Shown piece after piece: positions 1-64,000 of a stretch of DNA of 64,000 nt. The notes below the pieces were generated by a model. The model was not told where the DNA came from. It was given only the letters and a program-made list of their open reading frames with translations, and made no database searches. The DNA is from a virus. The translations under genes were made by a program, and so were the position numbers. Location: IMG/VR virus record IMGVR_UViG_3300042987_003796, positions 20,022-84,021 of that record. One strand, written 5' to 3'. Position 1 is the first letter of the stretch. Every line of letters begins with the position of its first letter.

Positions 1-1
1 A

Positions 2-655
2 ACCGCAGAAGAATATGCAGATAAGTATTATAATAGATATTATTTATATTATTCTTTATTTAAAGATAGGGAGTTTTCTGTTTACTTTGGTAAAAATGAA
101 GATTATTTTATAGAAATAGAAGACGAAATATATAACGATGTGTGGAATAGTGTTTTTAATGTTATTAATTTTCTTAAATTAGAAAATATAAAATATGTAG
201 CGGCGACTGGCTTTTTTCAGAATTTATTAATTTTAACTGGAAAAGAAATGTCGATAATAGACTTTTATGGAAAACCGATTCCGTCTTTAACTATTAATCA
301 AATTGATTTATTTTCTTATGCCGCAAGTTTTAGAAGATCTATAAATAATGCGACTGAGCAAATTCCGGATTATATACTTAGCGATCCGCTTAATTTGATA
401 GATTGGTGTGAGGGTGGAAATTCTTCATCTGTAAAAGCAAAGGGTATGATGGAAAGAACGCCAAATAAAAATAAAACAAAAGGCGAACGTAGCGGTAGAA
501 TAAGTTCTATTGTTGGAGCCAGTTCTTCAGATTATAAAAAACTTGGGGTAGGGGGCGTTGCGTCTGGAGGTTCGGATCTTATATCTGCCGCTGAAGAATC
601 GGGGGGAGAAATGGCTATAAATCAAATAATTAAAAAAACTGATAAATTAAAATAA
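2..655 (+). CDS. Unknown protein, 5'-truncated by window edge
   Basis: The frame is open from base 2, so the gene begins before the window; the GTG at 140 is internal. About 217 residues are visible. The first 120 are mixed and aromatic-rich. The C-terminal part is Ser/Gly/Lys-rich and low in complexity (residues such as SSIVGASSSDYKK and GGVASGGSD) and looks disordered. I recognise no family. It lies 68 bases upstream of the tape measure gene, where tail assembly chaperones often sit, but there is no direct sign of a chaperone or of a programmed frameshift. Confidence 0.7.
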   Translation, partial: TAEEYADKYYNRYYLYYSLFKDREFSVYFGKNEDYFIEIEDEIYNDVWNSVFNVINFLKLENIKYVAATGFFQNLLILTGKEMSIIDFYGKPIPSLTINQIDLFSYAASFRRSINNATEQIPDYILSDPLNLIDWCEGGNSSSVKAKGMMERTPNKNKTKGERSGRISSIVGASSSDYKKLGVGGVASGGSDLISAAEESGGEMAINQIIKKTDKLK

Positions 656-723
656 TTAGGATTGCATATGCTTATTTTGTGTAAAATTACTGATAGAGGT
701 TAACTTTCGGAGTTTAAAGGTAT

Positions 724-3700
724 ATGGCTGATAATTTGACTACGGCAACAATTGATGTAAGAGCAAACACAAGGGGCTTAGAAAAAGATATTCTAAAAGC
801 TCTTAAAACCGTTGAATTTTCTGAGATAAATACAAAGAAAAGTTCGCAGGCTCTTGGTAGAATAACTGGACAGGTTTCTGAATTTAATAAAAGCCTGGAA
901 GCGTCTAATGCTCGCGTAGTTGCTTTCGGTGCGTCTGCTGGGGCTATTTTTGCTGTCGAAAAAGCTTTTTCAAGCTTAATTTCTTCTACGATAGAGGTGC
1001 AGAAAAAACTTACAGATGTAAATATTCTTCTTAATTTATCTTCCTCTGGTTTGCAAAAATTTGGAGATAGCTTATTTGATATAGCTAAAAATACAGCTCA
1101 GTCTTTTTCTACTGTTGCAGACGCCGCTACCGAGCTTTCTCGTCAGGGTCTTGGCGTTGAAGAGACATTAAAAAGAACAAATGCCGCGTTAGTTTTGACT
1201 AGACTCAGCGGACTTGATGCAAAATCTAGCGTTGATGCGTTGACCGCTACATTAAACTCTTTTGCTGGGTCTGCGCTTGATGCGGTAGAGGTAGTTAATA
1301 AATTAGCAAACGTTGACGCCGCTTTTGCTGTTAGTTCTGCTGATCTTGCCAATGCTATTAGTCGCGTTGGTTCTACTGCTGTTGATGCTGGGGTATCCTT
1401 AGATGAATTAATTGCTTTAGTTACTTCTGCTCAACAAACTACGGCGAGAGGTGGAGCTGTAATTGGTAACTCTTTTAAAACTATTTTTACGCGTTTGCAA
1501 AGAGGAAAAGTTCAAGATTTGCTTGGCTCTCTTGGGGTCGATACAACAGAAGGACAAAGTGCGATAAGTTTATTACAACAACTTGCGGCAACTTATGATA
1601 CTCTTGGAGCGGCTCAAAAATCTTACGTTGCAGAGCAGGTTGGTGGCGTTTTCCAAATCAACATTTTAAAAGCAGCTTTATCTGATTTGGGTAAGGAGTA
1701 TAGTATTTTTGGAAGAGCTTTAGATACTTCATTAAGCTCAACAGATGAAGCTATTAGAAGAAATGAACTTTTAAATCAAACTATTTCTGCCTTATCTAGT
1801 CAAGCCGTTTCTGGATTGCAGCAGGCGGCGAGCAAAATCGGCTCTATTGTTTTTGAACCTAACGCAAAGGGTTTTCTTTCTGGTTTTAATAATTTATTAG
1901 ATTCTTTTAATAATATAGATGCAGAAAGCGCTGGTGGAAAGTTAATGACTGGATTTTTTAAGGGTATTGGTGACTTTATATCTGGTCCTGGAGCAGTTTT
2001 AGCTACCGCTGTTCTTGTAAAATTATTTTCCAATTTAGCAAAATTTGCAGCTGGGTCAGCAAAAGAATTACTTGGAACTAATAAAGCTGCACAACAACAG
2101 GCTGCTATAGAGCAAAGTATTTTAAGTATACTTCAAAAGAATAGTCAATTTACTAGTCAGATCTTGAGTGGTAAAATGACAACAGTTCAGGCAGAAAAGG
2201 AATTATTGACTTATTTAACTGCTCAATCAAATATCCTTAGGGAGCAGGAAAGATTAAGCAAAATTATTGGTGCAAATTTGATGACAGCTGGAGTTAGTAT
2301 TGGGTCAAGTGGTATTCCAATTGTAGCTGCATCAAAAGGTAAAAAGGCTGCTTCATCTGGATTTATACCAAACTTTGCATCAGATCAGGCGATTGGTCAG
2401 GCGATGGAGAATGCTGGAGCTAGACAGCATGGATACAAAGCTGGAAAAGCTAAAAAAACAACTATTCATGATGGTAATGGAAAATCATTCAAATCTTTTG
2501 TTAATAGCAAAGAGGATGTAAAAACTTTTACTAATTCCGCTGGCAAGAAAGCTACAATAGTTCGTCCTCCAAATGGGTTTGGTGAAAATACTCAATATGC
2601 TGCTGGTGGATTTGTTCCTAATTTTGCAAAAAATAAAAATGAAGATTCGATAAGAAAAGGTGTGTTGTTTGAAAAACGTTTGAATAAAGCCCTTAGTGGA
2701 TCTGCCTCGTTTTCTCCTAATGCTCCAATGGATTTTCCTCTCCCAACTGGTTATGGAAATGACTATGAGATAAGAAGAAAAATTGGAATTAGTGATGCTT
2801 CTATATATGGAGATGCAAAGCTTACTAGAAGTAGAAAAAGCGAACAGAGTTTATTAGACAAATATTTAAGAACGCCAGAGGGAGTTAAGGATTTTCTTTC
2901 AGCAAAAGAAACTTCTAGAGGGTTTATTAATTTAAATCCGAATGGATTATCAATGTTGTTTTCTGGGTCTGGATCTGATTCAAGGGGCATATCTTATATT
3001 TCCAGTATAAATACTCAGCTTTCTGCTGGCGCAAAACGTTTGATTAGTTCAAGATTTGGTAAAAATCATAAAAAAAGCAGAACATTGGCAATGCCTTATA
3101 TTGCTGATAAAATAAACGAAAAAAATTTATCTGGATTAAGTTCTGGTTTTATTCCTAATTTTGGAAAAATGCAAGATCTTTATAAAAATACGAAGATGCG
3201 CGAAGGAAAGGATGATCCTTTTGGCAAAAGAGCTGCTAAGGCTAATTTAGCAGCTAAAAAGGGTATTCCAATTAAAGATCTTGGAAACTTGCCATATACA
3301 ATGATTCACCCTGGTGGTGGTAGTAATTTTCAAGCCTCTGCTAGTTATACTAAAAAAGATAAAAAAACAAATTCTTCAACTCAATATGTTGGAAAAATAT
3401 GGACTGCTGGATTAGATGCAAGCAAGTTAAATCGTAAAACTGTTCAAGATAGAGTTGGAGATGCGCTAGTTACAGAAGCAAATAATTTAACAAAAATTTT
3501 CAATCCTTCTGGGAGTGGGCAATTTAGTAACTATAGTCAGTTGTCAAATACCGGATCTGTATTTAGTGCAGCTGGCACTGTTTTTGAGTCAGCGGTCAGA
3601 AAAGCGTTTAATGTTTCTGCTCAAGGTCAAGGAGATAGGATAGATTTTCCAAATCCATCCTCTGAGCTTAGATCTTTCTTTGGAAATGCTCCAGGACCTT

Positions 3701-6700
3701 ATGAGGCAAAAATTTCAAATGACGATACAAATAGGTCAAGTACTCTTTCTAAGTGGATAGCTGTAAATGGATTAAGTGGTGGATTTATTCCTAGCTTTGC
3801 TAATTCTAAGAATAGGCTGTCATTTTCTTATAAGGATAAAGATGAATTTGGAATTAGTGAAATTGAAGCTATAATGAGCGGTAAAAAAGTTGGTTCATTT
3901 AGTTATGCGGAAGATAGACCCGGAATAGTAGATGTTGGAGACCTTACAGTTAATAAAGGAGAAAGAGGAAAGGGTATAGGGAGCGCGCTTTATAAAGAAG
4001 CAATAAAAAGAAACGCCGGCAAAAAAATGAAGGGGCAATTATTGCCACAGATGAATCGCTTATTAGAGAAAATAAAAAAAGGCGAACCCGTTTCTGCTGA
4101 GACCTTATACCCACAAATAAAGAGAGCCGATCTTGCTAAAAGTTCTGTTTTTGAGGTTTATGGGCATAAGGGTTTAGAAGCAGAAAAAATGACGCGTGAT
4201 CAGTTTACGTCATTTGTTAATGCAAAAATTACGGAATTAAAAAAAGACCCGAAAAGATTGCAAAGCTATTTTGGAAATGTAGAAGCTGACGAGTATGGCG
4301 GACTTGGAGTGGATTTACAAACTCAACATTCTTCTGGATTTATTCCTAATTTTGCAAGCGGAATAATAACTGGAGACGTCATTCGGGGAAATGAATATAA
4401 AAGCGTTTTAGATTTTCTTGCAAAAACAAATAAACCTGTTAGAACTATTATTGGTCCGTCTGGCTCTGGAAAAACAACAATGGCTTCGAAAAGTGGCGGC
4501 TCTATTGTTAAGTCATTTAACGATTTAGCGGGATTTGATAGTTATATTCTTGATAGAGCTACGATGTCTATGCCAAAAGACGAAATAGTTTCAGAAAATT
4601 TAAAAAAGATATTTCGTAAATCTGGAGAAAGCGGCGCTTTAGATTTATTGGTTGGCTCTAGAAATACTATAAAATCTTTACGCGAAAAAAGGGCAAAAGA
4701 AGGAGACTCTTTAATTCCGGATAGAAAACAATTTACTTCTGGAAGTGGAGGTATTTCATCTTTTGTAAAGGGCGCTAGGGAATTTGCGTCTGAATATCCA
4801 GGAGCTTCTGTTTCTAGAATATTTAAAGATAAGTCTGAATATAAAACAAAAAAAATATTATCAGGGGGGTTTGTTCCCAACTTTGCTTCTCCAAAATTAA
4901 TAGAAGCTATAAATAAAAGAATTAAAAATCCAAACGTTGCCCAAAAGTTAAAAGAGGGAGCTGGCTTGAATGATTCTGCTTATATGAAAGCCGCGAGTAA
5001 GCTTGGAATAGATGTTGCTGGACTAGAGGCATTCCTGCCTCAGATGGGTTTTCCTTTGCGTGGAAAAGATAAGGTATTAAACTTATCAAAAGCTATTGGT
5101 TTTGGTTTTGGTAGATCTTTCATTATAGACGCTCTTAAGATGGGGGATTGGAATTATGTTAAGCCTCAATTTGAATCCGCTGGCTATGTGAAAGATGACT
5201 TTGATAAGTTATCTAAATATGCAAAAACGCCAAAAGGCGAATCTGCCTTAAAATGGTGGAGGTCTAAATCTAGCGGGTTTATTCCAAATTTTGCTTCTCC
5301 AAAGAAAAGCGGAAAGACTTTTAATAGTTACATGAGTAAGCCTTTATCTGATACTATCAGATTCGTGCATCCTCTTAAGCCAGTTATTGATTCAAGTGGT
5401 AATATATCTTTTCCTGGGCTTCCTAAAAAGGGCGCTAAAGCTACAATCATTCATGGGGAGGCAATGGCTGGGCAGGAAAGAATGACTCTCGATGAGTTTT
5501 ATGCGCTTGCTGAAAAAAGAAAGAACGATCCAAGATTCTGGGGTAGAAACTCTTTTGAGTATGTATATAATTCAGGAGGATTTGTTCCTAATTTTGCTGA
5601 CGCATTAAATAATGCAATAGCTAGAGAAAAGTCTTCTGGGTTGTCTAATAGTCAGATATATGTTGACCAGCATAGCTCTTTAAAGAATAAAAATAACCCA
5701 ATGGGTTTAATGGTTGCTAATACTAGGGATGAGCCAGGCGGTGGAATTCAGGGCATTAAAAGAGCTAAGAAAGAGGGAAAGAATCCAAAAACTTATGGAA
5801 CATCTTTTGGGTATGTGCCTAATTTTGCAACTGGACCGATACAACCGTCTCAAGATTACTTGAATGCCTTGAATGAGGCTGTTAAGGCGGTAGATAAGCT
5901 ATCGCAAAGTTCTAAAAAAGCATCTGAGGGTTTAAATCGAGCTTCTGATAGTGTTGAGAAATTTGATAACGGAGCTTCTGGGTCTGGCAAGGGAAAAATG
6001 GGTAAGATTGGTGGATTCCTTAAAGATAATGCTTTAACTGTAGGTTTTGGTTTGCAGTCTATAGCTAGTATGGCTGGTGAATACGCTGGAAATGACGATA
6101 CTAAATCTGGTCGCGCAATTAAGGCTGGAGCAGGCGCGGTTGGAGATATTGCTAGTTTTACAGGAACTGGGGCTATGATTGCTGGACCTTGGGGGGCTGC
6201 TGCTGGTTTCGCTGTAGGATTAGGAAAAGCTGCGCTTGATTTGTCAAAAGCCTTAACTACTAAAGTTCCAGATATGGAAAAAGCTCTTCAGACTAGCTCT
6301 GATGCAATGAATAGATTTGGTGAATCTGGTCAAAAGCTATTGCAACTTAATGAGCAATATGGTGACGCGTTAAATTCTGGAAATCCTGGTCAGGCTGCTG
6401 ATATAATGGTTAAAACTCAAAAGGCGTATGCGGAAGAGTTAAGTAAATTAACTCAAGCTCAAAGAGATTCATTTATTTCAGCAGTTGCTCAGGGTAAGGG
6501 GCAAGAAGAATATGCAAAAATCCTTGGCGAAATGCAGGATTCTGTTAGAGCCTCTGAGTCGGCTTTGTCTTTGCAAAAATTTAGTGAGAGCAAGGGCTTT
6601 TTTGGTGGACCTGATAAAAAACTTATATCTGGAATAGATAAAACTTTAGTTTCTGATTTGACAAAGGGTCTTGACGCAGATGCGATTAAAAAAGCTTTAG

Positions 6701-9700
6701 AAAATGCTTCCCCTGTTCTTACTGATAAGAGCGCGGGAACAGAAAATCAAGCTATTGCATTAATGAAAAGCCTAGCTCAGTCAGAGAGTCTTACAGTAGA
6801 TCAAAAAGCTAATTTTGAAAAGATTATTGATTCTTTTGCTTCTGCGGCGGCGCAAACAGATTTAGGAGCAGTTTCTGAGGCTTTCGTTGAAGGAATTCAG
6901 TTAAAGCCTAAATCATTTGAAGATGTTCAAAAAGCTCAAGAGGCGTATAAAAAATCCCAAGAAATAAACAATGCAAAAATAAAAGAAGAGATTGCTATTA
7001 GAGAAAAAGCAAATGCTTCTTTATTGCAGCTTCAATCTGAAACGGAAGCTATATATACTAGCTTCAATGATTCTCTTGAAAGATTTATTTCTAGTGTTGA
7101 AACAGCCGCAAAAATGCGAGCTGCGTCAGTAGAGTTCAAGCAAGAATTTTATTCTGAAGGCGGAGTTCCAAGCGCCGCTGAGTCGCAAAAAGAAAAAAAT
7201 ATAGTTCAGGCTTCGAGGGATAATTTGACGGTTGATATTTATAAATCTCAAGTTGAGGCTTCTAATAATTTTAATTCCGCTGTTAAGGATTTAGTTGGAG
7301 GTCTTGATATTGACATAGCAAAGCTTGGCGTCGGCGGTCAGTCGATGGATCAGCAGAATCAGCTGCTTGGCGTACAGTCTTCTATACAGAAAGCATTGTT
7401 GCCAATTCAGGGGATGATATTAAAGGGAGACTATGAAGGGGCAAGACAAAAAACAAGCGAGGCTCTTTCTGGATTAAAGCCAGAAGAAGTTAGTGCGGTT
7501 GGCGTTGACGCGATAACAAAAGTTGGTCAGCAATTAGATCAAACATTGCAGGATAGCGCTAGGAAATTAGATCAGATTAAACAAAATTCACAAAAAGATC
7601 TTGCTATTCAAGCTCAGCAATTAGTTTTTCAAAGAGCTATGTCTAAACTTAGTCAAGCTCAAGGCTTTGGTGGAACAGACATAAAAGGTTTAATTACAGA
7701 TAATGGAGGAGAGTCATTTCAGCAGGCTATTTCTTCTTTGAAAGATCTAAAAACGTTGGGATATAATCAAAAAGATTTGCAAAAGGGGTACGTAAAGGGC
7801 GGTGGAGCTGAAACATATGGAATAAAAGATAAAAAAGCTAATGCTGCGATGAGCGGAAAAGTTATTGATTTTTATGGAGCTGCCAGTAAAATAATCGGAA
7901 GTCCTGTTTTGTCTACCCAATCTAAGGATTTTGGCGCTTTAGCTCAAGCGGTCTCAGACCAGATAAGAAACCAGATGGATAAGTTCAAGGCTGCTGGAGA
8001 AGGCGTTGTTGACCCTGCTGTTTTTAGTAGAATGGAAAAAGCTCTTGCCACATTAGGTGGGGGAGATATGGTTGCTCAGTTAAAAATATTTAAAAATATT
8101 GGAGTTGCAGATGTTGGTGGAAAGCAAGTAATGGATGAAGCTTTAAAAACTTATAGCGGTGGTCAGTTTGCAAATTTGAGCCCAGAGCTTAAGAAGGCAT
8201 TTGAAAGCACTACAGATGAAGGGGCTGCTGCTACTTTATTATTAGTCGCTGTACAAGATAAGCAAACCCAAAGTCTAAATACAGGATTTAATTTTTTATC
8301 TGGCATTGGAGGGCAAACAAATGACTTATTGTCAAAACAACCGGACGCAATCGCTGCAGCAATAGGAGCGGTTTTAGAAAAAGGTAGAGCCGATTCTGAG
8401 GCGCAAAAAGTTAATCGAGAAGCTGCGTCGCTAGACAAGCAGTTCTTTGATAGTAAGGCTAAACTGAAAGAAGCTAATAAAGGCGTCGATTCAGCTCAAG
8501 CCCAAGTTGATTCTATTGTTGAATCTTTAGGTGGAAATGCTAGTGGATCATCTATTGAGGATTTTATTAAATCCATGCAGGTTAGTCAAAAAGATAAAGA
8601 TAAGGCTAAGTCTATAACGTCTTTAGGTAGGAATGAATATATTAATTATAAAACATCGCTGGAGATGACTCCAACAGAAATATTGTCAGGGTTACCAACT
8701 CCAAGGAGCGACAAAGCCAAACAAGAGTCGGCAAAAAAATATGACGAAGCTGTGGCTCTTCAAGAAAAAGTAAAAAAACTTGATGCATTGAAAGCCGCAT
8801 CTCAGCAGGTTAGTAGTAAAAAATCTGAAGCTGTAGGTATTTCTAATGAAATAAAAGAAATCAATAAAAAATATGATGCGCTTGCGCCAGATATTCAAGC
8901 TAAAAACGATGCCGCAAAAAAGGCTTCTGAAGTTGCTGCGCAAAGCAGAAATCTAGTTCTTGATAAGAAGCCATTGCAGGATTCTATGGATTATTACGCA
9001 AATGATAAAAAAGCTAGAGAGGCTGCTTTAGCTCAATCTTTGGCGACAGAAAATCTCAAAAAAACAAAACAGCAAAAACAAACTCTAGATAGAACGTCTG
9101 GGGCAGAAAAGGCTATGAGCCCTACTGGAAAGCTAGATACTTATGAAAATATAGCGATTACTAAAGCTGGCGGCGCAAACCAAGCTGCTTTCCAAGATTT
9201 ATTGTCTCAAATGGTTGTGCCGAGTTTTGATAAATTTAAAGATGTTTATGCGTCTCTTGGAGAAGAGGGTGGAGCAAAAGGCGCTTACGAAAGAACCATA
9301 AATGAAATGATTGGACCAGCTCTTTCCCAAAAGCTGCCAATTGTAGAATCTGGATCTCAAGGTCAGCAAATAGCTTCTGCTATTACAGAGGGCATTAAGC
9401 AAGCTTCCGCCTCAGTGGTTGGTGGAGGCATTACACGCGAAGAAAATAAATCGTTGATGAGCAAACATGGGTATGTTGAAGGAGAGGGTTGGAAAAATGA
9501 AAGCGGTAAGGCGGCTTATTCTGAAGAACTTAAAATGTTAAAAGAACAAAAGCAAGCTCAGCAGCAGTTGTCTTCACAGACTAGCGCAAATAATTTACAA
9601 AAAAATGCAGAGCAAGAGCAGGCGAAAAAACAAGAAAGCGAGAAAGCTAAAGCTCAATCTGCTCAGCAAGATCCTACTCAACTTATTTCGAGTATCCTGA

Positions 9701-9987
9701 CTACGGTTCAGCAAATTTCAACCGATCTTCAAAAAAAGGCGGCTGGAACAACGGAACAGCAACCCTCTCAGTCTGGTTCCGCTGGTGGGATAAGTGTAAG
9801 CGCGCCGGTATCATTTAGTGTAAATTCAACAGCCGGAGAAGGAAAAGATGCTGCGTCTGCGATTGCGGAACAAATAAAGGTGGGGCTATCTTCATTCTTG
9901 TCTTCTCCAGAATTTATAGGAAAAGTTACATCTATTGCTAACCAAGCTGCTGGAAATAAAACTCCTCCAACTTCACTTCCTAAGTAA
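724..9987 (+). CDS. Tail tape measure protein carrying an array of enzyme-like segments
   Basis: This 3,087-residue protein should set tail length and line the tail lumen. Residues about 60-360 resemble the TP901-type tape measure core (Ala/Ser-rich helices around SSVDALTATLNSFAGSA and TTARGGAVIGNSFKTIFTRL). From residue 546 to 1702 nine GFxPNFA motifs divide the protein into segments resembling PD-(D/E)XK nucleases, a GNAT acetyltransferase and a P-loop protein. A hydrophobic Gly/Ala-rich stretch at about 1800-1842 could insert in membranes. The remainder is Gln/Lys/Ala-rich and helical or coiled-coil. The start at 724 follows an AAAGG at 716-720. At the usual ~0.15 nm per helical residue the whole chain would span ~460 nm; discounting the segmented region gives ~290 nm (inference). 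The tape measure call is firm; the roles of the inserted segments are inferred. Confidence 0.92.
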   Translation: MADNLTTATIDVRANTRGLEKDILKALKTVEFSEINTKKSSQALGRITGQVSEFNKSLEASNARVVAFGASAGAIFAVEKAFSSLISSTIEVQKKLTDVNILLNLSSSGLQKFGDSLFDIAKNTAQSFSTVADAATELSRQGLGVEETLKRTNAALVLTRLSGLDAKSSVDALTATLNSFAGSALDAVEVVNKLANVDAAFAVSSADLANAISRVGSTAVDAGVSLDELIALVTSAQQTTARGGAVIGNSFKTIFTRLQRGKVQDLLGSLGVDTTEGQSAISLLQQLAATYDTLGAAQKSYVAEQVGGVFQINILKAALSDLGKEYSIFGRALDTSLSSTDEAIRRNELLNQTISALSSQAVSGLQQAASKIGSIVFEPNAKGFLSGFNNLLDSFNNIDAESAGGKLMTGFFKGIGDFISGPGAVLATAVLVKLFSNLAKFAAGSAKELLGTNKAAQQQAAIEQSILSILQKNSQFTSQILSGKMTTVQAEKELLTYLTAQSNILREQERLSKIIGANLMTAGVSIGSSGIPIVAASKGKKAASSGFIPNFASDQAIGQAMENAGARQHGYKAGKAKKTTIHDGNGKSFKSFVNSKEDVKTFTNSAGKKATIVRPPNGFGENTQYAAGGFVPNFAKNKNEDSIRKGVLFEKRLNKALSGSASFSPNAPMDFPLPTGYGNDYEIRRKIGISDASIYGDAKLTRSRKSEQSLLDKYLRTPEGVKDFLSAKETSRGFINLNPNGLSMLFSGSGSDSRGISYISSINTQLSAGAKRLISSRFGKNHKKSRTLAMPYIADKINEKNLSGLSSGFIPNFGKMQDLYKNTKMREGKDDPFGKRAAKANLAAKKGIPIKDLGNLPYTMIHPGGGSNFQASASYTKKDKKTNSSTQYVGKIWTAGLDASKLNRKTVQDRVGDALVTEANNLTKIFNPSGSGQFSNYSQLSNTGSVFSAAGTVFESAVRKAFNVSAQGQGDRIDFPNPSSELRSFFGNAPGPYEAKISNDDTNRSSTLSKWIAVNGLSGGFIPSFANSKNRLSFSYKDKDEFGISEIEAIMSGKKVGSFSYAEDRPGIVDVGDLTVNKGERGKGIGSALYKEAIKRNAGKKMKGQLLPQMNRLLEKIKKGEPVSAETLYPQIKRADLAKSSVFEVYGHKGLEAEKMTRDQFTSFVNAKITELKKDPKRLQSYFGNVEADEYGGLGVDLQTQHSSGFIPNFASGIITGDVIRGNEYKSVLDFLAKTNKPVRTIIGPSGSGKTTMASKSGGSIVKSFNDLAGFDSYILDRATMSMPKDEIVSENLKKIFRKSGESGALDLLVGSRNTIKSLREKRAKEGDSLIPDRKQFTSGSGGISSFVKGAREFASEYPGASVSRIFKDKSEYKTKKILSGGFVPNFASPKLIEAINKRIKNPNVAQKLKEGAGLNDSAYMKAASKLGIDVAGLEAFLPQMGFPLRGKDKVLNLSKAIGFGFGRSFIIDALKMGDWNYVKPQFESAGYVKDDFDKLSKYAKTPKGESALKWWRSKSSGFIPNFASPKKSGKTFNSYMSKPLSDTIRFVHPLKPVIDSSGNISFPGLPKKGAKATIIHGEAMAGQERMTLDEFYALAEKRKNDPRFWGRNSFEYVYNSGGFVPNFADALNNAIAREKSSGLSNSQIYVDQHSSLKNKNNPMGLMVANTRDEPGGGIQGIKRAKKEGKNPKTYGTSFGYVPNFATGPIQPSQDYLNALNEAVKAVDKLSQSSKKASEGLNRASDSVEKFDNGASGSGKGKMGKIGGFLKDNALTVGFGLQSIASMAGEYAGNDDTKSGRAIKAGAGAVGDIASFTGTGAMIAGPWGAAAGFAVGLGKAALDLSKALTTKVPDMEKALQTSSDAMNRFGESGQKLLQLNEQYGDALNSGNPGQAADIMVKTQKAYAEELSKLTQAQRDSFISAVAQGKGQEEYAKILGEMQDSVRASESALSLQKFSESKGFFGGPDKKLISGIDKTLVSDLTKGLDADAIKKALENASPVLTDKSAGTENQAIALMKSLAQSESLTVDQKANFEKIIDSFASAAAQTDLGAVSEAFVEGIQLKPKSFEDVQKAQEAYKKSQEINNAKIKEEIAIREKANASLLQLQSETEAIYTSFNDSLERFISSVETAAKMRAASVEFKQEFYSEGGVPSAAESQKEKNIVQASRDNLTVDIYKSQVEASNNFNSAVKDLVGGLDIDIAKLGVGGQSMDQQNQLLGVQSSIQKALLPIQGMILKGDYEGARQKTSEALSGLKPEEVSAVGVDAITKVGQQLDQTLQDSARKLDQIKQNSQKDLAIQAQQLVFQRAMSKLSQAQGFGGTDIKGLITDNGGESFQQAISSLKDLKTLGYNQKDLQKGYVKGGGAETYGIKDKKANAAMSGKVIDFYGAASKIIGSPVLSTQSKDFGALAQAVSDQIRNQMDKFKAAGEGVVDPAVFSRMEKALATLGGGDMVAQLKIFKNIGVADVGGKQVMDEALKTYSGGQFANLSPELKKAFESTTDEGAAATLLLVAVQDKQTQSLNTGFNFLSGIGGQTNDLLSKQPDAIAAAIGAVLEKGRADSEAQKVNREAASLDKQFFDSKAKLKEANKGVDSAQAQVDSIVESLGGNASGSSIEDFIKSMQVSQKDKDKAKSITSLGRNEYINYKTSLEMTPTEILSGLPTPRSDKAKQESAKKYDEAVALQEKVKKLDALKAASQQVSSKKSEAVGISNEIKEINKKYDALAPDIQAKNDAAKKASEVAAQSRNLVLDKKPLQDSMDYYANDKKAREAALAQSLATENLKKTKQQKQTLDRTSGAEKAMSPTGKLDTYENIAITKAGGANQAAFQDLLSQMVVPSFDKFKDVYASLGEEGGAKGAYERTINEMIGPALSQKLPIVESGSQGQQIASAITEGIKQASASVVGGGITREENKSLMSKHGYVEGEGWKNESGKAAYSEELKMLKEQKQAQQQLSSQTSANNLQKNAEQEQAKKQESEKAKAQSAQQDPTQLISSILTTVQQISTDLQKKAAGTTEQQPSQSGSAGGISVSAPVSFSVNSTAGEGKDAASAIAEQIKVGLSSFLSSPEFIGKVTSIANQAAGNKTPPTSLPK
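2629..3144 (+). other. Tape measure segment 2: possible PD-(D/E)XK nuclease domain
   Basis: This lies between repeats 2 and 3 (residues 636-807). It starts with a helix containing GVLFEKRLNKAL (E650), then MDFP (D670), then GDAKLT (D697, K699). That is the E...D...(D/E)xK order of restriction-endonuclease-like folds. The same pattern recurs in the next segment. This is a motif reading only, with no fold search. Confidence 0.4.
3166..3780 (+). other. Tape measure segment 3: possible PD-(D/E)XK nuclease domain
   Basis: Residues 815-1019. The second half has GTVFESAVRKAF (E955), RIDFP (D974) and PYEAKIS (E994, K996), giving D-x19-E-x-K, a good match to a PD-(D/E)XK core. The first half has a distinct unknown region around MIHPGGGSNF. 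The similarity of order to segment 2 suggests divergent copies of one domain. Confidence 0.45.
3802..4335 (+). other. Tape measure segment 4: GNAT acetyltransferase-like domain
   Basis: Residues 1027-1204. The stretch VGDLTVNKGERGKGIGSALY contains the GNAT motif A, RGxGxG at 1081-1086, after a strand, as in acetyl-CoA-binding N-acetyltransferases. EAIMSGKKVGSFSY upstream resembles the preceding GNAT strands, and SSVFEVYGHKGLEAEKM near the end resembles the final GNAT beta-alpha unit. Enzymatic activity is not proven. Confidence 0.6.
4357..4866 (+). other. Tape measure segment 5: P-loop kinase/NTPase-like domain
   Basis: Residues 1212-1381. RTIIGPSGSGKTTMA is a clear Walker A motif (G1244 to T1251, K1250) after a hydrophobic strand. 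FDSYILDRA downstream may be a Walker B-like strand. The size of about 170 residues suits a small kinase of the zeta-toxin or polynucleotide-kinase type, but no specific family can be assigned. Confidence 0.5.
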
Positions 9988-9993
9988 TATTCT

Positions 9994-11643
9994 ATGAATT
10001 TTAGTAATGTAAAAGTTTTAAGCTACGAGCACAAAAATAACTTTTGGGGTGATAAAGCTTTTAGATATGGTTCTACTATTTCAATATCGATAAATGGATA
10101 TATTCTTGATTTATCCAATACTTCTGGCGTTAAGGATATTTTTCAGTCTTGCAAAAATTTATCAGACTCTTTGGGTGCTTATCAGGATATAGTTATTGAT
10201 AATGTTAATTATGGTAAGGGTAAAATAACAAACGTCTCTTTTGATTCGGGAAACTGGGTTAAGGTTACAGAGTATACTGCCTCTATAGAAATAGTTGGAG
10301 ATGGAAATCTTGGTTCTGTTAATTTTACAGATTTAGATTTTTCTAATCAAGTTATTAATGATATTAAATCAAACATTCAATATGTAGAAGAATTTAATGA
10401 GAGTTATTCTATAGACTACTCTTCTGATCAAGATTCGGTTTCTGGGGTTCATTCTATAGATTTAAAAATTTCTACTTTGTTTTCTGGAGATAAAATTAAT
10501 TTTGCAAAAAATTTAGCGTCGGCTCTTTTTTCTAAAACATTTTCCGAGAATTTATCTAAAATAACTTATTCAAAACCTTCTGAAAACTTAAGAAAAGATT
10601 TTTACTCAGAGAATTATGATTCTATAAGTGGCGCATGTGGATTCAAAAGAAGCTTTTCATATTCTAACGATTCTTCTTGTTTTAGCAGGAATAGATCTAT
10701 TTCTGTAAATTTTGGAGAAGATGGGATAACTACTGTTAGTGAATCAAATACTATAAAAGGCGAATGCATGAATGCGTCTCTTTTTGATTCGGCGGAATCT
10801 GGATTTTCTTCTGAGATTTCTGGCGTTTTTTCTCGCTGTAATGCTGCGTTTACAACTTATCAGACTCAGTTTGGATCGGTTGATCCTTTAATTAATAAGG
10901 AGATTGAAAGGTCGGTGAAAAGAAATAGATTTACTGGAGAAATAGAATATACAATATCTTTTACAAATGATAAGCGTAGAAAAAATTTATATACTTTTGA
11001 GTATGTTCTAGACTTGTCTAGATCTGAGGATTTTATATGGAGCGCCGTTGAAAATGGATCCGTGAAAGGCGATGGGATTGTGGGATCTACGGATAGATTT
11101 AATAATGCTTTGAATGGATGGAATACTGAAAAAGCAGGAATAAGTGCTAGGGTTCAATCTTTTTATACCTCTAATGCAAAAATAAAACCTATACCATCTG
11201 TATTAAATTTAATTAATAAAAATATAACTCACGCACCTTTTGAGGGATTAATATCTTATTCTTATAATTATACAGACGATTCTACACTTGATATGTCTAG
11301 CGCAATAAGAAGAAAAAGTATTAATATTACAGACTCTAAAGCTACAAGGATTCATAATGATTTTTTAATACCTGGGGGCGTGGTTAAATATGCAATCGCT
11401 CAAGCGGCTAACCAGTCAAAACAAGGGGAGAGGGAGGTAGCTGGATCTTTAGAAATATCTAGCTCCACTTTGCCATTTAAGGGCAATGATTATTTTCAGG
11501 AATGTGTAAATTTAGCTTCTTCTAATAAGGGGACTGGGACAGATTTATATTTAGAATCTTTTTCTTTTTCCTCCGACGAAATAGAGCAAAATGTAGAATT
11601 TAATGGAAAATATAAATATTCATCAGCTGCCAGTAGCAGTTAG
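9994..11643 (+). CDS. Tail structural protein, beta-rich, paralogue of next gene
   Basis: A 549-residue Ser/Asn/Tyr-rich protein typical of virion beta-structure, starting 6 bases after the tape measure stop. The N-terminus has a W-G...I-S-I-x-G strand pattern shared with the next gene. Repeated modules follow that end in strands like FTGEIEYTISFTND and FEGLISYSYNYTDD. These match FNSKISYSASWSD and SSEISFSINYDDD in the next protein, so the two genes are probably a duplication. Position between tape measure and hub suggests a distal tail or baseplate component; the exact role is unknown. Confidence 0.75.
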   Translation: MNFSNVKVLSYEHKNNFWGDKAFRYGSTISISINGYILDLSNTSGVKDIFQSCKNLSDSLGAYQDIVIDNVNYGKGKITNVSFDSGNWVKVTEYTASIEIVGDGNLGSVNFTDLDFSNQVINDIKSNIQYVEEFNESYSIDYSSDQDSVSGVHSIDLKISTLFSGDKINFAKNLASALFSKTFSENLSKITYSKPSENLRKDFYSENYDSISGACGFKRSFSYSNDSSCFSRNRSISVNFGEDGITTVSESNTIKGECMNASLFDSAESGFSSEISGVFSRCNAAFTTYQTQFGSVDPLINKEIERSVKRNRFTGEIEYTISFTNDKRRKNLYTFEYVLDLSRSEDFIWSAVENGSVKGDGIVGSTDRFNNALNGWNTEKAGISARVQSFYTSNAKIKPIPSVLNLINKNITHAPFEGLISYSYNYTDDSTLDMSSAIRRKSINITDSKATRIHNDFLIPGGVVKYAIAQAANQSKQGEREVAGSLEISSSTLPFKGNDYFQECVNLASSNKGTGTDLYLESFSFSSDEIEQNVEFNGKYKYSSAASSS

Positions 11644-11674
11644 TGTATAAATTTATATAAAGGTAATTTAAAGG

Positions 11675-13297
11675 ATGCAAGGACAAGTTAAAATATTATA
11701 TGGAAATTTGGATATATTTTCAGGAATATGTCCTACTCCTTTTGCTTACTTTGATAAAGAGTATATAGAAAATGGATCTGTTTGGGGTTCTAAATATAAT
11801 TTAAAATTAGATGGTCAGATAACCGGAAGGCTTGGGCCGGCTGCTTTTTATGACTTAGAAAATAAAAAAAATAAACTTATTTCTGGATTTAAAAATGATA
11901 GTTTATCAATAAAAATAACGGAGGACAGTGTTGATGTTTTTAATTCTGATATATGCCAGGTAGATTCTATTTCTTTTGAAGAGTCTAAATATTATGCGTT
12001 GCTACCCTTTTCTATATCGGCTTCTTGTTATGATAAAAGCTCTTTTGGGCAAAACTATGGGGTAACCAACCCTCAAGACTCTTGGGAATATTCAGAAAAT
12101 GAAGATGGTACTTTATCTTTGAGGCATTCTGTTTCTGCCGATGGATTTAATATCTCAGGCGCGTCTGCTATTTCTCAAGCTAAAAAGTGGGCTTTATCTA
12201 AAACAGGAATAAGCAATAGAGTAAGCTCTTTAAAATTTAATAATGTTTCCGCCGGTGATTTTATTCTTGATTCTTTTTCTGAACAAGTTGATAGATTTAA
12301 TGGTAAATATTCTATCGAAGAAGTTTATAAAGCTGATTTGCTTAAAACTAATTCTTTTGGAAATGGTATACTTAGATATACAGTTGATGTATCAAAAAAT
12401 ATAGAAAATGGAATTTCGGATGTTTCTATTCAGGGAAGCGTAGTCGGAAAAACAAATATTGGACTAGCTGATATGTCTGTATTGAGGGCTAAAATGAATG
12501 CAGAGAATTTTTTTCAAATTGCTGCTGAAGCCGCCTCAAAATCTACGGGTACAACAAAAATAAATGATAAGCCATACTCTAGAAGCGTCACAGAAAATCA
12601 AAATTCATCAGAGATATCTTTTTCGATAAACTATGACGATGATCCTGTTGCTCCTGGAACTGCAAAATGCATATATAAAGTAGATCTTTCTGAGAATTTA
12701 ATAAAAAATATAGTTGATATAAAGATAGACGCCGAAATTTTATGCGAGAGGGGGGACGCTTCTGTTAGGTGGAATGCCGTTAAAACTTATTACTCTAATA
12801 CGTTCAATGGATATGACTTAGCTTTAAAAGAATATAAAAGAGCTGGATATTCTAAATCTTTTAGTTCTACCCCAAAAACAGAGTCAATCAATTTTGACGA
12901 ATTTAATAGTAAAATATCATATTCTGCAAGTTGGAGCGATAGATATATGCCTTATCCAGATATTTTGACATCTATTTCTGAAAAGGTAAATATAACTCCA
13001 TCATTGAAGGTGTATGCGGTCCAGCCTTCGTTATATACAAATGGGGCGCATAATGTTCAAGATTTTGGGTGCGCAAATAGGGCTTCTGTTTCGATATCAA
13101 TAGAAGCAACGTGTAGGCCAGATAAAACAATTTCAGAATTAAAAAATTGCGTTTCTTCTGAGCTTTCTAGGCTTCGCTCTATTTATGTAAAAAATATAAA
13201 TTTATTTACAGACGAGGCAAGTGAGTCAGTAAACGAAAAACTTAAAAGAATGTCGGTTTCTTATAGTTATTCTTTTGATGGAGATATTGTTTCATAA
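11675..13297 (+). CDS. Tail structural protein, beta-rich, paralogue of previous gene
   Basis: A 540-residue Ser/Asn-rich protein with the same architecture as the preceding one. The N-terminal domain includes GSVWGSKYNLKLDGQITG. Repeated modules of about 90-130 residues end in IS(Y/F)S strands followed by a D-rich turn. An AAAGG directly precedes the ATG. Cysteines recur at similar places in the modules. It is likely a tail-tip or baseplate protein on the basis of context; I do not recognise a named family. Confidence 0.72.
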   Translation: MQGQVKILYGNLDIFSGICPTPFAYFDKEYIENGSVWGSKYNLKLDGQITGRLGPAAFYDLENKKNKLISGFKNDSLSIKITEDSVDVFNSDICQVDSISFEESKYYALLPFSISASCYDKSSFGQNYGVTNPQDSWEYSENEDGTLSLRHSVSADGFNISGASAISQAKKWALSKTGISNRVSSLKFNNVSAGDFILDSFSEQVDRFNGKYSIEEVYKADLLKTNSFGNGILRYTVDVSKNIENGISDVSIQGSVVGKTNIGLADMSVLRAKMNAENFFQIAAEAASKSTGTTKINDKPYSRSVTENQNSSEISFSINYDDDPVAPGTAKCIYKVDLSENLIKNIVDIKIDAEILCERGDASVRWNAVKTYYSNTFNGYDLALKEYKRAGYSKSFSSTPKTESINFDEFNSKISYSASWSDRYMPYPDILTSISEKVNITPSLKVYAVQPSLYTNGAHNVQDFGCANRASVSISIEATCRPDKTISELKNCVSSELSRLRSIYVKNINLFTDEASESVNEKLKRMSVSYSYSFDGDIVS

Positions 13298-13303
13298 TTA
13301 TAT

Positions 13304-15265
13304 ATGTCATCTATTAATTCTTCTGGCTTTAAATATAGACTCGATTCATTAGGTATAACTAGTGAATCATTGCTTGTTGCATATGATTTTGTTTCTGGAT
13401 CTAATTTTCAGCAAGGTTTTTTAAATACTCCCCCATGGGTTACTGGCTCGACGTTTAGTGGAAAACTTAATGGAATTTATAGTAATTTTTATACAAAATC
13501 TGGAAGCGGTTATTTTAATGGGTTTAATTCTGTTTCAATCTCTGGAAAAATTCCAGAAGACGATTTTACTTTTTTATTTTGCTATGAAAAACAAAGAACG
13601 GGCGAAGAAATTTTATTGAGTTCTGCGGCCGGAGGCTCTTTTGCTTCTGCATCTGGATTGACTGTTGGAATTAATGACGCAAATAAGCTTTATTTAGAAT
13701 ACTGGAGCCCAGTAGTAGGAAAGAAAACTTTAGATTATACAGATAATATAAGCTCTAAAAATTTAGTTTTCTTTAGCAAGACATTTGATGAATTTCAATT
13801 AGGTATTTTTGATCCAATTGGCGGAGATTTATCTTTTTCTTCAGCTTCAATAGATCAAATCGAGGGATATTCTCACTCTGATTCTTTTATAATTGGGGCA
13901 AATAACTCGTCTTCTTACTGGTCTAAAGGCAGGTCTTTTAATGGATATTTTGATGATTTTTATTGTATAAGTGGTAAAAAACCGAACGACTATTTTATAG
14001 AGCTTTTTAGCGGATTTTATTCGATTCCTGTAACTGGATTGATAAGTGGTCAATATCAGGTATGTAATTATGTTTCTGTTATGAGTGGTAGCGGGGTCAA
14101 TCTAGGAACTGGGATAACGGGATATGAAACTAGGGTTACATATACTACCGGATACGTTCCAACTGGCTGTTTTAATAGTGGATACTCTTATCTTGTTGGA
14201 ACTGGAATTACTGGTTATGAGGAAAGACTTATTGGGACTCAAAAAGATGCTTGTGATCAAGACGTGCCTATATATGTAAGAACAGCGTTAACTGGAAATA
14301 TTTATGCAACTGGTTATACTTATGCCTGTAGCGGATCTGGTCAAGTAATAACGCCAACCTATACAAATTATCCATTGACCGGAATGTTAACTGGTCAAGT
14401 TTTTGTTGAGGTTCTTTCTGGTATTTGTTCTAATTTTACTGGCTATTATCCAGATGGTCTTCAATTAGATTCAGGCTTTCTATCGTCTCTCGGATTTGAT
14501 TCTGTATATTTGCTTAATCAATGCAGCAATATTGTTACGCATGAATGTTTTTTACATACTGGTGGATTTGCATCTAATAATATAAATTTAACTCCGTCTT
14601 TTGATTTAGTAGCAAATGACTGGATTATTCCAAATATTCACTCTGGCTCAGGAAAAAATTTATTTTTTAATAATGGACAGTTAATGCTAGAAAGTGGGTG
14701 GTCGTCTTATCAGGAAAAAGGTGTGACAAAATATAATATAACGGGAAATATTTTTTTGGACGGCAATATTATTAGGTCAAATGGAGACTGCAGCTTAGAA
14801 GATTCTATTATATATGATAACTCAAATTTTATTAGCGGCGTATCTGTTTATCTTTTAACCGGATTAGGGTCTTCTGCTAGTTTTAATTCTATTTTGAATT
14901 CTAGTTATCAAGATTTTTCCATTTTTCTAAATGGAGTCAAAATGACTAGTGGATTTGATTATTTTAATTCTAATTTTATTTTTAATGTGCCGCCTTCTTC
15001 TGTTTTAACTAAGGTTAATAATAATTATATTTCTGATGGTGCAAAATATATAACTGGATCTGGTAATCTTTTAACGCTGGGATCTAATGGCTCGTCTTCT
15101 TTTTTAAAAAAATCTTCTCAAGTTTATTTAAACGGCTTGAGACAATTGATAAATAGCGACTATTTTGAAATTTCTAGATTCTCTATTTTAAGTGGCTGTC
15201 CAGCTCAAGAAGTAAGCAATAACCAACTAGTATATTCTTTTAATGAAGAGTTTTGGAATATTTAA
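13304..15265 (+). CDS. Virion protein with LamG/concanavalin-like domain
   Basis: A 653-residue protein. Residues about 25-220 have the pattern of a LamG-type jelly roll: LLVAYDFVSGS, FTFLFCYEK, LTVGINDANKLYLEYW, then SDSFIIGANNS and FNGYFDDFYCISG at the end. The middle carries two copies of GTGITGYE (encoded near 14107 and 14200) in a Gly/Thr/Tyr-rich, Cys-containing region. The C-terminus is Ser/Asn-rich with FLNGVKMTSGFDYF and YLNGLRQLINSDYF, a twice-repeated fibre-like module. It probably sits at the tail tip and may bind glycans (inference). Confidence 0.65.
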   Translation: MSSINSSGFKYRLDSLGITSESLLVAYDFVSGSNFQQGFLNTPPWVTGSTFSGKLNGIYSNFYTKSGSGYFNGFNSVSISGKIPEDDFTFLFCYEKQRTGEEILLSSAAGGSFASASGLTVGINDANKLYLEYWSPVVGKKTLDYTDNISSKNLVFFSKTFDEFQLGIFDPIGGDLSFSSASIDQIEGYSHSDSFIIGANNSSSYWSKGRSFNGYFDDFYCISGKKPNDYFIELFSGFYSIPVTGLISGQYQVCNYVSVMSGSGVNLGTGITGYETRVTYTTGYVPTGCFNSGYSYLVGTGITGYEERLIGTQKDACDQDVPIYVRTALTGNIYATGYTYACSGSGQVITPTYTNYPLTGMLTGQVFVEVLSGICSNFTGYYPDGLQLDSGFLSSLGFDSVYLLNQCSNIVTHECFLHTGGFASNNINLTPSFDLVANDWIIPNIHSGSGKNLFFNNGQLMLESGWSSYQEKGVTKYNITGNIFLDGNIIRSNGDCSLEDSIIYDNSNFISGVSVYLLTGLGSSASFNSILNSSYQDFSIFLNGVKMTSGFDYFNSNFIFNVPPSSVLTKVNNNYISDGAKYITGSGNLLTLGSNGSSSFLKKSSQVYLNGLRQLINSDYFEISRFSILSGCPAQEVSNNQLVYSFNEEFWNI

Positions 15266-15291
15266 TTAAATTTTAATATAATAAAAGCAAT

Positions 15292-17709
15292 ATGGCTATA
15301 GAAACTATACCAAAAATTACTGCAACATCTGCCGGTGGCGGGGTGGTTTATTCTATTGATTTTCAAAGAAATTTTAGTAATGAGCCTTCTAAGGTGACAT
15401 ATAAGGTTGTGAATAGTTCTGGATCTTATTCTTTGCCAACGCTCGAGTCTGATGCCTCTATATCTTTTGGTAATTTTTCTTTTAATGGGTATATTTATTC
15501 TTATGAGTTAGAAGAATCTAATTCTGGTAATGTTCTCTCTATTACATTAATAGATAAGAGTGTGATTTTAGATAAGTTATATGTTTCTGTTTTTAGGCGT
15601 GGACTTATGGGGTTTAATGGAACAAAAAAAACTTTAATTGTCCCAGTTCAGTTTGATTCAGATGACGAATTTTATACAATTAAGAACATAAATGGGGTTT
15701 TTAAGCCCGTTAGAAATAATTATATAAACGGAACTGTAGCAAGAAGCGTTTATGGAGGGAGCACAAAAAGAGGGGATATAATAATAGTAGGAACAGAAGA
15801 AACTCCGGATACAAATTGTGAAATACCTTCATCTTCTTATACATTTAATGAATTGAAATCCGTAACTGGAGTAAGCGGATTTTCTTCTTGTCCTATAAAT
15901 AATAGTACTGTTAGAAAAACATATGAAGGAACCCTAAGATCCGTGCTTAATAGTTGGTGTCAAGATTTTGGTTATTCTTTTTATTGGGATTATAGTGCTA
16001 ACACTTTGAAATTTTTTGATTCAAAAAATGCAGTGTTTTCAATACCAGGTTCTATATCAGATACAAAGATAACTTCAAAAAAAACATTTGCTTCGGCTGA
16101 AGGGAAATATAATCAAGTAGCTGTAGATTATTTTGCTAAGCCATATAATCCAAAAACAGCAAGTGCATCTTTGTCTAAGACATTTTATACTACAACAGAG
16201 ATGAACTGCTATCCTCTTTCTTCTTTTATAGATAGGTCTCTAACAGGAGATGAAGATAGTATTTATGGTGGAGGAAGATCTAAGAATGAGTTTATAACTA
16301 GTGCGGCTCTTGGGTATGTTTCTCCAGCTCTTAGAAAAATTTACAATTATTCATGGATAAGTAAATGGGCTGGAAATATTGGGTTTAGTGGCTCGCTTGC
16401 TCCGCTGTCTGTTGCAAGGGTTGCCGTCGCATTAAAAGAATCTGGCAACTCTGATATTGTTAATGACATGGTTTCTTACTCTGGATACGCTGAAGCTAAT
16501 TTAGATGGAGCTTATTATGCTTTAATAGTTAAGTACGACGAAGGAACAGAAGACACATGGGCTAATTCAGAGCAAGAAATTTTTACTAGTAAAATAGGAA
16601 ATTACTATAGGTGTCCATACAATAAAAGTGGAGGATCTACTTTTTGCACTCCAAGAATGATAGTAAAAACTTCAATTAATTTTGAACCAGAAGGAGATAT
16701 GATGGAAGATAATGATAATCCTTTAGATACAAAACTAATTGGAAGGAGGGTTTTTTCTAGAGGCGGTCCGGGTCCAGAGATTTCTGGAGCTAAAGCTCTT
16801 GAAGAGCTTGGTTTAGCTGACAAAAATAGTAGCGCTGGATTGCAAAAATTATTGCCAGTTCAAATAGAGTTGCTATCTGGTTCTAAGTTAGATTTAGCGT
16901 TAAAAAATCAAGGAGTTGGGGGGTCTGGCGACACTTTATTTCTAATTCCAACTTCCGGATTAGTGTCAACAAAGCTTGGATTTGGCGCGTCTTATATTGG
17001 CGGTTATAATAAAAAAGAAACCACTTGGATAGATATAAAAAATTCTCAACAAGGCGAAGAAGAGGAATGTACTTTACAAGATCCAAATGAAAATAAATGT
17101 CTGTCTCAAAAAGACGAATTAAAACAAAAGCAGCGTAAAGCTCAAGAAGCTACTCAAAATTTTGAAACAAAAAAACCATTTTCTGGTTTAACTAGTAAAG
17201 CATCATGCGTTGGTGCGTCAATAAAAACTAGGAGTGGAAGCGTTAGAATACTTTCATCCTCTCAGTCTCAATATAGGTGTGTTGTTACGCATTCTTATTC
17301 TGTGGAGGCAATTTTAGATATTTCTGAAGCAGAAAGTATTATTTCTAATACATCTGGATCTACTTCTTCTTCACCAAAAATTATTGAAACTAGGCTCATC
17401 GTTGAAAATAGAACTACATCAGAAAAGCTATCTGCCCAAAATCCTCCAACTCCAAGCGAGCTTGCGAGCAGAAATGGTTATATTCAATCTTCAAATATTA
17501 ATAAGGTTACTTATTCTTGCGCTGGTTTTGTGCCAAGTTTGCCAACAAGTGTAAGTAGCGGTTTGGAGGCTCTTGATATGTCAATAAGTGATTCTGGGTT
17601 TTCAGCAACTTATAGTTATTCCACTCGTCCACCAGTCTTTCCGTCACAGGATTTAAATAGAATAAATAATGGATCAAATTCGTCTTCTCCGGCGTTTCAG
17701 GTTAGATAA
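15292..17709 (+). CDS. Putative baseplate hub / tail-tip protein
   Basis: An 805-residue protein, second largest in the tail module. Around residue 220 the stretch LRSVLNSWCQDFGYSFYWDY followed by TLKFFDSK resembles the domain of tail hub proteins (gp27/gpD-like) in which a short helix is followed by strands. The N-terminal 100 residues are beta-rich (YSIDFQRNFSNEPSKVTYKV...). A Cys-rich, charged region lies near residues 585-620 (EEEECTLQDPNENKCLSQK). Position after the tape measure and two tail proteins fits a hub. The family call is a pattern judgement. Confidence 0.5.
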   Translation: MAIETIPKITATSAGGGVVYSIDFQRNFSNEPSKVTYKVVNSSGSYSLPTLESDASISFGNFSFNGYIYSYELEESNSGNVLSITLIDKSVILDKLYVSVFRRGLMGFNGTKKTLIVPVQFDSDDEFYTIKNINGVFKPVRNNYINGTVARSVYGGSTKRGDIIIVGTEETPDTNCEIPSSSYTFNELKSVTGVSGFSSCPINNSTVRKTYEGTLRSVLNSWCQDFGYSFYWDYSANTLKFFDSKNAVFSIPGSISDTKITSKKTFASAEGKYNQVAVDYFAKPYNPKTASASLSKTFYTTTEMNCYPLSSFIDRSLTGDEDSIYGGGRSKNEFITSAALGYVSPALRKIYNYSWISKWAGNIGFSGSLAPLSVARVAVALKESGNSDIVNDMVSYSGYAEANLDGAYYALIVKYDEGTEDTWANSEQEIFTSKIGNYYRCPYNKSGGSTFCTPRMIVKTSINFEPEGDMMEDNDNPLDTKLIGRRVFSRGGPGPEISGAKALEELGLADKNSSAGLQKLLPVQIELLSGSKLDLALKNQGVGGSGDTLFLIPTSGLVSTKLGFGASYIGGYNKKETTWIDIKNSQQGEEEECTLQDPNENKCLSQKDELKQKQRKAQEATQNFETKKPFSGLTSKASCVGASIKTRSGSVRILSSSQSQYRCVVTHSYSVEAILDISEAESIISNTSGSTSSSPKIIETRLIVENRTTSEKLSAQNPPTPSELASRNGYIQSSNINKVTYSCAGFVPSLPTSVSSGLEALDMSISDSGFSATYSYSTRPPVFPSQDLNRINNGSNSSSPAFQVR

Positions 17710-17714
17710 ATTTT

Positions 17715-18845
17715 ATGATACTTTCTAGCGGCGATATATTTAAAAGTTTTGCAGAACAAAGATGTTTTTCTTTTGATTGTGACTTATCAATAAAAACCTC
17801 TACTGGCATTTCTAAGATTTTAGCTTCAGGTGAGACATCTTCAGTTTCATTATTCTCTTTTAAGAGTGGTAGGATTTTTGATTGTTTTAATCGATTCGTA
17901 AAATCTTATTCTCCATCTGAGTCCATTAATATTTCTGGAAACTTTTGTAGCGGTATTTTTGGATACTATATAGATCAATATCCTGTTTGTTTAAATTCTA
18001 ATGTTTCTACTTCTACTTCTTCTTTTGAAAATTTAGTTTTTTCAACTAGCGGATCTGAAATTGAATTTTTTGTTGATATTTTTGGAGAGGTTAAGCCTAA
18101 ATATGAATTGGTATTTCCAAGTCAGAGTCAAGTCACGGGTAGTCCTATAACTGGTTTTTTAAAAAATACTTCTTCGAATGCGTTTCAGAGTTTTAAACTT
18201 TTCTCTGGGTCTTCGTATTTTCCTGGGGCTGATTATAATATATCATCTACAGTACAGGGACTTAAAATAAAGCCAAATAATTCTGGACAAATAGTGTTAT
18301 CTTTTTCTGGCGGTACATCTTTTTCTTTAGACTCTAATAAGCAGGCTTTGCCTATATATGGAAATTTATATTTGGATACAAATTTTGGAAGCATTGATAT
18401 TCCAGTAAGTATACCATTAAAATCTTCTCCTTTTTATTATATAGATTTTCAAGAAGATTCTAACATACAATACGGTGAGACAGGAAAATTTTGGTCTTTC
18501 GAATTAGAAAGACAAGCTTGTTCTGGAACTAGATTTGAATTTATTTTAGATGACGTGAGGTGGCTTGATCCATATAATTCATTTTCAGATAAGTTTTTTA
18601 TAAAAACTGGTTATAATAATGGAGCTTTTCTTTCATCCTCTGTTCCATACAATATAGCAAGAGGTATTTATGCTGCAACTGGATATATTTCTGGAGCTGG
18701 TTGCTCTGGAGACGACACGTTTAATGTTAGATTTGAAATACTCCACTCTCATCCTAGTGGAATATATGCAAATAAATTTAAATATTCTATAAGCGGAATA
18801 GAGGAAAAATTTTTGTTTTCTGGGTTTTTAGAAGAAGGTTTATGA
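17715..18845 (+). CDS. Unknown tail-module protein
   Basis: A 376-residue Ser/Phe/Gly-rich beta protein without recognised motifs, 5 bases after the hub gene. Composition matches its virion neighbours. Strands such as GNLYLDTNFGSIDIPVSIPL and an aromatic C-terminus (KFKYSISGIEEKFLFSGF) suggest a structural role. Confidence 0.6.
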   Translation: MILSSGDIFKSFAEQRCFSFDCDLSIKTSTGISKILASGETSSVSLFSFKSGRIFDCFNRFVKSYSPSESINISGNFCSGIFGYYIDQYPVCLNSNVSTSTSSFENLVFSTSGSEIEFFVDIFGEVKPKYELVFPSQSQVTGSPITGFLKNTSSNAFQSFKLFSGSSYFPGADYNISSTVQGLKIKPNNSGQIVLSFSGGTSFSLDSNKQALPIYGNLYLDTNFGSIDIPVSIPLKSSPFYYIDFQEDSNIQYGETGKFWSFELERQACSGTRFEFILDDVRWLDPYNSFSDKFFIKTGYNNGAFLSSSVPYNIARGIYAATGYISGAGCSGDDTFNVRFEILHSHPSGIYANKFKYSISGIEEKFLFSGFLEEGL

Positions 18846-18867
18846 TAATAAAGGAGGTATTGTATTT

Positions 18868-19443
18868 ATGTCTTTATCTATAAGAGGCGGGTCAACTATT
18901 AAAAATAGAATAATAACTGGAAGTAGTGCAAACGAAGATAAGTGCCCATTTTCTGTTACAGCATATGAAACAGAAACAGTTGGCGAATATAAAGCTTATG
19001 TTGAAGATGGCGAAATAAATTTCACAAGTTTTTATAGTAAAAATGGAGGGGGGGCTGCGGCAGCACAAAGATCGATTTCTCCAAATTGCGAACTGGCATT
19101 AATGATAATTTTCACTAGTGACGATTATGAATATAAGTCTATAAAAGAAATTTACGTTGTTGATTTCAGTAGCGATAATAGAAGCCAGTACAAAACTCAA
19201 GTAACTGACTACGGCGATGGAGCAATGCAAATAACAATGTATATTCCTTTGGCTTATATTTATTTATATACTCCTCCTGAATCACCGCCAGGCGCTCGCC
19301 CGCAAGTAATTGTTAAACAATATTGGTGTGGAAATTTAGATTTTAGATTATATTATACAACCGTAAATGGAGCCCCATTCTTTGAATTTTTTAAGACTAT
19401 TGGGTTAACTCCGGGTGAGATTCCAATGCCTCCTCCCGAATAA
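18868..19443 (+). CDS. Unknown tail-module protein
   Basis: A 191-residue protein, last of the plus-strand virion block. It has one of the few perfect Shine-Dalgarno sequences in the window (AAAGGAGG at 18850-18857, 10 bases before the ATG), suggesting strong translation. The C-terminus is Pro-rich (PGEIPMPPPE). No family recognised. Its stop is only 6 bases from the stop of the convergent minus-strand gene, so there is no room for a separate terminator. Confidence 0.6.
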   Translation: MSLSIRGGSTIKNRIITGSSANEDKCPFSVTAYETETVGEYKAYVEDGEINFTSFYSKNGGGAAAAQRSISPNCELALMIIFTSDDYEYKSIKEIYVVDFSSDNRSQYKTQVTDYGDGAMQITMYIPLAYIYLYTPPESPPGARPQVIVKQYWCGNLDFRLYYTTVNGAPFFEFFKTIGLTPGEIPMPPPE

Positions 19444-19449
19444 TAAAAT

Positions 19450-20688
19450 TTATAATTGTCCGGATATTTGTTCGCACCACCCCTTAGAAGATGAATGAGG
19501 CCAAACTACCCATTTTTTAGGTAAGGTTTCGGTATTGAACTCTCTCCATATTTTACAGTATTTGTCAGGATCTCTCATCATTCTTGAGATTTCTGCTTTA
19601 TCTGCGTCTTTTCTAAAGACTGTTTCTCCTTTTTCGTCATGGAAAGCTACAACCCAGAACTCGTAATCTTTTTCTGGAACTTGACTGTATTGAATATCTA
19701 TGCAATGTTTAAATATTTTTAAAAATGATTTTTCATAGTCTTCTTCATTTTCATAAGAAGGGTTAGGAGGATAGTTTTTATCTAAAGTAAACTTTTGAAC
19801 AGCCCTCCTTTTAAAGGAGATGCCAGCATATCTTTCATAATCTTGAAGAGTTCTTTCTTTTCCAAATCCATATGTTCCAAAATCTATATTTTCTGTGTTC
19901 TTTTCCATTCCGAAAAGAATGCGGTTTCTTTTATGGCATTTGGAGTTTGCTTCCCACCATTGTTTGTGGTCATCCCAATGTTTTGTTCTGCCTTTTCTTG
20001 TATACTCGTGCCACGCTATGATTTTATGTGGATGAAAAAGATCGTATCCATGAGTATATGCCCTGACAGCTATTGATATTTCCTCTCCGTGAAAATAATA
20101 TTCTGGATCGTGCTGAACGTCCTTGCAAAAGGAGCCGTCTGCAAAGCAAAAGTGAGCAGAATAAAATCTTGATTTAACTGGCTCATTTAAGTCTTTAAAA
20201 TTAGGAATTGAGGCGGGTAGAAAAAAAACTATGCCTTCTGGCGTGAATCTGTCAAAGTCCATTCTCCACGGGACTTTTTCTCTTCCATTTGGGTCGTTGT
20301 CTGGATCAAAGCTTGATATGTATCCAGTAAGAAGAGGTTTCTTATATCCTTTTGTTCGAAGTTTTTCAATCATCGAGATTAATTCTTCGTCCCAATTTTC
20401 TACGAATCTATGATGACTATCTAATTGAAGAGTATAAGTTTCGTTATTATATTCTTGCTGTATTTTATTTCTTGCCCAGCAAGCTCCTTTTGACTCTTTA
20501 TAGGGTATGTCAAGAATTTTAAATCTTGAATCATTTTTATATTTATCTAAATTTTCATTTTCGCCGTGTTGCCAAGCAATACAAAATCTTAAATTTTCTG
20601 GATGTTTTGCATTTTTTATGCAATCATCTAGAGTTGGAATTAATTGAGGATCTTTGTATGAGGCTATTTGAATAAATATAGTAGACAT
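19450..20688 (-). CDS. GlcNAc-transferase-like glycosyltransferase (GT60/PF11397 type)
   Basis: A 412-residue enzyme. The N-terminus IFIQIASYKDPQLIPTLDDC followed by CIAWQH is characteristic of the family that includes the Skp1 polypeptide alpha-GlcNAc transferase. YTLQLDSHHRF (D90, H92) supplies the metal/nucleotide-sugar motif, DSH, of that GT-A fold. Later blocks HFCFADGSF and YYFHGEEISIAVRAYTHGYDLFHP fit the same family. Characterised relatives move GlcNAc from UDP-GlcNAc onto a protein hydroxyl in the cytosol. The phage substrate is unknown; its place beside virion genes makes a structural protein an attractive guess. It is the last gene of the minus-strand group. Confidence 0.8.
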   Translation of the reverse strand: MSTIFIQIASYKDPQLIPTLDDCIKNAKHPENLRFCIAWQHGENENLDKYKNDSRFKILDIPYKESKGACWARNKIQQEYNNETYTLQLDSHHRFVENWDEELISMIEKLRTKGYKKPLLTGYISSFDPDNDPNGREKVPWRMDFDRFTPEGIVFFLPASIPNFKDLNEPVKSRFYSAHFCFADGSFCKDVQHDPEYYFHGEEISIAVRAYTHGYDLFHPHKIIAWHEYTRKGRTKHWDDHKQWWEANSKCHKRNRILFGMEKNTENIDFGTYGFGKERTLQDYERYAGISFKRRAVQKFTLDKNYPPNPSYENEEDYEKSFLKIFKHCIDIQYSQVPEKDYEFWVVAFHDEKGETVFRKDADKAEISRMMRDPDKYCKIWREFNTETLPKKWVVWPHSSSKGWCEQISGQL

Positions 20689-20701
20689 CCTACTATATTA
20701 T

Positions 20702-21592
20702 TTATTCTTGAGCTTTTTTCCAAGAATTTTCAGAGGGTCTATCTGGAGAACCGGGCTGAGCGGGTTTATAATTTTTGCCCATTCTTTTCTTTTTTTCTCT
20801 TATATTGTCCCATAAACCTTTTCTTTTAGCAGCGTCAGCTTCTTCCATTTCTTCTGGCTCTTGGCTAAACATCACATAGTTGTGAATAGTTGTAATGTAA
20901 TCTTCTGCTAAAACCGCCATTTGTTGTAAGAATGGCTCAGATAGATTTTCTTTTACTGATTCGCTTGATAAATTATTTAATATATTTTCAGAGAAGGACT
21001 TTACGGCTCCTAAGGATCCTATTACCATTTCTGAGAGATCTTCTTTTAGATCCATTAATTCTTCTTCTGGCGTTTCATCTTCGGAAGCTATTGCGCTAAC
21101 TGGTTTTGCTGACCACATTTTACAAGACCAGTAATTCGCTTTCCACTTTGGTCCAGGATTGTCGCAATTGTGTCTGGCTCTATAACTTTTCCTTCTTTCT
21201 GGGTCGTCTCTTTTTATTTCCATGTTTGGGTCGCCAAAGTTAACCTTGACTATGTTCCCTTTGTCGTTTTTGACATATACAGAAAACTTTTTTGGACCAC
21301 TTGGGGTTCTGAATGGTTTATTTAGTTTTTTTTGAGCCTCTTTCGCTTCTGCTTCATCTAATACCTCAATTCCATCTTCATCTTCTGTTTTGATATTATA
21401 TGAATACAAAAATTCAGAATCCCCTTCTCCGGCTACCACGGAAGCTTCTGCTTTCGATTTTTCCCACTGAGAATAGCAAACTGCGATCCTTTGTTTTTGA
21501 TCTGGGAAGTCTTTATTTGTTTGCGTGTCTCCTATGCAGCGAGAAACGAAATCAGTTTTTTTTTCTTTATTTTTTGGCTTTGGAAGAGGCAT
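20702..21592 (-). CDS. Phage protein with two Cys/Trp modules
   Basis: A 296-residue protein. Module 1 (residues 14-43) runs FVSRCIGD...RIAVCYSQW. Module 2 (about 103-160) has VYVKNDKGNIVKVNFG and then RARHNCDNPGPKWKANYW with a final SCKMW. Both modules are, from memory, recurrent in proteins of large phages, often near capsid genes, but no function is established to my knowledge. The C-terminal half is acidic and helical (DLKEDLSEMV...), ending in a basic, Pro-rich tail. The start is ATG 21592; the upstream sequence is very A/T-rich and contains TATAAATA only one base from the ATG. Confidence 0.6.
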   Translation of the reverse strand: MPLPKPKNKEKKTDFVSRCIGDTQTNKDFPDQKQRIAVCYSQWEKSKAEASVVAGEGDSEFLYSYNIKTEDEDGIEVLDEAEAKEAQKKLNKPFRTPSGPKKFSVYVKNDKGNIVKVNFGDPNMEIKRDDPERRKSYRARHNCDNPGPKWKANYWSCKMWSAKPVSAIASEDETPEEELMDLKEDLSEMVIGSLGAVKSFSENILNNLSSESVKENLSEPFLQQMAVLAEDYITTIHNYVMFSQEPEEMEEADAAKRKGLWDNIREKKKRMGKNYKPAQPGSPDRPSENSWKKAQE

Positions 21593-21636
21593 ATATTTAT
21601 ATGTAGTTATATTTCACTGTAAAATTACACTTCTTT

Positions 21637-22020
21637 TTAAGAAAAGACGTGTTTCTTGATGATATATAAAATATAAAATACCAAAATAGAAAAGAAAAAA
21701 CATGGAAATACGAGTATTATGCTTTTTGTAATTAGAAGTACAGAAAAAAGAGAGAGAAAGCAATTGAGACATATAAAACATGTTGCTAGCCTACAAATAA
21801 AACCTGTTATATTTTTTTTTACCCCATAAACAGAACCCAAAAAAGAAATGTAATTTTCGTAATTGTTTGAATTTTCATAAGTTTTAAACTTATTTAAAAG
21901 ATATTTTATTCTAAAGATATTAGAAAAAAGCGATACATATTCATATATAAAATCAGTTTGCTGTATTAAAAATACAATACACCCAATTGAAACCGGAAGA
22001 TAAATATAGCTCTCTATCAT
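21637..22020 (-). CDS. Small membrane protein, unknown
   Basis: A 127-residue protein with an N-terminal hydrophobic segment (YIYLPVSIGCIVFLI) and a second strongly hydrophobic region at about 80-120 that can form two helices. A polar middle part separates them, and it ends in KKHVFS. It could be an inner-membrane protein such as a holin or antiholin, but nothing specific supports that. It is the first gene of the minus-strand group. A promoter candidate (TTGAAA-N16-TATCAT) abuts its ATG. Confidence 0.55.
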   Translation of the reverse strand: MIESYIYLPVSIGCIVFLIQQTDFIYEYVSLFSNIFRIKYLLNKFKTYENSNNYENYISFLGSVYGVKKNITGFICRLATCFICLNCFLSLFSVLLITKSIILVFPCFFFSILVFYILYIIKKHVFS

Positions 22021-22025
22021 ATTTT

Positions 22026-22053
22026 ATGATAGGTTGCTATTTTTAATTTTCAA
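22026..22053 (-). promoter_or_regulatory. Minus-strand sigma-70-type promoter, near-leaderless
   Basis: On the minus strand TTGAAA (22053-22048), 16 bases, then TATCAT (22031-22026). Five bases separate the -10 from the ATG at 22020, so transcription would begin at or next to the start codon. Confidence 0.45.
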
Positions 22054-22060
22054 AATTAAC

Positions 22061-22089
22061 TTGACACTGGCCCAAAAATAAAATACAAT
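22061..22089 (+). promoter_or_regulatory. Consensus sigma-70-type promoter
   Basis: TTGACA at 22061-22066, exactly 17 bases, then TACAAT at 22084-22089. The predicted start near 22096 gives a leader of about 225 bases before the dNMP kinase gene, unusually long for this genome. Confidence 0.75.
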
Positions 22090-22095
22090 ATTGAA

Positions 22096-22320
22096 CTATA
22101 TTCCTTGCGAGTCGCAACTCCATACGTTTTTTTTTTAAAAAAATAATTTATTTTCTAGCGAGCGAAGCGATGCTCGGATTTTTCTAAAGGCGTTATTTTT
22201 ATTAAGGCTGCCAATAAAAATACGAACATAAGAATGCCTGCGCAAAAAATATACGCGAGAATATGGCCGGCAATCGTTTGACTTTTGATAAAAAACTTTT
22301 ATTATTGCTAAAATAATTAA
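22096..22320 (+). promoter_or_regulatory. Long structured leader of the 22321 operon
   Basis: No gene is visible here. After the promoter come TTGCG-AGT-CGCAA with a T10 run nine bases later, CGAGC...GCTCG (about 22160-22176) followed by ATTTTT, and a perfect 10-base inverted repeat TATTTTTATT / AATAAAAATA (22194-22203 and 22213-22222). The first two could act as weak terminators or attenuators. A short RNA ending at the T10 tract is possible. Confidence 0.4.
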
Positions 22321-22926
22321 ATGAAAATAAAAACGGTAATAGGCATATCTGGTTTTGCAAGATCGGGAAAAGACACTCTCGCCTCATTGGTTGATTTGTC
22401 TTTGAATCAAAATGGAACAAAATCTAAGATTTTCTCTTTTGCTAGTGCCCTAAAACTTGACATGAAAGATTTTTTTGAACAAAAACTTGGAATATCGCCA
22501 TTTACAAACGATACCATTTTAAAAGAAAAAATAAGACCAATTTTAATCTCTTATGGAAATGTTCAAAGAACTCTCTCTAACGGAACCTATTGGTTTAATA
22601 GACTAAAGCCAGAAATAAATAAATTTTTTGAAACAGGTGGAGACGTAGCAGTTATTCCAGACCTTAGATTCAAGGAGTATGAATTCGACGAGTACGACTT
22701 CGTAAGATCCTTTGGATCTAGCTTTATAATAACCGTATCAAGAAAATTAGATGATGGCTCTTTCAACAAGCCGGCACATGAATCCGAGGAAAAAAGTTTT
22801 CCATTCTTCAAAAATGTAGCAGATTTTAATCTTATCTGGAAGACTCACACAGAAAAATCTTTAATAGAAAAAGATGCAAAAGAGTGTATAGACTCAATTT
22901 TTAAATTTTTAAATTCAAAAAAATGA
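22321..22926 (+). CDS. Deoxynucleoside monophosphate kinase
   Basis: A 201-residue enzyme resembling T4 gp1. It would phosphorylate dNMPs to dNDPs for phage DNA synthesis in the cytosol. The P-loop is GISGFARSGKDTLA near the N-terminus. VAVIPDLRFKEYEF carries the R-F element typical of this family, and a lid-like region with HESEE follows. Length fits (T4 gp1 is 241). It opens the plus-strand early block and overlaps the sigma gene by 4 bases (ATGA). Confidence 0.8.
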   Translation: MKIKTVIGISGFARSGKDTLASLVDLSLNQNGTKSKIFSFASALKLDMKDFFEQKLGISPFTNDTILKEKIRPILISYGNVQRTLSNGTYWFNRLKPEINKFFETGGDVAVIPDLRFKEYEFDEYDFVRSFGSSFIITVSRKLDDGSFNKPAHESEEKSFPFFKNVADFNLIWKTHTEKSLIEKDAKECIDSIFKFLNSKK

Positions 22927-23558
22927 AACAAGCAAAACTAAATTCAGATTTCTCTCTAAAAGAAGACATTGAACTAATTAATTCCGTAAAAAATGGAGAC
23001 AACGAAGCTATTAAACTATTAATAGATAAACATAGTGGAATATGCGTAGACACTTATAAGAAATATATAAATCTACCAAATATATGTGGATTTATTTCAG
23101 ACGAAATAACATCTAGCAAAGATTATATAATATATAACTCAGCCAAAACCTATGATGCCTCAATGGGAAGCAAATTTTCAACATGGCTTTCAAACCAGAC
23201 AAGGTTTTTTTGTTTAAATTGTATTAATAAATATAACAAGCTCGTACCCACAGAAGATCAAAATTTAAATCTTTTAATAGAATCCAAGAATTTAGAAGAA
23301 AAAAAATCTAAACTTCAAAGAGAGGTTAAAAATGAAATGCTGGAAATAATAAAAGAAATATTACCAAACCTATCAAATAAAAAAATGCAAGAATGTATAA
23401 ATAGAAAATATTTTTCCTCAGAAGACAGATGCAAAAGTTATACAGAAGTAGCTAATGAAATGAGCGTAACCGTGCAAACCGTAATAAATTGGCACAAGAA
23501 ATTTATAAAATTAATAAAGCAGAAATGCAAAAATAGAAAAATTATATTTGACTTATAG
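22923..23558 (+). CDS. RNA polymerase sigma factor, phage late-sigma type
   Basis: A 211-residue protein. The first part, SVKNGDNEAIKLLIDKHSGIC, and AKTYDASMGSKFSTWLSNQTRFF at about 75-100 match sigma region 2 (the latter the -10-binding helix). YTEVANEMSVTVQTVINWHKKFIKLI near the C-terminus is a helix-turn-helix like region 4. Regions 1 and 3 are absent, as in T4 gp55-like or ECF-type small sigma factors. It would redirect host polymerase to phage promoters. It is coupled to the dNMP kinase gene. Confidence 0.75.
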   Translation: MKQAKLNSDFSLKEDIELINSVKNGDNEAIKLLIDKHSGICVDTYKKYINLPNICGFISDEITSSKDYIIYNSAKTYDASMGSKFSTWLSNQTRFFCLNCINKYNKLVPTEDQNLNLLIESKNLEEKKSKLQREVKNEMLEIIKEILPNLSNKKMQECINRKYFSSEDRCKSYTEVANEMSVTVQTVINWHKKFIKLIKQKCKNRKIIFDL

Positions 23559-23576
23559 AAAAAATACGATTATATT
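23548..23576 (+). promoter_or_regulatory. Sigma-70-type promoter inside end of sigma gene
   Basis: TTGACT (23548-23553), 17 bases, TATATT (23571-23576). It is predicted to start near 23583, giving a leader of about 19 A-rich bases before the ATG at 23602. Confidence 0.65.
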
Positions 23577-23601
23577 ATTTAATCTAAAATAAAATAAAAA
23601 A

Positions 23602-23895
23602 ATGAGCAACGAAAATCAAAACGCAAAAACATCAAGAGACCAAGAAGCGGGGGCTTTTTGGATTAAAAAGTCAAAAGCAGGAAACACTTTCCTTTCTGGT
23701 TATTTCTTAGACGCAAATAAAGAAAAGGTTAGCGTAGTTGTCTTCAAGAATAACTTCAAGAAGGCTGGAGAGCCATCTCCAGATTACAGAATTTATCTGT
23801 CTGATAATAGCAAAAATCAACAAGCGCAAGTAAATTCAACCGAACAAGCCTCCTCCTCGGAGGAAGCCTCGTCGTCTGACGATATCCCATTTTAA
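23602..23895 (+). CDS. Small protein with SSB-like C-terminal tail (DUF736-like)
   Basis: A 97-residue protein. The core GAFWIKKSKAGNTFLSGYF followed by KVSVVVFKNNFKKAG and PDYRIYLSD resembles a small beta domain seen in phage/plasmid proteins of the DUF736 type. A Gln/Ser/Glu linker follows, and the protein ends in SSSDDIPF. That ending copies the acidic tip of bacterial SSB (DDDIPF), which recruits replication and repair proteins. It may be a phage ssDNA-binding or SSB-mimic protein. The AT-rich leader ends in AAAAAATG with no Shine-Dalgarno. Confidence 0.65.
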   Translation: MSNENQNAKTSRDQEAGAFWIKKSKAGNTFLSGYFLDANKEKVSVVVFKNNFKKAGEPSPDYRIYLSDNSKNQQAQVNSTEQASSSEEASSSDDIPF

Positions 23896-23898
23896 AAA

Positions 23899-24990
23899 AT
23901 GGGAAGCTTTAACTTAGAAATACCTATAAATAAGGTATCTTTCGGCAATGTTAGTATAAATATACTATTTGAGCTTTTTAAACTTGGAAAAAAGCCCAAC
24001 ATAATGCCAATCGGTGGTCAGGCAGATTTTGGAGCTTTTGCCAATTTAGTTGATAAAGACTTCTTAGAATGGTTCAAGTCCTGCTTTTCAGGAACTCAGT
24101 CAAGAATAAATAGAAACGACCCAGGTTTCAAATTATGGCACTTAAATGGGTCGCTAAATTCTTACTCAAAAGATCAGCACTTGTTTACCTTTTATGAACT
24201 TGATTCCCCAACTTCCGCAGAATTAAATATCGCGAAAAATCAAAAAACTTTATTTTTATCCTCGCTTTATTCTGTTGATGTTTTTTCTAAATTAGGCTGT
24301 AAAAACGTCACCCATTGTCCATTGGGATTTGATTCAAAGTCTTTTTTTAAAATTGAAAAAAAGCAAGACGATAAAATAGTTTTTGCCTTAGCGGGAAAAT
24401 TAGAAAAAAGAAAACAGCATCACAAAGTGTTAAAGGCTTGGGCAAAAAAATACGGAAATAATCCGAACTATTTGCTTAATTGCGCCATTAGCAATCCATT
24501 TTTAAGCAAGGAACAGCAGGACTCTTCGATTTCTTCAGTTCTTGAAGGTAAAAATTATTTTAATATTAATTTTTTGCCATTTATGGATACTAATTTAGTC
24601 TACAATAACTATTTAAATAATAATGATATTATTATTGGAATGTCTGCCGCAGAAGGATGGGGTCTTCCAGAGTTCCAAAGCGTTGCCCTTGGAAAGCATT
24701 CTGTCATCTTAAATGCCCACTCTTATAAAGATTGGGCTGATGAAAAAAATTCAGTACTTGTAAATCCAAGCGGTAAAATCCCTTGTTACGATGGATTGTT
24801 TTTTAATGAAAAACAAGAATTCAACCAAGGTTCATATTTTGACTGGAACGATGAAGAATTTATTTCCGCATGTGAAACAGCCGAAAAAAGATTCAAGGAT
24901 AATCCAAATAACCTAGAAGGAGAAAAGCTTACTAAAAAATTCACATGGGAAAAAACTGTAAATATTATACTTGATTCAATGGGGGTATAA
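23899..24990 (+). CDS. GT-B glycosyltransferase (GT4-like)
   Basis: A 363-residue enzyme. IVFALAGKLEKRKQHHKVLKAW at about 153-174 starts the C-terminal nucleotide-sugar domain. IIIGMSAAEGWGLPEFQSVA is the conserved E-x7-E-type donor-binding block of GT4 enzymes. The N-terminal acceptor domain contains FTFYELDSPTSAE. Donor and acceptor are unknown. It sits between the SSB-tail gene (3-base gap) and an FmdB-like gene, so it is expressed with replication functions. Confidence 0.75.
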   Translation: MGSFNLEIPINKVSFGNVSINILFELFKLGKKPNIMPIGGQADFGAFANLVDKDFLEWFKSCFSGTQSRINRNDPGFKLWHLNGSLNSYSKDQHLFTFYELDSPTSAELNIAKNQKTLFLSSLYSVDVFSKLGCKNVTHCPLGFDSKSFFKIEKKQDDKIVFALAGKLEKRKQHHKVLKAWAKKYGNNPNYLLNCAISNPFLSKEQQDSSISSVLEGKNYFNINFLPFMDTNLVYNNYLNNNDIIIGMSAAEGWGLPEFQSVALGKHSVILNAHSYKDWADEKNSVLVNPSGKIPCYDGLFFNEKQEFNQGSYFDWNDEEFISACETAEKRFKDNPNNLEGEKLTKKFTWEKTVNIILDSMGV

Positions 24991-24991
24991 A

Positions 24992-25390
24992 ATGCCTATT
25001 TACCTTTTTCAAAATCCAAAAACTGAAGAAGTTATTGAAGTTATTCAACATATGAATGAAAGTCATACATTCGTAGACTCCAATGGCCTTGAATACAAAA
25101 GAATATATACCGTTCCATCTTCCTCAATAGATTCAAAAATAGACGCTTTTTCTTCAAAAGATTTTGCTGAAAAAACAAGAAATAAAAAAGGCACAATTGG
25201 CGATCTATTAAACGCAAGCAAGGAGTTAAGTGAAAAAAGAGGCGGCGAAAAAAACGATCCAGTTTTAAAAAACTTTCTCTCTTCATATAAAAAAGAAAAA
25301 GGAGTAAAACATTCTTCAGAAATAAAGAAAGAAAAATTAGAAAAAGCAAATAAAAAACTTAAAAAGTTTGGAGTTTCCATCTCTGACTAG
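24992..25390 (+). CDS. FmdB-like small protein without zinc cysteines
   Basis: A 132-residue protein starting at MPIYLFQNPKTEEVIEV. An upstream TTG at 24971 is in frame, but the ATG at 24992 with GGGGGT 5 bases before it is better. The N-terminus follows the FmdB/zinc-ribbon pattern (MPxYxF...), but the usual CxxC pairs are absent, so metal binding is lost. The C-terminal half is Lys/Glu-rich and helical. Function unknown. Confidence 0.6.
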   Translation: MPIYLFQNPKTEEVIEVIQHMNESHTFVDSNGLEYKRIYTVPSSSIDSKIDAFSSKDFAEKTRNKKGTIGDLLNASKELSEKRGGEKNDPVLKNFLSSYKKEKGVKHSSEIKKEKLEKANKKLKKFGVSISD

Positions 25391-25430
25391 AGATAGCCTA
25401 CACGTCATCAATCCTAATTTTTTAATAAAA

Positions 25431-25450
25431 ATTAATATAAAAATATTAAT
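25431..25450. repeat. Perfect 8-base AT palindrome upstream of nrdB promoter
   Basis: ATTAATAT and ATATTAAT flank AAAA. The element ends immediately before the -35 of the nrdB promoter, a typical operator position. High A/T content makes chance occurrence possible. Confidence 0.4.
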
Positions 25451-25479
25451 TTGACCCAAGTAAAAATTTACTGTAAACT
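25451..25479 (+). promoter_or_regulatory. Promoter of RNR operon
   Basis: TTGACC (25451-25456), 17 bases, TAAACT (25474-25479). The predicted start near 25486 lies 17 bases before the nrdB ATG. Confidence 0.55.
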
Positions 25480-25502
25480 TATACTCAGACACAGTAAAAA
25501 AT

Positions 25503-26474
25503 ATGATTTTCGACGAACAAATTTCACGTAAGCCAAACTTTTATCCCTGGACAGATAGCTTCATAGAAGCCATGCATAACGGTTTTTGGACAGACAAAGA
25601 ATTTTCTTTTAAATCTGATGTCCAACAATTTAAGGTAAACCTTAGCGAACAGGAAAAAGAAATAATAATACGAACCCTTTCCGCAATAGGGCAAATAGAA
25701 ATTGCCGTTAAAACCTTTTGGGCTAAGCTCGGCGAAAACCTCCCACATCCTTCATTACAAGACCTCGGCTACGTAATGGCTAATACAGAGGTTATTCACA
25801 ATAACGCCTATGAAAGATTAATATCCACACTTGGATTAGAAGACGTCTTTGAAAAAAATTTAAAACTTGATTGGATCCAAGGCAGGGTTAAATATTTAAA
25901 AAAATATACTCATCGATACTATAAGGATTCTAAAAAACAATACGTTTATGCCTTAACGCTTTTTACATTATTTGTTGAAAACGTTTCTTTATTCTCTCAA
26001 TTTTATATTATAAATTGGTTTGCCCGTTTCAAAAACGTGCTTAAAGACACGGATCAGCAAGTAAAATATACAAGAAACGAAGAAAATATACACGCCTTAG
26101 TCGGAGCCAAAATTATCAATACGATAAGAGATGAATATCCAGATCTATTTGACGCAGACTTTATTGAAAAAATTCTTTCAGAGGCAAAAGAAGCATACGA
26201 GTCAGAATCTAAGATAATTGACTGGATGGTAAACGGAATAAAAGAAGAGGGCTTAAATGCTCAAGTATTAAAAGAATTTGTAAAAAATAGAATAAACGAA
26301 TCGTTAAAGATGATCGGATTCCCCACGGCTTTCGAAATTGATAAAAGCCTAGTTTCCTCAACTATGTGGTTTGAGGAAGAATTACTTGGAAACAACATGG
26401 TTGACTTTTTTCATTCAAGACCAACCGAATACTCAAAGAAAAACCAATCTTTTTCAGAAGAAGACCTTTTTTAA
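25503..26474 (+). CDS. nrdB: Ribonucleotide reductase class I beta subunit
   Basis: A 323-residue R2 protein that makes the radical used by NrdA to reduce ribonucleotides. Iron ligand positions are visible: E66 (QIEIAVKTFW), E96 and H99 (NTEVIHNNAY), E159 (LFVENVS), E194 and H197 (NEENIHALVG). The radical tyrosine is Y103, seven residues after E96 as in E. coli (E115/Y122). The dimanganese/diiron class cannot be told. It is first in an operon nrdB-trx-nrdA-dut, the reverse of the common nrdA-nrdB order. Confidence 0.95.
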   Translation: MIFDEQISRKPNFYPWTDSFIEAMHNGFWTDKEFSFKSDVQQFKVNLSEQEKEIIIRTLSAIGQIEIAVKTFWAKLGENLPHPSLQDLGYVMANTEVIHNNAYERLISTLGLEDVFEKNLKLDWIQGRVKYLKKYTHRYYKDSKKQYVYALTLFTLFVENVSLFSQFYIINWFARFKNVLKDTDQQVKYTRNEENIHALVGAKIINTIRDEYPDLFDADFIEKILSEAKEAYESESKIIDWMVNGIKEEGLNAQVLKEFVKNRINESLKMIGFPTAFEIDKSLVSSTMWFEEELLGNNMVDFFHSRPTEYSKKNQSFSEEDLF

Positions 26475-26487
26475 TACAAAAAAATAA

Positions 26488-26811
26488 ATGAATAATAATA
26501 TTATAGAAATAAACGACGGCAATTATAAAAGCATATTAACAATTAATAAAAATGTGTTAGTAGATTTTTATGCAACGTGGTGCGGTCCATGCAAAATGAT
26601 AAATCCTATTCTTGAGCTTGTAGCCGCAGATAAAACATTAAAAACAATCATAGCAAAAGTAAACGTAGATAGCTCGCCTGAATTTTCTACTCTAATGAAA
26701 ATTAGAGCGGTGCCATCTATTTTTTTCTTTAAAAATGGCAAGTCTCTTGGTAGATTTTCAGAGCAACCTACGCAAAAAAATATTATTAATTTTATTAAAA
26801 ATAATGAGTAA
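26488..26811 (+). CDS. trxA: Thioredoxin
   Basis: A 107-residue thioredoxin with the active site ATWCGPCKM after strand LVDFY, and a cis-Pro in VPSIFFFKNG. Length is normal. It lies between nrdB and nrdA and overlaps nrdA by 8 bases, so it most likely re-reduces the phage ribonucleotide reductase. Confidence 0.93.
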   Translation: MNNNIIEINDGNYKSILTINKNVLVDFYATWCGPCKMINPILELVAADKTLKTIIAKVNVDSSPEFSTLMKIRAVPSIFFFKNGKSLGRFSEQPTQKNIINFIKNNE

Positions 26812-28459
26812 AGACATTTATTGGCTTAACAAAGACTCAAGAAAATTTCTTGAAAGAGGGTACTTGCTGCAAGGCGAGACGGCAGAGCAAAGAATTAGAG
26901 ATATTTCACTAACGGCAGAAAATTCTTTAAAAATTAAAGACTTTGCCGATAAGTTTGAAAAATATATGACTGCCGGATTTTATTCTCTTTCAAGCCCAAT
27001 ATGGAGTAATTTCGGACGAAAGAGGGGCTTGCCGATATCATGCTTCGGATCTTGTATTCCAGACACAATGGAAGGAATTATGGAGAAAGTTTCTGAGGTG
27101 GCAGTAATGACAAAGCATGGAGGGGGAACTTCCGCATATTTTGGCAATCTTCGCGGAAGAGGTACCCCGATTTCATCTGGAGGGGAATCTACTGGGTCTG
27201 TACATTTTATGGAACTATTTGATAAATTAATGAACGTTGTTTCTCAAGGAAACGTTCGTAGGGGGTCATTTGCAGCTTACCTTCCGATTGATCACCCAGA
27301 TATAGAAGAATTTTTGAAAATTAAATCAGAAGGAAGCGAGATTCAAGATATGTCTATTGGCGTATCCGTTTCTGATAAATGGATGAAGAAAATGATTGAT
27401 GGAGATAAAGATGCTCGTAAGATTTGGGGTCTTGTTATTAAGAAGAGGTTTGAATCTGGATATCCTTATATTTTCTTTAGCGACAATGCCAACAACCAGT
27501 CTCCACAAATTTATAAAGATAAGGGGATTAAAATTAACAATTCCAACCTTTGTTCAGAAATCATGCTTTCAAGCTCAGAAGATGAATCATTTGTTTGCGA
27601 TTTATCCTCTATGAATTTAGAAACCTGGGAGGAATGGAAAGATACCGACGCCGTAGAAACATTAGTTTATTTTTTGGACGCCGTAATGTCAGAGTTTATT
27701 GACAAAACTAAAGCGATGAAATTCATGGAAGCGCCAAGAAAGTTTGCTATAAATCAAAGAGCGTTAGGAGTAGGCGTTCTTGGCTGGCATTCTTTATTGC
27801 AATCTAAAATGATTGGATTTGAATCCATGGAAGCCAAAATACTAAATAGTCAAATTTGGAAGACTATTAGAGAAAGAGCAGATTCAGCCACAAAAAATTT
27901 AGCCTCTATTTTTGGAGAAGCTCCTATATATAAAGATTCAGAAGAAAAAAGAAGAAATACAACAACTCTTGCAGTCGCCCCAACAACATCATCAAGTTTT
28001 ATTCTCGGTCAAGTATCTCCCAGTATAGAGCCTCTTAATAGTAATTATTTTGTTAAGGATCTTGCTAAAGGCAAGTTTACATATAAAAATCCTTATCTTA
28101 AAAACCTACTAAAAGAAAAAGGAAAAGACGACGATGAAACCTGGAAATCAATTCTTATAAAGGGCGGAAGCGTTCAGCATTTAGACATTTTAAATGAAGA
28201 CGAAAAAAACGTTTTCAAAACATTCGGAGAAATTTCTCAAAAAGAAATCATAATACAGGCGGCTCAGCGCCAAAAATATATAGATCAAGGTCAAAGTTTA
28301 AACATAATGATACCACCAAATACCAAACCTAAAGATGTTAATGAACTTATGATTTTTGCTTGGGAGCAAGGCATAAAATCTTTGTATTATCAAAGAAGCG
28401 CAAACCCAGCGCAAGAACTTGCTCGTTCAATTTTAAGCTGTAACTCATGCGAGGCATAA
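26804..28459 (+). CDS. nrdA: Ribonucleotide reductase class I alpha subunit, compact
   Basis: A 551-residue catalytic subunit. The start is set at ATG 26804 (MSKDIYWLNKDS), overlapping the thioredoxin stop; a frame extension to 26735 would start inside trx. Active-site residues are present: C80 in ISCFGSC, N-L-C250-S-E252, and YYQRS near the end for radical transfer. The C-terminal SCNSCEA is the redox-active cysteine pair. About 95 N-terminal residues of the ATP-cone are missing, so dATP allosteric shut-off by that domain is not expected. Confidence 0.93.
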   Translation: MSKDIYWLNKDSRKFLERGYLLQGETAEQRIRDISLTAENSLKIKDFADKFEKYMTAGFYSLSSPIWSNFGRKRGLPISCFGSCIPDTMEGIMEKVSEVAVMTKHGGGTSAYFGNLRGRGTPISSGGESTGSVHFMELFDKLMNVVSQGNVRRGSFAAYLPIDHPDIEEFLKIKSEGSEIQDMSIGVSVSDKWMKKMIDGDKDARKIWGLVIKKRFESGYPYIFFSDNANNQSPQIYKDKGIKINNSNLCSEIMLSSSEDESFVCDLSSMNLETWEEWKDTDAVETLVYFLDAVMSEFIDKTKAMKFMEAPRKFAINQRALGVGVLGWHSLLQSKMIGFESMEAKILNSQIWKTIRERADSATKNLASIFGEAPIYKDSEEKRRNTTTLAVAPTTSSSFILGQVSPSIEPLNSNYFVKDLAKGKFTYKNPYLKNLLKEKGKDDDETWKSILIKGGSVQHLDILNEDEKNVFKTFGEISQKEIIIQAAQRQKYIDQGQSLNIMIPPNTKPKDVNELMIFAWEQGIKSLYYQRSANPAQELARSILSCNSCEA

Positions 28460-28472
28460 AAAATATAAGAAT

Positions 28473-28898
28473 ATGAATGTAGAAATTAAACTATTAAATG
28501 ATAACGCAAAAATACCAGCCAAGTCTTCTGAAGATGACGCTGGATATGATCTTTATTCCTGCAACGACTTTTTTATAAAACCGATGGAAAGGTGCTTAGT
28601 TAAGACTGGGGTATCCATGAGCATGCCATCTGGATATTATGGCCATATTTCAGATAGAAGCGGTATGGCTCTAAAAAAGGGAGCGCACTGTATTGGCAAA
28701 ATAGTTGATCCATCTTACAGGGGCGAAATTGGTATTATTATTTTAAATACAGATATGTATGAGACTATAAAAATACAAAAAGGAGATAGAGTCGCCCAAA
28801 TGATTTTTAAAAAATATGAAAATGTAAATTTTATAGAGTCTGAAAGCCTTCAGGAAACAGAAAGAGCTGATAATGGCTATGGAAGTTCTGGCAATTAA
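28473..28898 (+). CDS. dut: dUTPase
   Basis: A 141-residue trimeric dUTPase that cleaves dUTP to dUMP and pyrophosphate, keeping uracil out of DNA and feeding ThyX. All five motifs are present: DAGYDLYS, DRSGMAL, GKIVDPSYRGE, GDRVAQM, and RADNGYGSSG at the C-terminus (Tyr in place of the usual Phe). Last of the nucleotide genes in this operon. Confidence 0.93.
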   Translation: MNVEIKLLNDNAKIPAKSSEDDAGYDLYSCNDFFIKPMERCLVKTGVSMSMPSGYYGHISDRSGMALKKGAHCIGKIVDPSYRGEIGIIILNTDMYETIKIQKGDRVAQMIFKKYENVNFIESESLQETERADNGYGSSGN

Positions 28899-28911
28899 AT
28901 ATTAAAAATAA

Positions 28912-29340
28912 ATGTATCAAGAAGACTTCAATGAAAATGAGCCAATTGAAAGCAATGATTTTTCAGTAGAGGATTTAAAAAGAAACCTTGACGAAACAAA
29001 TCTCGCCTTACTTGAAACTCTTAAAAATAGATACATGCAGGAATTAATAGGATCGATGGTGTTTTTTATCTTTAATGAAATTTGCCAAAATAAAAATCCA
29101 GAATCAGATACACAAACAAAAGAAAATTCTATTGCCAAAATGTTTTTCTCTTCTTGGCTAAACTCGGTAAAAAAAAGAGCTAAAAAAGAAATACTAGAAA
29201 TTAATAACAAATTAAAAGACAACAAAATGAATTTTCTTGGAGCGATTTCAAACTATTCGCTTCCAAGCACCGAAGATTATCAGGACATATATAATAAAGC
29301 TCTTCTAGAGGTTCAAAAAGTATTTCAAAAAAATACTTAA
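28912..29340 (+). CDS. Unknown helical protein
   Basis: A 142-residue, Asn/Glu/Lys-rich, predicted helical protein, 13 bases after dut with an A-rich leader. A hydrophobic patch LIGSMVFFIFNEIC lies at about residues 43-56. I see no recognisable family. Confidence 0.55.
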   Translation: MYQEDFNENEPIESNDFSVEDLKRNLDETNLALLETLKNRYMQELIGSMVFFIFNEICQNKNPESDTQTKENSIAKMFFSSWLNSVKKRAKKEILEINNKLKDNKMNFLGAISNYSLPSTEDYQDIYNKALLEVQKVFQKNT

Positions 29341-29341
29341 A

Positions 29342-29370
29342 TTTAAAAAACGCGATTTTTATCTTATAAT
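29342..29370 (+). promoter_or_regulatory. Possible promoter, perfect -10 with weak -35
   Basis: TTTAAA (29342-29347), 17 bases, TATAAT (29365-29370). Only 9 bases separate the -10 from the ATG at 29380. Confidence 0.35.
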
Positions 29371-29379
29371 ATCTTCGTT

Positions 29380-29619
29380 ATGGTAAAGATAAAAGTTTCT
29401 AATTTTTCAATAGAAGACAAAAACAATGGAACTCTTCCAGAGCTGGAAGTAAAATCTTTTATAATAAAAAGTGATAAAAACGACGAAACTTTTTCAGAAA
29501 AATCAATAAAAAATGACTATCTTATCCTAATGTCAGAAACAGAATATAGAAATAAAATAGCGTTCAAATCTGGAAGAAAATCTAACCCATTGATGGTAAA
29601 TTTTGAACAATATGGATAA
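29380..29619 (+). CDS. Unknown small protein
   Basis: A 79-residue charged protein with repeated acidic/basic stretches (KSFIIKSDKNDETFSEKS). It overlaps the following glycosyltransferase gene by 8 bases and is probably translated with it. No family recognised. Confidence 0.5.
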   Translation: MVKIKVSNFSIEDKNNGTLPELEVKSFIIKSDKNDETFSEKSIKNDYLILMSETEYRNKIAFKSGRKSNPLMVNFEQYG

Positions 29620-30277
29620 TCCAAAAATCTTATTATTTTGTACTAGTTTTTCAGATAACGAATATCTTTGGAATAATAGATATATAAAATGGTTAAAATT
29701 CTATAACTCTATAAATTTAAATTCAAATAAAATATTGATGATAGACGACGGGAGTCCAGTTGTTCCAAATATTGAATCAGTATCAATAACAAATTCAAAT
29801 AATCTTAATGAAGAGGATCGCGAGTACAAAAATTCCATAATACGATTTCCCAATCACCTTGGGAGAAGAGGAGTGCTGGATTACCCCGGCTGGTTCAGAA
29901 GCTTCTCATTTGCCTGCGAATATGCAAAAAAATTTAATTATAAAAAAGTTATACATATAGAGTCCGATGTATTCTTATTGTCAGATAAAATTATAAATTA
30001 CATAAATGATTTGGATAGCGGCTGGAATTCTTTTATGTGCAGTAGATATTCGTTTCCAGAATCAGGCATACAAATTATATGTAAGGATCAAATTGATAAT
30101 TTATATGAATTTTATAATAAAGACTATAATCTTTATAAAAATTTCCCAATTGAAAGATTAATACCATTTACTAATGTAAGCGATAATTTTATAGGAGATA
30201 GATATGGAGAATATTTACCGTCTCCGCCTATTGGCGCCGATTTTTGTTCTCAATTTCTTCCAGAGTGGCGCATATGA
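29612..30277 (+). CDS. GT-A-like glycosyltransferase
   Basis: A 221-residue protein. ATG 29612 (MDNPKILLFCTSF) is preferred over the in-frame TTG at 29603. ILMIDDGSP and KVIHIESDVFLLSD give the nucleotide-binding strand and an ExD variant of the metal-binding DxD motif. WFRSFSFACEYA lies between them. It is short for a complete enzyme. First of the sugar-modification island; its stop overlaps the next start (ATGA). Confidence 0.6.
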   Translation: MDNPKILLFCTSFSDNEYLWNNRYIKWLKFYNSINLNSNKILMIDDGSPVVPNIESVSITNSNNLNEEDREYKNSIIRFPNHLGRRGVLDYPGWFRSFSFACEYAKKFNYKKVIHIESDVFLLSDKIINYINDLDSGWNSFMCSRYSFPESGIQIICKDQIDNLYEFYNKDYNLYKNFPIERLIPFTNVSDNFIGDRYGEYLPSPPIGADFCSQFLPEWRI

Positions 30278-30960
30278 AAACAAAATATAAAAAAAACGAT
30301 ATAACATTAAATGGAATAGCAAGCGAAGAAAAATATTTTGAAAATACTTTAAAAGCCTTAATTTATTCAAAAAAAATAAGCGGAATCAAAAAGGCTCAGT
30401 TGATTTGTTTCAAAGATTTCGAACACAAAGACATTGAATGCATAAAACTTCCTTATGAAATAAAAAATCTTGTAGATTGGAATTTTTTCATGATGAAGCA
30501 TCTATATAAATTTATAGATACAGAATTAATGATTAATATTCACGACGATGGCTTTATAATAAATCCAGAGGCTTGGACGGATGAATTTTTAAATTATGAT
30601 TACATAGGAGCGCTATGGCCTATTGGCGGATTACCCCCGCATGTAACAGAGCATGACAGATGTGGAAATGGCGGATTCTCGTTGAGAAGCAAAAGATTTT
30701 TAGAAATTTCCGCACTTTACTGTCCATTTTACCAAAATTTACCAGAAGATGCCACCGTCTGTAGAGTTCATAAAGATATATTTTTAAAACACGGAATGAA
30801 GTTTGGAACTAACGAAATATGCTCTAAATTCTCTATAGAATACCAGTTTATGAAAGAATACGCAAATCAATTTCATGAGGACAGATTTAGTCTAAAAACA
30901 TTTGGCTTTCATTTTTCAACTTCAGACGCCATAAAATATTTGGATGACGTATCACTATAA
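30274..30960 (+). CDS. DUF5672-type glycosyltransferase-like protein
   Basis: A 228-residue protein starting at ATG 30274; an in-frame TTG at 30244 lies inside the previous gene. LMINIHDDGFIINPEAW, then NYDYIGALWPI and CGNGGFSLRSKRFLEI, form the conserved set of DUF5672 proteins found in polysaccharide loci. DDG is the likely nucleotide-sugar/metal site. Confidence 0.7.
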   Translation: MKTKYKKNDITLNGIASEEKYFENTLKALIYSKKISGIKKAQLICFKDFEHKDIECIKLPYEIKNLVDWNFFMMKHLYKFIDTELMINIHDDGFIINPEAWTDEFLNYDYIGALWPIGGLPPHVTEHDRCGNGGFSLRSKRFLEISALYCPFYQNLPEDATVCRVHKDIFLKHGMKFGTNEICSKFSIEYQFMKEYANQFHEDRFSLKTFGFHFSTSDAIKYLDDVSL

Positions 30961-30973
30961 GTCGTGAAAAACT

Positions 30974-31675
30974 ATGAGAAACTATATCTACAATATCATA
31001 TATCACATATATGCCGAAAAAACAAACCCAATATTAACATTTAATATAGAAAATTTAAAAAAATATCTTCCTAAATTTAATGGTAAAAAAATAATAAATA
31101 TTAACTATGAAAACGAGATCTCTGCTAATCTTATAGTAGATAATATTAAAAAAGTCGACCCAAATATCAAATTTTTCTTTACAAGAAACGAAGAAACAAA
31201 TGGACTGTATGAGTTATATCCATTTATTACAAAATTGCTACCATCAATCATGTCTGATAGTGAAAATGAATTTACATTCTATGCGCATGCTAAGGGAGTT
31301 ACGAGATACAACTCTGAAAAAGAATTTATATCCTTACTGTGGGCAAATCTGATGTATACAAAAAATTTAGATGATTTTGCATATATAAATACTATTCTTG
31401 AAAAATACTCATGTGCTGGATGTTTAAAAATCAATAAGCCATATACGGCTCTCTCATTTGTAAACTGGCATTACAGTGGAGCTTTTTTTTGGTTTAGAAA
31501 TAAGGATCTATTTTCTAAGAAGTGGCAAGAATACTACAATAATGTATACGGACTAGAAGGTTATTTGGCAACTCATTTTTCTTCGAAAGAGGCATTTTCA
31601 ATAGACCCAGAATTGCCAAATAATCATGAAGACATCTATCAAAAAGAAAACTGGGAATATTTTTATAAAATATGA
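30974..31675 (+). CDS. Glycosyltransferase-like protein
   Basis: A 233-residue protein. EFTFYAHAKGVTRY and WHYSGAFFWFRNKDLF are typical of uncharacterised GT-A-like proteins encoded in surface-glycan clusters. The C-terminus LPNNHEDIYQKENWEYFY ends just before the next ATG (4-base overlap). No Shine-Dalgarno is visible. Confidence 0.55.
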   Translation: MRNYIYNIIYHIYAEKTNPILTFNIENLKKYLPKFNGKKIININYENEISANLIVDNIKKVDPNIKFFFTRNEETNGLYELYPFITKLLPSIMSDSENEFTFYAHAKGVTRYNSEKEFISLLWANLMYTKNLDDFAYINTILEKYSCAGCLKINKPYTALSFVNWHYSGAFFWFRNKDLFSKKWQEYYNNVYGLEGYLATHFSSKEAFSIDPELPNNHEDIYQKENWEYFYKI

Positions 31676-32526
31676 TATTATTGATAGGCTCTACTGGATA
31701 CATAGGAACAGAATTCAAAAAACAATTCGAAAAGAATTCAATACCCTATAAAACCCTTAGTCACAAAGAAGCGACTAGAGCAAATATTATTGAAATACAT
31801 AAAGCTTATAATATTCAATATATAATTAACTGCGCTGCATTCGTTGGTAAGCCAAACATAGAAGCATGCGAAAATCAAAAAGACGAAACAATAAGCGGAA
31901 ATATCATTTTGCCAATTTTATTAAAAGAAATAAGCCAAGAACTTGAAATAGTATATTGCCATATTTCTACCGGCTGCTTGTATAATGGACAATCTCCAAA
32001 TACAGATGGATGGCAAGAGAAGGATAAGCCAAATTTTAGTTTTGAATTGAATAATTGTAATTTTTATACGGGTACAAAAATAATAGCAGAAAAATATATT
32101 TCTCTATATGAAAAAAGCTATATATGGAGAATAAAACTGCCTTTTGAAAACGAGCACAATAATAAGAATTACATTTCAAAAATAATTAATTATGATACAC
32201 TTGTGTCAGAAAATAATTCAATTTCAAACAAAGTCGAACTTGTAAAAGCTTGCATAGATTCAATAAAATTAGAAATACCATTTGGCACATATAATATAAC
32301 TAATAGTGGTTATATTTCACCAATGGACTTAGTTAAAAAGCTGGTGAATACAATCACTCCAAATAAAAAAGCAAATTTTTTAATAATAGATAATTTTTAC
32401 AAAGATATAAGTTCTATGCCGCGCTCAAGTTGCATTGTAAATAATAAAAAATTACTTTCAACTGGCATAAAAATGTCTGAAGTAAACGAATCAATAGATT
32501 GGTGTTTAAAAAACTGGAAGTGGTAA
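31672..32526 (+). CDS. NAD(P)-dependent sugar reductase (RmlD-like SDR)
   Basis: A 284-residue extended short-chain dehydrogenase. It has GSTGYIGTEF (GxxGxxG) at the N-terminus, IINCAAFVGKPNIEACE, the serine/threonine region HISTGCLYNG and catalytic YTGTKIIAEK (YxxxK). The pattern resembles dTDP-4-dehydrorhamnose reductase, suggesting it finishes a deoxysugar nucleotide, but substrate specificity cannot be read. It lies between glycosyltransferases and a sugar methyltransferase. Confidence 0.75.
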   Translation: MILLIGSTGYIGTEFKKQFEKNSIPYKTLSHKEATRANIIEIHKAYNIQYIINCAAFVGKPNIEACENQKDETISGNIILPILLKEISQELEIVYCHISTGCLYNGQSPNTDGWQEKDKPNFSFELNNCNFYTGTKIIAEKYISLYEKSYIWRIKLPFENEHNNKNYISKIINYDTLVSENNSISNKVELVKACIDSIKLEIPFGTYNITNSGYISPMDLVKKLVNTITPNKKANFLIIDNFYKDISSMPRSSCIVNNKKLLSTGIKMSEVNESIDWCLKNWKW

Positions 32527-32527
32527 T

Positions 32528-33664
32528 ATGCAAAAAGAAATCATAAATCTTGGCAGTCTCCCCCTAGTAAACAATCTCTGTAAAACAAAACACGAGAGCC
32601 TAAACGTAAAGACATTCGGATTAAAAATTATTGAAGAAGATAATTTATTAATGAAGCTGGATGTTGAAATTCCATCCGAAGAGATGTTCGAAGAATACCT
32701 GTATAGATCATCTGTAAATATTCCATACATAAGACATTGTGAAACTATGTGGGAATACGTGAAACAATTCAGCCCAGAGAATATAGCCGATATAGGCGGA
32801 AATGACGGAGCATTGCTAAAAGCTTTCCAATCTAAAAGCGAAAAAAAACTCAACCTACACAATATAGACGCAAGTAAGTCTTTTAAAGAAGACAATGAAA
32901 AAAGCGGAATAAATTATCATAATAATTACTGGGGAGATGTCATTTTCGAAAACAAGTTCGATCTGATTATATCCACAAATGTTTTCCAACATAATCCATT
33001 TTATGAAAAATTCGTAGATGCAATTCAAAAAAATTTAAATGGCAGATGGGTACTAGAGTTTCCTTATTTTCTCGATACGGTAAAAACAAATCAATTTGAT
33101 CAAATATATCACGAGCATGTATTCTACTGGCTATTGACGCCTTTATATTCATTATTTAAAAAATACGGCTTGAAAATCATAGACGTATCTCGACAAGAAA
33201 TACATGGCGGCTCGTTAAGAATAGTCTCCTCCAATGTTGAATCAGACATTGAAAATACAAACTTGATAAATACTTTCCTAAAAGAGGAAAACGATTTTGA
33301 TTTTAAAAATTGGCAAGCTGTAACCAAAGAAAAAATAATTCAAGATAAGCTTTTTATTGAAAAATTAACCGGAAAAACTTATTGTTTTGGCGCCGCAGCA
33401 AAAGGGTGCATTTATTTAAACGCTTTAAAATTAACAAATAACGACATTCATTTTATCATTGATGATACAATTCAAAAGCAAAACAAGTTTAGTCCCGGAA
33501 CTGGGATTGAAATTTGCTCAAGAGAAATTATAAAAACAGAAGATTGTCCAGATAATATTATTATACTTGCACATAACTTTAAAGATTACATAGCTAACTC
33601 TCTTAGAGAATATGGTTACACAGGCAGGCTATTCGTAATGATCCCAGAAATAGAAGAAATATAA
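32528..33664 (+). CDS. Sugar C-methyltransferase (TylCIII/NovU-like)
   Basis: A 378-residue SAM-dependent enzyme. NIADIGGNDGALLKAF (about 88-103) is the SAM-binding motif I. FDQIYHEHVFYWLLTPLYSL and IHGGSLRIV are signature blocks of NDP-hexose C-methyltransferases. A Rossmann-like C-terminal domain (YCFGAAAKGCIYLNAL, IIDDT) follows. The N-terminal CxxC zinc site usual in this family is not seen. It would add a methyl branch to a keto-sugar nucleotide. Confidence 0.8.
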   Translation: MQKEIINLGSLPLVNNLCKTKHESLNVKTFGLKIIEEDNLLMKLDVEIPSEEMFEEYLYRSSVNIPYIRHCETMWEYVKQFSPENIADIGGNDGALLKAFQSKSEKKLNLHNIDASKSFKEDNEKSGINYHNNYWGDVIFENKFDLIISTNVFQHNPFYEKFVDAIQKNLNGRWVLEFPYFLDTVKTNQFDQIYHEHVFYWLLTPLYSLFKKYGLKIIDVSRQEIHGGSLRIVSSNVESDIENTNLINTFLKEENDFDFKNWQAVTKEKIIQDKLFIEKLTGKTYCFGAAAKGCIYLNALKLTNNDIHFIIDDTIQKQNKFSPGTGIEICSREIIKTEDCPDNIIILAHNFKDYIANSLREYGYTGRLFVMIPEIEEI

Positions 33665-33691
33665 AATAAAAAATTAAATTATTATATATAA

Positions 33692-34468
33692 ATGGAAACC
33701 AAAATAGTGCTAGCCACAGGGGTAGATATTGGCTATTTAAAAAAAATAAATACTTATCTTGATTCAATACAAAAAAATTCAAATTTTGATGAAAATTATC
33801 TAATTATTAATGGATTAGAAAATGTAAAGATAAAACAAGATAAAATTCAGGTTGTAAATATTAATCCGTCAATAATAAAATCGTTAACACAAAATAAATG
33901 CTTGCAGCATGGGGAATTCTTAAGATCTCAATATTTATTAGATCATCTTAAAGATAATGATGTTATATTTTTTACCGATGGAGATATGTGGTTACAAAAA
34001 CCTTTATCACATCTAGAAAAAACAAAATATAAATCTTTTAAAGATTTTGATATTTATATAGGATACAATGCTAATCCTAATCAAAAATTAAGTGAAGAAT
34101 ATCATTCTCTCCAACCAACGGGATATATATCTAACAGTATTTCTAATCAAAACTGGTCAAATATAAAATGCTACAATACAGGGGTAATTGCGATGAATAA
34201 AAAAACATGGTTATTCCTAATGGATGAGTATTGTAAATTATTTAATGAAGTCGATAAAATGTTTTCACATTACGCAAAACAGCAATGGCTTATTTGTTAC
34301 ATAATAGGTACCTATAAATTTAATATAATAGAAATGGATTATGATGTACATAATCATGATCATTTCGGACCAGTCCCAGGCACGAGCGTATTAGAAAATA
34401 ACATTATAACCTATAATAACAATATAGTTTTATTTAAGCACAAATGGAATGGACATAGAATTGAATAA
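33692..34468 (+). CDS. GT-A glycosyltransferase with DGD motif
   Basis: A 258-residue enzyme. VIFFTDGDMWLQKPL carries the DxD metal-binding site. KCYNTGVIAMNKKTW and QQWLICYIIG resemble GT8-like folds. VLFKHKWNGHRIE at the C-terminus provides a possible ligand His. Donor and acceptor are unknown. The leader is entirely A/T. Confidence 0.65.
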   Translation: METKIVLATGVDIGYLKKINTYLDSIQKNSNFDENYLIINGLENVKIKQDKIQVVNINPSIIKSLTQNKCLQHGEFLRSQYLLDHLKDNDVIFFTDGDMWLQKPLSHLEKTKYKSFKDFDIYIGYNANPNQKLSEEYHSLQPTGYISNSISNQNWSNIKCYNTGVIAMNKKTWLFLMDEYCKLFNEVDKMFSHYAKQQWLICYIIGTYKFNIIEMDYDVHNHDHFGPVPGTSVLENNIITYNNNIVLFKHKWNGHRIE

Positions 34469-34481
34469 TTTTAATTAAAAA

Positions 34482-35621
34482 ATGAATAAAAATATACAAG
34501 AATCATACATTGGTAAAAAAATAGACAACGCCAATGTTCTAAATATAGATGATGCAGCCAAAATTCTTAAAAATAAAAAAACTTGTATAGTTACGGGGGT
34601 AACTGGTCAAGATGGAAGCTACATGGTAGATTATCTTCTTGAAAATACGGATCTATATATCGTAGGCGGAGTTAGAAGACTAAGTGTGTATAATCATATT
34701 AATATTAAACATATTAATAACGACAGATTTATTTTATTAAATTTTGATTTAACTGATCCGCACTCCATAACTAGAATAATAGAAAAACTCAAACCAGAGT
34801 ACTTTGTAAATTTAGCCGCGCAAAGCTTTGTAGCTAGTAGCTGGGATTTTGCCAGGCAAACTTGGGCAGCAAATTCGACAGCTATTCTAGACATACTAGA
34901 GGCCATTAGGCTATATAAGCCTGATTGCAAAATGTATCAAGCTGGCTCTAGCGAAGAATTTGGCAACGTCTCATATATACCACAGGACGAAAAGCATCCA
35001 TTAAAACCAAGGAGTCCGTACGGAGCAAGCAAAGCAGCTGCCAGACAATTAGTTAAAGTATATAGAGAGTCTTACGGATTATACGCTGTTCAAGGATGGC
35101 TATTCAATCACGAATCAGAGAGAAGAGGAGTAGAATTTGTAACTAGAAAAATTACTACTAACGTGGCTAGAATCAAAAAAGAAATAGGAACTGGTGTAAA
35201 AATTACACCAGTTGAACTAGGAAATATTGATGCAAAAAGAGACTGGAGTCATGCTAGCGATTTTGTAGACGGAATCTGGAGAATGCTAAACCAAAAAGAA
35301 CCAAAAGATTACGTTCTTTCATCTAACGAAACCCACACTGTTAGAGAATTTGTAGAAAAAGCATTTTTAGCTGCTAACATAGAGGGTCACTGGTCTTATC
35401 TAAATTTAGATAATACTGATAAAAGACCCGAAAACGAAGTCTTTAGAAAAGATACTGGAGAAATTTTAGTTAAAATTAATCCAAAATTCTACAGACCAGC
35501 GGAAGTTGATTTACTTTTTGGAGATTCTTCTTTGGCTAGAAGAGAATTAGACTGGCAACCAAAAATTTCTTTTGATCAACTTATAAAAAAAATGGTAGAA
35601 AATGATATTATAAGTGTGTAA
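34482..35621 (+). CDS. gmd: GDP-mannose 4,6-dehydratase
   Basis: A 379-residue enzyme converting GDP-mannose to GDP-4-keto-6-deoxymannose, precursor of fucose, rhamnose or perosamine nucleotides. The NAD site is TGVTGQDGSYMVDYLL. NLAAQSFVASSWDFARQT, GSSEEFGNV, and catalytic YGASKAAARQLVKVYRESYG follow. LFNHESERRGVEFVTRKIT, RDWSHASDFVDGIW and YRPAEVDLLFGDSS complete a near-full Gmd signature. About 28 extra N-terminal residues precede the Rossmann strand. Last gene of the sugar island. Confidence 0.95.
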   Translation: MNKNIQESYIGKKIDNANVLNIDDAAKILKNKKTCIVTGVTGQDGSYMVDYLLENTDLYIVGGVRRLSVYNHINIKHINNDRFILLNFDLTDPHSITRIIEKLKPEYFVNLAAQSFVASSWDFARQTWAANSTAILDILEAIRLYKPDCKMYQAGSSEEFGNVSYIPQDEKHPLKPRSPYGASKAAARQLVKVYRESYGLYAVQGWLFNHESERRGVEFVTRKITTNVARIKKEIGTGVKITPVELGNIDAKRDWSHASDFVDGIWRMLNQKEPKDYVLSSNETHTVREFVEKAFLAANIEGHWSYLNLDNTDKRPENEVFRKDTGEILVKINPKFYRPAEVDLLFGDSSLARRELDWQPKISFDQLIKKMVENDIISV

Positions 35622-35629
35622 TATATAAC

Positions 35630-35812
35630 ATGAGTGGCGAAGAAAAATTTAATTTTTGTAAGCATAAGCCAGAAGAGCAGATTGAAATATTTGACGGCTG
35701 TCCATGTCGAAAAAAGAAAAAACTCGTTTCTCAATGCGTATTAAGATCGATAGTCGATATAAAGCCAGAGATATGCGCCGACTGCTCTCTATTTGAAGAT
35801 AAAAGAGCTTGA
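35630..35812 (+). CDS. Small cysteine-rich protein
   Basis: A 60-residue protein with cysteines arranged as C-x-H, then C-x-C in GCPCRKKKK, SQCVL, and CADC, enough to bind one or two zinc ions. Highly basic middle. Function unknown; a nucleic-acid contact is plausible. Confidence 0.5.
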   Translation: MSGEEKFNFCKHKPEEQIEIFDGCPCRKKKKLVSQCVLRSIVDIKPEICADCSLFEDKRA

Positions 35813-35836
35813 CATAATTTCAATATTGCTTATACT
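35809..35836 (+). promoter_or_regulatory. Near-leaderless promoter of recombination/replication block
   Basis: TTGACA (35809-35814), 16 bases, TATACT (35831-35836), with ATG at 35847, 10 bases beyond the -10. The -35 overlaps the stop of the preceding gene. Confidence 0.65.
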
Positions 35837-35846
35837 TTGATAACAA

Positions 35847-36227
35847 ATGTCAAAGTTTAAATATAAAGATTCTTTTACTCAAAAGAATTTTAAGACGGAA
35901 TTTATTATTTCGTGCCTTCGTCTACCGAAAAGTAGACACAAAGAAATACCATGGGCTAAAGAAATGAAAATAATGATTTCATTAGCAAAAAAATGTTCGG
36001 ATCCAGGCTTTTGGTTTCACGCTAGACCTGAGTTTCAGCTTCCATCGCTTGCCTGGTTTCTAACAAGTGATGGTAGAAAATATTTAAATGAAAAATATTC
36101 AACTTTTAATTTTAAATTTAAAAAAGAAAGCGAAGAAAAAATAAAACTGGATGAAAATAAATACGGACTAGACGAAAAAATAACACCAAAAAAACCCAAG
36201 ACAATAATGGACTTTATCAAAAAATGA
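35847..36227 (+). CDS. Unknown protein preceding UvsX
   Basis: A 126-residue basic protein with an aromatic middle (CSDPGFWFHARPEFQLPSLAW). The Lys-rich C-terminus ends KTIMDFIKK. That ending resembles short clamp-binding peptides (small hydrophobic-D-F-hydrophobic), but no sliding clamp gene is in the window to support it. It overlaps uvsX by 4 bases. It may be a recombination or replication accessory. Confidence 0.5.
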   Translation: MSKFKYKDSFTQKNFKTEFIISCLRLPKSRHKEIPWAKEMKIMISLAKKCSDPGFWFHARPEFQLPSLAWFLTSDGRKYLNEKYSTFNFKFKKESEEKIKLDENKYGLDEKITPKKPKTIMDFIKK

Positions 36228-37306
36228 ACTCAAAAGAACTTTTATCAAGCTATTTAAAAACAAACAAAGAAGAGCACTTTAACTTTGTTAAAGACAAAGA
36301 TTTTGTAATTTCAACCGGAAGTTTAATTTTTGATATTGAGGTCGGCGGGGGGCTACACCCGTCAATACTTAGATTCAGTGGGGTTTCCGGCGGAGGAAAA
36401 ACTAGCGCGAGTCTTTCAATTATGAAAAGCTTTCTTTCCTCTTCAAAGAACAGGAAAGGATTATACATTAAAGCCGAGGGAAGACTTTCTAAAAACGTAG
36501 TAGAAAGATCTGGTATAAATTTTGTAGAAGACGCTCAGGACTGGATTGATGGAAGTTGTTTTATATTTAAAACCAATATATACGAAACAGCCGCAAATTT
36601 AATTCATAAATTAGTTCAAAACAATGAAGAGGATATTTCTTACTTTTTTATAATTGATAGCATGGACGCGCTCATCCCAAAAGGAGACAAAGATAAAACA
36701 TTTGAGGATGCTGTAAAGGTTAGCGGAGGAGCCGCCATATCCTCACATTTTCTTAAAAAAATGGCTCTTCCATTTTCTGTAGGAGGACACATATGCGCCA
36801 TGATTAGTCAAGTAAGAAGCGAGGTAAAAATTAATCAATATGCAAAAAGCGATCCGAGGCTAACTAACGCGTCTGGCGGGTCCGCATTACTACATTACTC
36901 TGATTGGATTTTTGAATTTGCCCCTAGATATAAGTCTGACTATATTACTGCTACCGTAAACGGAAAAGAAGAAAATATAGGTCACTGGGCTAAAATAACC
37001 TTTAAAAAGTCAACAAACGAAAAAGACGGAAAAGAAATTAGATACCCAATTAAACATAGCCAGAATGGAGGAAACTCAGTTTGGGTAGAATATGAAATAG
37101 CCGATCTCATGATTATGTGGGAGCTAGCTAAAAAGGCTGGCGCATGGATTAAAATTGAATCATCCCTCATAGAAGAATTAAAATCAAAAAAAATCGACTT
37201 TCCAGAAACTATTCAAGGAATAGATAATTTAAGAACATATCTAGCAAATAATCAAGAAGCTACAAAATATTTATTTAATAAATTTAAAGAAATTTGTATA
37301 AGCTGA
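36224..37306 (+). CDS. uvsX: RecA/UvsX-like recombinase
   Basis: A 360-residue strand-exchange ATPase. The Walker A is FSGVSGGGKTS (G53-T60), atypical against the GPESSGKT of RecA. Walker B is YFFIIDSMDAL. The loop 2-like region LTNASGGSALLHYSDWIFEF and VGGHICAMISQVRSE fit the UvsX/RecA core. The oligomerisation N-terminus is short. It would drive recombination-dependent replication and repair, together with the helicase and primase just downstream. Confidence 0.85.
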   Translation: MNSKELLSSYLKTNKEEHFNFVKDKDFVISTGSLIFDIEVGGGLHPSILRFSGVSGGGKTSASLSIMKSFLSSSKNRKGLYIKAEGRLSKNVVERSGINFVEDAQDWIDGSCFIFKTNIYETAANLIHKLVQNNEEDISYFFIIDSMDALIPKGDKDKTFEDAVKVSGGAAISSHFLKKMALPFSVGGHICAMISQVRSEVKINQYAKSDPRLTNASGGSALLHYSDWIFEFAPRYKSDYITATVNGKEENIGHWAKITFKKSTNEKDGKEIRYPIKHSQNGGNSVWVEYEIADLMIMWELAKKAGAWIKIESSLIEELKSKKIDFPETIQGIDNLRTYLANNQEATKYLFNKFKEICIS

Positions 37307-37719
37307 TGATTCTTACCGACCTAAGGGGGAAGAATAGAAATGTATCCATATCAAGATACAAAATAGACTGGAACTCAAAAAGGGCCAGCTTACCTCAATA
37401 TAGAACAAAGCAATTTCTAAAAGAATTTTGGCTAGGGGATATGGTATGTGAAGAATTTATTATACCAGGAAGCAGACTCAGGGTAGATTTAATAAACTTT
37501 ACAAAAATGATAGCCGTAGAAGTTTCTGGAGAACAGCATGAGGCTTTTAGCAAGTTTTTTCATAAAACTAGGATTGGCTTTATCAAATCCATAAAAAGAG
37601 ACTTTCAAAAAATTAAGTGGCTGGAGCTTAATAAAATTAAATTAATAGAAATATACGACTACGAAACCACAAGTCTAAATAAAAAAGAAATAGAAAAAAA
37701 ATTTTCAGTTACCTTATGA
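37306..37719 (+). CDS. Small PD-(D/E)XK-type endonuclease (Vsr/DUF559-like)
   Basis: A 137-residue protein whose ATG shares a base with the uvsX stop (TGATG). SRLRVDLINFTKMIAVEVSGEQHE gives the D-x(n)-E-V-x-G-x-Q-H pattern of Vsr/DUF559 nucleases. DFQKIKWLELNKIKLIEIYD is the expected following helix-strand. It is most likely a nicking or repair nuclease working with recombination. An origin as a homing nuclease is possible, but no intron is visible. Confidence 0.6.
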   Translation: MILTDLRGKNRNVSISRYKIDWNSKRASLPQYRTKQFLKEFWLGDMVCEEFIIPGSRLRVDLINFTKMIAVEVSGEQHEAFSKFFHKTRIGFIKSIKRDFQKIKWLELNKIKLIEIYDYETTSLNKKEIEKKFSVTL

Positions 37720-37988
37720 GAGAAGAATACAATCATCAGTTCGAACTTCCAGAGTCAATACTTTCACAGCTTGAAGAAATGAGCGGAGGGGGTTATTTAA
37801 TTTTTATTTTAGATTCAGAAAATAAACCCTCAATATACGAAAGCTTTGATGGAATAGGTCAAGAGTCTCAAGTAAAAGGATTTGCGCTTGATTGGCTGGA
37901 AGCAGAAAGAGAATTTAGAAAAGAAAGATTGAAAAAGGATATAGCTTTTTCTTACGGACAAGAAGAAGGAGACGAAGAGGCTGATTGA
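37716..37988 (+). CDS. Unknown acidic small protein
   Basis: A 90-residue acidic protein overlapping the nuclease stop by 4 bases. GGGYLIFILDSENKPSIYESF followed by ALDWLEAEREFRK suggests a small alpha/beta fold. The C-terminus is very acidic (EEGDEEAD). Family unknown. Confidence 0.5.
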   Translation: MREEYNHQFELPESILSQLEEMSGGGYLIFILDSENKPSIYESFDGIGQESQVKGFALDWLEAEREFRKERLKKDIAFSYGQEEGDEEAD

Positions 37989-38013
37989 CAAAATTGAAAA
38001 AACGCCTTAAAGT
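37985..38013 (+). promoter_or_regulatory. Near-leaderless promoter of helicase gene
   Basis: TTGACA (37985-37990), 17 bases, TAAAGT (38008-38013), with ATG at 38025 only 11 bases beyond the -10. Confidence 0.6.
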
Positions 38014-38024
38014 TAAAAAACCTT

Positions 38025-39527
38025 ATGATTTATTCTTTACCCGTAGAAAAACACGTTATAGCTGGATGCCTTAAATATCCCAAAAGCTTCTACGAAATCG
38101 ACAGCTTCATTAACGAAAAAGATTTTTATCACGATATTCATTCTGTGATTTTTTCTGTGATAAAATCAAATATTGCTCATTCGGAAGACATTGATAATGT
38201 TCTTATCAGCGAAAAGATAAAGAACTTAGGCATTACATTTAAAAATAGCGTAAATACATACGAGTATCTCCAAAGCTTAAGCTTAATCAATTTATCTGAA
38301 AAAGCTTTTATAGAGTCAGCTAAAGCTCTAAAAACCCTAACAATCAGAAGAGAGATATACGAAACAGCAGAAAAACTAAAATCAAGAATGTCAGCAAAAG
38401 AAGAAATGTCTGCTGATCAAATCATTTCTGCGGCTGATGCTATTTATAATGAAAAAATAAGCGCATATGATCTTTTCGAAGAGCCAACTAATATTTTTGA
38501 AGATGCTCAATTTCAAATCGAAGAAATTGGAAACAATCCGGTTGACGACTCCGGTTTTTTAACTCCATTTAAAGACTTTAATAGGCTTTATGGAGGTCTT
38601 CGTCCAAAAAACCTATATGCGTTTGTTGCTAGACCAAAATCAGGCAAAACTACAATGCTTTGCGATTTGAACTATAAAATATGCAATGAAATTTACAACG
38701 GACAAGTGTCATGTCTATATCTCGATACCGAGATGGAAACTTTAGATGTTCAAAAAAGACTTATTGCTTCTATATCTGGGGTACCATTCTGGTATATCGA
38801 CACAGGAAATTGGAGAAAAAATCCAGAAATGACGCAAAAAATTAGAGCTACGTGGACCAAAATTAAAAATTTTAAATTTCATCACTTAAAAGTTGGAAAC
38901 AAAAACACCAACGAGATTCTTTCTATTGCTAGAAGATGGTATTATTCAAAGGTTGGAAGAGGAGAAAAAGCGATTATTACCTACGATTACTTGAAGATGA
39001 CAGGAGAAGGAGTTTCTGAATCATGGAAAGAATACCAAGTGATTGGAGACAAAACAGATAAATTAAAAAAACTAGGAGAAGAGCTTAATTGCGTTATCCT
39101 AACATCTACCCAAATGAACAGAAGCGGAGAGAGTCAGAATAAAAAATCTGGAAGCTTCTCCGATGATTCTTCTGCAATTGCCTTATCTGATAGACTTCAA
39201 TGGTTTGCTTCTTATGTTGGAATTTTTAGGAGAAAAACAATTGATGAAATTACTGAAGATGGAGAAGACTGGGGGACTCACAAACTTGTTACGACGGCAA
39301 GTCGTTTTCAGGGAAAAGAAGCCGCTGGACACGTTGACCTTGTCGAAAGGAACATAGACGGAGAAAAAAAGTTTGTTAGTAATTTTATATCGTTTGATGT
39401 AAAAAATTTTAATGTTGAAGAAAAGGGGAGTCTTGATTCTTTAGTAAAGAAGGGTGGATTAAAATTTCAAATTTTTGATAAAAATGGAAAGGCAGTTGAC
39501 GAGAATGAAAACGACGACCTCCTATAA
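38025..39527 (+). CDS. dnaB: Replicative DNA helicase, DnaB/gp41 family
   Basis: A 500-residue hexameric helicase. The N-terminal domain begins YSLPVEKHVIAGCLKYPKSF, as in DnaB. FVARPKSGKTTMLCDL is Walker A (K208). SCLYLDTEME and AIITYDYLKM (Walker B), CVILTSTQMNRSGE, and SDRLQWFASYVG follow the family. It unwinds the fork 5' to 3' and recruits the primase encoded next, whose start overlaps this gene's end. Confidence 0.9.
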   Translation: MIYSLPVEKHVIAGCLKYPKSFYEIDSFINEKDFYHDIHSVIFSVIKSNIAHSEDIDNVLISEKIKNLGITFKNSVNTYEYLQSLSLINLSEKAFIESAKALKTLTIRREIYETAEKLKSRMSAKEEMSADQIISAADAIYNEKISAYDLFEEPTNIFEDAQFQIEEIGNNPVDDSGFLTPFKDFNRLYGGLRPKNLYAFVARPKSGKTTMLCDLNYKICNEIYNGQVSCLYLDTEMETLDVQKRLIASISGVPFWYIDTGNWRKNPEMTQKIRATWTKIKNFKFHHLKVGNKNTNEILSIARRWYYSKVGRGEKAIITYDYLKMTGEGVSESWKEYQVIGDKTDKLKKLGEELNCVILTSTQMNRSGESQNKKSGSFSDDSSAIALSDRLQWFASYVGIFRRKTIDEITEDGEDWGTHKLVTTASRFQGKEAAGHVDLVERNIDGEKKFVSNFISFDVKNFNVEEKGSLDSLVKKGGLKFQIFDKNGKAVDENENDDLL

Positions 39528-40440
39528 TCCAGAAGACGTAAAGCAAATACTTGAACAGCTTGGATATAAACTTAACGACAGAGGCAAAGAATGGAGATCA
39601 AAGCCGCTATACAGGGATTCTGATAATGATACTTCGTTAAAAATAAATAAACTTGACGGAAAATGGATAGATTTTGCTAGGAACGAATCTGGCAATATAG
39701 AGCAGCTTGTAGAAAAAACATTAGGAATTTCTTTTGGAACTGGAAAGAGCTGGATAAAGAAGAATGGAATAAATGTTTCTTCCGCTGGCGCGCTTAAAAT
39801 AAAAGAAGAAATAAACTTAGATTATGTTAAATTTTTTGATCCAGATCTTTTAAAAAAACTTTCATGCAATTATTCTTATTGGAATAAAAGGGGTATAAAA
39901 AAAGAAACACTTATAGAATTTGGAGGAGGTTTGTGTTCTACTGGAAAAATGGCTGGAAGATATGTTTTCCCAATCTTCGACGAGGAAAAAAGAATTAGAG
40001 GATTTTCAGGAAGATCAATTTATACAAATAACGAAATAAAATGGAAGCACATAGGCAAAAGAAGCGACTGGAACTACCCATTATTTTTAACAAGAGATTA
40101 TATTGAAAAGGAAAAAGAATGCATTATAGTAGAGAGCATTGGCGATGGGCTGAGCCTATGGCAAGCAGGCGTTAAAAACTTTATTATTTCTTTTGGATTG
40201 AATTCATTAGATCATATTTGCTATTTACTAGTTGAGCTTGATCCATCTATAATAACTATAGCATTTAATAACGATCTTGTTGGTGGAAAAACTAGCGGAT
40301 CAGGAAATGCTGCCGCTAGAAATTTTAAAAAAAACCTAGAAACTTTCTTTTCAAAAGATCAAATCTCTGTAAAGTTACCCGATATTAATGACTTTGGATC
40401 AATGACAGAAGAACAAATTTTACAATGGAAGAACAAATAA
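39505..40440 (+). CDS. DNA primase with Toprim domain
   Basis: A 311-residue protein if started at ATG 39505 (MKTTTSYNPED), overlapping the helicase by 23 bases; ATG 39484 is an alternative and neither has a clear Shine-Dalgarno. The C-terminal half carries the Toprim core: CIIVESIGDGLSLWQAG, then ITIAFNNDLVGG, then VKLPDINDFG. RYVFPIFDEEKRIRGFSGRS matches the DnaG-type RNA polymerase N-domain. The N-terminal zinc-ribbon cysteines of DnaG are missing, so template recognition may differ. Confidence 0.8.
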   Translation: MKTTTSYNPEDVKQILEQLGYKLNDRGKEWRSKPLYRDSDNDTSLKINKLDGKWIDFARNESGNIEQLVEKTLGISFGTGKSWIKKNGINVSSAGALKIKEEINLDYVKFFDPDLLKKLSCNYSYWNKRGIKKETLIEFGGGLCSTGKMAGRYVFPIFDEEKRIRGFSGRSIYTNNEIKWKHIGKRSDWNYPLFLTRDYIEKEKECIIVESIGDGLSLWQAGVKNFIISFGLNSLDHICYLLVELDPSIITIAFNNDLVGGKTSGSGNAAARNFKKNLETFFSKDQISVKLPDINDFGSMTEEQILQWKNK

Positions 40441-41447
40441 AAAATAAACCGCTTTACCTGAGCGCTTCAAAAATAAAAACATACGCATCATGCTCTTGGC
40501 AGTACTATGCCTCATATAATCTAAAAATCCCTCAATCAGGAAACAGCGGAGCATCTAGAGGCACCGTTGTCCATAATTTATTTGAATTAATATCTAAGCC
40601 AAAGCATACTCACTTCATTCAGAAGATATGGTTGGCTGGAAGCCCAGAAAAAATTCCAGCTATTAAAAAATTTCTAGAAAAACAATTTAAAAAAGAAAAA
40701 CTAGACTTCAACGAACAGGTTAAGCCGATAAAAGCTAAATACGGAAATAAAAATAATTGGGAAAGCGTATGCGAGATGGTAATGACCACCTTGAAATTTG
40801 AATTTTTAGAATCAGAAAATAAAAAAATAACACACTCAGAATATGAATTTGATATAATAAATGAAAATCCAAAGTATGCAGTAAGGGGTTTTATAGATAG
40901 ACTATCGGAAGAAGACGAAGGAAAAACTCTTAGAATTTTAGATTACAAAAGCTCTTCAAAGAAATTTAAAGGAGAAGACGAGGAGGCAAATATTCAAGCA
41001 ATGATATACTCACTTGTTGCTAGAAAAATATGGAAAAATTATAAGAATTATAAAGCAAGTTTTTTCTTCATGAGGTTTCCAGAAGATCCATATCAACACA
41101 ATGAATTTTCCGAAAAAGAATTAAACGGTTTAGAGCATTACTTAGAGTATATAACCGAGATACTAGAAAACATTAACGAAGATTCAGCGAAAGATAACCT
41201 AGCAGTCAATGACAAAGAAAAATCCTGGCTTTGTGGAAGAGGAAAATGGATATGTCCTTATAAAAATAAGATTACGTTTTATAAAGTAATTGACAAAACC
41301 AAAACAGGAAAAGACTCAGAGATTTCCTCTCACTTGAAACTAGAAGACGCCCAAGAAACCGCTGCAAAAAAAGAGAACTGGCAAGTTAAAACAATATTTT
41401 ATGATGGTTGTCCGGCTTTCAAATCAAATCAATTTCTTGATTTTTAA
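40425..41447 (+). CDS. RecB/Cas4-like PD-(D/E)XK exonuclease
   Basis: A 340-residue nuclease. YLSASKIKTYASCSWQYYASYN opens like AddB/Cas4 proteins. GTVVHNLFE has the conserved GxxxH. VRGFIDRLSEEDEGKTLRILDYKSSSKKF contains the catalytic D and D-Y-K. NIQAMIYSLVA is the Q-x-x-x-Y motif. Cysteines at the start and near the end (LCGRGKWICPYK, GCPAF) could hold a [4Fe-4S] cluster as in Cas4/AddB. It overlaps primase by 16 bases. Likely processes DNA ends for recombination. Confidence 0.8.
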   Translation: MEEQIKNKPLYLSASKIKTYASCSWQYYASYNLKIPQSGNSGASRGTVVHNLFELISKPKHTHFIQKIWLAGSPEKIPAIKKFLEKQFKKEKLDFNEQVKPIKAKYGNKNNWESVCEMVMTTLKFEFLESENKKITHSEYEFDIINENPKYAVRGFIDRLSEEDEGKTLRILDYKSSSKKFKGEDEEANIQAMIYSLVARKIWKNYKNYKASFFFMRFPEDPYQHNEFSEKELNGLEHYLEYITEILENINEDSAKDNLAVNDKEKSWLCGRGKWICPYKNKITFYKVIDKTKTGKDSEISSHLKLEDAQETAAKKENWQVKTIFYDGCPAFKSNQFLDF

Positions 41448-41465
41448 TAAAAAAAAATATATATA
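41437..41465 (+). promoter_or_regulatory. Possible near-leaderless promoter before split polymerase
   Basis: TTGATT (41437-41442), 17 bases, TATATA (41460-41465), ATG at 41478. The run of A/T between elements makes this weaker than the others. Confidence 0.35.
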
Positions 41466-41477
41466 CAATAATCGACA

Positions 41478-42236
41478 ATGATTATTCCAGCTTTTAAGTC
41501 ACACTACTCCCTCAATAAGAGCATTCTTACCCTTGAGGAGTCTCACCTTGAGACTGGACCAAGGTCTATTTTGGGTTTAATAAAAAACCACAACCTACAA
41601 AACTCGTTCTTAATAGATGATAACATGAGCGGCTTTTTGGAAGCCTACTATAATTCTAAAAACGTAGGCGTAAAATTGAACTTTGGTCTTAGATTAACAT
41701 TTTGCGCTGATCTAAATGACAAAAGCGACGCCTCAATAAAAACAGAATCAAAATATATAATTTTTTTAAAAGATTCCAATGGGTACGAGTCGCTAAGCAA
41801 GATTTTTTCGACAGCCGCATCTAAGGGTTTTTATTATATACCCCGCTTGGATTTTAAAACTCTTAAAGAACTTTGGAGCGATTCGTTAGACATAGGGGTT
41901 CCATTTTATGATAGTTTTTTGTTTAATAATCACATGCGAATGTACAACTGTTTTCCTCCAGATTTTTGGAGCTGCCCAACATTCTTCTGGGAAGATAATT
42001 CGATACCGTTCGACAGAGTATATAAGCGCTCTCTCTTAGAACACCTTTCCAAAAATTATCCTGAATGTGAAATTATTAGAATGCAGTCTATCTTTTACGA
42101 AATGAAAGATGACTTTCTTGCTTACTTAACAATGAAATGCATTGGAAAAAAATCAACTCTTCAAAAGCCAAACCTCGACCATCTTTGTAGCGATGAATTT
42201 TGCGTAGAATCTTTTTTAGAAAAACTAGAGTCATAA
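41478..42236 (+). CDS. Detached PHP domain of C-family DNA polymerase
   Basis: A 252-residue protein matching the N-terminal PHP domain of bacterial DnaE: FKSHYSLNKSILTLEE at the start, then KYIIFLKDSNGYESLSKIFSTAASKGFYYIPRLD, the PHP block usually reading HHLxLLAxNxxGYxNLxxLxSxA. The first HxH metal ligands are replaced (FKS instead of V-H-S), so metal-dependent phosphatase/exonuclease activity is probably lost and the role structural. Normally fused to the polymerase; here it is its own gene, two genes before the polymerase core. Confidence 0.75.
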   Translation: MIIPAFKSHYSLNKSILTLEESHLETGPRSILGLIKNHNLQNSFLIDDNMSGFLEAYYNSKNVGVKLNFGLRLTFCADLNDKSDASIKTESKYIIFLKDSNGYESLSKIFSTAASKGFYYIPRLDFKTLKELWSDSLDIGVPFYDSFLFNNHMRMYNCFPPDFWSCPTFFWEDNSIPFDRVYKRSLLEHLSKNYPECEIIRMQSIFYEMKDDFLAYLTMKCIGKKSTLQKPNLDHLCSDEFCVESFLEKLES

Positions 42237-42237
42237 A

Positions 42238-42888
42238 ATGGAAGAAAATCTTATTAGATTCAATAAAAAAATTAAATTACTTTTTATTGATTTTGAAACT
42301 GCAAATCTTTGTCTCAACTTTAGATTTAATTTACCATGGCAAATGGCAATGATAAATACTATTGGTGGAGAAAAAATTGGAGAAGGTCGTAATATCTTAA
42401 TTAATTGGGGCGATGATTTTAAGTTTTCAAAGGGTGCAGAAGCAATGGCTTACTCTTACTCAAAAGAAAGGATGGAAAAAGAAGGAATCAAGCCAATAGA
42501 AGCCCTTAAGATTCTATCTGAAAATTTAAATAATTGCGACGGAATCGTTGGTCATAATATATTAGGGTTTGATATTTATTTAATTAAATGTATCTATAAT
42601 AAATTAGGAAGACCATACCCCGATGTTCTATCAAAGAAACCCGTATTTGATACCTTTGCAATAGCCAAGGGTTACTTTAATAATATTCCATATCAAAAAG
42701 GCGATGATTTTATTTTTTATCAATATAAAGTCCTAAATCAAATAATTAAAGGCTCAAAAAATTCTCTTTCAAAGGTTGCGTCAAATTTCAATATACAGTA
42801 TAATGAATCAAAGCTTCATGACGGCTTATACGATCTTGAACTTAATGTGCAAGTTTGGAATAAACTAAAATACCAAATAGATATTTAA
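42238..42888 (+). CDS. DEDD 3'-5' proofreading exonuclease
   Basis: A 216-residue DnaQ-like exonuclease. Exo I is LLFIDFETAN (D18, E20), Exo II is VGHNILGFDIYLI, and Exo III is LHDGLYDLELN with H and D, making it DEDDh. It lies 1 base after the PHP gene and 8 bases before the polymerase core. That order recalls PolC, where the exonuclease is inserted in the PHP domain. It should edit mismatches made by the adjacent polymerase. Confidence 0.85.
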   Translation: MEENLIRFNKKIKLLFIDFETANLCLNFRFNLPWQMAMINTIGGEKIGEGRNILINWGDDFKFSKGAEAMAYSYSKERMEKEGIKPIEALKILSENLNNCDGIVGHNILGFDIYLIKCIYNKLGRPYPDVLSKKPVFDTFAIAKGYFNNIPYQKGDDFIFYQYKVLNQIIKGSKNSLSKVASNFNIQYNESKLHDGLYDLELNVQVWNKLKYQIDI

Positions 42889-42896
42889 TTTACAAA

Positions 42897-45497
42897 ATGT
42901 TCTTAGAAAATTTTAAAGAAATAGAACTTCCGCTTTACGGAGTCAGGTGTCCCACGATTTCTCTTTCTACAAAAGATAGAGAACAGTATAATATCAAAGA
43001 AGGCTCGTCGAACCTAGAGATACTTCAGGCTCTTTGTAATCAGGGGTTTAAAAAGAATTTGCCGAAATGGAAAGAAGAAAATCTAGATATTGAAGAATAC
43101 AAAAAAAGAGCAAAGCTTGAAGTTGAAACTCTTTCCAAGCTCGACTTCGTAGATTATATTTTAATCATCTGGGATGTTTTTAATTTTTGTAACAAAAATA
43201 GCATACCAACAGGACTTGGTAGGGGCAGCGCCGCAGGAAGCTTAGTTCTTTACCTTCTTGGGGTAACGGGAATAGATCCAGTTAAATACGGTCTTTTCTT
43301 TCAGCGCTTCGTCTCAGAAGTAAGGGCTAAAAAACAGGTTATTGATGGAGTAACTTATTTAGATGGAAAAATGATTGCAGATATCGATAGCGACATTTGC
43401 TATTATAGAAGAAAAGAGGTAGTAAAATACCTTGAAGAAAAGTATCCAAATCGCACATCTAAGATGTTAACGGTATCTACGCTTTCTGGAAAAGCCCTTA
43501 TCAAAGACGCCGGTAAGATTATTGGAGAAAAAGAAGAGACGGAGATGAATAAAATAACCTCCCTATTTACTTCAAAGTATGGAAAAGTAGCCGAGCCAGA
43601 AGAAATGTATGAAACTAGCGAAGAATTTAAAGATTGGTGCGATGAAAATAGACTGATATACGATACGTCTTTAAAATTAAAAGATTTAATCAGAAACAAA
43701 GGGGTTCATGCCTCTGGGATCGTCGTCAGTTTTGATGATTTGAATAAAACTACACCAACAGAGCTAACAGCAGACAAAGAAGTAGTTTCTTCTTTTACAA
43801 TGGACTGGGCTACTAAAATTAATATTAAGCTTGACCTATTAGGCTTAAAAAGCGTTTCCGTTATCCATGAGGTGTCTAAATTAGTTGGAGTGGATTATAA
43901 AAATATAGACCTAGAAAACTATGAAAATATTTACGCTCATTTACAAGATTTAAAAAATCCAAAAGGGCTTTTTCAAATTGAGGCTGAAACAAATTATAAA
44001 GTATGCAAAAAAGTCAAGCCGAAAAATCTAGATCAACTTAGTGCAGTTGTTGCTCTTGCAAGACCTGGGGCGCTTGATTACGCCGACCAATACGCAACTT
44101 ACGCGAATACCGGAGTAAAGCCAGAGATCGACCCGATCATCGAATCCGTTCTTGAAAAAACAGGAAATATTTGCCTATATCAAGAGCAAGTTATGGCAAT
44201 GTTTAACAAAATCGGTTTTTCTCTCACAGAATCGGAAGAGATTAGAAGAGCTATTGGTAAAAAACTTCCAGAAGAAATTGCAAAATGGAAACCTAAAATT
44301 TACGATCAGTGCGAAAAAAATAATATTAAAAAAGAAACGGCGGATCAAATTTGGAAGGTTTGCGAAGATAGCGCTGGGTATCAGTTTAATCTGTCTCATT
44401 CAATATCTTATTCAGCAATGGCAGCTCTTACTATTTATTTCAAATTCAACCATTCGAAAGAATTCTTTTTAGCGCTCTTAAGAATGGCTAAAAACGAACA
44501 GGACAGCCTTGGAGAAATAAGTACTATCAGTCAAGAAATGAAGCACTTTGGCATTACTCTTTTGCCTCCAGATCTAGCAAAAAGTAAAGAAGATTTTGAA
44601 ATTGAAGGAAATAATATTAGATACGGTCTCTCCGCAGTAAAAGGAATTAGTAAAAAAGTAATCGAAAAGATGATTAATTTTAGAGGAGAATATAGTTCTA
44701 AAATTGATTTATTTATCGCCGCGAAACAAGCAAAAATTTCAATAGGAGTACTTTCTGCTCTTATTCAAGCTGGAGCGCTAGAAAGCTTAAATACAAAAAC
44801 TAGAAGCAGAATGGTTCTTGAAGCTCAAACGTGGAATATTTTAAAGGACAAGGAAAAGGTAATGGTAAAACAACTTGTAGAGCAAGGCAGATTTGAAGAT
44901 GTTTTAACCGCATTAAAAGCTCTAAATACTGAAATTAAAGATGATAAGGGAAAGCTGATAATAAAAGACTCAAGGTTTGCAACGATTAAAAAAGACTACG
45001 ATAGATTTAAAACGATATATTTATTAAATAGTAGAAATGAAAAACTGGCAAACTTTTTTTATGAAAAAGAATTACTTGGAATGCCTTATAGCCAAAGCTT
45101 GAGCGCAATTTTTAAACAAAAAAATGAAAATATTCAAAGCATAGAGGAATGTAATAATTCTAAAGAAAAGGCATCAATATTTTTTGCTGGAATAGTCACA
45201 GATGTAATCAAGAGAACTTCTAAAAACGGCAATCCGTATGTAAAATACGAGTTGTCGGACGAGGGAGGAAAAATAGATTGCTTTGTATTTAGCAGCGACA
45301 AAAGAGATAAGCTAGAGGAATGCCGGCAAAATAACGGCGGAAAGCTACCAGAAGAAGGAGACGTATTAGTTGTTAAGGCTAACAAAAAAGATGGAAACGC
45401 CTGTTATGCTGAAAAAATTGGAATTCAAAGCGCAAAGATATATATGGCTTTAAGAGATCTTAAAGATCAAGATTTAATTGAAGAAGAAGCCGTATAG
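42897..45497 (+). CDS. dnaE: C-family DNA polymerase core (DnaE palm to OB), PHP-less
   Basis: An 866-residue polymerase beginning at the palm domain. FVDYILIIWDVFNFCNKN and GLGRGSAAGSLVLYLLG are the DnaE nucleotide-binding blocks. D162 and D164 in ADIDSDI and the Asp in KLDLLGLKSVSVI are the catalytic triad. Fingers (GLFQIEAETNYKVCKKVKP), the C-terminal helix-hairpin region (GVLSALIQAGALESL) and an OB fold (GIVTDVIKRTSKNGNPYVKY) follow. The tau-binding C-terminus of E. coli alpha is absent. It is the phage replicative polymerase, split from its PHP domain. Confidence 0.92.
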   Translation: MFLENFKEIELPLYGVRCPTISLSTKDREQYNIKEGSSNLEILQALCNQGFKKNLPKWKEENLDIEEYKKRAKLEVETLSKLDFVDYILIIWDVFNFCNKNSIPTGLGRGSAAGSLVLYLLGVTGIDPVKYGLFFQRFVSEVRAKKQVIDGVTYLDGKMIADIDSDICYYRRKEVVKYLEEKYPNRTSKMLTVSTLSGKALIKDAGKIIGEKEETEMNKITSLFTSKYGKVAEPEEMYETSEEFKDWCDENRLIYDTSLKLKDLIRNKGVHASGIVVSFDDLNKTTPTELTADKEVVSSFTMDWATKINIKLDLLGLKSVSVIHEVSKLVGVDYKNIDLENYENIYAHLQDLKNPKGLFQIEAETNYKVCKKVKPKNLDQLSAVVALARPGALDYADQYATYANTGVKPEIDPIIESVLEKTGNICLYQEQVMAMFNKIGFSLTESEEIRRAIGKKLPEEIAKWKPKIYDQCEKNNIKKETADQIWKVCEDSAGYQFNLSHSISYSAMAALTIYFKFNHSKEFFLALLRMAKNEQDSLGEISTISQEMKHFGITLLPPDLAKSKEDFEIEGNNIRYGLSAVKGISKKVIEKMINFRGEYSSKIDLFIAAKQAKISIGVLSALIQAGALESLNTKTRSRMVLEAQTWNILKDKEKVMVKQLVEQGRFEDVLTALKALNTEIKDDKGKLIIKDSRFATIKKDYDRFKTIYLLNSRNEKLANFFYEKELLGMPYSQSLSAIFKQKNENIQSIEECNNSKEKASIFFAGIVTDVIKRTSKNGNPYVKYELSDEGGKIDCFVFSSDKRDKLEECRQNNGGKLPEEGDVLVVKANKKDGNACYAEKIGIQSAKIYMALRDLKDQDLIEEEAV

Positions 45498-45529
45498 TTT
45501 ATAATATTTAGTCAACAAACTAAATAAAT

Positions 45530-46012
45530 ATGCGATTAAATAATATTCAATTTTATAAGCCAAACTCTTCAAATAAAGGAGTCGCTGTATCATTATCTTT
45601 TAACCCTTCTGATGCAGGAATATACGTTTCTTTTATTAAGCAATTTAGCTGGGACCAAGCCAAAAAAATTGGCTCCTTTAAAGAAAACAAAGACAATCCA
45701 AAAGCTAAAAAAAATATTAAGTTTAATGATATAGAGATTTCTGGCATTATCAGGGCAATAGAAAAAGAAGAAAAGTGGTCAACGTTTCATAAGTTCAATA
45801 ATGATAACGGCGTATCGATCTCCTTTGCCCCATACATCAAAGATAATGTTATGGCTGGATTTGGATTAAGAGTTTCAGACTCAAAAGATAAAGAAAATGT
45901 ATTTTCTGTAGGTTTTACAAATGATGAATCAATAAAATTAAGAGAGTGGCTCAAATTAAGTCTAGAAGAAGTATTCAAAACTCAATCAAGTCAGGAAAAA
46001 GAAAGCAATTGA
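45530..46012 (+). CDS. Possible PC4-like ssDNA-binding protein
   Basis: A 160-residue protein. NIKFNDIEISGIIRAIEKEEKWSTFHKF followed by GVSISFAPY and a helix LREWLKLSLEEVF resembles PC4/ssDNA-binding-like proteins common in large phages. Position right after the polymerase supports a single-strand DNA binding or replication role. Only pattern evidence. Confidence 0.4.
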   Translation: MRLNNIQFYKPNSSNKGVAVSLSFNPSDAGIYVSFIKQFSWDQAKKIGSFKENKDNPKAKKNIKFNDIEISGIIRAIEKEEKWSTFHKFNNDNGVSISFAPYIKDNVMAGFGLRVSDSKDKENVFSVGFTNDESIKLREWLKLSLEEVFKTQSSQEKESN

Positions 46013-48018
46013 TGAGAAAAAAAAAGATTTTATTTCATTCAGATTTTGCTCTCGTAAAGACTGGATTTGGAAGAGCGATGAAAACTCTTCTTTCTTATCT
46101 CTATACAACTAAAAAATACGAGATTCACCATGTTTGTTGCGGAGTAGTTCAAAACGCTCCGGAGCTTGAAGCAACTCCGTGGAAAAGCTATGGGGCAGTT
46201 AGTTCAAATATTCAAAATCAGTCGTCGCAAGATCCGTCTATATTAAGAATAGCCGGATACGGAGGTCAGACAATCGACGAATATATCAAAACACTAAAGC
46301 CAGATATATATATAGGCGTTCAAGATTTTTGGGGAGTAGATTTTTCAATAGATAAAAATTGGTTTAGCAAAATTACAACATGCATATGGACAACGCTAGA
46401 CTCACTTCCGATACTTCCGTCCGCTGTCAAGAAAGCAAAGGATATAAAAAATTACTGGGTATGGAGTAATTTTGCGGAAAAAGCGCTTCATAAACTTGGT
46501 CACAAGCATGTTAAAACAGTCCATGGACCGATTGAGTCTGATCAATTCTTTAGACTAGAAGATAAAGACAGAGAACAACTTAGAATAAAAAACAATATAC
46601 CAAAAGATTCTATAATTATAGGCTTTGTTTTTAGAAATCAATTAAGAAAACTAGTTCCCAACTTAATAGAAGGATATAAAATTTGGAAAGATAGGCATCC
46701 AGAAATTAAAAATACTTATTTACTTTTTCATACAAGCTTCTCTGAGGGATGGAACATAAAGTCGCAAGCAGACCAACACGGAGTCGATACAAAAGAAATA
46801 CTAACTACCTACGTATGTCCGGTTTGCAATAATTATGAGGTCAAATCATTTGACGATAGAGTTTCTAGATTTGAAAAAAATAAGGACGGAAGCTTCAAGC
46901 TAGATCAAAAAGGCGAAAAAATAGAAATTCCGCTTTCAGCAGAAGGAAAAGACTGCAAATACTGTGGAACAAAAAATTCCCAAAGAACCACGTCTGTTGG
47001 TTTAGGCGTTACAGAAAACCAACTAAACGAAGTATATAACTTAATGGATGTTTATGCCCATCCATTTACAAGCGGTGGTCAGGAAATACCAATACAAGAA
47101 GCTAAGTTGACAGAATTAATTACGCTTGTTACAAATTATAGCTGCGGAGAAGAATGTTGCGAAGAAGACGCTCACTCTCTCCCATTAGAATGGGACAAAT
47201 ACTTAGAACACGGAACAGAATTTATAAAAGCCTCAACCAAGCCTGCGTCTATTGCAGACCAGCTAGATATTTTTATAAATATGTCACCCATAGAAAAGAA
47301 AAAAAAGGGAAAATTAGCTAGAGATTGGGTCATAAATAATTTTTCAATTAAAAACGTTGGAAAAACAATAGAGAAGTTTATAGATAACTCCCCATTTATA
47401 GACCAACAAGATGAGTCTAATTTTGCTCAAAAAAACAACGAGAAGCACAATCCAGACGCTGAGATAGACGGAAACCTAGCAAACAAAGAATGGGTCAAAT
47501 CTCTTTATAAAAATATTCTGATTAGAGAAGTATCGGATGATGATGATGGATTTTTATATTGGATGGATCAATTATCAAAAAGCGTTGAAAGAAGCCAGAT
47601 AGAACAATATTTCAGACACGTTGCTAGAAAAGACTTAGAAGAACAAAACAAAGCTAATAATAAAAGCATTATAGATGACTTTATTTTAAAAAATTCAAAA
47701 AAAAGAATTTTATATGTTATACCTAGATCGATAGGAGACTGTTTTCTTTCTACGGCAGTCATAGAAAGTTTAAGAGTGATTTATGATTTTGAAAATTGGG
47801 ATTTATACGTTTCTTCCGATATAAAATATAAACAAATTTTCGAGGGAAATAAAAATATAACAAGCTGGATACCTTATATGCAAGAAATGGAAAACCACAT
47901 GTTAATGGAAGGATCTGGCGACCACCCAGGATGGTTCGATATATGCTTTACTCCTCATATTTCTACTCAAAGATCAATGAATTACATTCATAACGGAATA
48001 AATAAATTACTACTTTAA
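46012..48018 (+). CDS. Composite glycosyltransferase: GT4 + zinc ribbon + DUF4214 + GT9 N-half
   Basis: A 668-residue protein; the ATG shares a base with the preceding stop, and the open extension to 45946 is inside that gene. Residues 1-480 are a GT-B enzyme (HSDFALVKTGFGRAMKTLLSY; later DVYAHPFTSGGQEIPIQEAK). A CPVC...CKYC zinc ribbon is inserted at about 267-317. Residues about 493-545 match DUF4214 (WVKSLYKNILIREVSDDDDG). From 564, RILYVIPRSIGDCFLSTAVI is the start of a GT9 heptosyltransferase fold, cut off by the stop. Confidence 0.75.
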   Translation: MRKKKILFHSDFALVKTGFGRAMKTLLSYLYTTKKYEIHHVCCGVVQNAPELEATPWKSYGAVSSNIQNQSSQDPSILRIAGYGGQTIDEYIKTLKPDIYIGVQDFWGVDFSIDKNWFSKITTCIWTTLDSLPILPSAVKKAKDIKNYWVWSNFAEKALHKLGHKHVKTVHGPIESDQFFRLEDKDREQLRIKNNIPKDSIIIGFVFRNQLRKLVPNLIEGYKIWKDRHPEIKNTYLLFHTSFSEGWNIKSQADQHGVDTKEILTTYVCPVCNNYEVKSFDDRVSRFEKNKDGSFKLDQKGEKIEIPLSAEGKDCKYCGTKNSQRTTSVGLGVTENQLNEVYNLMDVYAHPFTSGGQEIPIQEAKLTELITLVTNYSCGEECCEEDAHSLPLEWDKYLEHGTEFIKASTKPASIADQLDIFINMSPIEKKKKGKLARDWVINNFSIKNVGKTIEKFIDNSPFIDQQDESNFAQKNNEKHNPDAEIDGNLANKEWVKSLYKNILIREVSDDDDGFLYWMDQLSKSVERSQIEQYFRHVARKDLEEQNKANNKSIIDDFILKNSKKRILYVIPRSIGDCFLSTAVIESLRVIYDFENWDLYVSSDIKYKQIFEGNKNITSWIPYMQEMENHMLMEGSGDHPGWFDICFTPHISTQRSMNYIHNGINKLLL

Positions 48019-48026
48019 TAAAAAAA

Positions 48027-49274
48027 ATGCATCTTTTAGAAAAATATAGTTTAAATTGCGGAGTAAACCCAGCAAAGCTAGGCAAACCCTATATATATAC
48101 ATCTTATTATCCTCTTCCGAATAATAGATATATTGTAATTCACCCAAGTAGCGGAATGAACTCTAAAAATTATTCGTACTATCAAGACGTTATTGATTTT
48201 ATCTATGAAGAAGTAAAACAGGCAGGTTTTGACATTGTACAAATAGGAGAAGAAAAAGACGCGCCTTTGTCTAAATGTACAAACTTACAAGGCAAAACAA
48301 ATATACATCAAACATGTTTTATTTTAAAAAACGCGAGTTTCTTTATTGGTAACGACAGCTTTTCTACACATGTTAGTTCAGCCTTTGAAGTACCGCTTGT
48401 GAGTTTATATTCTGTTATACAACCAGAAGTAGCTGGACCATATTGGAACAATGGAAAACAATTTGCTATAATGGCTCCACTCGAAGGTAAAAAACCAAAG
48501 TATTCAGCAGAAGATCCAGATAGAATAATTGATAAAATTAAACCGGAAGAAATTTTAAAAAAAATATCCCTAGCAATTCCTAAAATCGATTTATCTTCCA
48601 AAGATAATCTAGAATCACTTTTTTTTGGTAAAAATTATCCAAAGCTATCAACCGAATTAGTTCCCGATACTTTAATAGAAATAAACAATGGTACAGAAAT
48701 CCCATTAAATATTAGATTTGATTATCTTGATTCTGACGTGTCTCTATTGAATATTAATTCAGCATTAATGAATCTATCAAAAAGAAAATGTGGGATAATC
48801 ACGTCCCGACCGTTTGATCTTACAGCCTTTAAAGACAGCAGAATAAAAGAAAATATTATTTCTTTTATTTTCCATATAGAAAAAAAATTCCTAAATAAAA
48901 CAAATGAAACAATTGAATTTATTAATCACGCAAAAAAACTCGGCTTTAATATTAGGATAGCTTTAATAAAAGATAATTTTTCAGAAGAAGAAATATCTGA
49001 ACTAAAATTCAAGTTTTTAAACATTCAAGGAATCGCTTTTTTAAACCAGACAAACTGGGAAACATACATAAAAGAAGAAGCAAGAAAAAAAATTAACCAT
49101 TTGACAATATTTAAAAGTTCTCGTATTATTTATTCTAACAATAAAATATTTCTATCAAGAACCTCTTTAATGGAAAATAAACCAGCAAATAGTTTAACAC
49201 AGACTTTTTCTGAAATAAAAGATTTAGACTCCCTTGGGAAAGAGCTTGAAAGCTGTTATATTTATAATATTTAA
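48027..49274 (+). CDS. GT9 heptosyltransferase C-terminal half plus unknown domain
   Basis: A 415-residue protein. YIVIHPSSGMNSKNYSYYQD, then GFDIVQIGEEKDAPL and FILKNASFFIGNDSFSTHVSSAFEVPLVSLYS, is the nucleotide-sugar half of a GT9 (heptosyltransferase-like) enzyme whose N-terminal half ends the previous gene. The stop and 8 bases intervene. Residues about 215-415 form an unknown domain. The two proteins probably assemble into one active enzyme; a broken gene is the alternative. Confidence 0.65.
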   Translation: MHLLEKYSLNCGVNPAKLGKPYIYTSYYPLPNNRYIVIHPSSGMNSKNYSYYQDVIDFIYEEVKQAGFDIVQIGEEKDAPLSKCTNLQGKTNIHQTCFILKNASFFIGNDSFSTHVSSAFEVPLVSLYSVIQPEVAGPYWNNGKQFAIMAPLEGKKPKYSAEDPDRIIDKIKPEEILKKISLAIPKIDLSSKDNLESLFFGKNYPKLSTELVPDTLIEINNGTEIPLNIRFDYLDSDVSLLNINSALMNLSKRKCGIITSRPFDLTAFKDSRIKENIISFIFHIEKKFLNKTNETIEFINHAKKLGFNIRIALIKDNFSEEEISELKFKFLNIQGIAFLNQTNWETYIKEEARKKINHLTIFKSSRIIYSNNKIFLSRTSLMENKPANSLTQTFSEIKDLDSLGKELESCYIYNI

Positions 49275-49291
49275 TATTAATAATAAAAAAC

Positions 49292-50089
49292 ATGTCAAAA
49301 AATAAAAAAACAGAAGACGCGCAAGAAAGCGAAAACAAAAGCCAGGGTGTCGCTAATTCAAGACTTAAAAGAAACGACGATGGCTTACTTGAAAATAAGT
49401 CTTATGTTTTTACAGATGATGGACTTGTAAATTGGCGGAAAATGATTGATTCAAAATATTTAGTCCCAAATCTTTCAAAGTTTCCATCTGGAACAGAAAA
49501 CAAAAATTTAAATATTGATGAACTAGAAGACTCGCAATTATTAATCCTTTTGGGGGGCATTAAAGATTTAGCAAATTTAAGAGGCTATTCTAAAGTGCAA
49601 TATAATGTATTTAATTGCACGCAAAGCCATGTTGCAGTTTCATGCAAAATCACATGGATTCCAAATTTTGAAACAAACAATAGAGAGGTAGAATTTGAAT
49701 CTCTTGCCGATGCACATCTTGATAACACAAAAAACTTCGCTAAAGACTTTTTAATGGCTATTGCAGAAAACAGAGCATTTGTTAGATCTGTCAGAAATTT
49801 TTTAAGAATCAATATTCTTGGAACAGACGAACTTGGAGAGTCAAAAAACCAAACTATTTTGCATACCGAATCTGGAGTAGAAACGCAGGTATCTGCGAGC
49901 CACCCCGCTAATGTTCTAAAAGACGCCATGTCAAAAGCAAATATTTCCTTTGAACAAGTAAAGGAAACCCTTGTAAAAGAAGGAATTTCAGAAGCTGAAA
50001 GCTGGACATCAATAAATGAAATTCCACATAAAATAATCTTCTCTCTTATTCAGAGAATCAAGAAAAAAATTTCAAATAAAGAACAATGA
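49292..50089 (+). CDS. Conserved phage protein, possible ssDNA annealing/recombination mediator
   Basis: A 265-residue protein. LLILLGGIKDLANLRGYSKVQYNVF, then CKITWIPNFETNNREVEFESLADAHLDNT and FLMAIAENRAFVRSVRNFLRI, is a set I associate with conserved phage recombination proteins of Rad52-like character (the basic helix ending in RxFLRI). A C-terminal helical domain includes SHPANVLKDAMSKANISFEQ. Assignment is tentative; context among replication genes agrees. Confidence 0.5.
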   Translation: MSKNKKTEDAQESENKSQGVANSRLKRNDDGLLENKSYVFTDDGLVNWRKMIDSKYLVPNLSKFPSGTENKNLNIDELEDSQLLILLGGIKDLANLRGYSKVQYNVFNCTQSHVAVSCKITWIPNFETNNREVEFESLADAHLDNTKNFAKDFLMAIAENRAFVRSVRNFLRINILGTDELGESKNQTILHTESGVETQVSASHPANVLKDAMSKANISFEQVKETLVKEGISEAESWTSINEIPHKIIFSLIQRIKKKISNKEQ

Positions 50090-50673
50090 GCTTAATAGCA
50101 TATTGTTACGGTCCATCTTCAACTAAAAAAAATTTATTTTGCAGTCACTTTGCAAAAAGCAATTCTGAATATAAACTTATCGAATTACATAAAGTAAGAA
50201 AAAAAACAATTGGATCCTATTTACCAATTGATAAAAAATCAGAAGAAGAAGTTAAAAAAGAATTTGAAAAAAATCTTTTAATTTTTTTAAATAAAAAAAA
50301 CAAAATTTTAATAAATGGTTTATTCCTGAACAAGGAAGCTAGAATATTATTTAATAATTCAATTAAAAATTTAACAAAAGAAAAATTTAAAATCGTAAGC
50401 ATAGCTTTTCCAGCTAAAAATTTAGCTGAAACTTTTGAAGAAAATAAAAAAACGCGCCTATATAAAGATATGACGTTTGACCAGCTTAGATTACAGTCTT
50501 CGCTTTTTTCGCTTGCCTCCGACGAGCAAGAAGCAAATCTTTTAATAAATGAAATAGACGGCGACTTTTCTGATTTAGAAATAAATACAAAATTATGGAA
50601 TGAAAATAGAATTATACATTGCAATAGCCTAAAAAAAGTTGCAGAATATATACTATATGGCAGTAGCTTTTAA
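50086..50673 (+). CDS. Degenerate P-loop kinase-like protein
   Basis: A 195-residue protein overlapping the previous gene by 4 bases. YCYGPSSTKKNLFCSHFA resembles a kinase P-loop, but the GK[ST] has become KKN. FKIVSIAFPAKNLAETFEENKKTR resembles the lid region of polynucleotide-kinase-like folds. ATP binding is doubtful. Function unknown. Confidence 0.5.
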   Translation: MSLIAYCYGPSSTKKNLFCSHFAKSNSEYKLIELHKVRKKTIGSYLPIDKKSEEEVKKEFEKNLLIFLNKKNKILINGLFLNKEARILFNNSIKNLTKEKFKIVSIAFPAKNLAETFEENKKTRLYKDMTFDQLRLQSSLFSLASDEQEANLLINEIDGDFSDLEINTKLWNENRIIHCNSLKKVAEYILYGSSF

Positions 50674-50702
50674 TTAACCTTTAAACATAAAATAAATAAA
50701 AA

Positions 50703-50942
50703 ATGAACCTAGCAGTATGGCACTCAAATAAGTCCCTCATTATGCAGGAGATGAGGGAGCAATTAAAAAAGAAATCAAAGCCCGGAGAGGCAACCCTCTC
50801 AAGGAAAGAGGCGAATAGAACATGGAGAGAAGAAATTCTTGGCATTCTATCGGAAGACCAAAAAAGAGAAGTAAAAGCAAAGCGGCAAGAAAAATCCAAA
50901 AAGGATAGATTTAGAGATCTTAACAGTACGGAAGATGAATAA
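50703..50942 (+). CDS. Small highly charged protein
   Basis: A 79-residue Lys/Arg/Glu-rich protein, predicted to be all helical (KKSKPGEATLSRKEANRTWR). It overlaps thyX by 8 bases. The leader is AATAAATAAAAAATG without Shine-Dalgarno. No family recognised. Confidence 0.5.
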   Translation: MNLAVWHSNKSLIMQEMREQLKKKSKPGEATLSRKEANRTWREEILGILSEDQKREVKAKRQEKSKKDRFRDLNSTEDE

Positions 50943-51564
50943 TAATTCCGTTGAATTAATAGGCTATTATGGATCCGATGAAGTAATAGCCTGTTCTGCC
51001 TGGACCAGCACTTCGAGAAATATAACAAGCGAAAAAAGAGACAGGATACCAAAGCTTATTAATGATCTATGGAGCAATGGTCATGAGACCCCCTTTGAAA
51101 AGGGCATAGTTCATTTTTTAGTTAATTGCGACATAGCTTCTCATGTTCATTTATTGAAGCATAGAATTTCTAGTATCAATGCAGAGTCTGCGAGATACAA
51201 AGAATTAAAAGAAGATAAATTTCATATTCCTGACGACTGGACAAATGATTGGAAGGAAAGACTGCAGTGGTATACAGAACTTGGCAATGTGTATTATCAT
51301 GACTGTTTAAAAAAATTAGAACCCCTTTTGGGAAGGAAGAGAGCAAAAGAATCGGCTAGATTTTTTAAAACATATAATAGCCAGATTGAATGTGACATTA
51401 TGTTTAATATGAGGTCTTTCGCAAATTTTCAAAAACTAAGAAATAGCCAGCATGCCCAAAAAGAAATTAGAGAGATCGCAGAGCAAATGCTTTTTTTAGT
51501 AGAAAACATTCAATACAGCCCATTTAAATATACACTAAACGCTATTTCTTCTTATAATAAATGA
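50935..51564 (+). CDS. thyX: Flavin-dependent thymidylate synthase
   Basis: A 209-residue enzyme methylating dUMP to dTMP with FAD and methylenetetrahydrofolate. The ThyX signature appears as KHRISSINAESARY (usual RHRxxSxNxxSxRY; first Arg is Lys). NGHETPFEKGIVHFLVNC upstream and RSFANFQKLRNSQHAQKEI downstream complete the family pattern. It works with the phage dUTPase and ribonucleotide reductase. Confidence 0.92.
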   Translation: MNNNSVELIGYYGSDEVIACSAWTSTSRNITSEKRDRIPKLINDLWSNGHETPFEKGIVHFLVNCDIASHVHLLKHRISSINAESARYKELKEDKFHIPDDWTNDWKERLQWYTELGNVYYHDCLKKLEPLLGRKRAKESARFFKTYNSQIECDIMFNMRSFANFQKLRNSQHAQKEIREIAEQMLFLVENIQYSPFKYTLNAISSYNK

Positions 51565-52055
51565 ATAAGTCTATGCATAAAAACCCGAACATGTCTAATA
51601 TAGATGAAAAGAAGATAGAAAAAGAGTGGCTTCAGATTAAAAAAGATGGTTACACGAGCGGTGCAGATATTTATATCAAAGAGACAGAATATAAAGGATT
51701 AGGAGTATTTGCAAATAGAGAAATAAAAGCTGGCGAAATCATTGAATATTGTCACGCTATTGTTTTAGACTGGAGACAAAAATATATACACGACGCCTCA
51801 ATTAAGAAGTATGCATATTGGCACACCTGCAGTTGCTTAGACTGCAAAATGCACGGGGGCACAGGATTGATATTGCTTGGGTGCGGTTCAATATACAATT
51901 GTTCGGATTTGGAAGATTTAAAAAACGCAGATTTTTATCTATTTCCTGGTCTGAATTTAGGACTTTTCAAAGCAAATAAAAACATAAAAAAAGATCAAGA
52001 AATCTTAACTTGGTGGGGACAAGGATATTATGACTTTTGGTGCAAAAAGAAATGA
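51561..52055 (+). CDS. SET-domain protein (putative protein lysine methyltransferase)
   Basis: A 164-residue protein overlapping thyX by 4 bases. YKGLGVFANREIKAGEIIEYCHA, then GLILLGCGSIYNCSD in the place of the usual NHSC-like motif, then FKANKNIKKDQEILTWWGQGYYDFW, follow the order of SET domains. TCSCLDCK adds a possible zinc site. It would use SAM to methylate a lysine on a phage or host protein. The NHS motif is weak (NCSD), so activity is uncertain. Confidence 0.65.
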   Translation: MNKSMHKNPNMSNIDEKKIEKEWLQIKKDGYTSGADIYIKETEYKGLGVFANREIKAGEIIEYCHAIVLDWRQKYIHDASIKKYAYWHTCSCLDCKMHGGTGLILLGCGSIYNCSDLEDLKNADFYLFPGLNLGLFKANKNIKKDQEILTWWGQGYYDFWCKKK

Positions 52056-52240
52056 ACGAATCAACTGATAATTATAGCTACTTAACCGAAATAAGTGAAA
52101 TTATAGACTCAATTTCTTTAATGAAGGACAAAACCCTTGATCATTTTTATGAAAATGAGCTTTTAGCTACTAAACTCATGTTAGATTTAAATGAATTAGA
52201 AGAAGAGGCTCAGCTCTTAATAAAAGAGTTTGACTTTTAA
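52052..52240 (+). CDS. Small acidic helical protein
   Basis: A 62-residue protein starting at ATG 52052, overlapping the SET gene stop (ATGA); the frame extends to a TTG at 52037 inside that gene. Leu/Glu-rich helices (YENELLATKLMLDLNELEEE). No family recognised. The promoter of the RNA region overlaps its last codons. Confidence 0.5.
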   Translation: MNESTDNYSYLTEISEIIDSISLMKDKTLDHFYENELLATKLMLDLNELEEEAQLLIKEFDF

Positions 52241-52259
52241 AAACAAAAGTGTATATAAT
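52230..52259 (+). promoter_or_regulatory. Strong promoter of structured RNA and tmRNA
   Basis: TTGACT (52230-52235), 18 bases, perfect TATAAT (52254-52259). The predicted start at about 52266 coincides with the first base pair of the structured RNA. Confidence 0.8.
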
Positions 52260-52265
52260 CTAATA

Positions 52266-52482
52266 TAGATTAGTCCCGATTAGGCAGGGATAATAAAAGT
52301 TATTCGTCCAGCGGGTTAAAAACCCGGTAGCCAATGAATGCTTTTACTAATCTGGCGAGACCGTGAAGTAGCCGACAGTCTTTTTAGACGCGGTTTAGCC
52401 AGAGGCGTCGCGGGTAAACGCCTCATTTACATTTTATGTTCTGCCAAAGGCAGAAATGCTATAGAGGCTTAACCATTGAGCC
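52266..52482 (+). ncRNA. Unidentified structured RNA upstream of tmRNA
   Basis: The G/C content rises sharply and no frame is open. A closing helix AGATTAGT/ACTAATCT (52267-52274 with 52346-52353) encloses CCC/GGG (52275-77, 52287-89), AATAA/TTATT (52292-96, 52300-04) and CGGGTT/AACCCG (52312-17, 52321-26), a multi-branch junction. Then come GGC/GCC with ACCG/CGGT and GTCT/AGAC (52354-52400), GAGGCGT/ACGCCTC (52402-08, 52418-24), TTCTGCC/GGCAGAA (52439-45, 52449-55) and GGCTTAA/TTGAGCC (52466-72, 52476-82). I cannot match it to RNase P, 6S, SRP, group I intron or a tRNA. It may be a separate RNA processed from the tmRNA precursor or part of its leader. Confidence 0.7.
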
Positions 52483-52518
52483 AGCGATGCAAATCAGTGG
52501 TAACGATCTTTGAAATTT

Positions 52519-52974
52519 GGGGGCGTACTGGTTTCGATTTGTTGCTGAAACTAAAAGCGCATGTAGAGGTTAATCGACGGCCTCTTTAAAATCGATTAAA
52601 AAACTAAATGCAGACGATGATATGTCTGATCTTTTAGCCGAAGCTGAATACATCCTCAACAATGCCGATGAGTTTCTCGGTAGCGTTGAAGAGGAGTCCT
52701 ACGCTCTCGCCGCTTAAAAGCCTAACGGTAATCCTCTAAATCCGTTTTGAATTGCAGAGGTTCTTGCATGAGATGACTAGTGTGGTAAAATTCAGTCATA
52801 GGTGATATGCGGTCTTTATTCACGCATATAGGCAGACATAAAACTCGGTTAGTATAACCAAACAGCCTTTTGTCTTCGTTATCGTAACGATAGCTGAAAT
52901 GTTAAAATACTCAAACATGTAACGACCTTTTAGCGTAAAAAATAAAGACAGGGGTTCGACTCCCCTCGCCTCCA
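52519..52974 (+). ncRNA. ssrA: Transfer-messenger RNA (tmRNA) with 35-codon tag
   Basis: 5' GGGGGCG (52519-52525) pairs with CGCCTCC (52967-52973, one G-U) as the acceptor stem. The T arm is AGGGG-TTCGACT-CCCCT (52950-52966), and A52974 is the discriminator. CCA is not encoded. Pseudoknot PK1 is clear: AGAGG/CCTCT (52565-69, 52581-85) interlocked with TTAATCGA/TCGATTAA (52570-77, 52592-99). The tag frame starts at GCA 52610, 10 bases after PK1, and ends with SYALAA and TAA 52715-52717. After it, AACGG/CCGTT with CCTCT/AGAGG form a second pseudoknot. The RNA rescues stalled ribosomes and marks products for proteolysis. Confidence 0.93.
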
Positions 52975-53016
52975 CTTTATATATAAATAATTTAATTATT
53001 AGAGATAATATAAATT

Positions 53017-53814
53017 ATGAAAAAAATACATTTTGTTTCTGGCTTGCCTAGAACATGCTCTACTTTACTTTGTAATATATTGTCACAAAATCCAAACTTT
53101 CATGCTACCTCAACAAGTGGATTGTCTGAACTTGCATCTAGCCCCAGACGCATTATAGCAACAACACAAGAATTTAAATCAATGAATCCAAAAGATTCAG
53201 AAAAAATCCTTATTGACTGGGTTAGGGCTGGAATTTTAAATGCTTATAATTCTATAACAGATAGACCAACTGTTTTTGATAAAAGTCGCGGCTGGCTAGG
53301 GCATCTTGATCTACTTTTTCAAGCAATTCCTTCAGCTAAAGTAATTATTCCGGTAAGAGATTTAAGGGGGATACTTTCTTCTTTTGAAAAAAGAAGAAAA
53401 AAATACCCAGCATTTGCCTGGGACGAAGAAGAAAATATTATAAACTTTTCTACAATTGAAAAAAGAGTAAATAATTGGCTAAATTCTACAAGGTTAGGCT
53501 TACATCTTGAAAGATTACAAGAAGCATGCAAAGCGCATAAAGAAAAATTATTTTTTGTACACGCAGAGAGATTAACACTAGACCCTCTATCAGAAATAAA
53601 AAAGATATACGAGTTTATTGAAGAAGATTATTTTGAGCATGATTTTAAAAATGTAAAACAATACACGAAAGAGCATGATGCTCAATGGTGGCCTATAGGC
53701 GACCACACGATTAGACCAGAAGTAAAACCATTAAAACAAGAATGGAATGAGATTCTTGGGTTTGAATTAAGCAATTCTATTCATCAAAAACTAGGCTGGG
53801 TGAATCACCTTTAA
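53017..53814 (+). CDS. Sulfotransferase
   Basis: A 265-residue PAPS-dependent sulfotransferase. The 5'-phosphosulfate loop is FVSGLPRTCSTLLCNILSQ at the N-terminus, and the 3'-phosphate motif is VIIPVRDLRGILSSFEKR. EFIEEDYFEHDFKNV and a C-terminal GD element follow. Substrate unknown; the nearby sugar enzymes suggest a glycan, but protein tyrosine is possible. It begins 42 bases after the tmRNA with an A/T-only leader containing a small inverted repeat. Confidence 0.8.
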   Translation: MKKIHFVSGLPRTCSTLLCNILSQNPNFHATSTSGLSELASSPRRIIATTQEFKSMNPKDSEKILIDWVRAGILNAYNSITDRPTVFDKSRGWLGHLDLLFQAIPSAKVIIPVRDLRGILSSFEKRRKKYPAFAWDEEENIINFSTIEKRVNNWLNSTRLGLHLERLQEACKAHKEKLFFVHAERLTLDPLSEIKKIYEFIEEDYFEHDFKNVKQYTKEHDAQWWPIGDHTIRPEVKPLKQEWNEILGFELSNSIHQKLGWVNHL

Positions 53815-53827
53815 TAAAAAAAAGCGA

Positions 53828-54358
53828 ATGGTATTAGATAATCTTATATTTATTCATCCGCCAAGATGCAGCGGAACATCTATAGAGACCAATTTTAATT
53901 GGCACAATGAAAATGAAAAACACCTAAAAGCAAGCGCAATAAGGACCAAGGTAGGGGAAGACAAATGGGCAAATAGCTTGAAATTTTCAATTGTTAGAAA
54001 CCCATTTGATAGAGTTATCTCTATGTACCACGCTCCGTACTATAGACGTATTAAAAAAGGGTTTTTATTTGAAAGTCTAGAAAACTTTATTGCAGATATT
54101 CCAATTCCGCCAAACGAATATGGAATAGAGTGCTGCGACTATATTGATGAAAAAATAGATTTTATAATTAGATTTGAAAGCAGAGAAAAAGACATGTTAA
54201 AATTAAAAAATAGTTTCAATATTAATATTGACCCAACAATTTGGGTTAGAAGGCTAAATAGGGAAAAAGATTATAAAAAATATCATAGCTTTGAGTCTAT
54301 AAAACTAGTGGAAGAAAAATTCTCAAAAGATATATTAAAATTTAATTATAAATATTAA
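53828..54358 (+). CDS. Second sulfotransferase-like protein
   Basis: A 176-residue protein. LIFIHPPRCSGTSIETNF is the PAPS-binding loop of the Sulfotransfer_2 type, and LKFSIVRNPFDRVISMYHAPY is the 3'-phosphate-binding helix. IDFIIRFESREKDMLKL matches the following strand. It is shorter than typical (about 220-300). It sits 13 bases after the first sulfotransferase, which is from a different subfamily. Confidence 0.75.
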   Translation: MVLDNLIFIHPPRCSGTSIETNFNWHNENEKHLKASAIRTKVGEDKWANSLKFSIVRNPFDRVISMYHAPYYRRIKKGFLFESLENFIADIPIPPNEYGIECCDYIDEKIDFIIRFESREKDMLKLKNSFNINIDPTIWVRRLNREKDYKKYHSFESIKLVEEKFSKDILKFNYKY

Positions 54359-54368
54359 TCAATATATA

Positions 54369-54397
54369 TTGACAGATTTTAAAACTAGGATTATAGT
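54369..54397 (+). promoter_or_regulatory. Near-leaderless consensus promoter
   Basis: TTGACA (54369-54374), 17 bases, TATAGT (54392-54397), with ATG at 54409. The predicted start is about 5 bases before the ATG. It heads the right-hand accessory block. Confidence 0.7.
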
Positions 54398-54408
54398 TCT
54401 CAACTAAA

Positions 54409-55047
54409 ATGAAAAATAAAAAAACAGATTGCAAAAAAGTTTCAATTGAATTTGACGAAAGACACCTTTCAACTCTTATAACTGCTTTAGAGATCTATAG
54501 CCGCCTTCGTTCCGGTCAAATTAAATTCGCAATGGACGCGGCATTTTGGGATAAAGATTTAACATATAACGACACAGAGGTTATAGAGAGCTTTATAAGA
54601 ACCCTTGTTTTCCGTAAAGATAAAACAATAACACAAAATCGCAATTCATATTACGGCATTGGTTGTCTCCAAATGAAGGATGGGACCGTTGCTTGGGAAA
54701 TCAAAAAGACGATAGAACAATATCTACATTATCAAAGAAATAATGGAATGAGGCGCATATGTGACGTCTCTGGCGATGGACCATTGCAAATATCAGGAAT
54801 ACCTGCTCCAAAAATATTTGATCCGATTCAAGGATACTGGAAGCCTCAAAAAAAATTTAAAATTCCTCAAAGCAAACAGGAGTCTATACGGAAAGCAATA
54901 GAAGCCAAAAACCATGAATTGGCTTGGCGCATAGCACAAGCCTCCTTTAAGAAGAATCCCTTACCTAGCGGGTCAAGAAGTAAAATTCAAGAGGTATCTG
55001 GAACATACTATGTACTTGTAGAGGAGCCCTACGCTTTACATGATTGA
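54409..55047 (+). CDS. Conserved phage protein of unknown function
   Basis: A 212-residue protein. An N-terminal helical region ERHLSTLITALEIYSRLRSGQI is followed by MKDGTVAWEIKKTIEQYLHY, blocks I associate with recurring unannotated phage proteins. The C-terminal half is basic with a helix ESIRKAIEAKNHELAWRIAQ. It overlaps the next gene by 8 bases. Confidence 0.55.
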   Translation: MKNKKTDCKKVSIEFDERHLSTLITALEIYSRLRSGQIKFAMDAAFWDKDLTYNDTEVIESFIRTLVFRKDKTITQNRNSYYGIGCLQMKDGTVAWEIKKTIEQYLHYQRNNGMRRICDVSGDGPLQISGIPAPKIFDPIQGYWKPQKKFKIPQSKQESIRKAIEAKNHELAWRIAQASFKKNPLPSGSRSKIQEVSGTYYVLVEEPYALHD

Positions 55048-55318
55048 AGAAATTACAAAATTAACTGATGAATGGTATCATCTAATAGGCAAAAGCCATC
55101 ACAAAGATCGAGACTGTCATTGGTATATAGAAACCAAATGGAGCTATGGTTACGCTCCTATTTACATGGTTTACCACCACGGTTATCTTTTAAAAGATAT
55201 AGAAATAGAATGTTCATCTTACGATGAGGCGTTAAAAATATTAAAAGACGTTTTGACTGAAAAAATAGAAGAAGAAAAGAAATTCATAGAAGAAAGAAAC
55301 GATGAAGATGAGTGGTGA
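55040..55318 (+). CDS. Unknown small protein, His/Tyr/Trp-rich
   Basis: A 92-residue protein with GKSHHKDRDCHWYIETKWSY and YHHGYLLKDIEIECSSYDE in the N-terminal half, perhaps a metal site. The C-terminus is very acidic (EEEKKFIEERNDEDEW). It overlaps the metallophosphatase gene by 17 bases. Confidence 0.5.
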   Translation: MIEEITKLTDEWYHLIGKSHHKDRDCHWYIETKWSYGYAPIYMVYHHGYLLKDIEIECSSYDEALKILKDVLTEKIEEEKKFIEERNDEDEW

Positions 55319-56018
55319 AATTAAAATTTTAGACAAAGAAAAGCCTATTTTATTTCTAGGGGATCATCATGGATCTTGGACTCAATTGTTTAGCATTATA
55401 GAATACAAGAAAATAAGTGATTGTTATCTTATTAGCGTGGGCGATTCAGGAATAGGATTTATCGATAAAACAAATCAAATAAAAACAATAAACTATTTGA
55501 ATGATGAATTTAAAAATAAAAATATTATATTCATGTCTATTCGGGGTAACCACGATGACCCCTACTATTATAATGCAGAGAATAAAATAAGTTTGAGCAA
55601 TTTTGAGTTAATCGAAGATTACTCGGTTTGCCAATACAATTCTAAACTTATTCAATTTATTGGTGGGGCTACATCTATTGACCGCACAGGAAGAAAAGAA
55701 GGAATATCTTATTGGAAAGATGAAAAATTAATATTTCATAAAAATAAATGTCAAAAAGTTGATATTCTTGTAACTCATACTGCGCCCTCTTGGTGCTTTC
55801 CACAAGCATTTAATGATATGGTGTATGGCTGGGCTAGAGAAGACGCTTATCTTCTAGAGGACCTAACTGATGAAAGAGCCGTAATGGATGAGATATTTAA
55901 AATATGCAAACCTAGACTTCATTTGTATGGACATTTTCACTCCAGTTGGACCGAAAAACAAGTTGATTGCACGCATAGACTTCTGGATATAAATGAAATA
56001 TATCAATATATAGAATGA
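55302..56018 (+). CDS. Calcineurin-like metallophosphoesterase
   Basis: A 238-residue enzyme with all five motifs: GDHHG, VGDSG, RGNHDD, THTAPS and GHFH. This is the dimetal phosphoesterase fold of PP1-like and Ap4A hydrolase-like proteins; T-even-type phages use a relative as protein phosphatase. ATG 55302 or 55308 could be used. Substrate not readable: protein, dinucleotide or RNA 2',3'-phosphate ends are all possible. It overlaps the cysteine phosphatase by 4 bases. Confidence 0.8.
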   Translation: MKMSGEIKILDKEKPILFLGDHHGSWTQLFSIIEYKKISDCYLISVGDSGIGFIDKTNQIKTINYLNDEFKNKNIIFMSIRGNHDDPYYYNAENKISLSNFELIEDYSVCQYNSKLIQFIGGATSIDRTGRKEGISYWKDEKLIFHKNKCQKVDILVTHTAPSWCFPQAFNDMVYGWAREDAYLLEDLTDERAVMDEIFKICKPRLHLYGHFHSSWTEKQVDCTHRLLDINEIYQYIE

Positions 56019-56572
56019 TTAACAAAATTAAAATCACTAACTTAGCAGAAGCTGAAAGCTATAGTTTTAATAAAAATAATACGGAGTATGATATTTGGGT
56101 TTCTGCCGTTGGACAAGAAGACAGAAAACAAATTAACAGAATGCGTAAAAATTTTGACGAAAAGAAAGTAAAACACTTTCATCAGTTTTTCGCAGATTGG
56201 TCGGACGAAGATGGTATTCAATGGGGGCATCTAAAGGCAGATGCCCCTCAAAGCAGGCACATTCAAAATATTATTACATTCCTAAAGCCATTTACCGAAA
56301 ATGATAAACCTCATAACCTAGGAGTTAATTGTTTCGCCGGCATGTCCAGATCAACCGCGATTGGAATAATTGCTCTGTTTATGTCTGGAAGAACAATAGA
56401 AAATTCACTTTCTGAAATCTTAAAAGCAAGACCAGTAGCATGGCCAAACCTTAGAATCCTAAGACTGGCTTCTGATATATTAAAAGAAGACCTCGAAACG
56501 CATGTCCGCAATTGGAAAAATAAAACTTTGGGAATTGGAAAAATTTGGACTCCAGAGGATGAAATCGAATGA
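56015..56572 (+). CDS. Cysteine-based (dual-specificity-like) phosphatase
   Basis: A 185-residue protein. LGVNCFAGMSRSTAIGIIAL is the C-x5-R phosphate loop (C-FAGMS-R), with S following, as in tyrosine/dual-specificity phosphatases. ADWSDEDGIQWGHLKADAP upstream may supply the general-acid Asp. It lies between metallophosphatase and RNA ligase with 4-base overlaps on both sides. It could act on phosphoproteins or on RNA ends. Confidence 0.75.
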   Translation: MINKIKITNLAEAESYSFNKNNTEYDIWVSAVGQEDRKQINRMRKNFDEKKVKHFHQFFADWSDEDGIQWGHLKADAPQSRHIQNIITFLKPFTENDKPHNLGVNCFAGMSRSTAIGIIALFMSGRTIENSLSEILKARPVAWPNLRILRLASDILKEDLETHVRNWKNKTLGIGKIWTPEDEIE

Positions 56573-57654
56573 AAATTGCGATACCTTTTAAAGAAAATAA
56601 TTTCAATATTTCAGCAGGTAAATTTTGCGGATTAGATTGTCACTTAATAACTCCACAGATAAATGCTAAATGGAGTAAGGATAATTTATTTTTTAGATCT
56701 TTAATTACTGATAAAGAAGGTAATGTTTTGTCGTGCGGATTTCCTAAATTTTTTAATCATGGAGAGAAAGAGGATTGTTACCCAAATCCAGAAAAATTTA
56801 ATGATTGGAAATGTGAAGACAAGATAGACGGCTCTTTGCTTATAGCGGATTACGTAAATGAGCAGTTCTCAATGAGAACCAGAGGCACGGTTTCTTATAT
56901 AACTCAGGAAAACTCAAAAGATTTTGAACTTTTACCAGAAAAATACCCAAAGATTGTTGAATTTTTAAAAGAGAACCAGCACCTCAGTCTTTTATTTGAA
57001 ATTGTAACTCCCAATAACGTTATAGTTGTGAGATCGAATCAAATTGAGTTTTATCTTATTGGAGCTATAAACAAAAATGAAATGCGTGTTGTTTCTTCTA
57101 AAGATTTAACCGATATATGGAGAAAAATAGGACCGATTTCAATACCACAATCTTATAAATTTTTAGATACAAATAGTATTTCTAAAATAGCAGAAACTAT
57201 AAAATGCTGGAAAGGTAAAGAGGGAATAGTAGTTTCATATAATAATGGTCAAAATAGAATAAAATTAAAATCAGACTGGTATTTATTTTGTCATAGGGTA
57301 AAGTCGCAACTGAGTTCAAAAAACAACCTTATTGAATTTTATATAGAGAAAGAAATGCCTCAAAATGAAGAGTTTTATAAAATAATTGAAACTGAATTTG
57401 ATTATGAGATAGCCGCTCAATTAAAAAAGGATATTGAAAATATTTGCAAAGCAGGAGAAAAAGCAAAAGCTCACATTAAAAAAATGTCCGAAATGATATT
57501 TGATATTCGAAAAGTTGAAAGCAGAAAATCACAAGCTGAAATGATAAAGAGAAATTATCTAGAAGACTCCGGATTCGCATTTTCTTTGTTGGATAATAAA
57601 GAGATAAATAAACTTCAATGGTTTAAATTAATAGAAAAAAAATATGAAAGCTAA
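56569..57654 (+). CDS. RNA ligase (Rnl1-like)
   Basis: A 361-residue ATP-dependent ligase. Motif I is KCEDKIDGSLLIADY (lysine nucleotidylation, KxDGS). RTRGTVSYIT is motif Ib/III-like. LLFEIVTPNNVIVV is IIIa. KGKEGIVVSYNNGQNRIKLKSDWY spans IV and V. A helical C-terminal domain follows as in T4 Rnl1. It seals RNA breaks, for example host tRNA cut by anticodon nucleases. Coupled to two phosphatase genes upstream. Confidence 0.85.
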   Translation: MKIAIPFKENNFNISAGKFCGLDCHLITPQINAKWSKDNLFFRSLITDKEGNVLSCGFPKFFNHGEKEDCYPNPEKFNDWKCEDKIDGSLLIADYVNEQFSMRTRGTVSYITQENSKDFELLPEKYPKIVEFLKENQHLSLLFEIVTPNNVIVVRSNQIEFYLIGAINKNEMRVVSSKDLTDIWRKIGPISIPQSYKFLDTNSISKIAETIKCWKGKEGIVVSYNNGQNRIKLKSDWYLFCHRVKSQLSSKNNLIEFYIEKEMPQNEEFYKIIETEFDYEIAAQLKKDIENICKAGEKAKAHIKKMSEMIFDIRKVESRKSQAEMIKRNYLEDSGFAFSLLDNKEINKLQWFKLIEKKYES

Positions 57655-57856
57655 AGAACTAATCGATGTTTTGCAAAAATTAGCCCCAGATACACTTATA
57701 ATTGTTGACGGTTATGAGGGGGATTATAATGTACCGATGGGCGCCGAGCAGATATATGTAACTGGTCCCAATAAAACAGAATGGTATTACGGAGATTATA
57801 AAAAATGCTCAGAAAGTGATCCAAACGCAACCAAAGCATTACATTTAATAAGGTAA
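57644..57856 (+). CDS. Small conserved protein, unknown
   Basis: A 70-residue protein. KAKELIDVLQKLAPDTLIIVDGYEGDY is a short pattern seen in many small phage and bacterial proteins (helix followed by a D-x-x-V-x-x-D strand). It overlaps the RNA ligase by 11 bases. Function unknown. Confidence 0.55.
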   Translation: MKAKELIDVLQKLAPDTLIIVDGYEGDYNVPMGAEQIYVTGPNKTEWYYGDYKKCSESDPNATKALHLIR

Positions 57857-57862
57857 TCATTT

Positions 57863-58246
57863 ATGATAAAAACATTGTACTTATTTATATTAATTTTTTC
57901 AGTAACCTCATGTACTATAACTCCAAAAAATCCAGAAAAATGGATGGAAATGGAAAAAAACGCATGTCTGCCGACAGCAATTGCTTTTAAAGAAGGATTA
58001 GAAAAATATAACATATGGTCTGAGGTTGTGGCTTATCGCTGGGTAGATAAAAAAACAAATAAAATCAAAGGTCATGCTATCACAGCTTATATGTACCCAA
58101 AAGGTAAAAACCAACTTTGGACTTATGATTTTTGGGGAAGCTACAGAGTTAGAGCTTATAAAGATGATCCTCTTCAAATAGCAAGAGAAGCAGTAAAGGT
58201 TAGAAATGAAGAAAGAGATGTTTATTTTGCTCATTTTATTAGATAA
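57863..58246 (+). CDS. Lipoprotein with cysteine-peptidase-like C/H/D pattern
   Basis: A 127-residue protein. MIKTLYLFILIFSVTSC is a lipoprotein signal peptide with lipobox VTSC (C17). The mature part has NACLPTAIAFKEGL, then KGHAITAYMY, then LWTYDFWGS. This Cys, His, Asp order at the end of a helix and two strands is as in papain-like or transglutaminase-like folds. It would sit in the periplasm or on the outer membrane. Possible roles include superinfection exclusion or lysis (inference). Confidence 0.6.
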   Translation: MIKTLYLFILIFSVTSCTITPKNPEKWMEMEKNACLPTAIAFKEGLEKYNIWSEVVAYRWVDKKTNKIKGHAITAYMYPKGKNQLWTYDFWGSYRVRAYKDDPLQIAREAVKVRNEERDVYFAHFIR

Positions 58247-58287
58247 AAATTGTTTTACTTTTATTAAAAATAAAATAACATAAAAAA

Positions 58288-58884
58288 ATGAAAAAAGAAC
58301 TAGAACTTGAATTGGTAAAAAAATATCCCTCCCTTCTAAGGGATTTTGGTGGAAACCCTATGCAAACCTGCATGGCTTGGGGGTTTGAACATGCTGATGG
58401 TTGGTATAAAATACTAGATCATCTTTTTAGTTATTTGTATTCTCTTATGAATACTGATCTTGTAATCAGCTATAAAAAGGATTATAGGGATGCGCATAAA
58501 GGCAATAAAGACTATTATGAAAAATATTATTCTTATCGCATTAAACCCCCACAAATCACTATTAGTCAAGTAAAAGAAAAATACGGAACCTTGACTGTGT
58601 ATTACCACGCTAACTCCGAAGATTTTCAAGATTTATCAGAAGAAGTTAGGGAAATTCTTGATGAGGAAGACTATGATAAAAAGATTAAGAGGTTTTATAA
58701 CAAAGTAGATTTCGCCATAAATTACGCCGAATATCAGTCTTCAATAACTTGTGAAGAAACAGGCAAAGATGGAAGGCTTTATACTAGGGGATGGCATAGA
58801 ACGATGTGTGATGAAATTGCAATTAAAAATGGATACAATCCAGAAGATGCTTCAAAAGAAGGAATAAAATGGGAAGAACTTTAA
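58288..58884 (+). CDS. Conserved phage protein of unknown function
   Basis: A 198-residue protein. It has YPSLLRDFGGNPMQTCMAWGFE at the start and ITISQVKEKYGTLTVYYH in the middle, then SSITCEETGKDGRLYTRGWHRTMC, whose two cysteines are spread around a G-x-L-Y-x-R-G-W motif. I recall similar genes in many large phages without a function. It overlaps the next gene by 16 bases. Confidence 0.55.
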   Translation: MKKELELELVKKYPSLLRDFGGNPMQTCMAWGFEHADGWYKILDHLFSYLYSLMNTDLVISYKKDYRDAHKGNKDYYEKYYSYRIKPPQITISQVKEKYGTLTVYYHANSEDFQDLSEEVREILDEEDYDKKIKRFYNKVDFAINYAEYQSSITCEETGKDGRLYTRGWHRTMCDEIAIKNGYNPEDASKEGIKWEEL

Positions 58885-59198
58885 GCAAAGATTTACAAAC
58901 ACTAGAAGAATGTGCTTTTTATGAAAGCGGTCTAAGCGCGAATGGTTGTTTAGAAAAATTAGATCCTTATGCTAGAGAAGCAATAGAGAGATACGGAAGA
59001 TACCTATTAAAAGAGCGCGAAAAATTAGAATTAGAATATTTTAAAAAGTTAAAAAAATCAGCAAGGAGCCTATACGGAACGGTTTTGCATATTTGCGCGC
59101 TGGCAAAAGAAAATGCAATTATATTAATTGGACCAGAACTTTACAAGGAAGCTGCTAAAAATATAAAAGAATACGAGGAATTAGAATGGAAGAATTAA
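58869..59198 (+). CDS. Unknown small helical protein
   Basis: A 109-residue Leu/Lys/Glu-rich helical protein (AREAIERYGRYLLKEREKLE). Two cysteines lie near the N-terminus. It overlaps the next small membrane protein gene by 13 bases. No family recognised. Confidence 0.5.
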   Translation: MGRTLSKDLQTLEECAFYESGLSANGCLEKLDPYAREAIERYGRYLLKEREKLELEYFKKLKKSARSLYGTVLHICALAKENAIILIGPELYKEAAKNIKEYEELEWKN

Positions 59199-59350
59199 AA
59201 AAAATAATTTTAACTTTGTTGCTAATTATATCAATTCTTTTTCTTGCCTTTGTATTTAGACATCATATTGAAAAACAGGCGCCTCTTAAAATAGAGCAGT
59301 TGAACGAAATGGTTGAAAAAGAAATTATCGAAATTTATGGAAGAAACTAA
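59186..59350 (+). CDS. Small single-span membrane protein
   Basis: A 54-residue gene inside dense overlaps. MEELKKIILTLLLIISILF leads into a single transmembrane helix ending before RHHIEKQ, followed by a charged cytoplasmic or periplasmic tail. It overlaps both neighbours (13 and 14 bases). Function unknown. Confidence 0.55.
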   Translation: MEELKKIILTLLLIISILFLAFVFRHHIEKQAPLKIEQLNEMVEKEIIEIYGRN

Positions 59351-59606
59351 GTATAAATTTATAGAAACAACCGGATGCACTGCGTTTGATTTTACGGTAA
59401 ATGGTAAGTCTTTTTCTGAACTTTCAAAAAAAGAATACGATGAAATGTTAAACTATCTTTTTTTAAAAATCAAAGAAGGAATTTCAGAACAAACAATCTT
59501 ATTAGAAAATATTGTGCAATTATTTCAATACGACGACTACGAATACGACCCTCATATTTGCGAACAGTGCGGAGATACAGTTAGCACAACGACATGGAAT
59601 ATTTAG
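59337..59606 (+). CDS. Small protein with CxxC zinc motif
   Basis: An 89-residue protein starting at ATG 59337 (MEETKYKFIETTGC); an in-frame TTG at 59313 would extend into the previous gene. A CEQCGD pair lies near the C-terminus, after a helix KEYDEMLNYLFLKIKEG. It may bind zinc with a partner. Function unknown. Confidence 0.5.
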   Translation: MEETKYKFIETTGCTAFDFTVNGKSFSELSKKEYDEMLNYLFLKIKEGISEQTILLENIVQLFQYDDYEYDPHICEQCGDTVSTTTWNI

Positions 59607-59654
59607 TTGTTAATAATAATAGATTTGCACCTATATATCAGTGTATATATATAC

Positions 59655-59858
59655 ATGAGTGGCAGTTTTCCAGTAAAAGATACTCTATTGTATAAATTCT
59701 TCTCAGCCGAGAAAGAAGAAATCATGCGCCACAAATGGATAGAAAGCGAAAAAAATGGCAGCGACATAGGATACGACAAGGCTCTTTTAAATTGGATTAT
59801 AAATCACGAATCTGGATGGAGAAATAATAACAAAGTATTTTTTTCTGGATTATTTTAA
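59655..59858 (+). CDS. Small conserved protein (HKWIESEK type)
   Basis: A 67-residue protein starting at ATG 59655; an alternative start at 59607 would add a hydrophobic stretch unlike the rest. EIMRHKWIESEKNGSDIGYDKALLNW is a pattern found in small bacterial proteins of unknown function. It ends 42 bases before an RNA ligase whose start lies in a hairpin. Confidence 0.55.
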   Translation: MSGSFPVKDTLLYKFFSAEKEEIMRHKWIESEKNGSDIGYDKALLNWIINHESGWRNNNKVFFSGLF

Positions 59859-59879
59859 TTTCTTGACTTAAACAAAAAA

Positions 59880-59905
59880 TTCATAGACAATTTAAAGTCT
59901 ATGAA
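59880..59905 (+). promoter_or_regulatory. Nine-base inverted repeat covering a start codon
   Basis: TTCATAGAC (59880-59888) and GTCTATGAA (59897-59905) are perfect complements separated by 8 bases. The second arm contains the ATG (59901-59903) of the RNA ligase. In RNA it would hide the start codon; as DNA it could be an operator. A TTGACT at 59863-59868 lies just upstream. Confidence 0.6.
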
Positions 59906-60914
59906 ACTTGCATCTATAGAGGTCATAAAAAACATCCGCAGCCACCCCAACGCAGACTCGCTTGAAATCGCTGAGGTTTTGGGTTGGCAAGTTGTAGTAA
60001 AAAAAGGACTTTATCAGGATGGAGATAAAGCTATATTTATTACTATTGATACTATCGTTCCTAAATGCCAATGGTCTGAATTCTTAGTCGATCAAAAAAA
60101 TCCAGATAAGCCTATTAGAATTAAAAATATAAAACTTCGTGGAGAATATAGCTCTGGATTAGTTATTCCATTAAGCGAGTTTCCTTTGCAATTTACAGAG
60201 ACTACTGTTGTCGGCGAAGATTTAACTACGCTGCTTGGTATTCAAAAATATATTAAAGAAATTCCAGTGAATCTATCTGGAGAAAACGAAGGAGATTTTC
60301 CGACTCATCTTGCTTCTAAAACAGACGAGGATAACGGCTTAAATGACCCGGATATGGTACAAAAAGTCTTAGAGCAAGATCCTTATATCACAATTACTCA
60401 AAAATTAGACGGCAGCAGCATAACTATCATTATAGAAAACGGAAAAATAAAACAGGTTTGCAGTAGAAACCTAGCTAAAAAAGACACCGAAAATTCAACA
60501 TTTTGGCAATGTGCAAGGCGCCTAAAAATACCAACTGGATGGTCTGGAGTTATTCAAGGCGAAATGTGCGGAAATGGCATTCAGAAAAATCGCCTAAAAC
60601 TTAATGACATAAAAATTTTTGTATTCCAAATTAAAGTGGGCAATTTTTATATGTCTTATGATGTAATGTATAATTTTTGCAAAAACGAACTTGAGTGCGA
60701 TGCTGTTCCATTAATTGCAAAACTAGAAACCTCTGCTACAATAAAAATATGGGAAAATCCTTTACAGAAACTTCAAGAGCTTGCCGATAAGCAAAGATAT
60801 GAAAGCGGAGAAATCGGCGAGGGAATTGTAGTTAGACCCTCTTCATATATTAAATCATACGGCTCTCGGCGACCAATGGGTTTTAAATTAATTAATAGAA
60901 ATTATAAAGATTAA
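59901..60914 (+). CDS. RNA ligase with N-terminal OB domain (Rnl5/DraRnl-like)
   Basis: A 337-residue ligase. The N-terminal 100 residues (SIEVIKNIRSHPNADSLEIA... GDKAIFITIDTIVPKC) form an OB-like module as in Deinococcus-type RNA ligase. Motif I is TQKLDGSSITII, motif IIIa GVIQGEMCGNGIQKNRL, motif IV EGIVVRP, and motif V GFKLINRNY. It is a second RNA ligase of a different family from 56569. Such ligases seal nicks on a DNA-templated 3' end, suggesting a distinct repair substrate. Confidence 0.85.
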   Translation: MKLASIEVIKNIRSHPNADSLEIAEVLGWQVVVKKGLYQDGDKAIFITIDTIVPKCQWSEFLVDQKNPDKPIRIKNIKLRGEYSSGLVIPLSEFPLQFTETTVVGEDLTTLLGIQKYIKEIPVNLSGENEGDFPTHLASKTDEDNGLNDPDMVQKVLEQDPYITITQKLDGSSITIIIENGKIKQVCSRNLAKKDTENSTFWQCARRLKIPTGWSGVIQGEMCGNGIQKNRLKLNDIKIFVFQIKVGNFYMSYDVMYNFCKNELECDAVPLIAKLETSATIKIWENPLQKLQELADKQRYESGEIGEGIVVRPSSYIKSYGSRRPMGFKLINRNYKD

Positions 60915-60947
60915 AATAGCACTTAATATTACTTATTTAAATAAAGT

Positions 60948-61151
60948 ATGCTACAATTTTTCACGCCTATACCTGTAATTACCCCGCTAGGAGGTGGATA
61001 TGCCATATATGTTACAAATGCGGGTACATTTGAAAACGATATTTGGACAGTTGCACTAGAGAGCGGTGGAAGTGTAATGCATTTTCGTTCCGACCAAATA
61101 AAAATATATAAAAATTCAACATTTGATATAACACATGAGAGCGGACTATAA
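60948..61151 (+). CDS. Unknown small protein
   Basis: A 67-residue beta-rich protein (PLGGGYAIYVTNAGTFENDI, MHFRSDQIKIYKN), probably a small SH3/OB-like barrel. It overlaps the next gene by 17 bases. No family recognised. Confidence 0.5.
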   Translation: MLQFFTPIPVITPLGGGYAIYVTNAGTFENDIWTVALESGGSVMHFRSDQIKIYKNSTFDITHESGL

Positions 61152-61356
61152 AAATACAAAAAGAGGAGATAAAATAGTCTTTAAGAAAGCTGGAACATGG
61201 CATTACTTTAAAGACAGAATAGAGAATGCAAAGAAACTAGAAGAAGGTAAAACTTATACAGTAACAAATATTATTGTTGCTTCTTCTTCAACTGGCGTTA
61301 CTCTAAAAGAAACTGGCGACCTAGTATACGAACTTTGCTGGTTTGATAAATTATGA
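61135..61356 (+). CDS. Unknown small basic protein
   Basis: A 73-residue protein with KRGDKIVFKKAGTW and GKTYTVTNIIVASSSTGVTL, a pattern of a small SH3-like barrel. It overlaps the next gene by 4 bases and resembles 60948 in size and style. Function unknown. Confidence 0.5.
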   Translation: MRADYKNTKRGDKIVFKKAGTWHYFKDRIENAKKLEEGKTYTVTNIIVASSSTGVTLKETGDLVYELCWFDKL

Positions 61357-61688
61357 AAGAATATACACCAGATAAATGGGTGGTTGTAAAGATTGAAGGT
61401 AAGAATGCCCCTTTGACTTACAAAGTATTCGGTTGCTGGTATGGTGGTTATCTTGGTTCTAATTCTTGGAAGCTGAATAGTGGAATTAAAGCAGTAACGG
61501 AAGGAAAAGATTCTTGGTTATTTGAAGGTTATTCTGGCTCTGTTTATAAATGTTATAAAGGAATATATGGTATGCATATGTATGGTAATGGTGTTCTAAA
61601 TGACATTATCAACAAATCAGAAGAAGTAGATGTGAAAGTGGAAATCATGCCAGAAGATACAAATTGGCTTGACTTGTCCTACGAATAA
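61353..61688 (+). CDS. Unknown small protein, Gly/Tyr/Trp-rich
   Basis: A 111-residue protein with VFGCWYGGYLGSNSWKLNSGI, FEGYSGSVYKCYKGIYGMHMYG and an acidic C-terminus. It resembles short phage proteins annotated as hypothetical. Coupled to the previous gene by ATGA-type overlap. Confidence 0.5.
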   Translation: MKEYTPDKWVVVKIEGKNAPLTYKVFGCWYGGYLGSNSWKLNSGIKAVTEGKDSWLFEGYSGSVYKCYKGIYGMHMYGNGVLNDIINKSEEVDVKVEIMPEDTNWLDLSYE

Positions 61689-61704
61689 TAATAGTATTGA
61701 GGAA

Positions 61705-61836
61705 ATGAGCAGAGAACCTAAAAAACTAAAGGGCGGAAAATACTTGGCAACTAAAGTTGCAAACCATCCAAATTTTTTGAAGCTTGGTGAACGAGGTTTA
61801 AAGAAACTAGTTAAAAAAATTCAGAAAGAGAAATGA
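61705..61836 (+). CDS. Small basic protein
   Basis: A 43-residue gene with a good Shine-Dalgarno (GAGGAA ending just before ATG 61705). It is Lys-rich, with HPNFLKLGERGLKKLVKKIQ likely helical. The stop overlaps the next start (ATGA). Function unknown. Confidence 0.55.
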   Translation: MSREPKKLKGGKYLATKVANHPNFLKLGERGLKKLVKKIQKEK

Positions 61837-62066
61837 CAGAAGAAATATGGAGTTATGACACTTACAGATGTGGAAAATGCTATTACGAAGGATGTGAACC
61901 TTGCCCAGATCATCTTCCAAATAACGAAAAAACAGTTACTATGAAACTTACTCATTATGAAGACATTGTTTCAAATTTAGATAAAGCAAGAAGAGAGGCA
62001 GATTTTTACAAAGCACAATACGAATCTCTTAGAGAAGAATTAAAATATGAACAACAGACAACTTAA
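61833..62066 (+). CDS. Small zinc-finger-like protein
   Basis: A 77-residue protein with an N-terminal Cys cluster YRCGKCYYEGCEPCPDHL (four Cys plus His, enough for one zinc). A coiled-coil helix (DKARREADFYKAQYESLREE) follows. It overlaps the YopX-like gene by 20 bases. Confidence 0.55.
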   Translation: MTEEIWSYDTYRCGKCYYEGCEPCPDHLPNNEKTVTMKLTHYEDIVSNLDKARREADFYKAQYESLREELKYEQQTT

Positions 62067-62439
62067 ATTCCGAGTATGGGACACTTTGGCAAAGCAATTT
62101 ATTTACCCCGATAGAGGTTATCAGGGTCACTTCATTCTTACTTTGAATGGAAAATTTCATAATCTCCAGAATGGTTCTGGTGGTGATGAATATGTTGTTC
62201 AGCAATTTACTGGAGAATATGATAAGAACAAAAAAGAGATTTACGAAGGCGATATTATTAGGTCGTATTCAGCGGAATTCATAAATGAAAACTATGAAGG
62301 AGAAGTAGTTTTTGTAGATGCTACTTTTGATGTAAAAATTGATGACAAAACATATGCTGGTTTGTGGAGTGGGGATGATATTGAAGTAATTGGAAATATG
62401 TTTGAAATGTCAGAGCGTTTAAACAATGAGCGAGAATAA
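62047..62439 (+). CDS. YopX family protein
   Basis: A 130-residue protein. It starts RQLKFRVWDTLAKQFIYPD and contains QQFTGEYDKNKKEIYEGDIIR and DIEVIGNMFE, the hallmarks of the YopX family (PF09643), common in phages of many hosts. No molecular function is established. Confidence 0.85.
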   Translation: MNNRQLKFRVWDTLAKQFIYPDRGYQGHFILTLNGKFHNLQNGSGGDEYVVQQFTGEYDKNKKEIYEGDIIRSYSAEFINENYEGEVVFVDATFDVKIDDKTYAGLWSGDDIEVIGNMFEMSERLNNERE

Positions 62440-62683
62440 CTTAGAATACGAAAATATCTGCCTACAGAGAGAAAACCACAAGTTGCAAGAAAAACTTTGG
62501 AGAACCGAACTAAAACATAATGAAAGCCTAAAGGACTTAGAACTTAAAAACGAAGAACTTCGTTATATTATTAAAGCACTAACTAAAGGAAAGCTTCCTT
62601 GTAATCCAGATCATAATGGAGAGTGTTTGGTTTGTGACAATTGGCTGAGTGACTGCCCGTTAATTAAAAATGAAAAAGAATAA
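62426..62683 (+). CDS. Small coiled-coil protein with C-terminal cysteines
   Basis: An 85-residue protein with a helix YENICLQRENHKLQEKLW that is probably a coiled coil. It ends with CNPDHNGECLVCDNWLSDC, four cysteines and a His in a knuckle-like arrangement. It overlaps both neighbours by 14 bases. Confidence 0.5.
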   Translation: MSENNLEYENICLQRENHKLQEKLWRTELKHNESLKDLELKNEELRYIIKALTKGKLPCNPDHNGECLVCDNWLSDCPLIKNEKE

Positions 62684-62885
62684 ATTTAAATTTGAGGTTA
62701 GTTTTAATCTTAACACAATTGACGATGAAAAGCTTGACAAGCTCAGTATCAAAACTTTCGAGTGCGATCTATTTGACTTTGTATACAACTATGCTGGCGA
62801 GCAAGGATGCTTCTATACATATACCAAAGAATCTGACGGAGAGGTATATCCAACAAATATTAGAGTCAAACGAATAAAAATATGA
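62670..62885 (+). CDS. Unknown small protein
   Basis: A 71-residue protein (KFKFEVSFNLNTIDDEKLDK, GCFYTYTKESDGEVYP), probably alpha/beta. It overlaps the next membrane protein by 4 bases. No family recognised. Confidence 0.5.
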   Translation: MKKNKFKFEVSFNLNTIDDEKLDKLSIKTFECDLFDFVYNYAGEQGCFYTYTKESDGEVYPTNIRVKRIKI

Positions 62886-63022
62886 GCATGTTCTGGATAA
62901 TATTTTCGGTTATATTTGGCGTCAGCTTTCTTGCTTTCATATTCTTCTGGATGGTTTTAATCGGCGTATCAAAAGCCGCAGAAGAAGCACACAAAGACGG
63001 CTGGGATAATCCACTTGAGTAA
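62882..63022 (+). CDS. Small single-span membrane protein
   Basis: A 46-residue gene overlapping the previous stop (ATGA). MSMFWIIFSVIFGVSFLAF starts a single strong transmembrane helix that runs to residue 28 or so. A soluble acidic tail SKAAEEAHKDG follows. Function unknown. Confidence 0.6.
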   Translation: MSMFWIIFSVIFGVSFLAFIFFWMVLIGVSKAAEEAHKDGWDNPLE

Positions 63023-63026
63023 CGAA

Positions 63027-63152
63027 ATGAAACTTTATATTTGCCCAATTTTATTTTTTATTTTTTTAACAAACGCGTTTTCAAAAAACTTTGAACCATC
63101 TAAGTTAAATTACCGTTTTGGGTATAGATTTTTAATAATGATCATCTTATAA
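63027..63152 (+). CDS. Small protein with signal-peptide-like N-terminus
   Basis: A 41-residue gene. MKLYICPILFFIFLTNAFS resembles a signal peptide with a possible cleavage after AFS, leaving a short peptide of about 22 residues. It lies 4 bases after the previous gene. Real coding is plausible but unproven. Confidence 0.4.
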   Translation: MKLYICPILFFIFLTNAFSKNFEPSKLNYRFGYRFLIMIIL

Positions 63153-63164
63153 AAAAATAATAAT

Positions 63165-63725
63165 ATGAAGCTTTTAAGAACAGCTACATTAGCAAAAGCA
63201 TGGACGCATATTATTGGTGTTCCTGTTGCTATTGTTACATTTATTGTTGCTGTTTATAGTTCATGGGAAACAATTTCTTCAGCTTCTAAAACATTTCAAC
63301 TATCAAGAGTTTCAGCTTTAAGCGAATCAAGAAAGTTATTTGGAGACTATGAGGGCATTGGAAAGAAAGCTATTAAATTTAATGAAGATATAAAAAACAA
63401 AACAATTCCACCGATATCAGATCTTTTAAAAAAATATAAAACAGGAGAGCAGATGTATCATTCCGATGAATTAAAAGATTTTAGAGCGGTTAAAGATTAT
63501 TTTGACCAAATTGGTGCTTTTGTGAAATTGGGTTATTTGGATTTCGATTTGTTTTTTTGTGTGGTTGCTTTTCCTGATTCTTTCTGGATTATTTCTGAAC
63601 CTTACCGTAATTATATAAGCAAAAATTGGTCGAATGAAAAAAAAGAATTAAAAGATTTTGATAGTAATATGAGCTATCTTTATAGATTGTATAAAGAAAA
63701 AAGAAAAAAAGAAAATTTGAATTGA
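63165..63725 (+). CDS. Membrane-anchored protein (DUF4760-like)
   Basis: A 186-residue protein with an N-terminal transmembrane helix (WTHIIGVPVAIVTFIVAVY). A helical soluble part contains LKDFRAVKDYFDQIGAFVKLGYLDFDLFF and FWIISEPYRNYISKN, typical of DUF4760 proteins. Its function is unknown. Confidence 0.6.
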   Translation: MKLLRTATLAKAWTHIIGVPVAIVTFIVAVYSSWETISSASKTFQLSRVSALSESRKLFGDYEGIGKKAIKFNEDIKNKTIPPISDLLKKYKTGEQMYHSDELKDFRAVKDYFDQIGAFVKLGYLDFDLFFCVVAFPDSFWIISEPYRNYISKNWSNEKKELKDFDSNMSYLYRLYKEKRKKENLN

Positions 63726-63729
63726 ATTT

Positions 63730-63999
63730 ATGATTGACGACAAACCAAAACCAGTTTTAAAAGAATTAGAAATTAGTATTTTAGAAACATCTACAAATTT
63801 TGCAAAGCAACAAGTAAACGACTTAGAAAGAAAACTCAAACAAAGCGATATGTTTATTACATACGAAGTTGAGAGATTGCAAAAGGAAATATCAGAATTT
63901 AAGAAGTGTGTTAATAGTTTCAAACGACATTTGGTAGAAGCAATTCTATTGATGGCAGCTTGTATTATAGTTATCTTTATTAAAGTTTTCTTTTTATAA
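63730..63999 (+). CDS. Small protein with C-terminal membrane anchor
   Basis: An 89-residue protein: a coiled-coil region (QVNDLERKLKQSDMF, YEVERLQKEISEFK) followed by a C-terminal transmembrane helix (AILLMAACIIVIFIKVF). The orientation is tail-anchored. The stop at 63997 is in the window, so the gene is complete. It pairs with the preceding membrane protein. Confidence 0.6.
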   Translation: MIDDKPKPVLKELEISILETSTNFAKQQVNDLERKLKQSDMFITYEVERLQKEISEFKKCVNSFKRHLVEAILLMAACIIVIFIKVFFL

Positions 64000-64000
64000 A

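What the first reader, a model, noticed from the sequence alone, without database searches (positions are those of the whole stretch)
2359..5829. Tape measure protein built as a string of different domains separated by nine GFxPNFA motifs
Seen: nine near-identical heptapeptides cut residues 546-1702 into eight unlike segments of 70-205 residues. Several segments carry enzyme motifs. Known: tape measure proteins sit inside the tail and pass into or toward the host on infection. Inferred: the tape measure doubles as a carrier that delivers a cargo of effector or enzyme domains into the cell. The motif could be a cleavage site that frees them, or a docking peptide that packs them along the tail lumen.
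Basis: partly seen in the sequence, partly recalled or inferred. Interest (0 to 1): 0.93.

Follow-up and report, generated by a model that had tools for sequence, protein, structure and literature searches.

The report
Phage tape measure carrying swappable enzymes
In this uncultured phage, and in about 150 other viral fragments, the protein that sets tail length holds a string of interchangeable enzyme-like domains, each fenced off by the same seven-residue motif, which suggests that the tail delivers a modular enzyme payload into the bacterium along with or before the DNA.

Summary
In detail: nine G[FY]xP[NS]F motifs cut residues 546-1702 of a 3087-aa tape measure protein (TMP) into eight unlike segments (shuffles give 0.0025). 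Of 156 motif-bearing viral ORFs, 98 of the 99 with an intact N-terminus share this TMP N-terminus. The first motif comes after about 549±29 aa; the block spans 298-1675 aa. Homology breaks fall on motifs (79% within 10 aa with motifs masked; 17.5% expected). Usual plan: First module, nuclease-like module, optional extras (acetyltransferase, kinase, HAD, HExxH, SNase, nucleotidyltransferase), Last module. Catalytic residues are conserved; dN/dS is 0.02-0.21. Hydrophobic segments flank the block, as around the loop predicted cytoplasmic in TP901-1. Best reading: a modular enzyme cargo carried in the tail and exposed to the host cytoplasm at infection. Delivery and activity are inferred. The motif acts as a peptide; docking or cleavage is undecided. 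The motif was not found described in the open-access library searched, nor any cargo relative in cultured phages. Host unknown.

The parts
724..9987 (+). Tape measure protein gene, 3087 aa
   Evidence: TIGR01760 1.7e-26; PF10145 9e-24; phrog_4211 1.6e-40
724..2358 (+). Constant TP901-type TMP N-terminal region (aa 1-545); length nearly invariant in relatives
   Evidence: 98 of 99 motif ORFs with an intact N-terminus are homologous here; 34 of 35 match TMP PHROGs; mean length 549 +/- 29 aa in 72 complete TMPs
1975..2031 (+). Hydrophobic segment before the cargo (aa 418-436, FISGPGAVLATAVLVKLFS)
   Evidence: Kyte-Doolittle 1.63; the 200 aa before the first motif exceed 1.3 in 73 of 74 complete TMPs
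2359..2379 (+). Motif 1 GFIPNFA
2380..2607 (+). Segment 1, 'First' module (76 aa), conserved type
   Evidence: 81-97% identical in L001-L005; family of 86 segments, 84 of them first in order
2608..2628 (+). Motif 2 GFVPNFA
2629..3144 (+). Segment 2 (172 aa), nuclease-type signature GxxFE...D...GDAK; replaced by other content in the five closest relatives
3145..3165 (+). Motif 3 GFIPNFG
3166..3780 (+). Segment 3 (205 aa), core nuclease-like module: invariant G, E, D, [DE]xK and K; AF2 pLDDT 87.5
   Evidence: 45 aligned sequences at 13-57% identity keep G144 E148 D167 K189 K203, numbered from the motif start; model; no fold match
3781..3801 (+). Motif 4 GFIPSFA
3802..4335 (+). Segment 4 (178 aa), GNAT acetyltransferase plus extension
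   Evidence: PF00583 22.2 bits, cut-off 20.7; RGxG conserved
4336..4356 (+). Motif 5 GFIPNFA
4357..4866 (+). Segment 5 (170 aa), P-loop kinase-like: GPSGSGKTT plus conserved R109, R112, D117
   Evidence: dN/dS 0.06 against L001
4867..4887 (+). Motif 6 GFVPNFA
4888..5274 (+). Segment 6 (129 aa), unknown module, recurs in L001, L028, L042, L077
5275..5295 (+). Motif 7 GFIPNFA
5296..5577 (+). Segment 7 (94 aa), unknown, no relative in the collected loci
5578..5598 (+). Motif 8 GFVPNFA
5599..5808 (+). Segment 8, 'Last' module (70 aa), invariant R-E, G, L, NPxGL, V, N
   Evidence: found in 148 TMP ORFs; alignment
5809..5829 (+). Motif 9 GYVPNFA
5830..9984 (+). C-terminal (ruler) region of the TMP
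   Evidence: C-terminal part is 1350-1520 aa in six close relatives while the motif block ranges 752-1587 aa
6169..6225 (+). Glycine-rich hydrophobic segment after the cargo (aa 1816-1834, GAMIAGPWGAAAGFAVGLG)
   Evidence: Kyte-Doolittle 1.22 in the window; the 220 aa after the last motif exceed 1.3 in 62 of 74 complete TMPs, the cargo in only 8 of 74
2..655 (+). Conserved gene directly upstream of the TMP (start lies outside the window); position of the tail assembly chaperone
   Evidence: the same family lies directly upstream of the TMP in 67 of the complete loci; identity as chaperone is inferred from position

Best explanation
The residue 546-1702 block is a modular enzyme cargo built into a TP901-type tape measure protein. 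SHOWN by sequence: (1) each module is bounded on both sides by a G[FY][IV]PN[FY]A peptide in a linker rich in small residues; (2) the block always follows the constant N-terminal ~549 aa, and hydrophobic segments lie on both sides; (3) whole modules are exchanged between phages at the motifs; (4) modules carry conserved enzyme signatures under purifying selection; (5) the common minimum is First + nuclease-like + Last, and extras are added between. INFERRED: the TMP is packed in the tail lumen with the modules strung out, held at the motifs by a constant partner (tail assembly chaperone or tube). On infection the TMP is ejected and its hydrophobic regions enter the inner membrane. The loop between them, predicted to be cytoplasmic in TP901-1, puts the enzymes into the host cytoplasm before or with the DNA, where they would disable defences or start takeover. 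The motif is probably a docking/spacer peptide (about 0.5), possibly a processing site that frees the modules (about 0.3).
For: Motif block at a fixed place, with N and C parts steady while the block varies. Motif tied to the TMP: 98 of 99 ORFs, 34 of 35 TMP PHROGs, confined to one gene in the whole record. Exchange at motifs: 86% of homology ends within 10 aa of a motif in six close relatives and 79% in 46 TMPs, against 17.5% at random, with motifs masked; GNAT and kinase order swapped in L003; a metallopeptidase-like and a HAD-like module lie between two motifs in L005 and are absent in L002, which is 94% identical upstream. Catalytic residues kept: nuclease-like in 45 sequences, HAD, protein-kinase-like and SNase alignments, Pfam GNAT and SNase above cut-off. 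dN/dS 0.016-0.21. dS differs between modules of one pair (0.26 to 1.68), as expected if modules have separate histories. Hydrophobic flanks and TP901-type head match TP901-1, where the loop between the hydrophobic regions is predicted cytoplasmic (PMC5099701). Precedent: Tme, a TMP-related nuclease effector of a contractile injection system (PMC11126660).
Against: No experiment shows that any module is in the virion, is ejected, or is active. The nuclease-like module matched no fold in PDB or BFVD and no related PDB sequence, so 'nuclease' rests on the residue signature alone. Most modules have no Pfam match. The C-terminus of a TMP lies at the tail tip, so a cargo near the N-terminus would leave late. 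A folded 200-aa domain is hard to fit in a tail lumen, so the modules would have to be unfolded or strung out and refold. The downstream hydrophobic segment of the window itself is weak (1.22).
Confidence: 0.68

Rival explanations
1. The modules are enzymes that stay at the envelope: they help the TMP channel open or handle the DNA during passage, as the membrane-associated nuclease EndA does in DNA uptake, and are not released as cytoplasmic effectors.
For: Hydrophobic segments flank the block; the nuclease-like module is nearly universal, 69 of 74 complete TMPs, as expected of a core entry function; Tme stays membrane-associated (PMC11126660).
Against: The extras (acetyltransferase, kinase-like, HAD, nucleotidyltransferase, protein-kinase-like) belong to families that use cytoplasmic cofactors, and fast exchange looks like an arms race rather than a fixed entry step.
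Confidence: 0.13
2. The motif is a proteolytic processing site: a protease cuts the string into free effectors before or after ejection. (This rivals the docking reading of the motif and is compatible with cargo delivery.)
For: One short peptide is repeated exactly at each module boundary and is conserved as peptide, with synonymous codons nearly free (57.6% against 51.2% codon identity); small residues surround it. A protease-like gene is present in the record (phrog_20754 1.2e-14), and an HExxH module occurs in some strings.
Against: No protease family is recognisable among the genes shared next to the TMP; the conserved neighbours are mainly upstream tail-region genes (judged by position and eye, not annotated). 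The HExxH module is absent from the window and from most TMPs. The motif also precedes the first module and follows the last, where cutting would detach the ruler.
Confidence: 0.3
3. The modules are not delivered: they are inert filling of the tail lumen, or act in the producing cell late in infection as a by-product of TMP synthesis.
For: The TMP is expected to be made late; no delivery evidence exists; the motif block can double in length without change of the flanks.
Against: Conserved active sites and dN/dS of 0.016-0.21 speak against inert filler, and fusion to the one protein known to be ejected is odd for an enzyme meant to act in the old host.
Confidence: 0.12
4. The motif is only a DNA-level recombination hot spot or a plain linker with no function as a peptide.
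For: Module exchange happens at the motif.
Against: Synonymous positions of motif copies vary nearly as freely as random codons of the same residue, while the peptide is held across about 150 contigs; a plain linker would not keep it.
Confidence: 0.04

Closest known systems
TP901-1-type siphophage tape measure proteins (TIGR01760; PMC5099701)
   Same: Homologous N-terminal domain, hydrophobic segments, conserved gene at the chaperone position upstream, long C-terminal region.
   Different: TP901-1 has 129 aa between its two hydrophobic regions and W/F 11- or 18-residue repeats; here that place holds about 300-1675 aa of motif-bounded enzyme-like modules.
Tape measure proteins with a cell-wall or peptidase domain (T5 pb2, mycobacteriophage TM4)
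   Same: Enzyme domain inside a TMP.
   Different: Those carry a single envelope-opening domain (named in PMC11445458 and PMC13277306). Here up to 11 modules with intracellular-type enzyme signatures, exchanged and separated by a fixed motif.
Polyvalent proteins (Iyer et al. 2017, PMC5512222)
   Same: Long multidomain proteins with many predicted enzymes aimed at host or defence, thought to enter with the DNA.
   Different: Those are capsid- or conjugation-delivered and are not described as TMPs ('tape measure' has 0 occurrences in that paper); no delimiting motif was seen in the passages read.
Tme and Sle1, TMP-related effectors of contractile injection systems (PMC11126660, PMC13277306)
   Same: TMP-derived protein in a tail-like particle that carries an effector; in Tme a tested endonuclease.
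   Different: One C-terminal domain, in a bacterial injection machine; here many internal modules in a phage.
MuF and other polymorphic toxins
   Same: Constant delivery part with a variable enzymatic part made by recombination.
   Different: Polymorphic toxins vary one C-terminal domain; here several internal modules vary with constant ends, and each boundary bears the motif.

Membership tests
TP901-type tape measure protein | N-terminal TMP domain above curated cut-off | tested here: met
   TIGR01760 93.1 bits against 28.8; PF10145 84.9 against 33.2
TP901-type tape measure protein | Hydrophobic segments after the N-terminal domain | tested here: met
   aa 418-436 (1.63) and weaker aa 1816-1834 (1.22)
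TP901-type tape measure protein | Gene lies behind a conserved gene at the tail assembly chaperone position | tested here: met
   same family directly upstream in 67 complete loci, window included; frameshift and chaperone identity not examined
TP901-type tape measure protein | Protein present in tail lumen and length-determining | not testable with these tools
   needs virions and mutants
Polyvalent proteins | Several different predicted enzyme domains in one polypeptide | tested here: met
   window; relatives
Polyvalent proteins | Packed in the head or transferred with DNA by conjugation | tested here: not met
   the carrier is a tail protein by family
Polymorphic toxins / CIS effectors (Tme) | Variable toxin domain at the C-terminus | tested here: not met
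   variable modules are internal; the last module is conserved and a long C-terminal region follows
Polymorphic toxins / CIS effectors (Tme) | DUF4157 domain (Tme type) | tested here: not met
   no such Pfam match in the window TMP
PD-(D/E)XK nucleases (segment 3) | Active-site E...D...[DE]xK | tested here: met
   E, D and K invariant in 45 diverse sequences
PD-(D/E)XK nucleases (segment 3) | Restriction-endonuclease-like fold | tested here: not met
   confident model (pLDDT 87.5) has no significant match in PDB or BFVD; so not filed as a member
GNAT acetyltransferases (segment 4) | Profile match above cut-off and [RQ]xxGxG-type motif | tested here: met
   PF00583 22.2 against 20.7 bits; RGxG invariant

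The most novel reading that the evidence does not exclude
A general payload system in uncultured tailed phages: a fixed seven-residue address peptide lets any enzyme module be slotted into the tape measure protein, so the tail delivers a mixed, fast-evolving set of enzymes into the host cytoplasm before the genome.
Probability: 0.5. Interest if true: 0.93.

Novelty: new variant of a known kind. Interest (0 to 1): 0.84.

Why it matters
Tape measure proteins are seen as rulers and DNA channels, at most with one cell-wall enzyme. A 2023 survey of phage protein mosaicism reported mosaic signals in TMPs but could not confirm genuine recent cases (PMC10684548); the L002/L005 and window/L001 pairs are such cases. 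If the cargo is delivered, phages have a route for enzymes that needs no gene expression in the new host, which bears on how they beat defences that act in the first minutes. The motif-bounded slot would also be a natural design for loading proteins into tails.

Tried and rejected
(1) AF2 of the whole cargo with five sequences: failed, pLDDT 31; not used. A combined alignment with fragments was tested first and discarded because MAFFT misplaced the fragments. (2) Foldseek of segment 3 in PDB and BFVD, and a profile search of PDB sequences: nothing significant. (3) Cargo or Last module in cultured phages by tblastn: no match; the N-terminus alone matches TMPs of Bacillus and other phages at about 24-28% identity. 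(4) Hosts through bacterial genomes: two contigs only; host not assigned. (5) Stand-alone copies of the window's modules in the collected loci: none, apart from the Last module in three large ORFs without the strict motif. (6) PADLOC: only a weak mad3 match at the P-loop segment, not used. (7) Motif as a chance DNA pattern: about ten of the stretches found are chance hits in short frames; the rest lie in long TMP-like ORFs. (8) Motif as a regular helical repeat: rejected, spacing mostly ranges from about 60 to 490 aa. (9) Motif strings in the open-access library: two papers, on dementia and lymphoma, no phage paper.
Full report
OBSERVATION. The ORF at 724-9987 (+) is 3087 aa. Nine G[FY]xP[NS]F motifs lie at residues 546 to 1696 and bound eight segments of 70-205 aa. 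Shuffled versions of the protein give 0.0025 matches on average. In the whole virus record (84,021 bases; the window is 20022-84021) the motif is found only in this gene. The ORF is a TP901-type tape measure protein by NCBIfam, Pfam and PHROGs.

CONTENT OF THE WINDOW SEGMENTS. Segment 4 is a GNAT acetyltransferase by Pfam. Segment 5 has a Walker A P-loop and conserved arginines. Segments 2 and 3 have an E...D...[DE]xK signature. Segments 1 and 8 are conserved module types that occur first and last in most such proteins. Segments 6 and 7 are unknown.

RELATIVES: THE MOTIF STAYS, THE CONTENT CHANGES. Five phages with a near-identical TMP N-terminus (81-96% to the window) carry 6 to 10 motifs with other content. 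Examples: L001 has a HAD-like module and an extra segment; L003 has kinase and GNAT in swapped order; L004 has an HExxH module and a P-loop plus nucleotidyltransferase module; L005 has HExxH and HAD between GNAT and Last, where L002, 94% identical up to that point, has nothing.

HOW WIDE. A second scan with the Last module gave 80 more loci. After removing duplicates there are 156 motif ORFs, 76 of them complete. Of 99 with an intact N-terminus, 98 are homologous to window residues 1-545, and 34 of 35 diverse N-termini match TMP PHROGs. These sets were found by motif or Last module, so they say that the motif implies this TMP, not how many TMPs of this type have the motif.

ARCHITECTURE. The first motif follows about 549 +/- 29 aa. 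The motif block is 298-1675 aa and the C-terminal part 1269 +/- 274 aa (72 complete proteins). In the six close relatives, window included, N is 537-545, C 1350-1520, and the block 752-1587 aa. Of 74 complete proteins, 69 contain a nuclease-like module and 31 distinct module orders occur; the commonest is First - nuclease-like - Last. 506 segments fall into 103 clusters. Enzyme signatures among the extras include HAD (DWDGT, TxRP, K, vDd), HExxH, SNase (Pfam above cut-off), a nucleotidyltransferase, a protein-kinase-like module (VGVKKF, DLHGSNY, DPG), a GHKL ATPase and PcfJ.

EXCHANGE AT THE MOTIF. With motifs masked so that they cannot attract alignments, 79% of homology ends inside the block lie within 10 aa of a motif, against 17.5% for random places; in the six close relatives 86%. 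The pairs are not independent, so no p-value is given. Modules of one pair (window/L001) differ in synonymous divergence from 0.26 to 1.68, as expected if they have separate histories.

SELECTION. dN/dS of modules is 0.016-0.21. In 45 diverse copies of the segment 3 family (13-57% identity to the window) G144, E148, D167, K189 and K203 are invariant. The modules are therefore maintained as working proteins; which reaction they catalyse is not shown. The AF2 model of segment 3 is confident (pLDDT 87.5; the motif at its start about 50) but matched nothing in PDB or BFVD, so I call it nuclease-like by signature only.

THE MOTIF. G, P and N were fixed by the search pattern, but the F over Y, I/V, and A preferences and the small residues before it (A or S at -2) emerge from the set. 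Synonymous codons of copies in one gene agree in 57.6%, against 51.2% for random codons of the same residue: the peptide is kept, not the DNA. Its partner is unknown. A gene family directly upstream, at the tail assembly chaperone position, is shared by 67 complete loci and is my first candidate. I recognised no protease family shared next to the TMP.

MECHANISM. Strong hydrophobic segments lie about 104 aa before the first motif in most proteins, and hydropathy peaks above 1.3 occur within 220 aa after the last motif in 62 of 74; the block itself has one in only 8 of 74. [quoted passage not shown] The N-terminus of siphophage TMPs is thought to face the head and the C-terminus the tail tip, and JBD30 has a TMP trimer in the tail (PMC5099701, PMC11445458). 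So I infer: about three copies per particle, packed as a string, ejected, inserted in the membrane, with the module loop in the cytoplasm. Packing and all later steps are inference.

COMPARISON. Polyvalent proteins are the nearest idea but are head- or conjugation-borne (PMC5512222). Tme and Sle1 are TMP-related effectors of bacterial injection machines. Smug et al. 2023 saw mosaic signals in TMPs but could not confirm recent genuine cases (PMC10684548). The motif strings were not found in any phage paper of the library searched; subscription papers and preprints are not held, so prior description cannot be excluded.

VERDICT. Real, widespread in environmental viral contigs, unnamed as far as searched; modular cargo in a TMP is well supported, delivery and activity are not tested.

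Noticed in passing
window 52519-52977 (+): A full tmRNA gene in the phage (ARAGORN, tag EAEYILNNADEFLGSVEEESYALAA; Rfam RF00023 119 bits, gathering 47). Three of five related phage records also have one.
   Followed up: partly
L145 (TMP of 4792 aa), L146 (12 motifs), L141 and L143 (PcfJ-like module): Far larger motif strings than in the window; most of their modules have no Pfam match.
   Followed up: partly
L151 ORF from base 2 (about 5081 aa) and L159 ORF from 6746 (2988 aa): Very large ORFs hold the Last module but lack the exact motif pattern, perhaps a diverged form of the motif in larger phages.
   Followed up: no
L036 4091-7756 (-): A GHKL (HSP90-like) ATPase domain with an HExxH sequence inside a tape measure protein.
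   Followed up: no
window 19450-20688 (-): Glycosyltransferase with a near full-length PHROG match (phrog_24687, 2e-181), on the opposite strand behind the tail genes.
   Followed up: no
window 9994-18845 (+): Five large proteins behind the TMP, expected to be tail tip or fibre proteins, have no PHROG match at 0.001.
   Followed up: no
L209 381-1592 (window record G000, bases 381-1592): Protease-like gene (phrog_20754, 1.2e-14) in the upstream part of the record; a candidate if the motif proves to be cleaved.
   Followed up: no
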